From Mesostigma viride (lineage: Eukaryota; Streptophyta; Mesostigmatophyceae; Mesostigmatales; Mesostigmataceae): a stretch of DNA of 64,000 bases. Location: assembly GCA_009746045.1 (NCBI GenBank), contig RPFO01001464.1:1-64000 (forward strand), in the 5' to 3' direction. This document shows positions 1-64,000 of this stretch, piece by piece; positions within the stretch are counted from its first letter, which is position 1; the number at the start of each line of letters is the position of its first letter. The notes below the pieces were generated by a model. That model saw only the letters and a program-made list of their open reading frames with translations. It had not been told where the DNA came from and did not search any database. Both the position numbers and the translations under genes were made by a program.

Positions 1-138
1 CCGGGGGGACGGCACTGGGCAGGACACACAGAGTAAACACATCAAGGACCAAGAACAGCCAACCAACTGGCCAGAATATGAGGGCGACTCTACATACCGG
101 AGGGACAACACCCTCAGGTCGGGCCTAAGGCCCTCTAT
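1..138. other. Left edge, no gene seen
   Basis: Sequence downstream of the stop of the last ORF of the Ty3-type element. It probably belongs to that element's 3' region, but no LTR end or polypurine tract could be recognised. Confidence 0.4.
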
Positions 139-2438
139 CTAGTGGCCATCCGTCTGGTAAGTGCCACGAGAGGCCAGCAGGACCTCCAGGTAGGCCTGGT
201 AGTGAGCCACATCCTCAACATTGTCATGCCTATCTACAGTGAGGAAAACATCGGCCCACACGCCGTCAGGAAAGAGGCCCAGGAAGGCCCAGTAATACCT
301 ATGCTGCGTGAGGACGACCTGGCCACGGGCCCAGTCCAGAAAGCCACAGGCAAAGAGGCGAAGGAAAGGCTCTACCGCGATCAGGCAAAGGGCCCGCAGG
401 AGGAGGCAATGATACCGAATCCGAGGGCGCAGACCCGTCGGGAAGAACAGGTCCACCAGGGGCTCCACGTTGGACGGCCACAACCGGATGTGCCGAACCT
501 CGCGGGAGCGCCACCGACGAACACACTGTCGCGACCCGAATGTCTCTAGGTAGTCGCTGGCACGAGGAGGAGGGTGACCGCGGGAGTCTAGACCCTGGCC
601 CGGGATAGGCGCCGGGCGGCGGGCATCCCACTCAAGGATGGGCTGGAGGACCGTAGTGTACGCCGCACCCGGCACCGCAGGAAACTCTACTGTAAGGGCA
701 TCCGAAGCCATAATGCCCAGAGGGGGAGGGTAAGCCCACTGAAACCCACCGTAGGTGTCCAAGTCGTTGTGGCGCCTCGCCCAGCGATACAGGACGCGCC
801 GGACCAGGATCTCACCCTCGAACACCGGATCAGCTAAAATAACCATGTCGAACGGAGGCCGATCAGTCTCAATGGGTAGGCCACGATCCCGGGGCGCCCG
901 ACACACCTGGGAGAACCCATAGGACATGGGAGAGATGGCAAGCTCAGCAGAGGCGCGCGGCAGGTCACACTGTCGGCAGGCGAGTGCGGACATACCATAC
1001 CCCGGAATGGGCGTGTCACGCGACTCCGGCGTCGCGTGCACCACAGAAGGAGCCCTGTCCCGATCACCCTGGGACAACTCCCTGAGGGAATCGGCAGCGC
1101 GGGTGGCGCGAGGATCCTGACCGGTGGACCGAACAACCGCGGCCAAAGACCGCGAGGCCGAAGGAGGAGGGACCGGAGCAGGGGCTGACGCAGGGGCAGG
1201 AGCCGACACCGACGCAGGGGGCACTGGTAAAACAGGAGGTCGCGCCGGACCTGAAGCCAGAGAGGGCCGTGACGGACCCACCAACGACGCAGGCGCGCCG
1301 GTCTCCGTTGCCGGTGCACCCTCAGGCCACATGTTGAAAATGGGGCCCGTAGGGACAGGCAGTCCTGCATAAGATTGACTACCATCCAGGCCCCAGTCAG
1401 GAACCGGAATCCTCTGCGGAGGACCACCCTCCCAAAGTCTGGGAAGCCGCTAGTATCGCCAAAGAAACCCCGCGACGTCTGCGCCTGAGCGGGAGGAGGC
1501 TCGGAAGCAGCGACGGAGGGCGAGCTAACAGGGGCAGGAGACTCCCGCGTAGGCGCAGGTAGAGCGGTAACAGGCGCAGAGGCAGCAGGAGTCGCAGGAG
1601 CCGCCGGAACCACAGCGACCGCGGGCGCAGGCGAAGCCGTAGTCGCCGGGGCGACAGAAGGGGTAGGGGGCGCGGATCCAGCCGGCGTGGCCGGGACCTG
1701 CGCCTGGGCCGCAAGGAAGGCCCCAAACGCCGTGGTCAAAGACTGGATCTGAGCCTGCATAGCCGAGACCGTCGCCGAAAGAGGATCAGGCAAACCCGAA
1801 GGGGTAGGCTCCACTGCGACATCCCGGGTCGACCGAGGGGACGACGGGACCGGAGAGGGAGGGACAGACACCGAGGAGGCGGACGCAGCGCTCGAGGCAG
1901 AATAATCTGGAGTATAATGTACCTCGGCTGGGGCGCCCGAAGGGGTAGGACCACTAACCGCTAGTCCCGCCGACTGATCAGCTATCTCCATGAACTCTAC
2001 GGCCCGTAAAAGGTCGCAGGGGTTCTCGTCTACCTCAGCATCACCCTCAGCTGGAAGCCACGGGAACACCTCCCGTAGGCAGGTACGGCCCACAGGAGTG
2101 GAGAGGTAGGAGAACACACGGCAACACCGGAGAACCGCATCTATCTGCCCCAAGGCGGGACAGCTGGAACCACACCCCAACAAACAGTGTCCGGCATCAT
2201 CGAAACCGTGCAGGACAAGCTGGTGCGGCTCATCAGGGGAAGGACCATACCACGTGACCCCGAAGAGGGCCGCCCTGACTAAGCTCGCATGTTGGGCCTG
2301 AAGGGCCGGCTGCACAACGCCACCCCGGTAACATGATCGCGACACCCAACGGCCCGGAAGGGCCTCGAAATACAGCTCAGGGTCCGGTAGGGGCAGGGAC
2401 GGCAGCGGGCTCTCAGCCGGAGGGGTAGGCTCTGTCAT
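139..2438 (-). pseudogene. Unknown third ORF of the Ty3-type element, one frame break
   Basis: The first half reads from an ATG at 2438 (MTEPTPPAESPLP) to about 1,430; the second half reads in another frame to a stop at 139. Adding one G in the short run at 1431-1433 (C on the plus strand) joins them as ...DFG-EGGPPQRIPVPDW..., so this is probably one protein of about 765 residues. The N-terminal part contains small conserved-looking blocks, the middle is Pro/Ala-rich, and the C-terminal part (about 900-139) is a compact, non-repetitive domain. It starts 77 bases after the integrase stop, on the same strand, where some elements carry an envelope or accessory ORF. No transmembrane segment or signal peptide is obvious, so I do not call it an envelope. 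Function unknown. Confidence 0.6.
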
Positions 2439-2514
2439 GACGGCTGCGGAGGGGAGGGGACAACCAACCACCCGTCGACAGCAGACATAACATAAGAGAG
2501 GAGAAGGCCTACGA

Positions 2515-4041
2515 CTAGAGCTTGTGCAGGGTTTTATATTCCTGCAGCAGGCGACTACACCCATCTAGCTCACTCTCCGTATACCAAACCTTATCTACTT
2601 CACTACGAGCATACATCCACTTCACTTTATACTGACGCTGGGTACCGCGGCCCTTTTTGATATCTCGATGGGCCACGATGCTTTCTACTTCGTCTTCTAC
2701 TTCCCCAGTGTCAGGATTATGCTCTAAAGGGGCAGGCGCTAACTCCCTGCCAGCGAACGTACTAGGGTGGTACAGTTTAAGCTGGCTCCTATGGAAGGTG
2801 TTTGAATGCGTTTGCCAAGAGGTAGGGATATCGACCTTATACAAGAAATTTCCTACCCTAGACAACACATGGAAGGGTCCTAAGAAGGCAGGCCTAAGTT
2901 TGACCTTCAGTTCTGCTTCAAACTTATGAGCAAAACGGCCAACACGGGGGCCTTCTACTAATACTAGATCTCCTACTTCTATCTCAGGTGCTCGTCTATC
3001 TAAGGAGGCACGCAACCTAGCAAGGTACTTAGCCTGAGCTTTTTGATACCCTGAGATCGCGTGGTCATGAGCAGTTTTCATTCTATCTAGTAAGGACTGT
3101 ACACCTTCTACAGTATCTCGGGACACATCATCCTTGTCCCGTAGAGGACTAGCTAAGAGAGAGGTAGGGGTAAGGGGCTGTCTCCCAGTATCTAAGAAGA
3201 AGGGCGTATATCCATGCGCAGCTTGGGGACAATTGTTGAGGGAGAACTCTACCAAACATAAATAATCCTCCCAATCACTACCCGAGCCATTAACATAGTG
3301 CCTAAGCGCTTCTTCTACTACTCTATTAAGACGCTCTACTAAATGAGAGGAGGAGGAGTGGTAGGCAGTACCGTAGGTAACCTTGGTACCGATGGCAGCG
3401 AAAAACTGCTGCCAAAAATCTGAGGTAAATAATTTATCCTTATCACTAATAAACTGCCTACTCAATCCATGATATCTATATACATTATTGAGGTATAGGC
3501 GTGCGCAATCACGTGCGGTGAGTTCTAAAGGACACGGCACAAGATGGCACATACGAGTAAAACGATCTATGAACACAAGGATTTGGGCATTGCCCCTATC
3601 ATTCTTTCTAAAAGGTCCTACAAAATCCATCATGATAGAATCCCAAGGCATGATAGGGTCAGGCAAGGTCCTAGGTTCTGCTATCTGTCCTACATTATTG
3701 GGTTTCATTTCCTGGCAAGATTGACAAGTTCTAACATACTCATCCACATCCTTATAAAGGGAAGGCCAGTAATAAGAGCGGGCTACTAGGTCCCGTACCC
3801 GTTTACCACCCTGGTGAGCAGCTAAGTCATGCAACTCAAAGAGCAAGGAGGAGCGACAGATAGGAGGGACATACAGGCGCCATTGAGGGGGAGAATCTGC
3901 TATCTGCACATATAAAAACCCACCTACAAATTTACAAGGGTGCTTGCCTAATTGTTGGGGATGTGCAGCAATGGCAGCTAATGCTTCCGGCTCAGTGGCC
4001 GTAAATCTACTAATAAGGCGTTCAAGATCAGAGGTAGGCAT
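2515..4041 (-). CDS. Integrase with C-terminal chromodomain (Ty3/gypsy Pol)
   Basis: Inserts the element's cDNA into the genome. Residues from the given start: HHCC zinc-binding region H71, H76, C106, C109; DDE core D139 (MMDFVGP), D200 (FISDKD) and E236 (HLVERLNR), with 35 residues between the last two. A chromodomain occupies roughly 450-508 (EVESIVAHRD, YKVKWMYA, WYTESELDG); in chromoviruses such domains direct integration to modified histones. The reading frame is open upstream of 4041 to about 4190 (IPLSHIATRSGKS), so this start is an artefact. The natural protein is the C-terminal part of Pol, separated from RNase H by a one-base change in the C7 run at 4191-4197. All catalytic residues are present. 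Confidence 0.9.
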   Translation of the reverse strand: MPTSDLERLISRFTATEPEALAAIAAHPQQLGKHPCKFVGGFLYVQIADSPPQWRLYVPPICRSSLLFELHDLAAHQGGKRVRDLVARSYYWPSLYKDVDEYVRTCQSCQEMKPNNVGQIAEPRTLPDPIMPWDSIMMDFVGPFRKNDRGNAQILVFIDRFTRMCHLVPCPLELTARDCARLYLNNVYRYHGLSRQFISDKDKLFTSDFWQQFFAAIGTKVTYGTAYHSSSSHLVERLNRVVEEALRHYVNGSGSDWEDYLCLVEFSLNNCPQAAHGYTPFFLDTGRQPLTPTSLLASPLRDKDDVSRDTVEGVQSLLDRMKTAHDHAISGYQKAQAKYLARLRASLDRRAPEIEVGDLVLVEGPRVGRFAHKFEAELKVKLRPAFLGPFHVLSRVGNFLYKVDIPTSWQTHSNTFHRSQLKLYHPSTFAGRELAPAPLEHNPDTGEVEDEVESIVAHRDIKKGRGTQRQYKVKWMYARSEVDKVWYTESELDGCSRLLQEYKTLHKL

Positions 4042-4151
4042 CGCTACAGAAGTATCCAGAACAGGTTTAAAGAGATCTCCTACCGCCTTGCCGAAGAGAA
4101 GGGGAGGTCCTAGGGGGACTACGTTTTCATAAGACTTTCCTGACCTAGTCG

Positions 4152-6920
4152 CTATATGGCTAAGCGGTATAGAAATTTTATTTTTCCCCTCCCCCCCACC
4201 GAGGCCACAGGAAGGGCCTCACACGGGAGAGAGAGTCCTACGTGAGAAAGGAGATCAGGCATGCGAACAGCTGTATGAAAGAGGTAGGCATAGGAATCAT
4301 CATCAGGTAGTTCACCATAAGGGGTTACACCCATAGTAGTAGGAACTAGAGTAATATTGAGAACATCAAGGTCCTCGAAGAAGGAATAGTCTGCACGACG
4401 AGAGAGTGCATCTGGTACTATGTTATCTACACCCTTGACATACTGAAGTTTAAAAGGGGAAAACTGTGCTAAAAATTCCATCCAGCGCGCTTGCCGAGGG
4501 GTAAGGTTGGGTTGGGAGAGAAGATGGGTAAGGGGACGATGATCCGTTTGGATAACTAACCTATAAGGATCTAGCTCACAGGGTTCATTCAGGCAGACAT
4601 CAAATTGAGCACCTTTAAGGAAGTGCTGCCACGCGTGGCAACAATACACCACCGCTAAGAGTTCCTGCTGGTGGACGGGATAGTTACGCTCCGCAGGGAG
4701 CATTGTCCTAGAGATATATTCAATTGGCTGTAAGCCCTGACCCTGATCCTGGAGAAGGACACCACCTATAGCTACTTTACTAGCATCTGTAGCCACAACA
4801 AAGGGTTTAGTAGTATCCGGTAGGATGAGTACAGGAGGGGAAAGGAGTAGGGATTTTAGGCACTGAAAAGCAGACTGACACTCACTACTCCAAACAAAGG
4901 GGATATCCTTCTTTAATAAATGATTAATAGGGGCTGCTATAGTGGCGAAACGCGGGATAAAACGCCTATAGTAAGAAGCAATTCCTAGGAAACTACGTAC
5001 ACCTTTAACGTCGGTAGGAGTAGGCCATTCCTGAATTGACTTAGTTTTATCCGGGTCGGTAGCGACCCCGGCATCTGACAGAACGTGCCCTAAAAATGGG
5101 ACACTCCTACCCGAACGCACTTTAGCACGGCGCGCCCACAAAGAATTTTCAGCCATTATTTCTAATACTTTCTTTAAATCACGTAGGTGCGTTTCAAAAT
5201 CAGGAGAGTAAATAAGAATATCATCTAAGTAAGCTTGAGCACAAGAACGGTCATGCTCAGATAAAGAAACAGAGGAGAAGGAGGGATCCTTTAGATCAGA
5301 GGACACCTGAGGAAGATGAGAATTTCCCATAACAGGTCTAAGCACTTCATTCATTAACATTTGAAAAGAGGCAGGCGAGTTACAGAGTCCCATAGCCGCT
5401 ACTCTAAACTGGTAATGACCAAAAGGGGTAGCAAAGGCGGTTTTATGGCAATCCTCAGGAGCTATCCGCAACTGCCAAAAACCATCCGCACAATCCAGTA
5501 CTGTGAAACAAGTGGAACCTTTAACCTTATTAAATATATCGTCAATACGAGGTAGAGGGTATTTAGATTTCACAGTAATATCATTCAACTTCCTATAATC
5601 AGTAACTAGGCGAAACTTGCCATTTGGCTTAGGAACTAACAGGACACCAGCTGAGTAGGGGGAGTTACTAGGCTCTATCAATCCTGCTTCTAATAATGAC
5701 ACTAAAATCTGTTTTAGTTCCTTTAACTCGGTAGGGCCCATTCTATACATCGGAGAGTGCGTAGGAACTGCACCGTCCTTGATAACTACACGGTGTAAAA
5801 CAGAACGAGGAGGAGGATAAGAAGGAGTCTTTTCTTCAAATACTTTTGAGGAATCTATCACAGCCATGTATCTTACTATTTCATTTTCAGTAAATCCTAC
5901 TCCTATTGTATCCACTGTATTTACATCTATATCCACACTATTGTTAGTGCTAGGTATCTGTTGTACTTCTAACTGAAGGAACATACATAATAGGTATCCA
6001 TTTTGCTTTAATTCAGAACGTAATTCGTCATTTGACATTATTACTTCAGGTATAGGTCTTACAGGAGGATCAACAGGTGTAGGAGGAGTAATATCTACCA
6101 AGGATAAATTTTCCAATCTATAATGACGTTCAGGTACCCAGTAAGAGCTATCTGGAAACCAAATGACCATGGTATCATAATTAATAGTAATCTTATTATC
6201 CTGGTGCCAATCTAATCCTAGTAATACATCAGCGGTAGTGATAGGGCCTATAGTGGCCGTCAGGTTGACAGTACGTCCTTGTATAACCATGGGAAGGGAC
6301 ACCGTACCCGGGGAATGACTGGTGCGACCATCAGCATAATGAACAGTAACGGGTTTGGTGTGAGGGGTAGGGACTAGTCCTAAACGTCTAACTAGGGCCT
6401 CGCTCACAAAGGAGCTAGCCGCACCGCTATCTACCAACACAGAGACATTCAAGAGTTCATCAGCATGCAAGAAGGGGTCTACAACAGTGTGAGGGACGGT
6501 TAAACCACCATTCAAGAACATAAGAGGACGCACACGTAGTGGTAGGGATGATTCAGCTCCTACAGAGGTTATAAAAACAGGCAAGCAAAAATTAATATCT
6601 GGGGTACTATCTAAGGACCTGTCCAGGTTACCCCCGGCTGACAGGCCTACTGTTCCCCTCCCCCCCAAATCCATAGGAACGAACCCCGAAGAAGACCCTG
6701 GCGGAAAAGCCACTGCTGGAGGGTCACGAGGGATTGAAGAGGGTGCGGGAGCCTGATTATCATAGGGGAACCCTGGGGATCCTGTCTGCACAGCATTCAG
6801 CCTACTAGGGGTAGCTGAAGGAATGCGTCCTGAAGTGGGACGAATAGGAGCACGCTGAGGGGTACGAGGAGGGCGAGCGTCGGGATGAGGGGGAGCACCC
6901 GAAAGGAACTTGGGGCACAC
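4152..6920 (-). CDS. Pol: aspartic protease, reverse transcriptase, RNase H (Ty3/gypsy)
   Basis: Domains by residue: aspartic protease around D164 (VLVDSGAASSFVS) with the LLG flap-like motif near 233; reverse transcriptase about 395-610 with LDCADGFWQ (D476), FRVAAMGLCNSPASFQ, and catalytic YLDD at 564-567; RNase H about 700-840 with D712 (ATDASK), E753 (HQQELLAV), D793 (QTDHRPL) and D837 (VPDALSRR). The segment between NEVLRPVMG and AYLDD is about 30 residues longer than usual. The upstream end begins inside a zinc knuckle whose first part is in another frame. The downstream end runs into the C7 run, where the frame switches to integrase. The given start is a GTG with no meaning as an initiator; translation presumably comes from a Gag-Pol fusion. 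Confidence 0.92.
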   Translation of the reverse strand: MCPKFLSGAPPHPDARPPRTPQRAPIRPTSGRIPSATPSRLNAVQTGSPGFPYDNQAPAPSSIPRDPPAVAFPPGSSSGFVPMDLGGRGTVGLSAGGNLDRSLDSTPDINFCLPVFITSVGAESSLPLRVRPLMFLNGGLTVPHTVVDPFLHADELLNVSVLVDSGAASSFVSEALVRRLGLVPTPHTKPVTVHYADGRTSHSPGTVSLPMVIQGRTVNLTATIGPITTADVLLGLDWHQDNKITINYDTMVIWFPDSSYWVPERHYRLENLSLVDITPPTPVDPPVRPIPEVIMSNDELRSELKQNGYLLCMFLQLEVQQIPSTNNSVDIDVNTVDTIGVGFTENEIVRYMAVIDSSKVFEEKTPSYPPPRSVLHRVVIKDGAVPTHSPMYRMGPTELKELKQILVSLLEAGLIEPSNSPYSAGVLLVPKPNGKFRLVTDYRKLNDITVKSKYPLPRIDDIFNKVKGSTCFTVLDCADGFWQLRIAPEDCHKTAFATPFGHYQFRVAAMGLCNSPASFQMLMNEVLRPVMGNSHLPQVSSDLKDPSFSSVSLSEHDRSCAQAYLDDILIYSPDFETHLRDLKKVLEIMAENSLWARRAKVRSGRSVPFLGHVLSDAGVATDPDKTKSIQEWPTPTDVKGVRSFLGIASYYRRFIPRFATIAAPINHLLKKDIPFVWSSECQSAFQCLKSLLLSPPVLILPDTTKPFVVATDASKVAIGGVLLQDQGQGLQPIEYISRTMLPAERNYPVHQQELLAVVYCCHAWQHFLKGAQFDVCLNEPCELDPYRLVIQTDHRPLTHLLSQPNLTPRQARWMEFLAQFSPFKLQYVKGVDNIVPDALSRRADYSFFEDLDVLNITLVPTTMGVTPYGELPDDDSYAYLFHTAVRMPDLLSHVGLSLPCEALPVASVGGRGKIKFLYRLAI

Positions 6921-7020
6921 GTTTAAGGTGACCTACTTCCTTACAATGATAGCAGGTAATATGAGAGACATCCAGAGCTGAAAGGTCAGTCACACAGATA
7001 TCTAATTCTTCTACATAGGA
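6917..7020 (-). pseudogene. Gag nucleocapsid zinc knuckle, broken by two frame changes
   Basis: In a third frame the sequence encodes YVEELDICVTDLSALDV, then CYHCKEVGHLKRV: the first three ligands of a CX2CX4HX4C knuckle. The last cysteine (V-C-P-K) is in the Pol frame; restoring a lost TG in the GTGTG repeat at about 6918-6921 rebuilds it exactly. The other end continues Gag by a -1 change just before the Gag stop at 7011. The second break is best explained as a 2-bp loss. The first could be a mutation or a programmed -1 shift, although no classic slippery heptamer is seen. Confidence 0.7.
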
Positions 7021-8372
7021 GTTTCCTCCTCAGGGGTAAGGCTTATATTATTAATACGGGAACGGGTAGGAAGAGAAGGTGTGGAGAAGAAATCTGCTAC
7101 TCGTAAAAGATGCTGACGCACATGCTTGAGGGGCAGGTCAGTAAAACGGTAGGCAGAGAACTGGCGCTTGACTTCACGCAATAAGGGTCTACTGAGGCCC
7201 TGAAGGAAGCGAGCACGTACTTCTGCACCCGACAAATCCCTAATTCGTACCATCTGAGCATCAAACTCTTTCATATATTCTTTGAAGGACTTGGTACCCT
7301 GCTGCAAGGTGCCAAAGGATAATCTATCCTGCCAATCTGCATCGGGAGGGACTAAATGGTTCTCTAAACGCTTGAACAATTCTGCTACAGAGTTTGGGTA
7401 GGCATGAGAGGCAAGAGACTCACACTGGATGAGGTTAGCAAGTTCAGGAGTAATGCAGGTAGTAAGATAATGAGGAACTAGTACAGCATCAGAGAGGCGC
7501 CACCTATTGTGGTTCTGCCAGGACTCTGTGTTCTGGGTGAGCAACATAATGAAGGTGAAAAACTGTTGAGGGGTAGACTTGACATCCAGCTTAGGAAGGT
7601 TGGCAAAGAGGGGAAGAGCAGGAGGCTTAGGGGGATTAGAAGAATCAGTTTTTCCCATAGGGCCACTATCTTCCACTGCTACATAAGCGGGATAGAAGGA
7701 AGGGATAGGAAAAGTCTTGGGTAGGGGTCTGGAGGGAGCCACCGTTTCCGGATGGTGCCCATAGGAGAAGGGGACAGTATATTGCTCACGAAGAGAGGAA
7801 TAGGCAAAATGATCATAATTCCTATCATCTAGGGGCATGGTACTGAAATCATTATTAACTTCTAAATCAGCCACACGGGTAGGAACCTGGGCAGCCTCAT
7901 AGGCCGTCTCAGGGTAGGACCAGGAAGCAGGTGGGAAAAAGGGGACTGCACTAGGGCGCCCAGAAGGGCCGACAGGGGCCGAGGTACGACCCGTGTTAAT
8001 AGCAGGCATTGAAGGCACAGGGTGGGAAGGAGGCCTAGGAGCATTGTTAGTGTGTGAGGACCTGCTGGAGGGGTGAGCCAAGGTTGCAGAAGGGGCAGGG
8101 GCCTGGTTCACAACGAAAGAAGGTTCCTCACTAAATCTGACTTGGGAAATACGTTGTTCATAGGTAGGTGGGGTAATTGAGGGACGACGGCGACCACCAG
8201 CAGCAGGAGAAGGCGGTGAGGTACGCAGAATACCTTGAGGAGTGAGATGGTGTACCGTTTCCAAGGAGTCCCGTCGGTTACCACGAGTATTGTTATTGTT
8301 AATGTTATTAGTAGTATTATTATTATTATTATTGGTAGGTATAGGCGACATATCTCCACCCACTGGATCCAT
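7011..8372 (-). CDS. Gag polyprotein (Ty3/gypsy)
   Basis: A 453-residue ORF beginning MDPVGGDMSPIP. The N-terminal half is low complexity (Asn runs, Pro/Ser-rich). The C-terminal half has the retrotransposon gag core: PLFANLPKLDVKSTPQQF, SFKEYMKEFDAQMVRIRD and RARFLQGLSRPLLREV. Gag forms the particle that packages element RNA. The ORF ends at a TAG just before the zinc knuckle, which is in the -1 frame. It starts 93 bases after the stop of the viroplasmin-like ORF on the same strand. Confidence 0.85.
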   Translation of the reverse strand: MDPVGGDMSPIPTNNNNNNTTNNINNNNTRGNRRDSLETVHHLTPQGILRTSPPSPAAGGRRRPSITPPTYEQRISQVRFSEEPSFVVNQAPAPSATLAHPSSRSSHTNNAPRPPSHPVPSMPAINTGRTSAPVGPSGRPSAVPFFPPASWSYPETAYEAAQVPTRVADLEVNNDFSTMPLDDRNYDHFAYSSLREQYTVPFSYGHHPETVAPSRPLPKTFPIPSFYPAYVAVEDSGPMGKTDSSNPPKPPALPLFANLPKLDVKSTPQQFFTFIMLLTQNTESWQNHNRWRLSDAVLVPHYLTTCITPELANLIQCESLASHAYPNSVAELFKRLENHLVPPDADWQDRLSFGTLQQGTKSFKEYMKEFDAQMVRIRDLSGAEVRARFLQGLSRPLLREVKRQFSAYRFTDLPLKHVRQHLLRVADFFSTPSLPTRSRINNISLTPEEETPM

Positions 8373-8465
8373 CTTTAATTACGTAAAGGAATAGGAATCA
8401 AAAGAAGAAAGCAACAAAAGAAAAAGGAAAAACCTTGAAGGTCTGCAGCAGGAACAAAATTAAAA

Positions 8466-8858
8466 TCAATCCTTTTTAACAACAGTAATGGATAGGGAAC
8501 CGAATTCCAAGGTGAGAGGAGTATCTAAGCTAGAAGAGGATGCAGCCCTCTTAGGGGGAGACGAAGGAGGGGTAGCAAAATCTAGAGCTTCTACAGGAGG
8601 GCGACCATGAGGAGTAGAACGTACGTGTAGGCCTAGATCTGATACGCTATGGTCTATAAGGAATTGTTGAGCTTCCTCGAAGGTAACAAATTTCTTATAC
8701 CTAATTACATTATATGTACGGTTTTGCACTATCTTCCTAGCATCTGACCAAGAGAGGAAAATGGCTGACCATTGAGGGGTAATAACCACGTAATACTTAG
8801 CTAAACTATTATCACTAGATGAATGGGAAGGCGCAGTAAAAACACGACGTTGACTCAT
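8466..8858 (-). CDS. Viroplasmin / RNase H1 N-terminal-like small protein
   Basis: A 130-residue ORF upstream of gag. Residues about 21-70 (KYYVVITPQW, IFLSWSDARKIVQ, YNVIRYKKFVTFEEAQQFL) fit the fold found at the N terminus of eukaryotic RNase H1 and in caulimovirus viroplasmin: YYVV, the SW motif, then YKKF-T-EEA--FL. In RNase H1 this domain binds RNA/DNA hybrids. The rest is Ser/Pro-rich. No RNase H catalytic domain follows in the ORF. Placed first in the element's transcript, it may assist reverse transcription, but that is inference. The match is from recognised motifs, not a database search. Confidence 0.7.
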   Translation of the reverse strand: MSQRRVFTAPSHSSSDNSLAKYYVVITPQWSAIFLSWSDARKIVQNRTYNVIRYKKFVTFEEAQQFLIDHSVSDLGLHVRSTPHGRPPVEALDFATPPSSPPKRAASSSSLDTPLTLEFGSLSITVVKKD

Positions 8859-9185
8859 GATAACTCACCTGGCGTGTCTTGTGATGTCAAGCTAGACGAG
8901 GTAGGGGTAGGCGACTTAGCTTGACGATCTGGATCACCGAAAGAAGAAGGAGGGCGGGAGTTTCCAGCTCTCGTCCTAAGTCAGCGGCCGGATATCCCAG
9001 CGCTCGTCCTAACACAGCGCCCCGTAACTCTGCGGGTGCGGCCGTCTAATAAAGCAGCAGCACAAGGAAAAAGGTGTAGGTACGGCGACGCTAATCGTCT
9101 CCGAACAGTAATACTCCCCGATCTAAGGCAGGAAACAACCGTAAGCAGGAAAACAAGGCGAAGGACAGGCTAACTACGAAAGGAT

Positions 9186-9545
9186 TTATCCGCTGTGAGC
9201 AGGTCTAGCTTCTAGGTAAAGCGTGTCCCGAAACGGGCAGCACGACGCTCCTAGCTTGAAGGCGACCCGCCCATTACCTATCAAGGAAGTGTCGACTTCT
9301 TGTTCCTGGACGCGGAAGGGGTCTTGAAAAGGTGTATGTGGCAAGGGATAGTCGTCTCGTTCACTACCTACTGAAGTTCCTCCGGAACCATTGTTACGCC
9401 GCGGATATCTACCTCCACCTCTACCTCTAATGGGCCTGATACTACCTAAACTGGTCAGGCCTCCTCTACTTAACCCTCTGGCGAAAGACGAACGTGACGG
9501 AGCTGATCTCAATGCATTAACGTAAGTGTTGCTATAATACGCCAT
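9186..9545 (-). CDS. Small RG-rich ORF upstream of the Ty3-type element, unknown
   Basis: From an ATG at 9545 the ORF reads MAYYSNTYVNALRS, then an Arg/Gly-rich stretch (RPIRGRGGGRYPRRNNGS) and an acidic tail, 119 residues in all. RG-rich stretches often bind RNA. It is on the same strand as the retrotransposon and 5' of it, so it may be an upstream ORF or part of the LTR/leader. It could also be chance. The 327 bases between it and the viroplasmin-like ORF hold no recognisable gene. Confidence 0.25.
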   Translation of the reverse strand: MAYYSNTYVNALRSAPSRSSFARGLSRGGLTSLGSIRPIRGRGGGRYPRRNNGSGGTSVGSERDDYPLPHTPFQDPFRVQEQEVDTSLIGNGRVAFKLGASCCPFRDTLYLEARPAHSG

Positions 9546-9560
9546 ACAACCATTTACCAA

Positions 9561-10012
9561 AACCCGTTTACTCCAGGAATAGAGGAAGGAAACACAACTA
9601 CACTGCCGTGACCCAAGCCTAAATGTGTCAATTCACTTAACACACGCCGAGTGACCACACAAGGAGTGGAACGTGCATAAATGGTCACCAACGGTCCAAC
9701 AGGCTCGGGCCGACCTGGCCCTCGCCTGCAGAACCACAGAAACACAGGCAGGTGCACAGATGCACGCCGGTCCACTACATTCTACAAAAGGATAAGGACC
9801 ACTAATATAGTACGCGGCGCGGCGCCCAAAGGCACCCAATATACCACAGTACTGTTACGGGGACAATCATGTCCAAACTAGAACTGCACGTAACCTAGGA
9901 ACAACCGAGGCCATGGACCTAATTTACGTCCGTAACTACAACGAATTGTTACGCGACGTAACAGATGCCCACACCATAAACCTGGAATATGCTTTAGAAG
10001 AGTTGGCTAGGC
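9561..10012. other. No gene seen; likely upstream LTR or flank of the Ty3-type element
   Basis: Several short ORFs overlap on both strands, none with recognisable sequence. This is where the upstream LTR of the minus-strand Ty3-type element might lie, but its partner LTR is outside the window, so the repeat cannot be seen. Confidence 0.3.
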
Positions 10013-10703
10013 ATGTAGAGCTACCTGCCTCATTGTTGTGCACACACGCAACAGGTTGCCCGTGTCGAGGTAAGGCAAGGGCACATGACGTTCCCAGCCA
10101 CCTCCTTGTACATTGTGGTCGAATTGGGCATGGTCAGGAGCCTTTTGGATGGCATAGGAAGTGTTAGTGTGCCTTAATACTCACTAATACCTTCCTTAGC
10201 GTCTGCACAGGTGGCCAACTGCCAAAATTAATAACTGCTACAGCTGAGCTCAGAATGCCACCAAACTTTGACAGTGCCTTCTATGGTCATGACAGAATTT
10301 GACTTGTGCTTTTCAGGCCTAATTGATGTGTTATGAGTGTGTATGGGGACGCCCCGCCTAAAAAAGCGTATTTTTGGCCCAAAAATTAATAACTCAAAGG
10401 GATGTGCTGATTTTGTTGATCCAATTAGGTAGAAACAATGTCCCATGACATTTTTATATGGGGTGTGCTTTTTTCATGCAACTGGTTCTCCCACTGTTCT
10501 GGGCAAGATGTGCCCCGGACAGCGTTTTTTGCTATTTTTAGCTCATAGCCGGTGTATGGCTGGGGGTAGTACCCCCAACAAGTGGTGGTATGCATGCCCA
10601 AACATCATGTTTATGGTCCCCAAACATCATTCAGTGGTTGTCAGTTGCATTTCTGTAGTTATTAGGGGGGGTAAGATTTGATATATTTCTATGGGACCCT
10701 CCC
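10013..10703 (+). repeat. Dispersed non-coding repeat, copy A (TTAA-ended)
   Basis: Matches about 61,486-62,225 and, more weakly, about 60,130-60,838 in the same orientation. Shared blocks include CACACACGCAA-AGGTTGCC, CCAGCCACCTCCTTGTACAT, GTCTGCACAGGTGGCCAACT and GCTATTTTTAGCTCA. The copies end in CCTCCCCTTAA or similar. Short ORFs in it are not conserved in frame between copies, so I treat it as non-coding. Confidence 0.75.
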
Positions 10704-10990
10704 CTTAATTAATTAAACACGTGCTCCCGTTGGGGAGTCACGGAGCACCGAAGTGCTTGTAATCCCTGTGTGTGCACTACAGGAGAAAGGGCAGAGACCC
10801 CCAGTCTCCTTCATGCCAAAGGCATGCCACAACTGCATTCGGGCGCGCTAGCTAAACAGACACGCTAACGATCCGGCAAACTGTGGGTGCAATAAGACCC
10901 ATGTAAGCGTAGCATAACAAGTATAGCGTGGGCAAGTAATCTGAACATAGCCAGGGCGTAGCATGGCTGTACTAGGACTAGGCTAAGGCT
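10700..10990 (-). repeat. Hairpin-plus-(TTAA)n dispersed repeat, copy 1
   Basis: A TTAATTAATTAA tract is followed by a GTGCTCC...GGAGCAC hairpin around CCGTTGGGG, then AATCCCTGTGTGTGCA, AAAGGGCAGAGACCCCC and CATGCCAAAGGCATG. It matches 40,556-40,900 in the same orientation, 39,690-39,838 inverted and 37,115-37,290 more loosely. Because the simple tract abuts a conserved hairpin, I assign it as the 3' tail of a minus-strand element (LINE- or SINE-like); this assignment is inference. Confidence 0.6.
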
Positions 10991-11936
10991 ATGGCTGGTT
11001 GTGTACCGTGCGTTGGTGGCACGTGACTAGAGTATACTCTCACCTTCCTTTCCAATATGGCAATTTGCTAAGAAGCTGATGCCAGCTTGTTAGCTTCTAG
11101 GCACATGCCGGATGTCGTTACTAAAACAGGCGTGTCAGATCCGGCACATAATAAAGCGTCTGAGCAAGCTCATGTCCAAAGGATTATATATGGAAAACAA
11201 ATGTCAACACATTACCAACAACTTGACCTCGGCGCATTTAGCATGCCAGCCACAAACTACACGAAATTGTACGAAATTGCTAGGAATGTGACGATGCAAC
11301 CGAAAGAAATGGAGCGCTTCCTGCAGGGAAACTGCCCGAAAAAAAGGCGAAAGGCCGACGTCAATGCACCTGCCTGCGTGGAAATGTTTCATGAATAAAC
11401 TGGCACGCAAGCTCGAACAATAAAAGACATCATCCATTGATCAGGCGAACAAGAAAGGTGCGCCTTCCGTGAATACGTCGAAGGCGACATGCGCAGGCCT
11501 GCGTAGGTTCTTACCTTGAATGCCGGAAATGTAAAAGAAACCGGGAAGCTTCGGCACAAACTCGACAACATGCACCATTAAGTAAGCTTCATAATCGGTC
11601 TTTAGAGCCTACGTTGCCTCACAATAGCTGCCGTAAACCTGCATTAAATTTCATGATCCGCAAGAGAAATTATATCCTGGACCCCCGCGCCCGTAGCCGT
11701 TCGAGAAATTAGTGATATTGCAAACCGTAAACTTTCCGCCATGAAATGAGGTCATCAACTAATCTTCTGCGAAATTCAAGCATTTTTTCTAGCTGTTTAC
11801 GTGCCATATCGATTATAATATTGCATAAAGGCATGCCGCCATGGCCACCTCCGCGAGTGTTGAGCGGTCCGGGCACACATTATACACCGTACGGACGGTA
11901 CCGCGAATTTTTTGGCGCGGAAAATATTCGGCGCGC
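10991..11936. mobile_element. Degenerate non-coding element that received the copia insertion
   Basis: Contains GC-rich blocks (CCGCGAATTTTTTGGCGCGG, GGCCATGGCGG in reverse) also found at about 58,568-58,690 and 58,010-58,105. Joined across the copia element to 23,055-23,067, it reads GGCGCGCCACGTCCCCTTAA, which matches the reverse complement of 58,568-58,587. So this is an older TTAA-ended repeat interrupted by the copia element. No protein is recognisable; the left limit is arbitrary. Confidence 0.55.
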
Positions 11937-12409
11937 AGTTAGTCTCCATGCTTCGCTGTAGACTAAGTCTCAAAGGCATTGTGAATACAACGTATGAATA
12001 AGCCTTGTAAACCTACGTTGGTATGTGAATATAAATACCACGTGGGCTATGCAGATAAGAATGCTAGTCGAGTCGCATACGTTTCCCTAGATAGGTACTT
12101 TGGGTACTGAGGTACGTGACAGATGTCAGTACCCAGTATACGTAGTGTCCTGTCATTGGACGGTACTAGAGTATCCTAGATAGGGACCGTACTGCAGCGT
12201 GCATTGATCTGTGATCGCACGATGCAGTGACTAGACAGCTACCTGTCATCGTGCGGCCTCGGGCCAACGGTCTGCACCCAACGGTCACTGGCGGCGCAGC
12301 CAGCGAGAGGAACGTTGATAAAGGGTAAACCTATTTTCTAATGAACCAAGTAATTCATTGCTCACAGCCTACAGTGTTCTCAAGCAATATATCCCACCGC
12401 ATTCTAACT
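11937..12409 (+). repeat. 5' LTR of the copia-type element
   Basis: Starts AGTTAGTCTCC and ends ATTCTAACT, so the termini are AGTTAG...CTAACT rather than the usual TG...CA. Identical to 22577-23049 except three transitions. Preceded by CGCGC, the target duplication. Confidence 0.95.
12030..12037 (+). promoter_or_regulatory. TATA box in the 5' LTR
   Basis: TATAAATA lies about 94 bases inside the LTR and is conserved in the 3' LTR (about 22670-22677). It is a plausible core promoter for the element's transcript; the start site is not determined. Confidence 0.5.
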
Positions 12410-12427
12410 TGAATTTTATCTGCTACC

Positions 12428-13132
12428 ATGGCTATCACGAACAAGAATGTCGCTAAGAAGCTTAACTTCAACGAGGATGATGATGGGCAGGATCGGCGGA
12501 TGCCCAAAGACAACAATCAGAAGCCGGCCGGCGATGCGGCCATTTCAAAGAAAAAGAAGAAAAACAAAAAGAATACCAATGCTCGCCAGGACGAGGGGAC
12601 GGCGGCTGCAAGGCCGACCGACCTACCCCCCTCCCCTGAGAAGCCGGAGGACGAGACGGCTCCCCCCCGGGGGACCGGCTTACCCTCGACTCCGGCGGCT
12701 GCGACAGCCGCAACCACGGCTGGAGCAGCCATGGCTGCGGAGCCCTCGGCGGTAAACCCCGCTGAGGCTCCCCAGTTCGGCCCTCCGTTGCCGACTATTC
12801 GGGAGCTCATGCCCCGTCAGACGGCTTCGGTGGCGCCGGACGGGGCGATCACGTTTCGCCCCGCCACATCTGATCTTCGCGTTCCCTTCGCTCAGGGACA
12901 CAATCACATCGAGCTTCAGCTTGGGCGACCATCGTCCCTTCTTCGCAAGAAGAAGGACATGGAAAGCATTAAGCTCGCACGGGTGGTGCGTAGACCCGTG
13001 GAGCCCATCGGAGGACAACAAATGTCCGACGATGAGGTCTCCGACACTGCCAGTCTTCCCGACGGGGAGACTGAGATAACTCTTACCCCAGCGCTCCTGG
13101 CGGTCGAGCAGGCCGCGCTGCATGGTGGCTAA
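12428..13132 (+). CDS. Gag, N-terminal part (copia-type element)
   Basis: The first ATG after the 5' LTR (12428) opens a 234-residue ORF: a Lys-rich stretch (KKKKKNKKNTN), an Ala/Pro-rich middle, and an acidic end. It stops at TAA 13130-13132 and overlaps the next ORF by 11 bases (CATGGTGGCTAATG). The next ORF continues a plausible Gag in another frame, so this is either a frameshift signal or a one-base error. No known domain is recognised; assignment rests on position. Confidence 0.6.
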   Translation: MAITNKNVAKKLNFNEDDDGQDRRMPKDNNQKPAGDAAISKKKKKNKKNTNARQDEGTAAARPTDLPPSPEKPEDETAPPRGTGLPSTPAAATAATTAGAAMAAEPSAVNPAEAPQFGPPLPTIRELMPRQTASVAPDGAITFRPATSDLRVPFAQGHNHIELQLGRPSSLLRKKKDMESIKLARVVRRPVEPIGGQQMSDDEVSDTASLPDGETEITLTPALLAVEQAALHGG

Positions 13133-13931
13133 TGAAGAACGCCGAGCGAGGCAGCGAGACCGGGAGGTCCGTCGCGAGACGGCTTTTCGGCTCGCCGCTA
13201 AGCGGCAGGAATATGAGGAGGAGGCCGCCCGTCGTCTGGCCACCCACCAGGCGATGGCGGCGGCGTACCGCGAGGCGACTCAGCGGCTACGTGACCTCCT
13301 CACCAATGCTGACTATCCGATGGAATACTCGGATGGTCAAGACCTGGCCGAGCTTGCTCGGTCAGCCCATTTTAAAGCTATGTCCTCCCTAACCCAAGCC
13401 AGGGTAACGGAGGCCATCTTGGCCAAGCATGGGGTGGTAGCTGAAGCTGCCCCCCCGCTGGAAACCACCAAGAAATCCTCACCTCCTCAACCCTTGCAGT
13501 TCAAGGAGGGTCTTTTGGTCTTGGCCCAGGGGAAGGGCAAGGCCCAAGAGTTCAATGTCAAGGAGGCCATGATCATGGGCAACCCCCTCCCTGACATCCC
13601 TACGGATGAGGCGGCCTTCCAGGCTGCCCTCCGCGAACATGAGGTACGCAAGGAGATGAAAAGGCTCCTTAACGGAGGAGGCAGCGAGGAGACAGGCGGC
13701 AGACAACCCTGCCCCCCCCTCTGGACACCGCTGGGGCGCTGGACCCAGTGGGGTCCCCCGGACCCCCCCGGACTCCCCCCGGGCCACCACGGTCCCCCCT
13801 CCCCCTCCCCCACCACCCCAGGTTCGCCCTGTGGGCTGGGGCCCCCTCCCCAACCAGGGGGGGTGGCCAGGACCCCAGGAGGCCCTGGGGGGAGGTCAAG
13901 AGGTGCCCAGGGCACCCACCCAACCTGCTGA
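13122..13931 (+). CDS. Gag, middle part (copia-type element)
   Basis: A 269-residue ORF with a long charged, probably coiled-coil helix (VANEERRARQRDREVRRET to about residue 60), then QPLQFKEGLLVLAQG and a Pro/Gly-rich end. Within the C-rich stretch from about 13,710 the frame appears to change: the frame reading ...PPPPQVRPVGWGPLPNQGG... runs through the hAT insertion site into 17,381. The stop at 13929-13931 overlaps the 8-bp hAT target duplication. Confidence 0.55.
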   Translation: MVANEERRARQRDREVRRETAFRLAAKRQEYEEEAARRLATHQAMAAAYREATQRLRDLLTNADYPMEYSDGQDLAELARSAHFKAMSSLTQARVTEAILAKHGVVAEAAPPLETTKKSSPPQPLQFKEGLLVLAQGKGKAQEFNVKEAMIMGNPLPDIPTDEAAFQAALREHEVRKEMKRLLNGGGSEETGGRQPCPPLWTPLGRWTQWGPPDPPGLPPGHHGPPSPSPTTPGSPCGLGPPPQPGGVARTPGGPGGRSRGAQGTHPTC

Positions 13932-14449
13932 GGCCAGAGTGAGATCGTACGTTATACGCGTTATACGGTCACGGTGGAGTATAATGTATAATACGGTATA
14001 ATACGGTATAATACGGTATTATACGTTTTCGTACGGACACACTCAGAATACTCTGATTTTACACATTTTAAGACACCCACCATCAATCCACATGTTTTTA
14101 ACACTGTTTTGGACATAATCCAAGGTTGCCCTACCCTCGGCTATACTCTATACGGTGGATATTGTGGACACGATCGATGTATTGCATGTAATACTGAGAA
14201 TGTAAACGTGCGCATGCATAATTGTGTGTATGTGTATATATGTGGCTTTATATTGGTTATGTTTACTTGGGTGCCTTCACTTTGATGCAAGTAATTATAT
14301 ATTTTAATATATATATGTGGCTGTGCATGCACGCAAATACTACAGTAGTATACAATTAATGCATGTAGTATGTTTGCATGGTGCGATGCTATGTGAATAT
14401 ACTGAGCTGCATGTGACTACAGGTGTGTGACTCGTGGTGTGCATTAATT

Positions 14450-14515
14450 AATTAATTAACTGAATTAATTAATTAATATTAATTAATCTCGTGTCCCCGT
14501 TGGGGAACCACGGAG
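14450..14515 (-). repeat. Hairpin-plus-(TTAA)n motif inside the hAT-like element
   Basis: A TTAATTAATTAA-rich tract followed by CGTGTCCCCGTTGGGGAACC, related to the hairpin motif at 10,713, 37,133 and 40,579. Only the motif and tail are recognisable. Confidence 0.45.
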
Positions 14516-14898
14516 GCTAAACAGGTGGGGATGTGATAAGTAACTCACATATTCTCACCTTCCATACAACAACCTTGTTTTCCAGCAGGCTGAAGAGCAT
14601 GACAGGCGTCTATGAGCTCGCCAGCTCCTTGCAACGGTGATGCCGCTCCCAGGCAGCTAGGGTCCTTGACTACGCAATATAGAATGTCTACCGTGTGAAA
14701 ACCTCCATACAGGAAGCGTAGCAAAGCCAGATAACTGCCCGATCAATTCTGGGTAGCTTTAGGAAGCATGGCATACGCAGCGTAAGGAAAACCATTGAAA
14801 GCTGCGGAAAATCTGATAGCACAACTGCAACAAGTGGAGAACAAAATAGCAAGAAAAACCCAGAAACGGCGCAAAAAGTTTCATGCCAGGTTCATTAA

Positions 14899-16597
14899 CC
14901 CCTAAATGGGCGGAAATGCTGCCGATAAATCGGCAGTAACTCACCTATTTTGTAAACCAGCCCCTGTACAACCTAGCAATATCCAATGGCTGTCCTTGGG
15001 GGGCAAGCATGTCCATGAGTTGCCCTAAGCCATGATATATCACAACCTCACATATATTCATCGTAGGCCATGTATAACTGCCGTCAAAGTCAGGGGGGTC
15101 AAGACGAGCGTTTTCATTTTTGGTAGAATGTGCATTTTGAATTATGTTGTAAGAGCTAGGCACCTACCACTTCAGGGATGATAAACAATTAGTTGCTGAA
15201 CAGTTTGAGCCATTGGGGTCATCATTTGGGTGGGTATACCAGCAGTTACACCCAGTACAGCCCATAGGGGTACCGTTGGTAAAAAGCAACCAAGGGGGTA
15301 GGAGTGGGCATACTACCTACTAATACCTACTAATATGGCCCCCAACCATGCCAAACAATACATTTCCCTTCCACAATGATGGGGAAACATAACTGCATCA
15401 TCACACTGCCCTTACATGGCAGCTATGTGCAGGTGCCACCTTGTCCATGCACGTAGGTAACGTGGTACGGATACCCTACGCAAGGCATGCATTCTAGGAG
15501 GCAGCCACCAACAAACTAGTGATTTTAAGCCTATTTCAGCTTGCCCTAGCAAGGATAAACTAGGCCTAAGCTGCTATAGCTTTCCAGGTGATGGCCAGCA
15601 CACCTGGTGGCACATGCTGACAATGGGAAGCTTCTACTCACCGGTTACATGCTTGATGATGCCACAGAGACCAGCCAACTGCCTCACACTCATGCAATAT
15701 GTGTGTGGGAAATGTATAACAAACATATATGGAGGTATTCAAACCCATACAGCCTCTAAAACTTATCACCATCACCCTGTGGCAGGTCAACTGACTGAGG
15801 GAAGCATCTAAGAAGGGTGTTTTAGAAAGGGGCCAGGCCAGGGTCAAGAAAGAGCATGAATAATGCAAAAAGAATGTGCTACACAAGCTAGAACGTATAT
15901 ATAAACGTCAAACATCGATAGGAAAACGATGCTTAAGCTTTACCAGGCATGGATGGCGTTACCTTGGCCCAGGCGGTGGCCGCAAAATGGCGCATTTCGG
16001 CACACCAAAGTTGTGCAGCATGGTCGCTGGATTCGGCGATTTCTGGCCACCCTTGCACGTTTACGACTAATATGTATCATAAAAAGTACAAAGAAACCGA
16101 TATATCCTTTAAAATACGCCGGAAAGGTATTGCTGTCAACGTTTCTATCGTCCGGCCTGATCGCAGTTTTTTCCAGCAAGAACGCTGCCGACACCTATCA
16201 AATGGCATTCCCGCGAACCAAAAATTGGCCTGTATGATCTTTAGGACGTATAAAATCAATATCCTAAGTTTGGCCAGAAAATTCGAACGCAAACGTAAAT
16301 GCCATGCGTGGGCGCAAGCCGCCATGGCCAGGTCGTCGTTTTCCGGAATGCACGTTGTACGTGAAAAAGTACCCTGACCCCTTGTACTTTGACGGTCTGG
16401 AACACCTGTTAAACTTGGTCAAAATATAGCAAACCCTAGTATCATGTTCTGGAGAAACTTATAAACTTTCATTCTTCTCAGCTAAACGTTTCCTAATTCC
16501 CAATAGTATTCTCGCAAACTGGTCCCCCGAGTAGGTGCCGACAAATCGGCTGTAAGTCACTTTTTGGCGGAAAATCGGCAGCAAGACCATTTAGGGG
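14899..16597. mobile_element. TTAA-targeting non-autonomous element, copy 1 (piggyBac-like ends)
   Basis: Flanked by TTAA at 14895-14898 and 16598-16601. The ends are CCCCTAAATGG inverted repeats with subterminal palindromes (CTGCCGATAAATCGGCAG at the left). It matches 28,605-29,814 plus 31,523-32,011 over 1,699 bp without gaps; I noticed only two substitutions. TTAA duplication and CCC-starting ends fit piggyBac-type elements. No transposase ORF is seen, so it moved in trans. It serves as the empty-site reference for the insertion in copy 2. Confidence 0.88.
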
Positions 16598-17380
16598 TTA
16601 AGAGCGCAAACAGACTGGGCGGTGACATGCGGCAAATCAACGTACTACGGCCGGCATTATTTCCTACCCAGGCGCGCAAGAAAAGCCAGCCAGCCATGGA
16701 TGGATTAACCGCGGATCGCGCAGGCCTGAACGAAATCATTTTAGAAATGACAGGAAATGGCCGCAGATCGAAGATGCTTAGGTTATTTTCATGGTGTCCG
16801 TTACTAAACGGCTCTTGCTGCATCAAAATAACCCACGAATGTCGAGTTCTACCGTCGCAGGCACACATGCTAGATTATTCATCGCGGCCAAATTGACGTT
16901 GGATGAGACCCCCGTGCAAATCTGTACCACCAAAGGCAGCGAATTTGCAAATAGTGCAGATCTTGCTATGAAACATCATAATAGAACATCACTTTTAACC
17001 ATCGGCTTAATTTTTTCGCCTGTCGCCCGCCGGATTAGCCATATTTTAACGGAACGCACGTCGCCACCTCCGCACGGTGCGCGCACTGTGCACCACAATG
17101 TCAAAATAAGATCGCGTCGAATTGTGAAAGTTCAGACGGGTCAGTACTTATAGTAGAGATACGAAATCTGTGGCTTCAAATCGTTGCCCTGTCGGTCTGG
17201 CATCCTAGCCGCGCAAAACGTAAAAAAAACGCGGAAAACACGGCATTATACGGTATTATACGGTATTATACGTCATTATGCGCTAAAACGTATTACGTAT
17301 GAAAAATCATACGCTAAAAGCCAGCGTATTACGTATTATACCGTATTATACCGTATTATACGGCGTATGATCTCACACTG

Positions 17381-17581
17381 GCTGAGGCCCCCCCAAGGAC
17401 GGGGGATATCCAGGAACAGCTCGCCATTCTCCAGGCTCAGCTGGCCTTATTGCAAGACCAGCAGTTAACAGCTAACCAGCTGCAAACTGTCGAGGGCCTG
17501 CGGGCCCTGATGTCGCGGTATGAGCGGGGGACCATCAACCTGGACCCCACCCGCCTGCAACAAGCAACCGACGCTTCTTGA
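17381..17581 (+). CDS. Gag segment with coiled coil, after the hAT insertion
   Basis: Continuing across the excised insertion the frame reads QPAEAPPRTGDIQEQLAIL, a Gln/Leu heptad helix (QAQLALLQDQQLTANQLQ), then YERGTINLDPTRLQQATDAS and a TGA. Just after it, another frame gives NPPLTGVFNPHKKESKINIA, GLPEGHTVEQAKQFVLLGVW to about 17,715, before the long Pol frame takes over. At least two frame changes therefore separate this segment from Pol. Confidence 0.55.
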   Translation, partial: AEAPPRTGDIQEQLAILQAQLALLQDQQLTANQLQTVEGLRALMSRYERGTINLDPTRLQQATDAS

Positions 17582-17602
17582 GGGCCAACCCCCCTCTCAC
17601 AG

Positions 17603-18459
17603 GTGTGTTTAACCCTCATAAAAAGGAATCCAAAATCAATATTGCTGGCTTGCCTGAGGGTCACACTGTTGAACAAGCTAAGCAATTTGTTTTGCTTGGA
17701 GTATGGGATGGAAGGTCTTAACCTTAGACATCAGTTTAAGGCTCTCAGGGCCTCCTCCACATTCCATCAATCATCTCCTGCAATCAGAGCATTGATTCAA
17801 ACCTATCAGGAACGTACCCTGACACCTGAAGCAGCCATTGAACAGTGGCCTACCTTTATCACTGATCTGAAACAGCTAGTGCTTACCAATAACCACATGG
17901 AAGCAGTAGAACGTTTCAACTGGCTTGCTGCATATAAGGTGAACAAGAATAACCTCTCTGGGGATGCAAAAACATACAGGGTAATGATTGAGAAAGACCT
18001 TGAGCTTCTCAAGCTCCAACCAAGGTATCTCATCCACACCTGGCTAACAAAAGCTAATTTGCAACCTTCTGTCCTGGCTACCCTGCTTACAGGCCTCAAG
18101 TCCCTCTGGGACAACTTCAGAGCTGCCATGCTCTATATCGAGGAGGCAGTGGACCCCCTGGGTACTGGCAACCCAGGCCCAGGACCCCAAGGTCCAGGGT
18201 GTCCAAGGCCACAAACGCAAGGGGCAGGCCAGCCAGGGGGGGCACCCAAGACCCACAAGTCCTCCCACCAAGGGGGCAGTGGCTCTCAGGGGCGTGGCAA
18301 CACGTGGCACCGTGTGCCCCTGCATGGCAACCCCAACAACAACAACAACAACAATAACAACAACAGGTCCCAGCAGGGCAACAATAACAACAGGTCCCAA
18401 CAGGGCCAAAACAACAACAACAACAGGTCCCAGCAGGGCCAGAACCGGTCCCAGCAGGG

Positions 18460-18490
<31 letters not shown>

Positions 18491-21400
18491 CAGCCTGGCA
18501 ACCCTGGGGGGTCCATAAGGTGCCTGAGGTGCTTCCAACGAGGGCACGCACGGCACAACTGCCCCAACAACGACTCCCTGGCCAACGGGGTGGATCTCTG
18601 CCCGGGCTGCTGGCACGCACGTCATCCCCTGGGGCCTCCAGGCAGCCGTTGCAACAGGCCTCGCTACCCAAATCAATGTGAGTTCACTCACCTTATGTAC
18701 TCTGAGGATGATGATCTCATTACCATTGGGGATGGCAACCAGGGCATAATTGATTTTGAGGCAGCAACCTTACTGTCCTCCCAACACCCTGTTCTGGAAC
18801 CTTACATAAAAGCACTAACCCCTACTGTTGACAACTCCATAGATATCAAGGAGCTTGCTCATCAGCTGCACCTAGCCATGGGTCATGAAACAGTGGCTGA
18901 GGAACTGGCCAGACGGCTGGGGGGTAGTAGCATGGGAAAACAACTCAGGAATGCAGTAAAACTGGCTAGACAACACTGTCAAGAATGTCAGTTCAATAGC
19001 CCCAAACCTCAAAAATGGCATACTGCAACTCCTTCCACCAATAGGGGCATGATAGTGGGGGATGTGATGCACATCAACAAAGATGTCCAACCCTACCTGA
19101 TCCTAAAAGACTCATGGTCCAGGTTCACAGTAATGGAACCCCTACCTGGCATGTCTGCAGGGCAGCTACGTGTTGCACTCATGATTGCTTTACCCAGATT
19201 CTACCCAGTTGACAGAATTTTGCTTGATCAACAATTTTCTTGTCTGACTGACCTGGAAGGGTGTGAAGCAATAGAGATTGCTGGGCTGGAAGATCATGAG
19301 GGTCAGGGGGTCATTGAAAGAACCATCAGATCTGTCAAAACCCTACTAGCCAAAAATCCTTCCAAGGATGCTACTTCAGGGGTCTATTGTGACAGGGCAC
19401 TCTGGTGTCATGAAATGTGCACAACCCTAAACATGAGACCTGTCTTGCATGCCACGTGGGGTGAAGTAATCCCAGCAGGCCTGCAGGCAGGTGTATATCC
19501 CCCAGAGGTGATAGCACTGTACAACACTGCACGTGCACAAACCTCAGCAAAACTGGCAGAAAAAGATAAAACCCATTCCAGGCCAGTATTCCAAAAAGGT
19601 GATCAAGTTCTCTATTACAAGGAAAACAGCTTTGGTAAGGTTGGAACTTGGCTAGGTCCAGTTACCATCCGTGGATTTACCAAAAACAGCAAGACCGTGG
19701 AGGTCAAGCACAATATCAATGGGAAGCGTCACAGGGTGAGCTGTCATAGAATTAAGAAGTATTATTCTCCCATGGCAGACGTGCCTGGGGAAGAGTCTTT
19801 AAGCATGGACTCACTACTTCTATCTGGCAACTCCAGCATGCCCAGCAGTAGCTCTGAGCCACCAATTACTGCTGTTGACAGCACCACAGCACCCTCTGTG
19901 AACCCTTCCACCCTCAGTGAAGCCAGGCCCACTTCACAACCTGGGGATTGCTTAACCAGGCACGAGGTAGCTGGGTTGGAAGCATTAGCTCAGCCCCAAG
20001 GCACCAAATTGTCTGCCAACCCTCCCGCTCTGAGGTCAAGATTGGCAGTCGCCTTGCAAGCATTACACAGGTCACATAAGCAACAAGCTGCTGTGGCCGC
20101 AGGGTTGGCAAAAGTCTCAGCTGTGTGCACTAGTCAGGACCCCTGGACCCTGGCAATAGACACTCAGGCACAGGTCAGTGTGATCAGTGCACAAGCCATC
20201 CCTGGTCTTGAGATTGCACCTTCATTTTGGGCACGGGTGCAGGATTTCTCAGGCCAAAGCTCACTGGATGTAGTGGGACAAGTGATGCTCCCTATACTTG
20301 GTATTCAGACACCCTTCCAGGTGGTGGAGGGGTACTCTGGTAACACCTTGTTGGGGGAACCTTTTGTATCCTATCCTGGGGTGCTTATCTCAGCTAATGA
20401 GCTCAGTGTCACAGGGGTGGGTGCAGTTCCTCTGGACCACTTTAAAATCCCTCTCTCCAGTATTGTCCCTGGTATGGATGCTGTCATCAAGGCAGTCAAC
20501 ACTCAGTATGCACCAGGGGAGATCCCTGATCTGGACAAGTTAGTGCACAGCCAGTTCCTCCATCCCTCAGCCTTTGGGCTGGGTAAGTGGGACATAGCCA
20601 TGCACTCACCCCACCAAATCTCCCACGTCATACAAGAATGCAAAACACAAAAAGGGTTTACCAAGTGGCTGATGGCCATTGTCCACCAAGCCAGGCAGGA
20701 ATGGGTCCTGCCCAACCCCAAAAACCCTCAATACAAACCGCCTGTCACCCCTTCATGGGACGTGCCAGAGGGAGCCAAAAAGCTCAGATTAAAATTTGTT
20801 CTCAAACAAAAACCACAAAAAGTGGGCTCCCCAATCTTCCATGCCAGACCATGTGTCACAGAATTAAAGGGGACCTCCACACTGCCAAAAGGGGAAACAT
20901 ACACACCTGGGCTGCAACAAACCTCACTCAGGATCATGCTCTCCCTATTCCTCCACAACCTCAATGCAGGCCAAGACTATGTCTGCAAAGCCACTGATAT
21001 TAAAAGGGCCTTCCTCAGGGGGGACCCAGAAAAGGCTGAATCTGTGTGGAAAGGGAAGGTGTACGTGGTAGACACCCCAGCTGTGTGGAAACCTTACATT
21101 GATGAGCCCCACCTTATCATCAACATTGGGGTGGAAGGGCTTGTCAGTGCCCCAAAAATTTTCAGAGACTCAGCAGAGGAAGTATTCAAAAAGCTCAAGG
21201 CCACGTATGATGACCTGGACCCATGCTTTTTTGTTGTACCCACCCCCTCTGGACTGCTGTTCTTTGTGTGGCATGGAGATGACCAACTCATTTGTGGGCC
21301 TAGAGCTGAGGTGGAAACCTTTATTCAGCAGGTCCAGGAATCATATGAGATTGGCAAACAGGTGGAATTGAGCACAACCCCCATCCAGTTCTGTGGCATC

Positions 21401-21673
21401 ATGTTGCAGCTGCATAGGCAGCCAGATCAGTGGGTCTGCTCTCTCTCCCCTCCTGCAGAATATATCCAAGATTGTCTAGATCTGCTGCAGGACAACTACC
21501 TCCCCTTACATATGTGTGCCACTGTTCAGGGCAAACTGGGGTGGTGGTCAGCCATCTGTGGGGCTCCCTTAGCTGTCATCAGCAGGGTCACCCATGATGT
21601 TCTAGTCAAGATAAATGCAGTCACATCAGGAAGTTGGTCAATGACTGTCCCCCCCTCATCCTCCATGGCCTGA
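17603..21673 (+). CDS. Gag-Pol: capsid, zinc knuckle, integrase, protease-like, reverse transcriptase (copia-type)
   Basis: Residues from 17603: capsid-like helices 40-190 (from about 17,715; earlier residues are out of frame); Asn/Gln repeats 235-300; CCHC knuckle C307-C320 (CLRCFQRGHARHNC). Integrase: H423, H428, C459, C462, then D487 (VGDVMHI), D542 (RILLDQQ), E572 (GQGVIERT), giving 29 residues between the last two. A retropepsin-like domain lies at about 845-930: D853 in LAIDTQAQVSVIS, VVGQVMLPI, and TLLGEPFV at 915-921. Reverse transcriptase follows: SWDVPEGAKKLRLKFVL, D1132 (KATDIKRAFLRG) and HGDD (1224-1227) in place of YVDD. Copia elements normally place protease before integrase; here it follows it, and no other protease is visible. 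The frame ends shortly before RNase H. The start shown is not an ATG. Confidence 0.88.
18328..18491 (+). repeat. AAC/CAG-rich simple repeat coding Asn and Gln in copia Gag
   Basis: Runs of AAC interrupted by AGGTCCCAGCAGGGC units encode poly-Asn with RSQQG spacers, just before the zinc knuckle. Confidence 0.9.
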
Positions 21674-22203
21674 ATCTGATGGAAGACATCCACATCCAAT
21701 GTGTCATGGACAGCTCCATGGAGAGCAGAACAATCAATCAGATGGGGGCACGGGAATCAGGGCTGTTTTTTCTCACCAACAGGTCAGATTACATGTCCCT
21801 CACTTCCTGGTACAGCAGGCTACACCGCAGAAAACCTGGCAGCAGCAACTCAGCTGAATGTCGTGCTGTGGTGTCTGCTGCATTGCATGCTCGTTCCCTG
21901 CAGCACATGCTCACCTGGCTACAAACCCAGGCAGGCAGCACATGCAATGTCATCTCACATCTCTATACTGACAGCCAATCTGTGATCAGTTTTCTAACCA
22001 AGAAATCTGTTCTGCTGCTGTCCACACTGACTTGGATTGGGTGATCCTCAAACAGGAGGCCACCTATTTTTCCAGCTGGACTCATGTGGATGATGAGGAC
22101 AACCCAGCAGACGCTCTCACGAAGCTGCGGGATGCTGCTGGCCAACAGTACCAGCTCCTCTTTCAGAACATGAACCCCTATGATATCAGAGTCAGTGTTT
22201 GAA
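21674..22203 (+). pseudogene. RNase H of the copia-type element, two frame changes
   Basis: In the +1 frame (open from about 21,615) the sequence reads LVNDCPPLILHGLNL, IQCVMDSSM (first Asp), SSNSAECRAVVSAALHARSL (Glu) and LYTDSQSVISFL (second Asp), stopping at 22044. In a third frame from about 22,010 it continues SAAVHTDLDWVILKQ, TYFSSWTHVDDEDNPADALTK and DIRVSV, with a stop at 22201-22203. Together these cover a copia-type RNase H to its usual C-terminal ADALTK-like motif. The first change lies near the C7 run at 21649-21655. All catalytic residues appear present. Confidence 0.8.
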
Positions 22204-22576
22204 TAAATGACTGGCCATAGCACAGTACACAACCACCACACCCCCTTACCACAGCGATAGCTGCTGGGCGCCATAAAATTCAACACATTCGTTGTGGGGT
22301 GTGAGTGCTGGCTAGGTCAGATTTGTATCCATTTGCAGCTTGAGGACACAAGCTTTGTATCCATTTACTTAATGTGTGCTTCAGTAACTGGCCAAACCAG
22401 CCAGCTGTGTACACCTTATTTAATGTGCAATATAACACCTGGCCAGAACAGCCAGCTGTAACCAACCTGGCTCAACCAGCCATGTCTCTTTTGTACCCCT
22501 AATCAACTTAAAAACAATAACAATAATGTTGGGGGTGCAGACCTGCATTAAGAAATAAATAATAAAACAATACTGG
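22204..22576 (+). other. 3' untranslated region of the copia-type element
   Basis: Between the RNase H stop and the 3' LTR. Contains three imperfect copies of a (C/A)TGGCCA-A-CAGCCAGCTGT motif (about 22,388, 22,440, 22,470) and an A-rich end (AATAATAAAACAATACTGG) before the LTR. No clear polypurine tract of the usual type. Confidence 0.6.
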
Positions 22577-23049
22577 AGTTAGTCTCCATGCTTTGCTGTA
22601 GACTAAGTCTCAAAGGCATTGTGAATACAACGTATGAATAAGCCTTGTAAACCTACGTTGGTATGTGAATATAAATACCACGTGGGCTATGCAGATAGGA
22701 ATGCTAGTCGAGTCGCATACGTTTCCCTAGATAGGTACTTTGGGTACTGAGGTACGTGACAGATGTCAGTACCCAGTATACGTAGTGTCCTGTCATTGGA
22801 CGGTACTAGAGTATCCTAGATAGGGACCGTACTGCAGCGTGCATTGATCTGTGATCGCACGATGCAGTGACTAGACAGCTACCTGTCATCGTGCGGCCTC
22901 GGGCCAACGGTCTGCACCCAACGGTCACTGGCGGCGCAGCCAGCGAGAGGAACGTTGATAAAGGGTAAACCTATTTTCTAATGAACCAAGCAATTCATTG
23001 CTCACAGCCTACAGTGTTCTCAAGCAATATATCCCACCGCATTCTAACT
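22577..23049 (+). repeat. 3' LTR of the copia-type element
   Basis: Same 473 bases as the 5' LTR with three transitions seen by eye (near the start, at the AGATA(A/G)GAATG block, and in AACCAAG(T/C)AATTC). Followed by CGCGC, the target duplication. Confidence 0.95.
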
Positions 23050-23054
23050 CGCGC

Positions 23055-23890
23055 CACGTCCCCTTAATAATAATCCTCACACACACCCACAGCTTCCAAA
23101 CAGGTTACACAATGCTCTAACAAGGGGGGTAGGGCATGTTCCTTGTTAGCCTGCAATGTACCTGGTTGTCCATGCGAATACGCTGGAAGCGCAGTCCCTT
23201 GAACGACCGGTGCTGGAATAGATCCATGGAAGCGTCCTCGCGGGCACTATCACGCGAACCGGGTCACGGGGACCGAGCACCAAAATACGTCAATTCAAGG
23301 ACATGAGATATTCCTGCAGCTTGCCGGAGCTGACAGTATATATCCCATATAGGGTGTGAGGCAATGGCCAAGACGCCAAATAATGCGTGAAATCGCAACC
23401 CACAAAGCGTTTCCGTATAAAGCACGCAATATAAGGAGATTCGTTTCCGGACGAATCCCTTAGGTCAACCGGACAAGGCCAGGTTGGGGCGTGCAGGAAC
23501 CGCAATATGGGTAACGGGTATGGAAAGTTAGGATTGTGGGGATCCGACCCCCACAATGAATTGCTGCAAGCGGAATTAGTAAGGGTTCCGGCCCTTATAT
23601 AATTCCGTTGCTGATCCGGATCGATATCAGATTACAGAAAAACGGCGGGACGGGACAGTAGAGGCCACTAGGAAAGTTTCCTCCGAGTCCAGTTTAACAC
23701 GTACGGCTATTTAAAATAGCGCCTTAATGATTGAGAACGAATGCGAAAGACCTTTGACTTCCTATGCGTCACAGCGCACGATGGTGGCTTAAGAATACTT
23801 GTCACACAATATTACGAATAAGCTCAAATTAAACCCGGAAAACCGGTTTCGTATATTACAATGTTACCACACAGATTAAAACACTCAATG
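23055..23890. other. No gene seen
   Basis: The first 13 bases (to TTAA at 23064-23067) complete the repeat interrupted by the copia element. The remainder has only short, unconvincing ORFs and no recognised repeat. Confidence 0.5.
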
Positions 23891-25505
23891 CGGGAAGACT
23901 TACACCCAGTAGGCGAGGGATTCACACTCGAGCCCACAGGAGGATTACACTCCAGGATTAAGCGATGGTAAATAATCTGTAGAGCAACGTGGTAAATTCC
24001 GGACTGCTGGCATGGCTCCGGGCTCGTGCAGGAGGGGTGACATCTCCAGGCAAAATTTCCTGGATACTAGGGGCCCGTCCAAGGGCCTGACTGCTGCGGT
24101 AAGCGCCGGCCCCTGAATTGAAATAGGGGCTGGCGAGTAAAACGAGGGTCGGCGGCGGTGGCCCCGTATTACTGGCCCCCAATAGCGCAGCGCTACGTGG
24201 CCGAGCTGCGGCACCACGTGGCAAGATGCGGCACCACGTGGCAAGATGAGGCGCCACGTGGCTTGATGCCGGCATAGTTAACGCCAAGCGCATTGGCGTG
24301 TTCCTGATTCGGCATATCTCTGCGATTCCAGCGGCACCGGAACGAGTTCATTCCGACAAGTATCAAGAAAGTTATGGCGTTCCGACTTCCCGGTCGCGCG
24401 CGAGCGCGAGCCGGCTGTTCTTCTAAGTCGGACGTGAATATTTGCCGACGACATATGGGGTCGACAGTAATTCCTGGGCTGACAGGAATTAGGTGCTGAA
24501 CCTACGACGGTATTGGATTAATACGTCGTACGCAGGAAATAGGAACCTTAACCTGTGGTCTGTTGGTACCGCAGGCTTAGTCCTGGACTTCTAGGTGCAG
24601 ATGCAATAATCACTGTGGACTGTACTCTGTGGTCACTGTGCCTGTATGGCAGAACTACTGTATAGGATCTGGGCGCTGTACAGGTTGTGAATACTGTACC
24701 GGGAGTGTTAATACTGAGCAGGCCTCTTAGGCTGCTCAGGACTAGCAAAGCACAGTGCACAAGTATATAAAGAATAGGCCAGTGCCAATTGGGCATCTCT
24801 TGCGAGCCCGCCTCACGTGTGTTGCCTTGACTTGGCAAACTCGTGTACAAGCCTCAAGTGTGTGAGCGCTGTAACATTATCCGATTTTAACAAAGCTCCG
24901 TTCCAACCACATTCACACATTGCTGCATTGCAACCATATCCTTATACATTGCGTTTAAAAACGTTAACTGGCATGCCTCTCCGGCGACAGGCAATTACTG
25001 GGCAAGACATATCACAGTACCCTAGTAAGGTTACCATCCGAGCTACTTACGTCGCCAAACTATCTCTGTTGGATATGACCGGCGTGGGATTCCAACTAAA
25101 CTGAACTGAACTGAACTGGGCAAGACATCTGCAGACTGCATGACAGTATAGCGCGGCGCGGCGTGAGGACGGATGCCGACACAGTTTTTTTGTGTAGGCA
25201 TCCGTAGGCCCGTACATAGCTGGCATCCGGGGCATGGCAAGATGGGACGCCACGTGGCATGATACGGCATGCCGCGCCTGCTGTACAATATGGGGGCCCG
25301 AAATCTAGGGCTGGCGGCTGCATAAAAATTCGGCCCCTGGATCCTCCCCTATAGGGGCCGAAAAGATGGGGGCTAGCTAGAATTGGTGCCAGTAGCTGCA
25401 CGGGCCCCTAGTATGGAAATAGGGGCCAGACATTCTGGACCGGCGGCTGCAGGATCCGGCCCCTATTTAGCTTGGCTCAATGTCACCCCTCCTGCTCGTG
25501 CCTTG
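23890..25505. repeat. Element with degenerate inverted arms
   Basis: Arms at about 24,010-24,300 and 25,235-25,505 are related in inverted orientation: GCTCGTGCAGGAGGGGTGAC against GTCACCCCTCCTGCTCGTGC, and TACTAGGGGCCCGT in both. The left arm also has about three tandem units of GGC(A/G)CCACGTGGCAAGATG; the right arm has one or two. The 0.9 kb between the arms shows a short (GAACT)n run at 25,101 and no gene. It may be an old foldback-type transposon; exact ends and target duplication not found. Confidence 0.45.
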
Positions 25506-27599
25506 CCTATTTTGTCCCTTCGTCCCCGTTGGCGGCTGCGCCTGGCGCTGCCAACCAGGCATGACGTGAGGTCCGCGGGGACGGGCTTCTCGAACCGTCT
25601 AGAACACATTAAAGACCAGTACGGCTAGAGGCCTCTCCTGAAAAATATCCAAATGTCCGTAGGTACCATCATAGCGCATGTGCAGTGCCACTTGGCTGTC
25701 CCGTAACTCCCGTTCAGGCGCTAGGTCCGCCTACCGGGCGGCTTAGTGCCTGTGGCGTGGTGGAATGCTCCGAGTGGGAAGCTCCTATTCGGGCCAGGAT
25801 GAAGAAAACTCTTGTGCGGGGGCGAGTGCGGGGGTCCGGGCCAATACCGCACTAAAATCCGACGCGCCCAGACAAGCCGCGCCGGGCCGGCACACGAATT
25901 AGCGCGGGAAACAGGGCCGATGGCGTGCATGCTGCCCGGCATACGGGACTTACGCACAATGGCACTTCACTGTGACTACCTAGCACATTGAGGAATTATT
26001 TCTCTGAGAAAAGGAATTACCGGGTGCAGTGTTAGGGAACGCGAAGTCAAGCTAGCCCGCCCTTTATTAGTATGGCCACGGAAACGTAGTGCAGACTTGA
26101 GTGCCGGGTGTGTTCTAATATTTAGGCCTTTAGCTAGTGTTGCTATGGTCTCGTCCTAATACCGCTATTACTCCTTGCATGGGTCGCGCCGGTCTTACAA
26201 AAGGCATTTGGATGTTTGCCCAAGGTATAATTGGTCGTAAGGTCCGAAGGTAAATTGAGACGACGAACCTTTTACGTCCCTGGGATTCATACCTGTAAGC
26301 TTAAAGAGTATTGTCAAGCCTGGTCTTTACTAGTCACAATAAAAGCAGGCTAAGCTTTTTTCCCCTCCTGAAACCCGTTGGGCGTGGTCGAAGTAATGAC
26401 GGAAGACATTATGGATGTACGCTTACCTGAGAACGGGCGTTTTCTCGTCTGAAAGCGCTGGGTCATACCAGCCCCACTTTCGCCCTCCCCTCCTGATCGA
26501 CCATCCTGCCTTATGCCTCCCCCCCACCCCCACCCACCCACCCACACAACCCGCGCCGACCCTGCTTCCATCTCTCGTCTTCTATGCTTACCATGCCTTG
26601 CCTGCTCATACCTCGCTGTAAATTTCCAAGAAAGCATCTTATGAAATTGTCGGGAAAGGCAACAGAACGCTGCAACAATGCGTGCCTTTCCTATATGGCT
26701 TTCTGCATATCAACCTGGTTGTATATCTCGTGAGTGAAAGTGAAGGATTTCATATATAGCATAATGTGTCGCATGTGATAATGGTAGTGATGTGTCATTT
26801 GTTGTAATGCTTTGTGCGTACGTGTGTTAGGGTAATACTTTTAGTGGATTGAAATAGTGTACATTGCTACTACATCTCGCGATTGGCTTTTGGGACATGC
26901 GGCCCGTGATGCTAGGATGGCAGTATATACAAAAATGTAGACCATTATACAACGAGATGAACACCATTTATGTGCCTTCTATAGTATGTGCATGCAACTT
27001 TGTTGCCACATGTCACGCCTAGAAATGGTGGTCCGTGGTCCATGGTGAGGTAATTGCTAGGCTGAGCCTTTAATTCAGGCCTAATTGGTTACAAGTTCGA
27101 CATGCCGGCCGTAGCCATGTGCAGGATTGACCCGGCCGAGTTGTGTGTGTCAATGACCCCCACGCCTGTTTGGGACCGGTCAGGTAGCTTCGCTTGATAT
27201 TGCTAGCCATTTCGGGGCAATTGTTATACCGTAGTTGTTGTTAAAGAATTGGTGCATTCAGGGTGGGCTCACACTCATGGTCGCACTCATGGTCGCTAAA
27301 TGATCGCTATGGGTTTACATTGTGCTCAGACTATTCTACACTCATCTAAGACTATTGTACACCTGTCATCTCACCCTCAAGTGTATTTGTTGCACATGCT
27401 TCATGTGTGGCCATCATGTAGGCCCCTTTATTCCCAAGTCCCACTGAGGACTTATGCCCGCGTGACGCAATCTAAGTGAAATAAATAATTGAAAACCAAT
27501 TAGTACCCTTTGTAAAGCCTGTTAATGAATGTGCGGTGATCGCCCCCAACCATAGCAGCCATGGGATGAAACTAGGTGAATTTAGTGAATGCGTCACTC
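25506..27599. other. No gene seen; one dispersed repeat block
   Basis: About 25,735-25,860 matches 34,440-34,560 in inverted orientation (GAAGCTCCTATTCGGGCCAG, GAAAACTCTTGTGCGGGG). The rest has no recognisable coding sequence, only short ORFs; a CCCCCACCCCCACCCACCC tract is at 26,520-26,540. Confidence 0.5.
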
Positions 27600-28350
27600 G
27601 AGCATAAATAATTAAATTAAATTAAATTAAATTATAACATTTTGTTGTCTCCTTGATAACATGACTCCGTTGGGATATCATGTAGCACATATTCCTTGCT
27701 GGATGGATGGAGGTGGGCAAAGCCGCGAAACCGAGCTAATCTAACTCTAAGCTAATCTAATCTAGAAAACCCTAGCTACTCTACTCAGCAAAGTGCCCCT
27801 TCCTCTTGGGGGGATGGGGGCTTGCCCACAGGGGCTGGCGTGTGAGCCTGGACAATCCTCTTCCACCTCTTCTTGTTCTGCATAAAAGTTCAAGCAAGAG
27901 CATACATAACATTTGGGTCTTGATAACTAAACAAAACAATAATTACATGTGCTGGCTAGTGACCTCATGAGCATGCTGTGCTAACATGCACACATGACAC
28001 CTAGCTGAATCAATTAATTAATCATCACGTGCATGGCTACGTGCAATTAAAAATGTTGCCCCTACTTGAATCTGTGTTGCCGACCCGTACCCCACAACCC
28101 ATACCCCACCACCCACTGATCACAGAGATTTATGCTCATGTGCATTCGTGATTGCCCCCCCCCCCAGGAGGACTTCAGGGGCGCTTTGCTGATCGAGTAG
28201 AGTAGCTCTAAGGATTTTATAGATTAGTTTAGAGATAGCTTAGTTAGGTTTCGCGGCTTCGCCTGGACCCCCATCCATCAAGCAAGGGAATACATGCTAC
28301 ACGATCTCCCAACGCGGAGTCATGTTATAATTTAATTTAATGCGTGATTG
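27600..28350. mobile_element. MITE-like element with long (about 160-bp) inverted ends
   Basis: The left end (27,610-27,805) starts with an ATTAA-rich tract, then AACATGACTCCGTTGGGA, TGGATGGATGG and CTACTCTACTC-AGCAAAG. The right end (28,180-28,345) carries the same blocks inverted. The interior (27,810-28,180) has no gene. The CATGACTCCGTTGGGA block recurs alone at 63,082-63,098. Confidence 0.65.
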
Positions 28351-28604
28351 ATGCGGTTATGTCGATCATAACCGCATTTAATTAAACTTGATCATGTCGA
28401 TCAAGTTTAATTAATTAATCAAAATAGGGCAGGTTGTGCTGTCCCAATAATTTTGTGAGTTATATCCACTCAAACTGTAGCCCCATCCCCTTTCCATACC
28501 CGTGACGCAGTCTAGGTGACATTCATTCATCCATTACGTGTAGTACGTGCATGGACATTCATTACTTCATACACTAATTAATTACTTGCTTACTTATTCA
28601 TTAA

Positions 28605-31600
28605 CCCCTAAATGGGCGGAAATGCTGCCGATAAATCGGCAGTAACTCACCTATTTTGTAAACCAGCCCCTGTACAACCTAGCAATATCCAATGGCTGTC
28701 CTTGGGGGGCAAGCATGTCCATGAGTTGCCCTAAGCCATGATATATCACAACCTCACATATATTCATCGTAGGCCATGTATAACTGCCGTCAAAGTCAGG
28801 GGGGTCAAGACGAGCGTTTTCATTTTTGGTAGAATGTGCATTTTGAATTATGTTGTAAGAGCTAGGCACCTACCACTTCAGGGATGATAAACAATTAGTT
28901 GCTGAACAGTTTGAGCCATTGGGGTCATCATTTGGGTGGGTATACCAGCAGTTACACCCAGTACAGCCCATAGGGGTACCGTTGGTAAAAAGCAACCAAG
29001 GGGGTAGGAGTGGGCATACTACCTACTAATACCTACTAATATGGCCCCCAACCATGCCAAACAATACATTTCCCTTCCACAATGATGGGGAAACATAACT
29101 GCATCATCACACTGCCCTTACATGGCAGCTATGTGCAGGTGCCACCTTGTCCATGCACGTAGGTAACGTGGTACGGATACCCTACGCAAGGCATGCATTC
29201 TAGGAGGCAGCCACCAACAAACTAGTGATTTTAAGCCTATTTCAGCCTGCCCTAGCAAGGATAAACTAGGCCTAAGCTGCTATAGCTTTCCAGGTGATGG
29301 CCAGCACACCTGGTGGCACATGCTGACAATGGGAAGCTTCTACTCACCGGTTACATGCTTGATGATGCCACAGAGACCAGCCAACTGCCTCACACTCATG
29401 CAATATGTGTGTGGGAAATGTATAACAAACATATATGGAGGTATTCAAACCCATACAGCCTCTAAAACTTATCACCATCACCCTGTGGCAGGTCAACTGA
29501 CTGAGGGAAGCATCTAAGAAGGGTGTTTTAGAAAGGGGCCAGGCCAGGGTCAAGAAAGAGCATGAATAATGCAAAAAGAATGTGCTACACAAGCTAGAAC
29601 GTATATATAAACGTCAAACATCGATAGGAAAACGATGCTTAAGCTTTACCAGGCATGGATGGCGTTACCTTGGCCCAGGCGGTGGCCGCAAAATGGCGCA
29701 TTTCGGCACACCAAAGTTGTGCAGCATGGTCGCTGGATTCGGCGATTTCTGGCCACCCTTGCACGTTTACGACTAATATGTATCATAAAAAGTACAAAGA
29801 AACCGATATATCCTCGTCACGGGTCCGTTATAATGGTCCCAGTCGAACTGGGACCATTTAAACGGACCGAGTTTGTGGCAGAACTGGGCGCCGCGCCACT
29901 TTGAATTTAACGGTCAACTCGACGGATCCTGAAAGCTGGCCACGTGGCCTATCCGCAGCACTTCTCAGACCGTCCATCGGACACTTGGCCAGGGTGCTAC
30001 GCGCTTGCAAGTCCAGGGGGGTACCATGGTCGAACGAAGACGACGTGCATAAAAATAATTTTGTCGTGCATGCAATATTCCGGCTATGGCGAAGCAAAAG
30101 ATGATTGGGGCAGGAGCACGGATGATCAGATTGCGCTGAAATTTTGTGGAAATATTATTTATGTCATAAACATGCTGCATACCTAGCTGCGGAACAGATA
30201 GAAATGCGAATGTAGGCTTCGGAGCAATTTTTCCTTGCGGCAGCTCGTTAGGGCGGCCAGGCGGTGAGCATGCCAGGGCTACGTCATTAATCGCAGCGAA
30301 AGTCCATTTGTTTGCGCACTGATGCAATATATAAATTGTTTTTAGCATTTGTGGTTAGTGGCGTGTTGAAAAAAGCCGCGGTGGATACATCTACAATGTG
30401 GGGGTGCTGGCTCCCGCAAGCAAGGTAACGTCCGGTCTCCAGCTGGTACGTATTTGAGCGCTGGCGTCTTGTAAGAACCCAGTATATATAGTTTAACGTT
30501 TGGCACTTGTTCGTAGGCTTGTACTAGAAGGTTTGTAATCGTTTTTTTGTGGTTTGCTGCTTCTTTGCACAGGCTTGTCAATTGGTTGGTGTACGCCAAT
30601 GTCGGGCAGATTTTAGCCCATATTCACTTCCGTTCAGCCAATATTAGCCTCATGGTGGTGAGAACACGGTCGGGGTCGTTCATGGATAAGATATATGTAA
30701 TACCAAGGTGATTATCCCTCGCTCATGCAGGTCGAAAGTAGTGTTTCCATGGCAAGCTTTCTGCACCACTTCATGTCTTGCTAGCTTCTTGTTGTGTGCT
30801 CCTTGCAAGCTAGAAACATGACCCTGCTGGCATGGCAGCATGTCCAGCTTAAACCATTTGTTTTTCTCATCATTGACAACACTTTAGGGGTGCTTTTTTA
30901 TACCTTTGCTGCACTAGTAATCTCCACCTTGCTATGCCTCCTCCTTGCGACCGTCCGTGTGCGTATGGTTGATTGCACAAGCTTTATACCCAATGCATAG
31001 AATGGCAGTAGCTCTGTATGCTGGGGCTGTGCATTTGGATGCATTTGTGGTTGTTTATGATGATGTTGGCCAGGTTGCCACAAAGAAACTATACGGTAGT
31101 GCTAGCGAAACACACCCTAAAAACTGGGGCCGTTATAACGGACTGAGTTATTTTGGGCATTTTGCTAGCTGTGGTAGGCAGCTCTCTGCCATTTCATGAT
31201 GTGAGTGCATCTATGCCATGCCTGTGAGTATAGCAAACTACCTTTGAAGGGCCAAGCCCAACTGATTTGTATAAATGGTTTATATTGCATGGTATAGGTC
31301 TCATACCCTTTTTTTTTGGTACCCCCTTGGGGGGCATGCTATTTATAGCACCCTTGGAGCATGGAAATGTGACCAACAACATGACCCCATCAAAACTTGA
31401 TATAAAAGCATGCTTGGATACAAGGGTGGGCCAGAAAATGTTATTGGGCTTGATACTAGCGTGTTTGCAAAGATAGGTCAACTCAGTCCGTTCTCGTGGT
31501 CCCAGTCAAGACGGTTTAAGGGTTAAAATACGCCGGAAAGGTATTGCTGTCAACGTTTCTATCGTCCGGCCTGATCGCAGTTTTTTCCAGCAAGAACGCT

Positions 31601-32011
31601 GCCGACACCTATCAAATGGCATTCCCGCGAACCAAAAATTGGCCTGTATGATCTTTAGGACGTATAAAATCAATATCCTAAGTTTGGCCAGAAAATTCGA
31701 ACGCAAACGTAAATGCCATGCGTGGGCGCAAGCCGCCATGGCCAGGTCGTCGTTTTCCGGAATGCACGTTGTACGTGATAAAGTACCCTGACCCCTTGTA
31801 CTTTGACGGTCTGGAACACCTGTTAAACTTGGTCAAAATATAGCAAACCCTAGTATCATGTTCTGGAGAAACTTATAAACTTTCATTCTTCTCAGCTAAA
31901 CGTTTCCTAATTCCCAATAGTATTCTCGCAAACTGGTCCCCCGAGTAGGTGCCGACAAATCGGCTGTAAGTCACTTTTTGGCGGAAAATCGGCAGCAAGA
32001 CCATTTAGGGG
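28605..32011. mobile_element. TTAA-targeting element, copy 2, carrying an insertion
   Basis: TTAA at 28601-28604 and 32012-32015. 28,605-29,814 and 31,523-32,011 equal copy 1 (1,210 + 489 bases) with two substitutions noticed. A 1,708-bp insertion separates the two parts. Near identity of the copies implies recent mobility, although neither encodes a transposase. Confidence 0.88.
29815..31522. mobile_element. Insertion inside TTAA copy 2
   Basis: Defined by comparison with uninterrupted copy 1. The site is the TTAA of TCCTTTAAAATACG; on the right the insertion abuts TTAA, on the left the TTAA is missing. The ends share inverted blocks (CTGGGACCA...CGGAC(C/T)GAGTT), and the right end reads AAGGG-TTAA, so this may be another TTAA family with a damaged left end. 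No gene is recognised inside. Confidence 0.7.
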
Positions 32012-32015
32012 TTAA

Positions 32016-32655
32016 TTAATATACTCACGTTAATCAAATAATCAATTAGTCATACCTCATGCTTCATTATCCACTCAGTTTCTAGTGACAGGGTTGCAGG
32101 TACCACGGCCCGAATCACTATGCTTACCAAATTTGGTAACATGGGGAGCCCACACCGACTGTACGGTAGAGCGGTAAGGCCAAATATGGAGGGATAAGAA
32201 CATGGAGAGCTGCATAACCTATATCATTAGCTAGCACATGGAACACTACTACATACAATACACATGACATGAAGCCACCATAGCTAACAAGCCTGGGCAA
32301 CGTGATCGACATAAAGGCAGGTGTTTGGTCAGTTAGCTCTTCAGTTTATAGCTCCAAGCTCCACCAACTGCTGGACTCTCACGGATTTGTAGCAGTGTCG
32401 GCCCGCATGCCTAGTCAACGCCGGCATGAATAATCAGGACTGGAACCTCGGATGATGGCCAATGCTGAGATGTCCGCTGTCTGTGTCCACACAATCAGAC
32501 ATGCAAGGAGGCCAAAAATCAACCTAGAAATGACCAACATGCGTGTGCACACACACATGCACGCATACAAAGGAATGTCAAGCTATGGGCGAAACATGCT
32601 TCTTTCTTTTTGCCTATTCTGTTAACTTGCATGCAAATGTACACGCAAAAAGAAA
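32016..32655. other. No gene seen
   Basis: Non-repetitive sequence between TTAA copy 2 and the GGGA tract, with only short ORFs. Confidence 0.5.
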
Positions 32656-32658
32656 ACT

Positions 32659-33147
32659 TGGGAGGGAGGGAGGGAGGGAGGGAGGGAGGGAGGGAGGGAG
32701 GGAGGGAGGGAGGGAGGGAGGGAGGGAGGGAGGGAGGGAGGGAGGGAGGGAGGGAGGGAGGGAGGGAGGGAGGGAGGGAGGGAGGGAGGGAGGGAGGGAG
32801 GGAGGGAGGGAGGGAGGGAGGGAGGGAGGGAGGGAGGGAGGGAGGGAGGGAGGGAGGGAGGGAGGGAGGGAGGGAGGGAGGGAGGGAGGGAGGGAGGGAG
32901 GGAGGGAGGGAGGGAGGGAGGGAGGGAGGGAGGGAGGGAGGGAGGGAGGGAGGAGGAGGGAGGGAGGAGGGAGGGAGGGAGGAGGGAGGGAGGGAGGGAG
33001 GGAGGGAGGGAGGGAGGGAGGAGGGAGGGAGGGAGGGAGGGAGGGAGGGAGGGAGGGAGGGAGGGAGGGAGGGAGGGAGGGAGGGAGGGAGGGAGGGAGG
33101 GAGGGAGGGAGGGAGGGAGGGAGGGAGGGAGGGAGGGAGGGAGGGAG
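32659..33147 (+). repeat. (GGGA)n microsatellite, about 490 bp
   Basis: Almost uninterrupted GGGA repeats with a short cluster of GGA irregularities around 32,950-33,020. The Gly-Arg-Glu ORFs through it are produced by the repeat and are not genes. Confidence 0.97.
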
Positions 33148-34439
33148 CTCAGCCTCCAGATTCTTAGGGTCGAGTGCTTGTTAACAGCACGCTATCGACC
33201 AAGTACAGCGGGGTTGTGCCGAACATCTCGAGTGCATCCCCTGGTTGCAGGCTTATTAACCGGCCACTGCCCTTTCTCTACACACATGCGCCACCAAGCC
33301 CCATGGCATGGCGCTAAAATCTCCAGCAAAAATACTGGAATCTAGAAAATAAGGTAGTAAGTAAGCTCTCTAATAATTACCCGCGTTACTTTTTTCTAGT
33401 TACGGGGGTTGAAAGTCACAACAAGAAGACATTTTGGATGGCAGACCGCAGGCACCCCCGCACACTTATGCATCACCACATGCCCTACAACGAGAAGAAC
33501 ACCGCCTGATTCTGATAAGCGGGTTACGATCACAAAAGCGGAAAGGAATCATTAGTTCACATTGCAGTGACACTAGGCGCAGGGGCTGTAATAACTTCGG
33601 CTCATAATGTGAACATCGGGAACGGGCCGATAAGGCTGCGTCTTCTCAACGCACATGCTATGCCGGGCGAGGAATGTGATGACGAGTACGGGCTGGCAAG
33701 TGGGGTTGTTCAGCAAGGCGAAACAAGTCTTCATGTTATTATGCGCCACTTGAACAGGAACCCAAATAAAGGTTTTGTGGGCGCAACGCCTCACCTAAGG
33801 CAGACATCCAAACGATGCCGTTGACCAACCGCTAGGGAAATCGCGAGAAGGGCCACCAGCACACCCTGCCTGCTGCTGTTCAAGCAGCAAATTAAATGCT
33901 GCCGGGACGGGCCGGCGCGGCCATGAAATCTGCGAATCATGAGCTCGTTGTTGCAGTGGATGTCAACAGCCGGCTCCCCCCCCGCGTCGAGCACGAAAGG
34001 CGAACAGGAATTTGAAAGCAAAAGATGACGGTCGCACATAGCAAACCTACCCGCCCCTGCGCAGCTTACAAGTTTATTCCAGGAACTGATATGAATTACA
34101 ACATATTTCGCCTTTTCGTCGTGCCGATTCAGATGTTGCACACACCGGTAAACCAGTCATCTAGTTACAAGAAGCGTAAAGAGGAATAAATGTAGAGGGT
34201 GCCACGAACTTGAGTGCCAGCGAGCTCGAGTCTGGCTAGTAGCATCACAATTCAACGATGTCCTCCATGGTCGTGACTCGTGACTCATCGCTCCAACTTG
34301 TGAAATTTGTGATCTAGGTCAACCTGTCACAGCTGTTTTTAATTTACGCGCCAAAGCTCGCGCCAAACATGGACACAGGCGCGTAGGGCCGTAGCTGGCG
34401 CGCAATGCTCCTCGTCGGCGCAGCGCTTTGTTGGGTGCT
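33148..34439. other. No gene seen
   Basis: Mixed-composition sequence with short ORFs on both strands, none recognisable and no repeat identified. Confidence 0.45.
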
Positions 34440-34560
34440 GAAACTGCAAGTGCGGTAATGCGCCGGACCTCCGCACTCGTCCCCGCACAAGAGTTTTCTT
34501 CATCCTGGCCCGAATAGGAGCTTCCCTCCGAGTGGGCGGCCCGTCCAACAGAATTAACTC
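34440..34560 (-). repeat. Dispersed repeat block, second copy
   Basis: Inverted match to about 25,735-25,860, including CAAGAGTTTTCTTCATCCTG and CCCGAATAGGAGCTTCC. Boundaries approximate; function unknown. Confidence 0.7.
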
Positions 34561-34726
34561 CCTTTGGACGTAGAATCTCTACACAAATCTAAAAGCGTAC
34601 CCTGAGCGTACGCGTAATAACGCGGCGGGCTTTCCTGCCAAGACGCGCACCTCACGTGGCGCGGTCTTTTCTTATCTGAAGCGCCAGCTCCGCAGTGCTC
34701 CTTTATTATTGCATAATTTGCATTAG

Positions 34727-35739
34727 CTGGCTGTCCGCGACACTCCCGGAGCTAGTGTATACAGGGGGGGGGGGTAGCCCCCCCTCCACCCCCCCACCCC
34801 CAAAACTGGGGGGGCGGGGGGTAAGGGGTCGGACCCCCCCCCTCCCCCCCCAAGAAAATGGGGGGGGGGGGTTAGGGGTTTTGGATGCAGACCCCCCCCC
34901 CCCCCTCCCTGAAATATAAATATTTTCCGGGTAACTGAAATGGGTATTTTTTATTAACCAATAGGAATATCGGTAGGTTAAGAGGTACCACGTATCGACC
35001 AGCTGGTTACCCACTGAGGGTAGTGTGATAGGTGAAAGGTTTAGCCGGAAAGGAGCATTATGTGACCAGGGGAGCCAAGTGACGCGCGTAAGGTCACCGT
35101 GAGGAATGCAAGTAAACACCCTGTTGCGTCCCAGGTTCAAATATTACTCCTTTCCCCTCCCCTAAACCCTTCTTCCCTTCATTTGCAGCAACTCAATACG
35201 ACTCAGTCTGGACAGTCTCTCTTTGTGCCCCTACGTGGCATTTTCGCTTAGTATTCCTTACTTCTCAGAGGCCGCTCCCCCCCCCCCGCGCCACTTCAGT
35301 CCCCTGCGTTTCGCCACCGGAACTACCCGCGCCCCACCGGAACTACCCGCGCCCAAGCAGAGAGTTGTTTTTTAATACACTTAAAGAGACTCAGGTCCAC
35401 TGACTCAGGTCCACTGGCTTCCCTGGTCTAATAACGCGCCCTATTAGACTTTCACCTGTCACCTCCACACGTGTGTGTGCCCACCTTTAATTAGGATTCG
35501 CTGATACTCATTCACCTCTCACCTCTTTGGTCCATAATTGGCTAATAAAAATATACCCATTTCCCCGAAAATACACTTAAGGATATATAAATTTTTTGGG
35601 GGCCGACCCCCCCCCCCCCCCCCCCCCCAAAACTGGGGGGGGGGGGTCGGGGGTCAAGACCCCCCCCACCCCCCCACCCCAGAAAATGCCCCCCCGGGGG
35701 GTGGTATACACTAGCTCCGGGAGTGTCGCGGACAGCCAG
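34727..35739. mobile_element. Non-autonomous DNA transposon with 36-bp TIRs and G/C-run ends
   Basis: Perfect 36-bp inverted repeats (34727-34762 and 35704-35739) begin CTGGCTGTCCGCGACACTCC. The flanks are TTAG on both sides (34723-34726, 35740-35743), a candidate 4-bp target duplication. Immediately inside each TIR are long alternating runs of G and C (34,763-34,905 and 35,607-35,700) able to form quadruplex or foldback structure. The interior has no convincing gene. Superfamily unknown. Confidence 0.85.
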
Positions 35740-35743
35740 TTAG

Positions 35744-36301
35744 CTGTTATCCACACGGTTATTGCACTATTGCATCAGGCTGCATGCATAAATCGGTTGG
35801 GTTGGTGGTGTCAAGCGCCAACACCAGCATGCGGCTCCGTCCAAGCACGTTCTCCGTGAAAACCATAACTCGGCCATAGCGCGAAGGAGGTCGCTTGCTG
35901 CATCCCTGCATTGACCTTTGAGCCCAAGCTATCCATCTTTCGCGGGTACGTATCGTCCAGCGTGGGCATTGCCATTTCTTTGTTGTTGCTGGTGCCTAAA
36001 TTTTGTAGGTAATGTGCCTTGGCTGTCATTGACGCTAAGTACAGGACATTTTCGGCAGGCAATGCATCGAGCTTTGGGGGGCTAACTAACAATATTAATT
36101 GTTGTTTGTATCAGACCGCGTACGGCAAGCAGTTTGTTTATCCGCGGCTCGGGGAGAACTTATCAGTTGGCATGCTCATCCTCGGTCATCATTACGCATT
36201 GCTTAAATATACTTTGTTCGCGAAAACATCAATCCGTTAACCAACGAATGACTTTTTCTAGCGCTTGCCATGATATCTACTTGGCCGCAGCTAACAAGAC
36301 A
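35744..36301. other. Upstream region of the LURP-one-related gene
   Basis: No gene seen. The reading frame of the downstream gene is open from 36134, with an alternative in-frame ATG at 36248; no TATA box is obvious. Confidence 0.4.
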
Positions 36302-36874
36302 ATGTCGGGACCAATCATCTCCTCTGCATGGGTGGCCACGGAGCCCCTCCAGCTGGAAATCAAGGAGAAAATCTTCTCTTGGTCAGGAGATACCTTTGAT
36401 GTTAAAGATCAGCACGGCCGGGCGGTCGCAAAGATCAAAGGCAAGGCTCTCAGCCTGCGTGACAACAAGCAGTTCCTGGACGTTAACGGTAACGCAGTCC
36501 TGAAGATGCAGTCGAAGCTTTTGACAATGCACGCCACTCAGGAATTCAACGACATGAATGGCAAGCTCCTGTTCACCGTCAAGCAAAAGAACATCATCCA
36601 GTTCAAGAACAATGTGGAGATCTTCCTGAATGATGGAGACAAGGATGCTGATTTCTCGATCAAGGGTGACTTCTTTGGCAAGGAATACAGCATTGTGAAT
36701 GCCAAGACCAATCAGGAGATCGCACAGATCAAGCGGTCTATCTTTAATGCCGTCAACATCTTGACAGGACAGGACATGTACTACCTGGTCGTGCACCCTG
36801 GCACTGACATCCTGTTTGCCCTGGGCATCGCGGTTGCAGTCGACGAAATGTTCCACGACAAGGACGATCGTTAA
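36302..36874 (+). CDS. LURP-one-related (LOR) protein, intact, intronless
   Basis: 190 residues from ATG 36302 (MSGPIISSAWVATEPLQ), the usual length of LOR proteins, which have a tubby C-terminal-like beta-barrel fold. Visible family features: repeated short beta strands with central D-G-N-x-L type turns (DVNGNAVLKM, DMNGKLLFTV), the middle IKGDFFGKEYSIV, and a hydrophobic C-terminal helix after YYLVVHPGTDILFALGIAVAVDE. The ORF is open upstream to 36134, with an alternative ATG at 36248; I prefer 36302 because family similarity begins there. G/C-ending codons dominate. Plant family members include the defence-associated LURP1, but the biochemical role of most is unknown. It is the only complete, uninterrupted host-type gene in the window. 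Confidence 0.9.
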   Translation: MSGPIISSAWVATEPLQLEIKEKIFSWSGDTFDVKDQHGRAVAKIKGKALSLRDNKQFLDVNGNAVLKMQSKLLTMHATQEFNDMNGKLLFTVKQKNIIQFKNNVEIFLNDGDKDADFSIKGDFFGKEYSIVNAKTNQEIAQIKRSIFNAVNILTGQDMYYLVVHPGTDILFALGIAVAVDEMFHDKDDR

Positions 36875-37570
36875 CCACCAATTAGCAATACCCAGTAGAG
36901 TTGCTTGTCCCCCTTGACAGGGACAGCCAGTGTCTGGCAGAGCACCATCTGGCAGGCCACGTAGGCCCCAGGCGTTGCAGCTCATGCCTGACTCGCATGC
37001 CGCCAATGTTGTGCAAATTTCATACCATATATGTGGCTGCAGTTTACAGGCCACCGTTGTCATGAAGGTTCCGCATGACTGCAGTTACAGGCTTTCATAG
37101 GGTCGCGCGCTTCCATTAGTTAATTAATTAAACATGCGCTCCCGATGGGCAGTCACGGAGCACAATAATAAAGAGTTCGTACTTTTCATCCCTGTATGTT
37201 GCACACTGGGAAGGGGGCATAGACACCCATCTTTCCTTATGCCCGGAGGCAAGCCATAGTGCTGCAATCGAAACTAGCATCGAGGAGAGTCTGGCCTAAT
37301 AGGTGAGAAAGGGCTGAAGCGTGGAAAAAGTCATGAAAGTCGCGAGTACGCGGAGGCGGGGGCTGAGATTAATTTTAGAGGTAGGTACGTTGAAATTAAA
37401 AAAGAAGGATGCCTGTAGCAAGATTTTTTCAAGGAGTGTCTATTGGCCAGCGTAAACATGTAGTCTCCTTGATATAGTATTGTACCTACGACAAGATGTC
37501 AGGAGTGACGGAAAGTACTGAAATCGCGCGGAAAAGTCATAAAATTCACAAGTCCCAGTTCTTCGCTAGG
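36875..37570. repeat. Intergenic, with a diverged hairpin-plus-TTAA repeat
   Basis: At 37,115-37,290 TTAATTAATTAA is followed by GCGCTCCCGATGGGCAGTCA and blocks related to 10,700-10,830 and 40,556-40,712, more diverged than the others. No gene elsewhere. Confidence 0.5.
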
Positions 37571-37574
37571 CTTC

Positions 37575-37745
37575 GGGACGGTACCCAGTACTACCGGAAA
37601 AACCCGGTACCGGTACCCGGTCGTGTTAGTAACGATACCGGTACCGGGTCGGGCTTCGAAAGCTGGGTATACGTACCGCTACGGGATCGGCCATCATTGT
37701 CCATCTTCCCAGTAAAAGTCCTAAATTTAGGACCAAGTGGAATTA
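37575..37745. repeat. GGTACC-rich palindromic block, left
   Basis: Repeated GGTACC/ACCGG words (37,578-37,680), followed by the 16-bp palindrome GTCCTAAATTTAGGAC at 37718-37733. A similar arrangement lies at 39,280-39,510. Confidence 0.6.
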
Positions 37746-39279
37746 AAAAATATATATGCAAACATTAAAATTTGACCCTGGCATTCGTGCCCATGACAGA
37801 GAACACACTTTTTTAGTTTCTATCAAAAACCTGGGGTCAAATAATTACATTTAGTGCATGAATGGGCCCTGCCACCTGCCAGACCTCAAAGTGCGAATTT
37901 GGCCAAAATGTGGGTTTTAGGACCATTAGGACCAATTATTGTCAACGCATGACCATGCTATCCACACGGTCCCTTGAGCATCTTACAAGCGCTAGGGGAC
38001 CCTACGAGGCCTTGGGATGGCGGGGCAGCGTATAACAAGGCCATACCCTGCTGTGGCTGCCTCTATATATACGCGTGATTAACGGTGTCACAGATGGTGC
38101 AGGTAATGCAATATAGGGTTGCATGGTTGCTGAGGTTGCCCGGCTTGAACATGGCCCACCCCTTGCGGTAAACTTTCTCTAAGCATATGCCAAACCTTCT
38201 TTGACATCACGGACATGCTGGCCACCACCCAGCGATGAAAAAACATTGCATTTGCATTGCAACTAACACATGAATGCAGCCAAATCAAGTTACAAAACAA
38301 CGTTGTGCTAACATGCAACGCTTTGTGAGCGAATTCAGGGTGCATGTAACACGTAAACCATACTGTATATACTGTCTGAGAACACCCTGAACGACTGCAG
38401 GCCATAGGACCATGGTTTATAACTAACACATGAGTAAAACTGCTCTTACGCATGTGTGTTTTAGCTGCAGCGGACGACGAAGATAGAGACGTAAAAAATT
38501 GTATGACGTAAACCAACTATGTGTGACAGTTATGTGCACAGAGAGCGTCCCCTCTTTTTAGGCATAGCTGGCTGACTCAAAACACCACGACAGCGTTGCC
38601 AGTTACACTCATGATCTAGGACAACCCGGCACTTACCTGCTACTTACGTCGCCTCATTCCAGATGGTTGCAAAAAAGTCGCTGAAATCCGCAGCGAGGTC
38701 AGCTTTCAGTGAGCTGAGCGCACCAAAGCTGGCCAACCGGTTCGACAATGATATAAACCACGCTTGTGCTGCGTTCTAGGTCCAAGAAATACCGAAAGTG
38801 AAGACCTATAAGGTGCGCTCGCTGCCCAGCCTGAACGTCCCTAAAACATGGTCGACAATGGAAATCGGGCAAGAATATCACGGCCCAGGCGCTCCCATGT
38901 CAAATACTCCGTTTCTAAAGTCCAGACTATAATAAAAATCGTCCGCAAAAATTTCCTGGCTTGATTCGCACCACCATTGCTAATACACTAACATGTTTGT
39001 GCCAAAATCGACCCTCCGCGAGCAGGCGATCTGCGACCCATTTGTGTTGTGCCGCTGTGATACAGCGCTACACATAAAAACTTGCGCAGAAAATATTCAC
39101 AGCCTTTAAGCATAACTAACAACCTTTCGTTTTTGCTACTGGGCGCCCGAAATGATAAACGCACGTGAAAACGCCGGCCACGATTGTCAGGTCGCCATAT
39201 CCACCTCACTTCATTCCCGCACCCACTTTTTCGCTCCAAAATCGGTTATATTTTTGGTCGAGGTACCTACTTTCCCGCC
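37746..39279. other. No gene seen
   Basis: Sequence between two GGTACC-rich blocks; only short unrecognised ORFs. It may be the interior of an element bounded by those blocks. Confidence 0.35.
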
Positions 39280-39510
39280 ATTATACCCGGTACCCGGGTA
39301 CGGAATCCGGGTACCATGTGCCGGTACCACGGGTCGGGTACATCATGCCGGGTACGGTCCACATGGGGTACGGTCCATATAGTGACCCCCCCCCCCGGTA
39401 CCTCGGTTATAGTGACCACTAGGACGATTTAGGACAAAGTCCTAAATTTAGGACCGTGGGATGATTAACATCATCATGGATTTCCTGTCACACACGGTAC
39501 CCAGTATCGG
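39280..39510. repeat. GGTACC-rich palindromic block, right
   Basis: Contains many GGTACC, CCGGGTA and GGTACGGTCC words and the same 16-bp palindrome GTCCTAAATTTAGGAC at 39439-39454. Could be the partner end of the block at 37.6 kb. Confidence 0.6.
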
Positions 39511-39689
39511 TACCCAGCAGTAGACGGCCCTGCGAGATTGGCCGTCTCAAGACTCGACAGTGACTGGAGTGCCGAGTGCTGCGTCGTCCGAGTCGCCACT
39601 TACTATGCTAGAGCCGTATGCTGACGCAGAAGCTGGAGCAGCAACTCGACGACGATATGGCACCCACAGAACATGCCGGATCGTCTAAC

Positions 39690-39838
39690 GTGTCCGATTG
39701 CAGCTGTGCCATGCCTTTGGCATGAAGGAGAAAGGGGGTCTCTGCCCTTTCTTCCTGTTGTGCACACACAGGGATTAAAAGCACCTCGGTGCTCTGTGAC
39801 TTCCCAACGGGAGCACGAGTTCGATTAATTGATTAACT
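39690..39838 (+). repeat. Hairpin-plus-(TTAA)n repeat, inverted copy
   Basis: Reverse complement of 40,556-40,712: CATGCCTTTGGCATGAAGGA, CAGGGATTAAAAGCACC, CCCAACGGGAGCACGAG, then the ATTAA tail, which here points right. Confidence 0.75.
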
Positions 39839-40555
39839 CGACGACACGGTCACCAAGATGCTTCGTAGTGTGCTTAATATACCATTTAACCTGCACATTC
39901 AACCATGAGGGTTTGTATGCTGATTTACCTATGCTTCCCATATTACTAGGCACAGGCGCCTGGGCCTAGCCGGGCACCTCGCATGCACAGATCAGGTAGA
40001 CACGCTGGATATAGCTCAGCAGACACCAAGCCCGCCCAACTCTGGGCATTTTGTTCTCACATGGCATGCCCAGGGCCGAGGGCGGCCGTCCGCCACCCAT
40101 GGACCTTCCGGGATAGGCTAGGCATGGATATGTGTTACCCACGTCGCAATGGGCTCACGCCAGGGCAGCCCCCTGGTATGTCTGTCATCTGGAGGCAGAT
40201 GGTTCGCAAGGATAGGCTGGTGGCAGGTATAGTGATGATCAAGGAGACCACCCCCAACTCTGACAGTGGGGGCTCCGCGTGTGACCACAGTGATTGATTC
40301 GGGCCGTGGTGCCCACAACCCCGTAACTCGGGGGGGTCCGGAGGTTTGCCCTTAACCGCGAATCTGCTCTTATGCTAAGAGCAGGGTTGAGAGCAGAATG
40401 GGTACGGACGACGCTTTCAGACATGCTTCCGGGCAGGCTCTTACGACATCCCACGCGGGAGGCAGCGCGGCGACGTTGTCGGCTTCCGCTACGTGGCACT
40501 CTAATAATCCTTGTCCCCCCGCAAGATAAGCTAAGAGCAGGGTTATGAGAACAAA
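39839..40555. other. No gene seen
   Basis: Lies between the two facing hairpin repeats. AAGCTAAGAGCAGGGTT-like words recur at about 40,375 and 40,527 as a direct repeat 150 bases apart. Short ORFs only. Confidence 0.4.
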
Positions 40556-40945
40556 GCTCTTAAACCCTAAATTAATTATTCGATTAAACTCGTGCTCCCG
40601 TTGGGGAGTCACGGAGCACCGAAGTGCTTTGAATCCCTGTATGTGCACAGCAGGAAGAAAGGGCAGAGACCCCCTTTCTCCTTCATGCCAGAGGCATGGC
40701 ACAGCTGCAATCGGATGTCCACGATAGACGATCCGGCAAGTTCTGTGGGTGCAATAAGACCCATGTGATCAAATCATAACAAGGAGCGTGGGCAAGTATG
40801 CTGATCATAGACAGGACGTAGCATGGCTGTACAAGGACTAAGCTAAGGCTATGGCTGTTTGACAGTGTACTGTGTGTTTGCGGTGCATGCACGTGACTCC
40901 TGTATGGTGGCACAGCTAGGCAAACATTCTAGGCGTGGCTGCCGT
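40556..40945 (-). repeat. Hairpin-plus-(TTAA)n repeat, copy 4
   Basis: Closest match to 10,700-10,990: ATTAATTATTCGATTAA tail, hairpin, AAAGGGCAGAGACCCCC, CATGCCAGAGGCATGGCA, GCAATAAGACCCATGTGA and CTAAGGCTATGGCTG. A separate block GGCACAGCTAGGCAAACATT at 40,910 recurs at 42,972. Confidence 0.7.
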
Positions 40946-41108
40946 GAGTTCAGTGGGTATAAGGGTGTGGGGGCACTGAGTGGTTGAGAGGGTAGGTGCG
41001 TGGGTGGGTCAAGGGTGGGTGGCCGAATGGTGCATATGGGGCCAGCTGGCTCGGTGTTTAGGTGGTTGCACGTTGGGTGGTTGGGTCGTTGGCTCATTGG
41101 ATGGGTGA

Positions 41109-41510
41109 ATGCTTCCTAATTACCTATGTATATCGGAGGAGACCCCAGACTCTCTTCTCGACGAGCTGAAGAAACAGCTCTTGGCGTGCATGCAGCTGCC
41201 AGGTGCGATACTGCAGGGCGCCTACCGCCTGCCCCATCCACGGGCCAAGGCTGGGCCCCCTCCAGTGGTCCTCACCTTCAGCGACATCACAGCCCGAGTT
41301 CGGTTCCTCTCTCGCCGCAAGAAGCTGGTGAACACCTCCTGGTCGCTTGACGACGACCTGACGCCAGCCCAGCAGCAGCAACGCCGCGATCAGTGGCCCG
41401 ACTACATCCGCCACAAGACCAACCCCGAGAAGCCCCAAGTGTACTGGCGGGGCGGGGACCTCTATGTCAACAAGAAACTGTGGAAGCCCCCCCGGGCCTC
41501 CCCGGGATAG
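41109..41510 (+). pseudogene. LINE (L1-like) ORF1, C-terminal fragment
   Basis: The protein resembles the RRM/C-terminal part of L1-type ORF1: LLDELKKQLLACMQL, GAYRLPHPRAKAGPPPVVLT, RVRFLSRRKKL, SLDDDLTPAQQQQRRDQWP and VYWRGGDLYVNKKLWKPP, stop at 41508-41510. It is clearly homologous to 43,054-43,462 on the other strand, including the conserved C-terminal end. The upstream part of ORF1 and any endonuclease/RT ORF are missing. ORF1 proteins bind element RNA. Confidence 0.65.
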
Positions 41511-42071
41511 AGCACTCCAGCTAGTTGTCTAGTAGATGGGGGCAATCGATTATGGGATAGCTTAGGCATTACAGCACTTGAAACGATATTAGCGCACAGC
41601 GTTATAGTACCTTCAATTAGCTCTGGCACCTTGTGGCCATCAGCTTGCGCCTTAATTAGCCGACGTCTTGCGCCCACCTCACATTTGTAGCATAAGCTAT
41701 GCGTCAGCCTACCTATGGTATTGCACTGGTTGTATTGCACCCACAGTGTTAAGCCGGCGCCCCGGCACCATGCCGTGGAGAGAGCGCTCTGTGGCCTGCC
41801 CACCTGCGGCAGTGAGAGAAGCTAGGGCGCCCTCCCTCCTTCTCGCTGTGTATAAAGGGTTGAAGGTTCCTTTACTCTGTATTGGCACCCACGTGACGCA
41901 GTCGTGAACGTGCTTATTAATTAATTAATTACCTATGTATAATAGAGTAGCTCCTATGTACAACAGAGTAGCTCCTCAGTAACCGGCGGCCTCACTAGTT
42001 TAGGTAGAATTAGGCAAGGGTTCTAGGTCGAGGAGGCGGTGGTATTCCGCGACGTAACAGGTGTGTGGCAA
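41511..42071. other. No gene seen
   Basis: After the ORF1 fragment the sequence is unremarkable; TTAATTAATTAATTACC occurs at 41,915 and a short direct repeat GAGTAGCTCCT(A/C) at 41,945-41,980. Confidence 0.45.
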
Positions 42072-42075
42072 TGGC

Positions 42076-42568
42076 GGCCGGGCCCACTTCAAATGTTCCG
42101 AAAAGTGTGACACTTTTTGTCGTTTTTTTGACTTTTTCGACGATCGTCACTCTGCAGAGTGATTCGTCGTGCGAAATCGTGCGAAATTGTGCGAAATTTG
42201 CTGAAATCGTGTGAAATTTGCTGAAATCGCGCGAATTTGTGCGAAATTTGCTGAAATCGTGCAAAATTTCATGTGAAAAATGTCGACGGTAAAAAATTTT
42301 GATGTGCACAACGTGTGTGAATTCATGCGAAATTTTGTCAAACGTCACTCCCCAAAACGACCCTTGGTTGAAATCCATGCGAAATCGTGCGAAATCATGC
42401 AAAATTGTGCGAAATCGTGCGAAATCGTGCGAAAATGTGTGAAAATTTTGCGAAAATCACGCGAAAATCACGCGAACTCGTGCGAAATTTTTTTTTTTTT
42501 TTGCGAAAATAGCGAAAAAGTGTCACACACTTGGCTTGGACGGCGGAACATTTGAAGTGGGCCCGGCC
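42076..42568. mobile_element. 493-bp MITE with 25-bp perfect TIRs
   Basis: Ends 42076-42100 and 42544-42568 are perfect inverted repeats starting GGCCGGGCCCACTTCAAATG, with further imperfect symmetry inside (AAGTGTGACACTTTTT). TGGC flanks both sides (42072-42075, 42569-42572), a candidate 4-bp target duplication. The interior consists of imperfect GCGAAAT(C/T)GTGCGAAAT repeats with no coding content. Confidence 0.88.
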
Positions 42569-42572
42569 TGGC

Positions 42573-43053
42573 GCGCGGGTGCCTAAGTACGTGCTGGGTG
42601 GGTGGATGTTCAAGTGCCCAGGTTGGTAGGTGTTTGCGTGCCTAGGTGCACACGTGGTTATTATATTATAAGGTGGGTTAGTACGTGTGCGGCTGGCTGG
42701 CTGCGTGGGTCACTTGGTCGGTGGACGTGTGGGTGGCTGGGTGCACGGGCGCGAGACTGCCGTGGATGTGAGCAGTTGTGTGGGTGGGTGGCCAGGTGGC
42801 TCACATGGGTGGTATACTGCATGGGTGGCTCGGTGCCCACCAAGCACAAGAGATGGAGACATGGGATATGCCAATACCTTATCATGCACGTGAGCATGCG
42901 TGGTTGCAAGCTAGGTGCAACATGTGCCACAGTGCCAGCGCCGCTGGGTGTCTCTTCGATCATCGATATGTTGGCACAGCTAGGCAAACATTCTAGGCAT
43001 GGCTGCCTTAGCGGCAGTGACTCCAATGGTTACAAGCTAGGGCTATTGCTGTT
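42573..43053. other. GT-rich intergenic sequence
   Basis: Loosely repetitive GTGGGTGGCTGGGTG-type sequence, and a copy of GGCACAGCTAGGCAAACATT at 42,972 shared with 40,910. No gene. Confidence 0.45.
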
Positions 43054-43492
43054 CTAGCCCGCTGGGGGCGTCCACATCTTGTGGTTGATCATCAGGTCCC
43101 CGCGGGCCGCCCCTCCAGTACACCTTGGGCTTCTGGGGGTCCTGCTTATGGCGGAGGTATTGAACCGGCCACAGGTCGCGTCGCTGCTGTTGCTGAGCGG
43201 GGGTCAGGTCGTCATCCAGCGTCCAGGTGAGGTCGTGCAACCTCTTGCGACGAGAGAGGAACCGCTGCTTATCCTCAGGGGAGGGGAAGGTGAGCAGGAC
43301 TGGTGGGGGAGCCGCCTTGTCCCGTGCGTGGGGAAGGCGGTGGCACCCACGCAGTTCTACCTCACCTACCAGGCCCATGAGGGTAAGAAGCTGGTTCTTG
43401 AGCTCGTCAGCAAGAGAGGTTGACGTCTCACCTGGCTTCTGGGGGAAGCGACGTAGCACCACTCGGCACTCGCGCCCGCACTCGGCACTCGC
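43054..43492 (-). pseudogene. L1-like ORF1, C-terminal half, cut off by the 11-kb transposon
   Basis: Minus-strand protein CRVVLRRFPQKPGE, LADELKNQLLTLMGL, CHRLPHARDKAAPPPVLLT, RFLSRRKRLHDLTW, DDDLTPAQQQQRRDLWP, KPKVYWRGG; after a one-base change it ends GDLMINHKMWTPPAG at stop 43054-43056, matching the end of the copy at 41,109. It abuts the left TIR of the transposon at 43,493; the N-terminal half resumes at 54,709 on the far side. No endonuclease or reverse transcriptase follows. Confidence 0.7.
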
Positions 43493-43522
43493 GGGGTGGT
43501 TTTACCGGATTAGGATACATTT

Positions 43523-44690
43523 GCACAGCTTCAAATGTATCCTAAATGCACCATTGGCAAACATGGTTTCTGGACATGGTCGATATCATTCATATGTTTG
43601 GCAAGCATGATATGATCATGCTTGCCAAAGATGTTGTCTCTTTTCATATTTCACACATATATTATCGGCCTCGGCGTGCCATGCTTCCACGTTTGTTGTC
43701 TCTTTTCATATATTGTAAATATGATCAATAAAATTCCAAACATGACCATGTTGGAGACTTCAAGTGGAGCATCATGATTACTGTTTTCACTATTACGTAA
43801 CCCATGGTTCATGTTAACATGGCATAATGAGCAATCCTATTGACCCCATGACTAATGGTGAAGTTAATAAAGTTACATCGTGGCACGTCACTATAGCATC
43901 AAGTTGCATCATTGTGCATAAAGTAGTTTAGCACTGAGTTGGCATGCCAACACCAGGTACACTAAATAAATTAAAACCAGAATTGATAAACAACCCAGTA
44001 TCCAAATACAGTATCCATATATATGCAGGTCGTACTACAGGTACAGCCACGGCTGCCACGCGGCTTCTGCAGCGATCACGCTCTTTCTCCTAGACAATTG
44101 CTCTACTGGTCCCTACAGGTCGGTCGACTTGGACCATGATGCGTCAAGAACCGTTAATTGACCGACTTAAACAAGATGTTTGTCTACATGCAGCTGTCTG
44201 CACCTAACTAACGCGAAACCGCGTGCTACCAAATATAGCGGGAAATGCATGAGTAACACATGTCAACGCACAACCGGTGGAAATCACGCGATACCAACCG
44301 CGGCAACAGTGGTGTGAACATAGCGGGCACTGCCATGCAAAAAAGCACCAGCAGCGGCATCAGTAGCAAATTGTAGTAGCGGAACAATAGCCACTACATC
44401 AATGCAACAACACATCAGCCCAGCAACACAGCAGCAGCATGACCGTAGCACAGCAGCAGCACAACTGTAGCTCAGCAGCACGGCCGTAATGCAGCAGTGC
44501 ATCAACACAGCAGCACGGCAGCAGCACGACAGCAATACATCAGCGGCACGGCAGCAATGCAGCAACACATCAGCACAACAGCACAACAGCAGCACGGCAG
44601 CAATGCAGCAACAGTAGCATGGCAGCACAGCAGCAGCAGCAGCAGCAGCAGCACATGAGCAGCTCAATGACAACAACCGCTGCTCGCGCT
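43523..44690. other. Left non-coding arm of the transposon, CAG-rich at the right
   Basis: 43,523-44,330 is AT-richer subterminal sequence with an inverted pair GCAAGCATGATATGATCATG near 43,600; the transposase transcript should end here. 44,390-44,690 is (CAG/GCA)-rich simple sequence (AGCAGCACGGCAGCAATGC). Long Cys/Ala ORFs across it are repeat artefacts. Confidence 0.6.
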
Positions 44691-47600
44691 TCAGCAGTCG
44701 TCGTCGTCGTCGTCGTCGTCATCGTCATCGGCAAGGATGAGCGCTCGCTTCCGACGCCGGGAGGCGCCTGCGTTGTTGTTCTCCGCCACATCGTCGCTGG
44801 GTGGAACCATCTCGCGCAATCGAGCCTCGGCCAGGGTGATATCCGGCGCTTGCAACGCAGGGACGACCACACCGGGGCACCCGCAGATCTGTGCCTCCAG
44901 CTCGTGGAGAGGCACACAAGAAACCGCGTCCTCCTCCCAACGGGCACCCCAGTACATGGCTACCATGTCGTTTTGCGTGTCGACAACAGCGACACGACCA
45001 TGGTACCTGCCGTCCCGGCTTTCGGTGCGACCGTCCGCGGATGTCACACGCTCCGACGCCCAATGACACACGACTTGCCCTACGAGGTTGCGGCTGCCAC
45101 TCTTGACCTGCAGCCTTATGCCTTCCCAGCATGCCTTCGCCATGCCGACGATGCCCTTCGAGCATTCAGCATCTTGCCACTTCACGACCGGGTGTTCCGC
45201 GTCATAGGGCACCTCCTTCAGCGCCTTTAGGCACTCCTTGGTGAGCTTTTTGTTCGCACCCAAGGAGACTGCATGGGGCGGCTGACCTCGCTTGCCCACC
45301 ACTTGTGTCAAGACGAGGTCTGACGCGGTGATGATCACCGTGTGCGCCGCAGTGGTTGGCGGATGGGGCCATTGCGCAATGTCTGGGTTCCACGGGTGCC
45401 ACGTGTCACGCAAATGCTTAGCGCGGTATACAAAGAGCTCAATAGAAGGTTGGCCGCCATCCTCCTTCGCAACCACCTCCTTGATGATGCCAAAGAGGAC
45501 TGGAGTCCACGTGAGCTTCGAGTTGCAGAGAATACCAGCTGAAGGGTGCCAGTATAGAACAGCGGAGCCTTTCTCAACGCCTTGCATGCGCTTCAAGTAA
45601 GCGACCTTGGCTGTCATGGCCCTGTCTTCTGCCGCCCATTCCTGCTGTGTGTGGCCATCATGAAGAACTCGGTCTACCAGCGGGGTGACGCGCACCGCCT
45701 CTGCGTCGACCAACGCCATGAAGTGCTCTTCTTGCGTCGGTGGTGGTTCAGGCGCTGCATCGTGCTCACGCAGGGCGGAGATGTCCGCGCGAGATGGCCA
45801 CGGCAAAGGGCGCCACTCCTCAGGCACCTCCTCAGGGGCATGTGGGACTTTTGCGAAAAAGGCCTCGTTTGGCTTGATGGTGTCGGGCGGAAAGTACCAC
45901 TGCCAGATGCCATGGGGCAACTTCTCGACCCTTGTTTTGATCGACTCCAGCTCCTTCCCCAGAAACTCCATGTTCAATGGTGCGAAGGCTGGGGTGTCCT
46001 GCAACATCGGAATGCGGTCTGGATCCACAAGTCGGACGCCAAACAGCGGCCGCCCCTCCGCATCAAACTTGTAAGGCTGTGTCATCGCCTTCCCGCACCG
46101 TGGCGCGCCTTCCTGTCGAGTCCCCGCGGGCTGCCACGGCGTCTTTTGGGACTCCGTGGTCCGGTAGGACAACCAGGTCTCTGCGTTGCCCTGTACCTGG
46201 AAGAAGACGGCGTGGTGCACCTTCATTGAGCGACCGCGTTTTTCAGGCACCGGCTGTGCCGCTCCGCCGCCCGCCGGCTGCGCCTCCGGCCCGCCGCGCG
46301 CCGGCTGCCCCGCCCCGCCGCCCGTCGACTGCCCCGCCCCGCCGCCCGTCGACAGCCCCGCCCCGCCGCCCACGCGCGCCGGCAGCGCCGCTGGCCCCCC
46401 GCACGCCGACCGCCCTGCCCCGCCGCCCGTCGACTGCCCCGCCCCGCCGCCCGTCGACAGCCCCGCCCCGCCGCATGCCAGCTGCGCCGGCCCGCCGCCC
46501 ACGCGCGCCGGCAGCGCCGCTGGCCCCCCGCACGCCGACGGCCCTGCCCCGCCGCCCGTCGACTGCCCCGCCCCGCCGCCCGTTGACAGCCCCGCCCCGC
46601 CGCCCACGCGCGCCGGCAGCGCCGCTGGCCCCCCGCACGCCGACCGCCCTGCCCCGCCGCCCGTCGACTGCCCCGCCCCGCCGCCCGTCGACAGCCCCGC
46701 CCCGGCGCCCACGCGCGCCGGCAGCGCCGCTGGCCCCCGCGCGCCGACTGCCCCGCCACGCCGCCCGTCGACAGCCCCGCCCCGCCGCCCACGCGCGCCG
46801 GCAGCGCCGCTGGCCCCCCGCGCGCCGACGGCCCCGCCCCGCCGCCCGTCGACAGCCCCGCCCCGCCGCCCACGCGCGCCGGCAGCACCGCTGGCCCCCC
46901 GCACGCCGACTGCCCCGCCCCGCCGCCCGTCGACAGCCCCGCCCCGCCGCCCACGCGCGCCGGCAGCACCGCTGGCCCCCCGCCCGTCGACTGCCCCGCC
47001 CCGCCGCCCGTCGACAGCCCCGCCCCGCCGCCCACGCGCGCCGGCAGCGCCGCTGGCCCCCCGCGCGCCGACGGCCCTGCCCCGCCGCCCGTCGACTGCC
47101 CCGCCCCGCCGCCCGTCGACAGCCCCGCCCCGCCGCCCACGCGCGCCGGCAGCGCCGCTGGCCCCCCGCACGCCGACCGCCCTGCCCCGCCGCCCGTCGA
47201 CTGCCCCGCCCCGCCGCCCGTCGACAGCCCCGCCCCGCCGCCCACGCGCGCCGGCAGCGCCGCTGGCCCCCCGCACGCCGACCGCCCCGCCACGCCGCCC
47301 GTCGACTGCCCCGCCCCGCCGCCCGTCGACAGCCCCGCCCCGCCGCCCACGCGCGCCGGCAGCGCCGCTGGCCCCCCGCGCGCTGACTGCCCCGCCACGC
47401 CGCCCGTCGACAGCCCCGCCCCGCCGCCCACGCGCGCCGGCAGCACCGCTGGCCCCCCGCACGCCGACTGCCCCGCCCCGCCGCCCGTCGACAGCCCCGC
47501 CCCGCCGCCCACGCGCGCCGGCAGCACCGCTGGCCCCCCGCACGCCGACGGCCCTGCCCCGCCGCCCGTCGACTGCCCCGCCCCGCCGCCCGTCGACAGC

Positions 47601-49861
47601 CCCGCCCCGCCGCCCACGCGCGCCGGCAGCACCGCTGGCCCCCCGCACGCCGACGGCCCTGCCCCGCCGCCCGTCGACTGCCCCGCCCCGCCGCCCGTCG
47701 ACAGCCCCGCCCCGCCGCCCACGCGCGCCGGCAGCGCCGCTGGCCCCCCGCGCGCCGACTGCCCCGCCCCGCCGCCCGCGCGCGCCGGCAGCACCGCTGG
47801 CCCGCCGCCCGTCGACGGCCCTGCCCCGCCGCCCGTCGACTGCCCCGCCCCGCCGCGCACCGGCAGCGCCGCCCCGCTGCCCGCTGACTGCCCCGCCCCG
47901 CCGCGTGCCGGCTGCGCCGCCGCTGCCGCCCCGCCGCGCACCGATGGCGCCGCCCCTCCGTGCGCCGGCTGCGCCTCGCTGCACGCAGGCTGCACGACAT
48001 CACCACGCACCCTGGTGACCTTGATAACCTGATCCTCCCTACCGGTCATCCAATCTACTGTGCTGCACCAACCGGCAAACGACTCGCGCTGCAACGGAGT
48101 GAGAAAGTTCCTGACATCGTAAGCGACCCCCAATACCTTGACCTCCGTGCCAGCGGGGACGGTCGAGTTGCAGTTCGCAGCTGCACCACTAGGCTGACGG
48201 AATGCCTCTTCTATGGCCGCCACCCAGCTCTCCAAAGTTGGGTACTTGTGCACGAAGCTAGGCCCCCCCGCCACAGCGTGTCTCATGTAGGCCACAAGCA
48301 CGCCGAATTTCTGATCTGGGTCGGCGTGCGTGTGGCCCACGAGCATGCGGTGCATTTCGACGACGTCGAAGAAGCCAACGTGTACGAGCCACCATGCAAA
48401 CAGTAAGACGGTGTGATTCCGGTTTTCACTCCCACCGTCCAGTTGCAGGCACAAACACCTGGGCATGTGCGGCAGCCCCGCCCTCCTCCATGGCTGGTCC
48501 CTCATCAACTGCGCCAGGATGTGCATCAGCATCGTGACGGTGACACTGCCGGAGAGGTTGTCGGTCATGAGGACCCATGCGAGAACGATGAACCACATCG
48601 CCTTGTACCCATGGACGGCCGCACAGAAGAGCGAGAACGGCATCATGCCACCTGCATAGCTGCCCCATGAGTCGGGCCCCCCCACCAGCTTCGGCCAGTA
48701 TGTCTTGGCGTGATCCAGCTTGTCGAGGTTGATCGACAAAATGGCCGTCAACATAGCGGCCACCATCGCGCAGGCAAGCTCGCGCCTCAACCAATAGTTC
48801 TGGCGGGTAAACCAGGCCAGAGCGACATGCTGCTTGATTTGGTTGTCGACGTACTGCCGTTGTGCCTCAGTTGAAGCACCGCGGCGCCGCATGCGCAGTT
48901 CCACGCAGTCCGCGCAGTGACCGGTGCTCTTGTTGTGCGGGCATACCACCACCTTCGGGCTCCTCTGCCCTGGGAAGTAGTCGCCTTTGCAGTAGGTGCG
49001 CCAGATGCGGTAGAATGCGTTGTAGCCTAGCACCTTGGCCCCTTCCCCCGCTTCTGCCACCACGTCTTCAACGTACATGGCGTGCATCTCCTTGATGGAC
49101 ATGACGTCCATGAAGACAACGCCAGCATGAGTCGGGTCATGGTCTGCGATCTGCTGCACCAACTCGTGCATCCACATTGCTGCGTGTTCGCCAACCTCCG
49201 AACGCCCCCGAGCATCACGCTCAGGTGGTGCGTGCTCCAGACCAACACCGAAAGTCGCTAGGTCGTTGGGATGCACGGTCAGGAAATACTCTTTCGCCGA
49301 CACGACCGACGCCACCAGATTGTTCCAAGTCGCCCGGGTAACGCCGGCCATCTTCCGGATGGCAGATGCACAACCGGTGACGGTGTACATGCACCCCGCA
49401 ATCACCACGTCCACGTGTAAAGGGCCGGTAATGATGTACTTCTTGTAACGGCCACCGTCGGCAGGGGATTCTACCTCGATGTTGCCCACGCCGGCCGACC
49501 GGATCACGTCGCAAAGGGAGGCCATGCGCTGCTGGTCCGTTTGGTTGTACAGGTACTCTCGAAAGGCAGTCCACGACCTGGTATCGGTAAGTAAGGTGCC
49601 CACCTTCTCGAGGCAATGCTCCCCACAAGTCGGACCGCACTTCCTGGCCTTGGCGATGTCCTTGTCAACGGACTTCAATTTGGAGGCGAGAAGCCGGGCG
49701 CCATCTTTCTTCCCACTGCGCTTCGCTCGAGAGGAAGACGTGCCGGGCCCCATTTCCGTGTGAAGCAGGTCGTCGTCAGAGCCGTCAGAATCTACGCCCC
49801 AACTAGCTTCAGAACTCGCATCCGAATCCACCAGGTCTGGCACATCCCATTCTTCATCCAT
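44691..49861 (-). CDS. DUF7869-like putative DDE transposase with in-frame minisatellite
   Basis: N-terminal half, frame of ATG 49861: acidic start; Cys cluster C75, C79, C83; ligands C307, H309, C316, C319; INLDKLDHAKTYWPK (D380, D383); QLDGGSENRNHTVLLFAWW (D475, N480); VGHTHADPDQKFGVL (H510, H512, D514, D516). The D-x2-D-x2-K, LD---ENRN and VGHTH-D-DQ-F series matches, from memory, the family Pfam calls DUF7869, plausibly an RNase H-fold transposase. Residues about 640-1230 are the minisatellite. The C-terminal 500 residues (VHHAVFFQVQGNAETW, TWTPVLFGIIKEVVAKEDG, DGRYHGRVAVVDTQNDMVAM, end poly-Asp) are unrecognised. The two ORFs (49861 to 46223 and 47984 to 44691) join if one base is added at the C5 run 46734-46738, where other units have C6: about 1,723 residues. 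It runs toward the left TIR. Confidence 0.8.
46270..47960 (-). repeat. GC-rich coding minisatellite, 105-bp unit and shorter variants
   Basis: Units contain CGCGCCGGCAGCGCCGCTGG, CGCACGCCGAC and one or two CCGCCGCCCGTCGAC boxes; the full unit is 105 bp, other units lack a box. All unit lengths keep the frame, so on the minus strand it encodes a repeat of the type PAALPARVGGGAGLSTGG plus GAGQSTGGGAG. Roughly 16-18 units. One unit (46,731-46,740) lacks one C and breaks the frame. Long ORFs on the other strand are shadows. Confidence 0.93.
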
Positions 49862-51551
49862 GTTAATAGGAAATCTACTGTATTACACCCGGTGGTGCTT
49901 GGACAGAAGCAAGAAACCCCGCCCACCGCTCAAATGTGGCGCCCAACAAAGCCCCAAACTGTTTTCTTCAATAAGTCTACTGTTCTACATCCGGTGGTGG
50001 ATGGACACAAGCAATAAAGGCCCCGCCCACACCTCAGATTTCTTTAGAAAATCTACTGATCTACATTCGATGGCGCCTTCACAGAAGCAGGAAACTCCGC
50101 CCACCGGTCAAATGTGACGCCCAACAAAGCCCCAACTGATTTCTTCAAGAAGTATACTGTTTTACAGCCGGTAGTGCTTGGGCAGAAGCACTATAAAAGA
50201 GACAACCAGCGCAGGCCAGAAATCGCAGGCCAGAAATCGCAACTATGTAAAGCCCGCCCACACATCGGATTTCTTTACGAAAAACCTGTTTTACATTCGA
50301 TGGGGTCTTGACAGATTCAAACAAATTATCGTTTCTACCTGCGTGCGACTGCTGCGGCTGAGTGCTGCAACTTGTCTTCACGTCTTCACGTCTTCACGTC
50401 TTCACGTCTTCACCGCGTCTTCACCTGTCTTCACCACGTCTTCACGGCTTCACGGCTTCACGTCTTCACGGCTTCACCTGAACACCTGAACTTCACCTGA
50501 ACTTGCCGTATCGTGTCTTCACGTCTTCACGTCTTCACGTCTTCACGTCTTCACGTCTTCACCGCGTCTTCACCTGTCTTCACCACGTCTTCACGGCTTC
50601 ACGGCTTCACGTCTTCACGGCTTCACCTGAACACCTGAACTTCACCTGAACTTGCCGTATCGTGTCTTCACGTCTTCACGTCTTCACGTCTTCACGTCTT
50701 CACGTCTTCACCGCGTCTTCACCTGTCTTCACCACGTCTTCACGGCTTCACGGCTTCACGTCTTCACGGCTTCACCTGAACACCTGAACTTCACCTGAAC
50801 TTGCCGTATCGTGTCTTCACGTCTTCACGTCTTCACGTCTTCACGTCTTCACGTCTTCACCGCGTCTTCACCTGTCTTCACCACGTCTTCACGGCTTCAC
50901 GGCTTCACGTCTTCACGGCTTCACCTGAACACCTGAACTTCACCTGAACTTGCCGTATCGTGTCTTCACGTCTTCACGTCTTCACGTCTTCACGTCTTCA
51001 CGTCTTCACCGCGTCTTCACCTGTCTTCACCACGTCTTCACGGCTTCACGGCTTCACGTCTTCACGGCTTCACCTGAACACCTGAACTTCACCTGAACTT
51101 GCCGTATCGTGTCTTCACGTCTTCACGTCTTCACGTCTTCACGTCTTCACGTCTTCACGTCTTCACCGTCTTCACCTGTCTTCACCACGGCTTCACGGCT
51201 TCACGTCTTCACGTCTTCACGGCTTCACCTGAACACCTGAACTTCACCTGAACTTGCCGTATCGTGTCTTCACGTCTTCACGTCTTCACGTCTTCACGTC
51301 TTCACGTCTTCACCACGTCTTCACCTGTCTTCACCACGTCTTCACGGCTTCACGGCTTCACGTCTTCACGGCTTCACCTGAACACCTGAACTTTGCGTAT
51401 CGTATCTTTGATACATTGCATCATTTGCATGCCTTGGAGCTGCACGTCTTCAAGCAGTGTCACCCAGTTCCCGCTTGATTCAAATGCACTTCGCGCTTGA
51501 ATTCGTGACTTCGCTCAAGGTGGAAGGTGATGGGCACTAGCCACGGGAACT
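49862..51551. promoter_or_regulatory. Bidirectional intergenic region made of two tandem arrays
   Basis: Separates the two divergent transposon genes, so it must hold both promoters. 49,865-50,310: four or five diverged units of roughly 70-105 bp (AATCTACTGT-TTACA-CCGGTGGTG, ACAGAAGCA, CCGCCCACC). 50,370-51,400: six or seven units of 149 bp (one of 155) built from CGTCTTCA octamers and ending ACTTGCCGTATCGTG. No TATA box is clear. Regularly spaced octamers suggest protein-binding sites, by inference. Confidence 0.6.
50370..51400. repeat. 149-bp tandem repeat of CGTCTTCA octamers
   Basis: The marker GCCGTATCGTG occurs at 50505, 50654, 50803, 50952, 51101 and 51256, giving periods of 149, 149, 149, 149 and 155. 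The first four units look identical, indicating recent amplification or homogenisation. Confidence 0.95.
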
Positions 51552-54317
<2,766 letters not shown>

Positions 54318-54678
54318 ATCAGTTCTTTGACACTGAGTTGGCACTAGACGCAACACCTTTGATGCACATGAGTGCAGGGCGCATGTGTGGAAACCATGCA
54401 ACCATGGCGATCCCTCAAAAAGTTTGGTTATGTAATAAGTGAGACAATTATTCCGGACGTATGATGGCCCAACGTCCTGTAAGGTTGAGTTGTCTTATTC
54501 AATTGGCATATGTTGTCTTATTGATGTTGTCTCATTGCCTTAATGGGTCAATTGTCTTAGTTTATATCATGTATATCTTGGGAAACTAATTGCTTCAATA
54601 AAATGCATGTTAGGCGCAATCAACCCCCTCAAACACATCTGAAAACTGCACAGTGCATCAAATGTATCCTAAACAAAA
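54318..54678. other. Right non-coding arm of the transposon
   Basis: 3' flank of the second gene with TGTTGTCTTATT/TGTTGTCTCATT motifs (54,510-54,540) and AATAAA at 54,597, a possible polyadenylation signal. No gene. Confidence 0.55.
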
Positions 54679-54708
54679 AAATGTATCCTAATCCGGTAAA
54701 ACCACCCC

Positions 54709-55686
54709 GGCGAGCGCGGTCGGTGACCTCCCGTTGCTGGGCCTGGCGGTGCATGGTCCTCCAGCTCCTGGAGCTTTGTGGCGATGGCGTCGGTGGTGGA
54801 GGCGGTCGCTGACCGCAGCAGGTCCGCGTAGGAGAGCGGCGGGAGGTCGCCAGCATCCTGCCGGGGTGGCTGGGATGCAATGGTGGCCGTCTGCTCCGCT
54901 ATCTTGGGAACCTGTGTGGCCAGGGCCTCGGTGTGGGCGGCCGGTGATGGCCTCAAGCTCAGTCTTCAGGAGCACGCCACACTTGCCCTCCACCTGGTTA
55001 AGGCGAGAGACAAGTGCAGCATGCGTTTCCGAAGCCTGCGCCGTGGTGTGTATAGCGCCGTTAAAACTGGGGTTGTAGCTTGTGGACGACCTTGGTTTCC
55101 ACGTTGGAGACCCGGACCTCGACCTTGTTGAGCGTGGTGTTCAGCGATGTCAGCTGCTCGGCCAGCGGCCAGGTCACGTGCTCCTCCAGCACTGCGCGGA
55201 TGTCATCCTTGCCGAGGGAAGAAGCCGATGGGGCTGCCGGCTGTGCGGGGGCTGGGGTGCGGAGCGTTCTGGTGATGTCGCCGAGGCGGATCTGGAATTG
55301 GCTGGTCAGGATAATCAGGCGTTGTTCTACTTCGTCCAAAGCATAGAGCCAGGACATGTCTCCATTGTAGTCGATAGCCGCCCCCACCTTGGGCACGAAG
55401 AGCTTCCGCTCCTGTTCGAGGAACTGGAGAACCTCGATGCATGGCAGCCTGCGGCGACAATTCTTGCCACCGGGTACGTGAAGGAGAATCGTCGGTCGCC
55501 GGGGAGGAACTCGCTCCATTTTCGATCGTGGCAGGGTTTCTTGGGCTCAGGCGAGGCGCTGGGCGATGGGGCTGCTGGCGGTGGGTTGGCAAGCCCAGTC
55601 GGCTGGGCAGGAACGATGGCGAGAGGGTTGGGCTGGGAGCCGGTAAGCTCCTTTTCCAAACCCCGTTTTGCTTTTGGGGTCGTCAT
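54709..55686 (-). pseudogene. L1-like ORF1, N-terminal half, several frame changes
   Basis: From an ATG at 55686: MTTPKAKRGLEKELTGSQ, a Pro-rich stretch and HDRKWSEFLPGDRRFSF; then in a second frame CIEVLQFLEQERKLFVPKVG, SWLYALDEVEQRLIILTSQF and a helix KDDIRAVLEEHVTWPLAEQL, LNTTLNKVEVRVSNVETK; then in further frames ASETHAALVSRLNQVEGK and PKIAEQTATIASQ, SYADLLRSATASTTDAIATK. This is the coiled-coil half of an ORF1; its C-terminal half continues at 43,492 on the far side of the 11-kb transposon. At least three one-base changes, one in an ACCCC run near 55,070. Confidence 0.6.
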
Positions 55687-57136
55687 AGCTGCTTGTCACG
55701 TGATAACTTTGGCAATACTGCGTTACTGCCGTAACCGACTATACTGGCGTGTACGTCTGAATAAGGCGCATCGAATGCAGGTGGTCTGACCGAATTTGGG
55801 GCTCAGACGCAAAAGATCTGGGCTCCGCCGTCAGCCATACCGCCGTCAGCCATTTTCGACTGTAATATGGAGGCAGATGGTCCGGACCTATAGCTAGTCA
55901 CTAGATGACTTAATATAGCCACTAGATGGGAATATATTGCTCATCCGAGCTGTTCTCTACTATATAATGGTAGATGAGGCGGTAGTGGTGCGGCCATGTA
56001 TAACTTCCACCTGCGGAAGTTCTATACCCTGGCTAGCAACTGGCAGTGGGGAGAAAACAGGATCAGATCGACCCCTCATGCAGGAATCAGGTGCTTATAG
56101 CAAATGGCAGCCCATATTTCTCATTGTCAATCACGCGGGCGCGGAGTACGTACGGACAGTCCCAGATCGAAGCCCCGCACCCTCAAGCAGTTGTGTCACA
56201 TTGGTCGGCCGGGTCGTTCCGCGTCGGTGCGGCGCGCGCACGCAAGTTTTCCGACGTGAGTTGCGACGGGACGTACAATAGTGACCCTGCCATATAGGAT
56301 GAGGTGTCTACCTAGCGGTGAGTGACACTAGGGTAGGCGGTGAAAAAGTGGCAACAGGTAGTCCTCACGTACACATGCGACACTGATTGAACCGCCATGC
56401 ACGTACATACCCAGGAATAGATGTCTAAGCGCTGTAAGCATGTGTTAACTACAGCGGGAAATAATATACGTACTGAAGCACGAAAGTTTAAGCAAACAGA
56501 CAAAGATCATCTGCATCCAGTAACGGTATATTACAATTTATAGTCTAACTGACACTGGGCGGATTCACAAGCATGCATATTGTGTCAAGTGTGCGTATAG
56601 CATAAACCACGTAATTGTAAATCACTCATACCGATACTATTGCATGGTATTAATTAATTAAAATCAATTAATACAGATAGTAAATTGCACTTGCTGATAG
56701 CTGTGAGACAACTATTCCTGGACGCATGCACAAGTACAACCTCGTCTGCTCGTGGATGCCTGAGACAACCAGTAACATTCTTCTGTCTTATTGCATGATA
56801 TTCTGTGGGCAAAGGAACCATTTGCTGAATAGAGCAAGCCGACAGTAATGCTTGGCCCTTATCTAAACCGCCCTTTGTTGTAATCCCTCACTCCTGGGAA
56901 AGAAACCCAGTGTGCACATTCCCCGGGCGCAGCCGCCGACAATGGGAAAACAGAAAATGCAGCTCCATGTCCACAGGTGGCAGCCTGTCCCCAAGCAAAT
57001 CGATTTCAAGAGTGAGGCAACTATATACACAACATTAATGTTAATATAACTAAAGTTACATGTCTCTCTGCGTGGTGAACCCAAGCAGTGCTATGCAATC
57101 GCACTTCTCATCCCACCAAGCAGCTGCCCACCCTCT
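55687..57136. other. Intergenic, no gene seen
   Basis: Includes the presumptive 5' region of the L1-like element (to about 55,900) and AT-richer sequence with a TTAATTAA tract at 56,650. No coding sequence is recognisable. The 3' end of the glutaredoxin gene lies at its right edge. Confidence 0.45.
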
Positions 57137-60100
57137 CTATCCCCCAGCCTGCTTGGCAGTGGATGGCGTGGTAGGGTCCTTGAGCATCTTCTCGAGCTCC
57201 CCCTCTTGATGCAGGCCCATGAGGATGTCGGAGCCCCCGATGAACTCGCCATCAACAAAGACTTGGGGGATGGTGGGCCAGTTGCTGCAGGGGGGGGGAG
57301 ATAGGAGACCGGAGATGAGAGATGGAAGATGGGAGATGGGGGGTCGAAGGTGGGAAGATGGGGCATGGGAGATGGGGGATGGAGGATACAGTGTGTCCCA
57401 CAACCGCGCAGGAAACGAGAGCCACGGTGATATGCGGGTGAGGCAGAGATGAGAGCATGGTGGCCAATACCCGTACCTGAAGTGTGTAATCGAGCGTACG
57501 TCCTACGCTGGCCGCTCTCTAGTACCAGCCAAGGTGACTACATAGCTAGAATAGAGGCTGACACCGCACCATGTTTACTGACACTGTACATGGGGATAGA
57601 GGGTGAGGTCCACCGCTACCCGAGGTCAATTTTTTTTCATATGAATGGGTGGGAGGACATCATCGTCCAGAAAGCACCCAGTACCCCCTAAGACCCTGGT
57701 AACTACCGATGCCATGCGACATCTCAGGATAGCAAATGCCACTTGGACCAGTGCCGCCTGGGGTCACACCCATGTGACGTCCAGTCTCAGACGAAAAGCT
57801 CGTCCAGGCCTCGAGCTGGCAAAGTCCTATAAAAAAAAAAAAAAGATTATCGGCCGGACTCCTGTGGAATTCCAACATCAAAATGTTAAATGAAAGGCAA
57901 GACACACTCACGAGAAATCCAGCACGCAAAGGGTCAACCAAAGGAAAGCCACAGTCACGCGAGATCCAGAACAGAAGTAATAATCGATTATGGTGACAGT
58001 CCGGGCGCAATTTTTTTGGCGCCCAAAATATTCGCGGCACCCGTCCGTACTGTGAAAAAGTGGTGCACGGTGGCGCGCACCCCTACCGGAGCTGGCCATG
58101 GCGACGTACTGTCAGGCAAACTAGACAAAAATAACACGCGGAATGCAGAGAAAATGCGCGAATCTTCAAGTGCATGAGTCTATGATGTTATTTATTAGCG
58201 GAGTTTGTGCCTTTTGCAATGTCGATGATTTTATTGATGACCGTCGCCACAGGGGTCCACAATGAAAATTTCGCCGCGAGGAATCCATCAGCATTCACGC
58301 TAGCGGCATTGATATTTGATTGTCAGGTTTTAGGGGCTTCACTGATTAGCGTCGAGGATGCCTTTATATTGTTATTAGTAAAACATTAAGAAATCTGCTG
58401 GATTTTGGCAAGATTTCCATCATCATCGGTAAGACACTCTCCAGGCTGGCGGGATGCGCGTCTTATCTTTCCGTGGAAGGTTGGTCTTTCTTGCGCCACT
58501 GGGCAAGGACAATTGCGGAAAGGGTACGATCGTGTGCTCAGCGTCACCTTATAAATGTTTTGCTTCCTTAAGGGGACGTGGCGCGCCAAATATTTTCCGC
58601 GCCAAAAAATTCGCGGTACCAGCCGTACCGTGAAAAGTGGGTGCACCGTGCGCGCACCCCTTGCGGAAGTGGCCATGGCGACTGCGTTTAGGCGAAACGA
58701 GCAATGTAGGGCTAGAGAAATGCAAAAAAATTGCTCGAATGTTGAAGACGATGATTTAATGATGTTGGATTGTGGCGGCAAGTAGCTGGTTTACAATATC
58801 GCTGCTTTCTTTTACTGCCATCGGCATGGGGGGTAAACTGCATTTTTTGGTCGCGCGGAATAAAATAGAATTCGTGATAGCGGCAGTAAATTCGCAGTTT
58901 TGGGGGGCTTTTTGACCGTGAAGGATGCATTAATATCGGTAGCATTGAATTCCAAACCGAACTGGTGCTTTTTGCTACATTTTCGGCCATTCTCGGTAAG
59001 TAATTCTTCAGGCCTGCGCAGTGCATGTCGGAACCTTCCATGGAAGAACGGCCGTTGTTGCGCGCCTGAGCGAGGGATCTGCGAGGGCAATGTATAGATT
59101 TGTCGCGAATGTTATGTGCTATCAGTTCTTTCTTCTATGAGCACATCGTTCGAAGGTTTTTGCATTCTTTTTGGGCAGTTTCCGCCAGCTAGCTCGCCGT
59201 TGCTTGCCGAATACCTGGCAGCTTTAGATTGTTTTCGTTGATGTCGTGGTCAGGGCCGCTTCAGTCGAAGCCTATAGCTTCTCGGGAAGGTTTAAGGTAT
59301 TTCATAAAACGTGTTCTGGCAAGGATGGTGTGCGTATGGACGCTTCTTGTTGTGTGAGAGTGACGCACCCTCTCTTGGCAGTGGCATCACAGCGCTCATG
59401 CGCTGGAGGGCCGCCAATGGTTTCTTTCCATTTTATCGTGCAGGGGAGGTGTTTTATTGACGATCATGTTGGAGATATTGCATTTGTGTGACTGCATGTA
59501 GATAGCTGCCACCATTGGTTTATTTGAGCTTTCCCTTGATATGATGATGTGAAACGACTGCGATGTGCTGAGCCAACCATGGTTGACATGGTTGACTGCA
59601 TGCAAGCTTTGTATGCCATGATCTCCTCGGTTCCTTGCCCTCCATAGTTCCAGTTTGTTGCCCATCTCAGGTAGGGCAGTGAAGGAGTTGTTGCTGTGTT
59701 GATTAGCTTGGTTGGCATAAACCTTACACTCTAACGTGGGAGAAACATAGATAATGCTGGTTAGGCATTTTAGTGCCATCATCATTATTGCTATTCACAT
59801 GCTTATATATCTGGCCATGCTCGAGGGAGGGTGAAGGTGTATGAAGTGTGTGGCCACCCCTTTGTACTTCATCACAAATTCAGCATGTATTTGACGCATG
59901 TTGGATGGCATGTAAAGTGTAATTGTGTTTACTTGGTTACTGAGTGGTCCTTAGCGCCTGTCAGGTGGTCGTCTTGGGAACCCATCAGTGCGTGTCACAG
60001 TGACCCCAAACCTTGAGCATGTGTCGTCATCAGTGTGCTAGAGTTATTTATATGTGCTTTTGGTCATAGATTTGCTGAGTTCTAATCATGAAGTTTACAA

Positions 60101-63100
60101 GGTAACCTTGGGTTGACTATTGTGTATGCTCTCTTGGCATGTATGCCTAACGATCATGTTGCTATGCTTGGGCTGGCAAGGTTGGCCATGCCGAGGGCAG
60201 GTGAGGGCAGATGAGGTGCCTAGCTGTTTGTTTATGTTTTGTGATCGAGTAGGGCATGCTTTCAGGCTTTTTGGATGGAAAACATCATGCCTAACTGGCC
60301 TTGTACACAGAAAAATCTCCTTTAGCTTATGTTCAGGTTTTAGCACGTTTAACTTTATAACTTGAGCTAGACTTGTCGGAATGACCTGGGACTTGGAAGA
60401 CAGTTGTTCCCCTGTTAGACGGATTTTCGCTGCAGAAAAAATATTTTTTTGACGTGTTTATAAAAAGTTATTCCCAATGTCCGGTAAAAAAAGGGTCGTT
60501 TTGCGGGGAAATTAATAACTGTTCGAGGTTTTGCCCTTTCCATGATGTAAATAGCTCAGCAAGCTACAAACTCAGGGAACTAAAAACGCTGCAGACAGTT
60601 TTGCAAATAAATGTGTGCATTGGCTGGGGCGTACCCAGCCCTAATTAGCGTCTTTTGCTATTTATAGCGCATTATTGGCGTATATATGGGGGTAGTACCC
60701 CCAACATGTGCATGGACAACTCACTAGAGATGTTATTTAGTGCCCACAATCATAACTTAGCATTGTGCAAATGAATTTCAAGTGATATTAGCATAGGTCA
60801 ATTATTAAGGGTTTTGGGGTGCCACCTCCCCTTAAAGGGTTGTCAACGCAAGTTTTTGCCTTCTTTTTGTGCAGTTAGCACCAGGTATGTTGCCAATCCG
60901 TGCTGTGCATTGCCGAAGTCCTGGCAGCTTTCAGTGATTATTTTTACGCTGCATGGCTGGGACGTGTCAAGGCATGAGCCATGGCTTGTCGGCAAGTCAT
61001 TAGGGATATGTCGTGTGGTTTCTTGAAAGGAGTTTGCTAACAGCACTCAGCTTTACGTGAATATTGACGCAGACTTTCTTAGCAGCGGCTTCGTTGTGCT
61101 TAGAGGGTCACAAGCTTTAGCGTGTTTCTTAGCAAACGATTGCGCTGGAAAGAAAGGCGATTGTGATCGTTCTGAGAGGCATACTGCATGGGTAAAACTG
61201 CATGTAGGTAGGGATTATCATTGTTTTCTTGGCCTCTCTCCCACTGCATGATGGGAGAGCCCTATTATTTGCTAGAAAGGCAAAGAAACCATGGTAAGAA
61301 GCCCGGGCATGAAGCATGTCTGGTAAGTATGCTTTCGCTGTGGACTGTCTGTTGTTTGCCTCGGTTTGGCAATCAGTGGATATGGCTTTCTAGAGTGTAT
61401 TTGCATTGGACCGCGTGGTTTTGGTATGATGCTCACACCCTATACCTGGGATATGCTTTTGAGGGGTTGGCTAGCCATGTACCTACCTGCCTCATTGCTG
61501 GGCACACACGCAAAAGGTTGCCGGTGTCGAGGTAAGGCAAGGGTACATGAGGTACCCAGCCACCTCCTTGTACATTGTGGCAAAATTGGGCATGGTCTGG
61601 AGCCATTTTGGATGGCATGGGAAGTGTTAGTGTGCCTTAATAATCACTATTGCCATCCTTAGCGTCTGCACAGGTGGCCAACTGCCAAACGCTATAACCT
61701 CCACTTTTGTACTCAGAATGCACTCAAACGTTGACAGCTGCTCTATGCCCACCTGTAGACTGTAGTATTTGTCTACATCTCCCCAGGGCCCAGGGCCCAG
61801 GGCCCAGGGCCCAGGGCCCAGGGCCAATGATGTGTTATCGTTTTTTTTTTTGTTTTTTTTTTCCCAGCCAAACGAGTACCTATTTGGGGGGAAATTAATG
61901 ACTCATGAAATACTCATTTTTTCTCTTGGGTGCTGATTAGGTGGGAAATTTGCCAACTGCTGGGGCAACTAAATGGGATATATTGAAACATGCAAAATGG
62001 CTTGCCCCATTGTCCTAGGCAGAATGTGTCATAAATAGTGTCTTTTGCTATTTTTAGCTCAATACCGGTGCATAATTGTGTATACCACCCTCAACAGGTG
62101 GGATGGACCCCCATACATCCCAGTTACATGCCAAAATCATCTCTTGGGTACCCCCAGGTCCGCCCTGCATGTGTTTCCATTATATGGATTTACAGGGGCT
62201 CTACAGGACCCTCACCTTAAAGGCCAAATAATCACGCATATGCTGACGTAAAGTCCAGCAACTACCTAGGAACCCGAAGCGTGCCGCACTCACGTGAAGT
62301 CCTTGATCCCCTGCCGCAGCGCGGGGTCTTCGAGCACGTTGCGAGACCCGTACGGCACGCCTGCAGGGTGGGCCGCCAGCATGCCAACATGAGTGACGGG
62401 GGAGTGTGACCATCACGGACAGGTGGCGAGCGCAAGCGATGTTGGAATAATGAAAGGGAGAGGAGGGATTGCGGCAAGGTCGGAGTACGAGGGTACAGGT
62501 TATTGATAGCTCACGATCATGCCTAGTTGGATCAATATTGTCGCAGACCTGCGGATAGTTGACGGTGAAGAACCATTCTCAGAAAGAATACCAGACCCAG
62601 AAAGGGTTTACTCTCACAGTCCACAGAGAAGGTATGTGGATCCTCATCGCCGCTTTCACAAACCATAATGCGACTCAACATGACGCGACTCAGAATGGCT
62701 GTCCCCTGCCCGCGTTGCCCAACCCTGAGGATACGTTGAACCAGCGGCCTGCCACGCTTAAACGATACACCCGCAGGCTGTGCCACGTGAGCAGCGGCCT
62801 GCCACACGTGGACCATGCACATGCATGCCTGCCCTCATGTGCTCACGCTAGGGCCGCAGGTCTGTCACCCCAGTAACCTCATGCCCTACTTGTCAGTTTC
62901 AATGCGCTCACCGTCGTGGTCCAGTATCTCGCCATCATGTGCCCTATTTATCAGCTCATTCCCTAAATATTGATTTATGCGCTCACCGAAGTGGTCCAGT
63001 ATCTCGCCATCATGTGCCCTATTTATCAGCTCATTCCCTAAATATTGATATATGCGCTCACCGTAAATTAAATTATTAAATTATAACATGACTCCGTTGG

Positions 63101-63242
63101 GAGATCATGTAGCACATATTCCCGTGGATTAAATTCGCTCACCGTAGTGGTCCAGTATCTTGACGACGAGGTTGCTGAAGCCACACATGGGCGCGGTCGG
63201 GACGCCTTTCATGTAGACCATGACACGGTTGCTGCGCACGTC
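57137..63242 (-). CDS. GRXS15: CGFS monothiol glutaredoxin, GRXS15-like; three exons, 5' end outside window or not found
   Basis: Exon A 63242-63143: [18 protein letters not shown], active site [15 protein letters not shown]. Exon B 62360-62294: [22 protein letters not shown]. Exon C 57284-57137: [36 protein letters not shown], stop 57137-57139. Junctions are phase-consistent (G|GC, AC|C); donors GTGAGC and GTGAGT, acceptors CCAG, GCAG, GCAG. Monothiol glutaredoxins carry or deliver 2Fe-2S clusters; CGFS cysteine, K in MKG, WPT(I)PQ and GGSD contribute glutathione and cluster binding. SRN-LED is typical, as I recall, of plant mitochondrial GRXS15. The first exon(s), with start codon and targeting peptide, are not identified, so location is inferred. 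Intron 2 is 5 kb of repeats. Confidence 0.9.
58010..58700. repeat. GC-rich TTAA-ended repeat, two copies, with empty copia site
   Basis: About 58,010-58,105 and 58,568-58,690 share CGTACTGTGAAAA/CGTACCGTGAAAA, GTGCAC(C/G)GTG, CGCGCACCCC and GGCCATGGCGAC. The second starts TTAAGGGGACGTGGCGCGCC and is the uninterrupted counterpart of the copia insertion site at 11,937/23,050. Related GC blocks occur at 11,835-11,936 and 17,040-17,100. Confidence 0.65.
59150..60838 (+). repeat. Dispersed repeat unit in the glutaredoxin intron, copy B
   Basis: Begins TTTTTGGGCAGTTTCCGCCA...ACCTGGCAGCTTT and ends GGTGCCACCTCCCCTTAA. Shares blocks with 60,840-62,225 and with 10,013-10,703 (GCTATTTATAGC, GGGGGTAGTACCCCCAACA). 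Diverged; no conserved ORF. Confidence 0.55.
60839..62225 (+). repeat. Dispersed repeat unit in the glutaredoxin intron, copy C
   Basis: Begins TTCTTTTTGTGCAGTTAGCA...CCTGGCAGCTTT and ends ACCCTCACCTTAAAGG. 61,486-62,050 is the closest match to 10,013-10,600. Arranged head to tail with copy B. Confidence 0.65.
62361..63142 (-). other. Intron between glutaredoxin exons A and B, with tandem duplication
   Basis: Near exon A a 75-bp unit is repeated (GTGGTCCAGTATCTCGCC at 62916 and 62991). Each unit copies the end of exon A and its splice donor (GATACTGGACCAC...GGTGAGCGC on the minus strand). A 71-bp sequence at 63,065-63,135 separates the last unit from the true donor. The remainder (62,361-62,900) shows no gene. 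Confidence 0.75.
63065..63135 (+). mobile_element. 71-bp hairpin insertion flanked by a 10-bp direct repeat
   Basis: ATTAAATTATAACATGACTC...GGGAGATCATGT matches the ends of the element at 27,600-28,350. CGCTCACCGT flanks it on both sides (63055-63064, 63136-63145), compatible with a 9-10 bp target duplication, although the same word also occurs in the neighbouring 75-bp units. Confidence 0.55.
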
Positions 63243-63289
63243 CTGGTAGGGTGGGAGGAACGGGGGCCAGGAACAGGGGAGTGTGGGCC

Positions 63290-63727
63290 ATGTTATCTAC
63301 TAGGGTGTGGGCCATGTTATCTTACTAGGGTGGGGGCCATGTTATCTTACTAGGGTGGGGGCCACGTTATCTTACTAGGGTGGGGGCCATGTTATGTTAC
63401 TAGGGTGGGGGCCATGTTATCTTACTAGGGTGGGGGCCACGTTATCTTACTAGGGTGGGGGGCATGTTATCTTACTAGGGTGGGGGCCATGTTATGTTAC
63501 TAGGGTGGGGGCCATGTTATCTTACTAGGGTGGGGGCCATGTATTGTTAGTAGGGTGGGGGCCATGTTATCTTACTAGGGTGGGGGCCATGTTATCTTAC
63601 TAGGGTGGGCCCCTTGATATCTTACTAGGGTGGGGGCCATGTTATGTTACTAGGGTGGGGGCCATGTTATCTTACTAGGGTGGGGGCCATGATATCTTAC
63701 TAGGGTGGGGGCCATGTTATCTTACTA
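63290..63727 (+). repeat. 25-bp minisatellite upstream of glutaredoxin exon A
   Basis: About 17 copies of ACTAGGGTGGGGGCCATGTT-ATCTT with few variants. It lies just 5' (in gene sense) of the acceptor of exon A and separates it from a partial duplicate of that exon's start at 63,730. Confidence 0.95.
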
Positions 63728-63790
63728 AAATGGACCAGACAGGGCTTCCATTTTGCGATTGCTGTGCACGTCCTGATGAGACGAAGGGGG
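63728..63790 (-). pseudogene. Partial duplicate of the start of glutaredoxin exon A
   Basis: On the minus strand, ATCAG|GACGTGCACAGCAATCG repeats the acceptor and first codons of exon A (ACCAG|GACGTGCGCAGCAACCG), giving DVHSNR versus DVRSNR, then diverges. It is probably a duplicated exon edge, not a functional exon. Confidence 0.6.
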
Positions 63791-64000
63791 ACAAATCGTG
63801 AAGGGGGAAGGGGCGCGAGGAGAAGGGGCGGCTTTGTAATTGTTGAAGTGTATGCAGGGCCTGGTTATCATACTAGACTTGTTGCGCATGTTACCATAAG
63901 CATACAAGGGAGGGAGGGAGGAGGGGGAGGGAGGGGGGGGGGGGGGGTAGGAGAAAGCACATCCACCACACTGCTCACCACGTCAGGAATCCACCATGAG
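63791..64000. other. Right edge, no gene identified
   Basis: Upstream of the glutaredoxin exons in gene sense; missing first exons may lie here or beyond. Contains (GGGA)n and poly-G at 63,908-63,948. No start codon with a plausible targeting peptide was recognised. Confidence 0.35.

Follow-up and report, generated by a model that had tools for sequence, protein, structure and literature searches.

A candidate 11.2-kb terminal-inverted-repeat DNA transposon carrying a DUF7869 gene in Mesostigma viride

Introduction

The Kyakuja-Dileera-Zisupton (KDZ) elements are eukaryotic DNA transposons, some of which carry additional genes, and in their description (PMC12730594) two characterised Kyakuja families have CA..TG termini, no terminal inverted repeats (TIRs) and 7-bp target site duplications (TSDs), while Zisupton-1_PGr (Dileera) has 8-bp TSDs. 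Zisupton and Kyakuja are also mentioned in Chlamydomonas (PMC8226300). PMC12730594 also describes the CMCT clade (CACTA/EnSpm, Mirage, Chapaev, Transib) as DNA transposons with DDE transposases that have C(2)C and H(3-4)H between the second D and the last E, and with CA..TG ends. The MuDR, hAT, P, Kolobok and Dada group, likewise DNA transposons with DDE transposases, has the signature C/DxxH between the second D and the last E (PMC10045372).

The Pfam family DUF7869 (PF25273) has a description that states no function. A search by family name found no paper on DUF7869, a result that is limited to the name and does not establish absence from print.

Here we describe a unit of approximately 11.2 kb in which TIRs enclose a DUF7869 gene together with a second gene. 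In contrast to the KDZ families above, its TIRs are of the GG..CC type and a clear TSD is lacking; its termini also differ from the CA..TG ends of the CMCT clade. When D475 and D514 or D516 of the DUF7869 protein are taken as the second and last acids, the intervening residues (476-516) contain none of C(2)C, H(3-4)H or C/DxxH, which sets the protein apart from both the CMCT clade and the MuDR/hAT/P/Kolobok/Dada group; no Pfam match to the latter was found either. We consider a TIR DNA transposon the best reading of the unit, with its DUF7869 protein acting as a DDD/E-type transposase, at a probability of roughly 60%.

Results and Discussion

The window

The sequence analyzed (the window) comprised 64,000 nt of Mesostigma viride contig RPFO01001464.1 (GCA_009746045.1), positions 1-64,000 of the forward strand. 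Judged by its gene content the host was taken to be eukaryotic, since the window carries gypsy-type polyprotein fragments (139-8378, with reverse transcriptase, RNase H and aspartyl protease domains in the frame at 4155-6932, minus strand), a long plus-strand ORF at 17585-21670 with a weak RVT_2 (copia-type) match below the cut-off (E = 0.00013), and a LURP-one-related (LOR) gene at 36089-36871 on the plus strand (E = 2.2e-31), which is probably a host gene. RNA families and tRNAs were sought throughout the window and none were found.

Terminal inverted repeats and end motifs

The left TIR (43492..43522, plus strand) and the right TIR (54679..54709, minus strand) were 100% complementary over 31 nt and were separated by 11,156 nt. 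The ungapped match ended outward at 43492/54709 and inward at 43522/54679, with termini GG..CC. Since the outermost C/G pair could belong to the target, lengths of 29-31 nt are all possible; the earlier note had described perfect inverted ends of 30 bp, and while their perfection was borne out, the measured length was 31 nt. Allowing a one-base gap extended the match outward of the tips by five further bases (CTCGC), which we took as chance or target sequence. A chance origin of the 31-nt pair itself is excluded, the odds estimated from base count being approximately 1e-11. The first 20 nt of the TIR, searched on both strands with up to three substitutions, matched nowhere else within the 64-kb window, and no second unit with the same ends was found there.

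Each end also carried two copies of the motif TAGGATACATTT. At the left end one copy lies within the TIR (43511..43522, plus strand) and a second, inverted copy lies beside it (43533..43544, minus strand); at the right end one copy lies within the TIR (54679..54690, minus strand) and the second lies beside it in the same orientation (54660..54671, minus strand). No further exact copy was present in the 64 kb, and each of the four lies no more than 55 nt from an element end. The count was still four with one mismatch allowed and rose to 11, including the four end copies, with two mismatches. Repeated end motifs are typical transposase binding sites.

The 31-nt inverted pair alone is not proof of a transposon because the window contains further inverted pairs that are long and perfect (46, 40, 36 and 30 nt), of which the 46- and 40-nt pairs lie within longer opposed repeats. 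The pair could thus represent a short dispersed repeat present in two opposed copies, which by chance flank two ordinary neighbour genes, an explanation that would also suit the lack of a clear TSD. However, the ungapped match does not run past the 31 nt in either direction, the extra exact copies of TAGGATACATTT beside the TIRs occur at these two ends only, and the window holds no third copy of the end. It is the first two of these features that set this pair apart from the others, and we regard the dispersed-repeat explanation as distinctly unlikely.

Putative insertion site and flanking sequence

The longest exact TSD abutting the element was 2 bp, a palindromic CG/CG obtained with a 29-nt TIR. 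Longer candidates were imperfect, with 6 of 9 and 8 of 11 positions matching (p = 0.016 and 0.003, uncorrected, among 44 combinations), and the mismatches in these 9-11 bp candidates clustered in mid-sequence.

The left flank contains an ORF fragment (43046..43491, minus strand), which we presume to resemble the C-terminal part of LINE ORF1, and the right flank contains ORF fragments in three frames (54710..55546, minus strand) that appear coiled-coil-like by eye. A Pfam scan of three flank fragments, one from the left and two from the right, gave no match. From the order and strand of these minus-strand fragments, the flanks may be remnants of a single older gene, now broken, into which the element inserted, with the right flank as its upstream part. 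When the flanks were joined for the target site the frames gave no clean join, a result that is silent on TSD length because the gene of the flanks was spread over several frames to begin with. A relative of the left fragment, sharing 64% identity over 108 residues, lies at 41139-41456; because it ends before the insertion point, it does not represent an empty site. Separately, the 14-bp sequence CACTCGGCACTCGC is directly repeated next to the left TIR (43460-43473 and 43479-43492) and has no other exact plus-strand copy in the window.

Two divergent genes

The two genes run divergently, with a minus-strand ORF from 49861 and a plus-strand ORF from 51552 (start codons chosen by hand), and between the gene starts lies a 149-bp tandem repeat of 6.8 copies with 97% matches (50374..51393). 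The non-repetitive parts of the genes are open for 620, 475 and 514 codons versus maxima of 434, 460 and 368 in sets of 300 Markov-random sequences each, a margin that is narrow for the partner gene. GC content differed across codon positions in the gene frames, as is usual in coding DNA. Domain scans covered chosen proteins of the element rather than every frame, and "two genes" here means two recognisable ones. With that reading, the divergent pair claimed beforehand was confirmed by both ORFs, whereas the minus-strand gene, as assembled, proved not to be one open frame.

The minus-strand gene (44691..49861) encodes an N-terminal portion of 620 aa, a long Gly/Ala/Pro-rich tandem repeat and, in another frame, a C-terminal portion of approximately 500 aa; we infer that both frames belong to one gene. 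The frame shifts within the GC-rich tandem repeat (46250..47936, minus strand), and the residues past the repeat are read in the other frame. A run of C residues in this repeat has 6 C in 14 of the 16 copies, 5 C in one and 3 C in one. The 5-C copy (46729..46739, minus strand) is the likely site of the frame break, whether genuine or from assembly. Since the frame is broken as assembled, this copy of the element may be inactive, unless the break is an assembly error.

In the partner gene, exon 1 (51552..53777, plus strand) runs for 742 codons, with a Cys cluster and polyQ/FPQ repeats, to a predicted GTGAGT donor at 53778. Splicing to an acceptor at 54197 (ATGCAG|G) would add an exon 2 of 39 codons plus stop in frame (54198..54317, plus strand). 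The Cys-rich stretch (residues 47-80, 51690..51791, plus strand) gave a weak PHD-finger match below the cut-off (E = 0.039), as did the first 475 residues scanned alone (E = 0.024), and the region had no match at E ≤ 10 among PDB sequences. A single-sequence AlphaFold model of the Cys region had a pLDDT of 40.1, too low to use. The Cys cluster and long polyQ agree with the Cys/Gln-rich partner described in the earlier note.

The DUF7869 protein

Residues 437-589 of the minus-strand protein (48095..48553, minus strand) matched Pfam DUF7869 with 60.4 bits versus a curated cut-off of 26 (E = 2.3e-16; E = 9.2e-17 on rescanning the sub-region), which supports the DUF7869 membership proposed in the earlier note. 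At Pfam E ≤ 1 the only other match was T4SS_CagC, a chance match (0.051); NCBIfam returned chance matches only (E = 0.043 and 0.73), and the C-terminal part matched no family in the profile scans.

A family sequence not drawn from a database record also matched DUF7869 (E = 4.1e-32) and was 25% identical overall to the element protein. In the alignment D380, D383, D475, E479, D516 and Q517 were identical and D514 faced E; the motif VGHTHxxxDQ was common to both. Checking of the translation placed D380, D383, D475, D514 and D516 (48314..48724, minus strand) exactly where the earlier note had named them, and these residues define a candidate catalytic region. D514 and D516 lie 39 and 41 residues after D475, a spacing within the range of DDE enzymes that have no insertion domain. 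The conserved acids are consistent with a short-spaced DDD/E triad, a comparison that is thin in covering two sequences, one of them not from a database record.

The single-sequence AlphaFold model of the DUF7869 protein had a mean pLDDT of 36.6 and no strands, too low to speak for or against a fold, and searches of PDB sequences gave chance matches only (E = 0.51; E = 1.3 with a two-row profile). These results bear on a second explanation, under which the unit does move but owes its mobility to the enzyme of another element acting on its ends in trans, with the DUF7869 protein being cargo or an accessory. The model and the PDB searches give no catalytic fold, the DUF7869 gene frame is broken, and no family was matched by its C-terminal part or, above cut-off, by the partner, all of which would fit cargo. 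In contrast, the acids of the DUF7869 protein occur in DDE-like order and spacing, and among the element proteins scanned, which did not cover all frames, none had a known transposase domain. We find this explanation rather improbable, though it deserves some weight.

A third possibility is that the element belongs to a known superfamily (e.g. Kyakuja-Dileera-Zisupton or MuDR) but has diverged so far that the profiles missed it. Large size and extra genes do occur in such elements; TET-carrying KDZ families are described in PMC12730594. Against this, known transposase profiles had no match in the element proteins scanned, the N-terminal 620 residues matched nothing at Pfam E ≤ 1 beyond DUF7869 and the one chance match, and both the termini and residues 476-516 differ from those systems as set out above. 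A KDZ transposase profile, provided that Pfam includes one, gave no match at E ≤ 1 or at E ≤ 10, the latter in a scan whose filters drop weak matches. We judge this possibility unlikely; it overlaps with the preferred reading, as it leaves the transposase role with the DUF7869 protein.

Relatives sought elsewhere

A protein search for relatives gave no hit at E ≤ 1 among 8000 candidates scored, and a search with residues 425-600 gave no match at E ≤ 10 among 628 candidates. Viral contigs scanned at the protein level likewise yielded nothing. Searching viral contigs with motif patterns returned 1, 12, 26, 1 and 1 stretches (41 in total). Forty of these were rejected because inspection of the translated frames by eye revealed no DUF7869-like context, and the remaining stretch (L001) was rejected as it had no minus-strand ORF of at least 120 aa at the match. 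Prokaryote genomes yielded at least 118 stretches and, among the matches listed, none of 118 was preceded within 60 residues by D-x(2-4)-[EQ]N-x-N.

Proposed mechanism and significance

The transposon reading is supported by the TIRs, the two genes, the DUF7869 membership, the end-specific repeated motifs and the signs of interrupted older sequence. We counted against it the absence of a further copy in the window and of an exact TSD longer than 2 bp, the two-mismatch motif matches elsewhere, the pLDDT of 36.6, the chance PDB matches, the broken frame and the tentative nature of the likeness to LINE ORF1.

If the unit is mobile, the DUF7869 transposase would fold like RNase H, its metal-binding acids being D380 or D383, D475, and D514 or D516. 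The enzyme would bind the TAGGATACATTT motifs, two near each end, and pair both element ends, after which cleavage at the GGG/CCC tips would be followed by joining to target DNA. The partner, with its Cys cluster, middle region and polyQ tail, may serve as an accessory for end binding, chromatin or assembly.

More tentatively, and at somewhat below even odds, an undescribed superfamily of eukaryotic DNA transposons could be represented here, with DUF7869 as its transposase, short-spaced DD39-41D chemistry, paired TAGGATACATTT motifs at the ends and a partner with a Cys cluster and polyQ. Were this the case, many eukaryotic DUF7869 genes would be transposases or derived from transposases. The mobile-element function that the earlier note proposed for DUF7869 is plausible and has gained some support, although it is unproven. 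If it is right, a domain of unknown function would gain the role of a DNA-transposon enzyme, with defined ends and a testable partner.

Other repeats in the window

Several further repeats were observed in the window. At 34727-35739 a perfect 36-nt TIR (CTGGCTGTCC...) with arms approximately 1 kb apart is flanked on both sides by an exact TTAG, and this is probably a small non-autonomous TIR element. A perfect 46-nt inverted pair lies within a 78-nt, 94% match at 25776-25853 and 34449-34526, 8.7 kb apart, and may represent either opposed repeat copies or the ends of a larger element. A dispersed repeat occurs at 39656-39836, 40570-40756, 10707-10851 and 37116-37270, the last three being 89%, 88% and 71% identical to the first and in opposite orientation to it. 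Finally, a perfect 30-nt inverted pair at 13986-14015 and 17332-17361, 3.3 kb apart, is built of GTATAATACG units.
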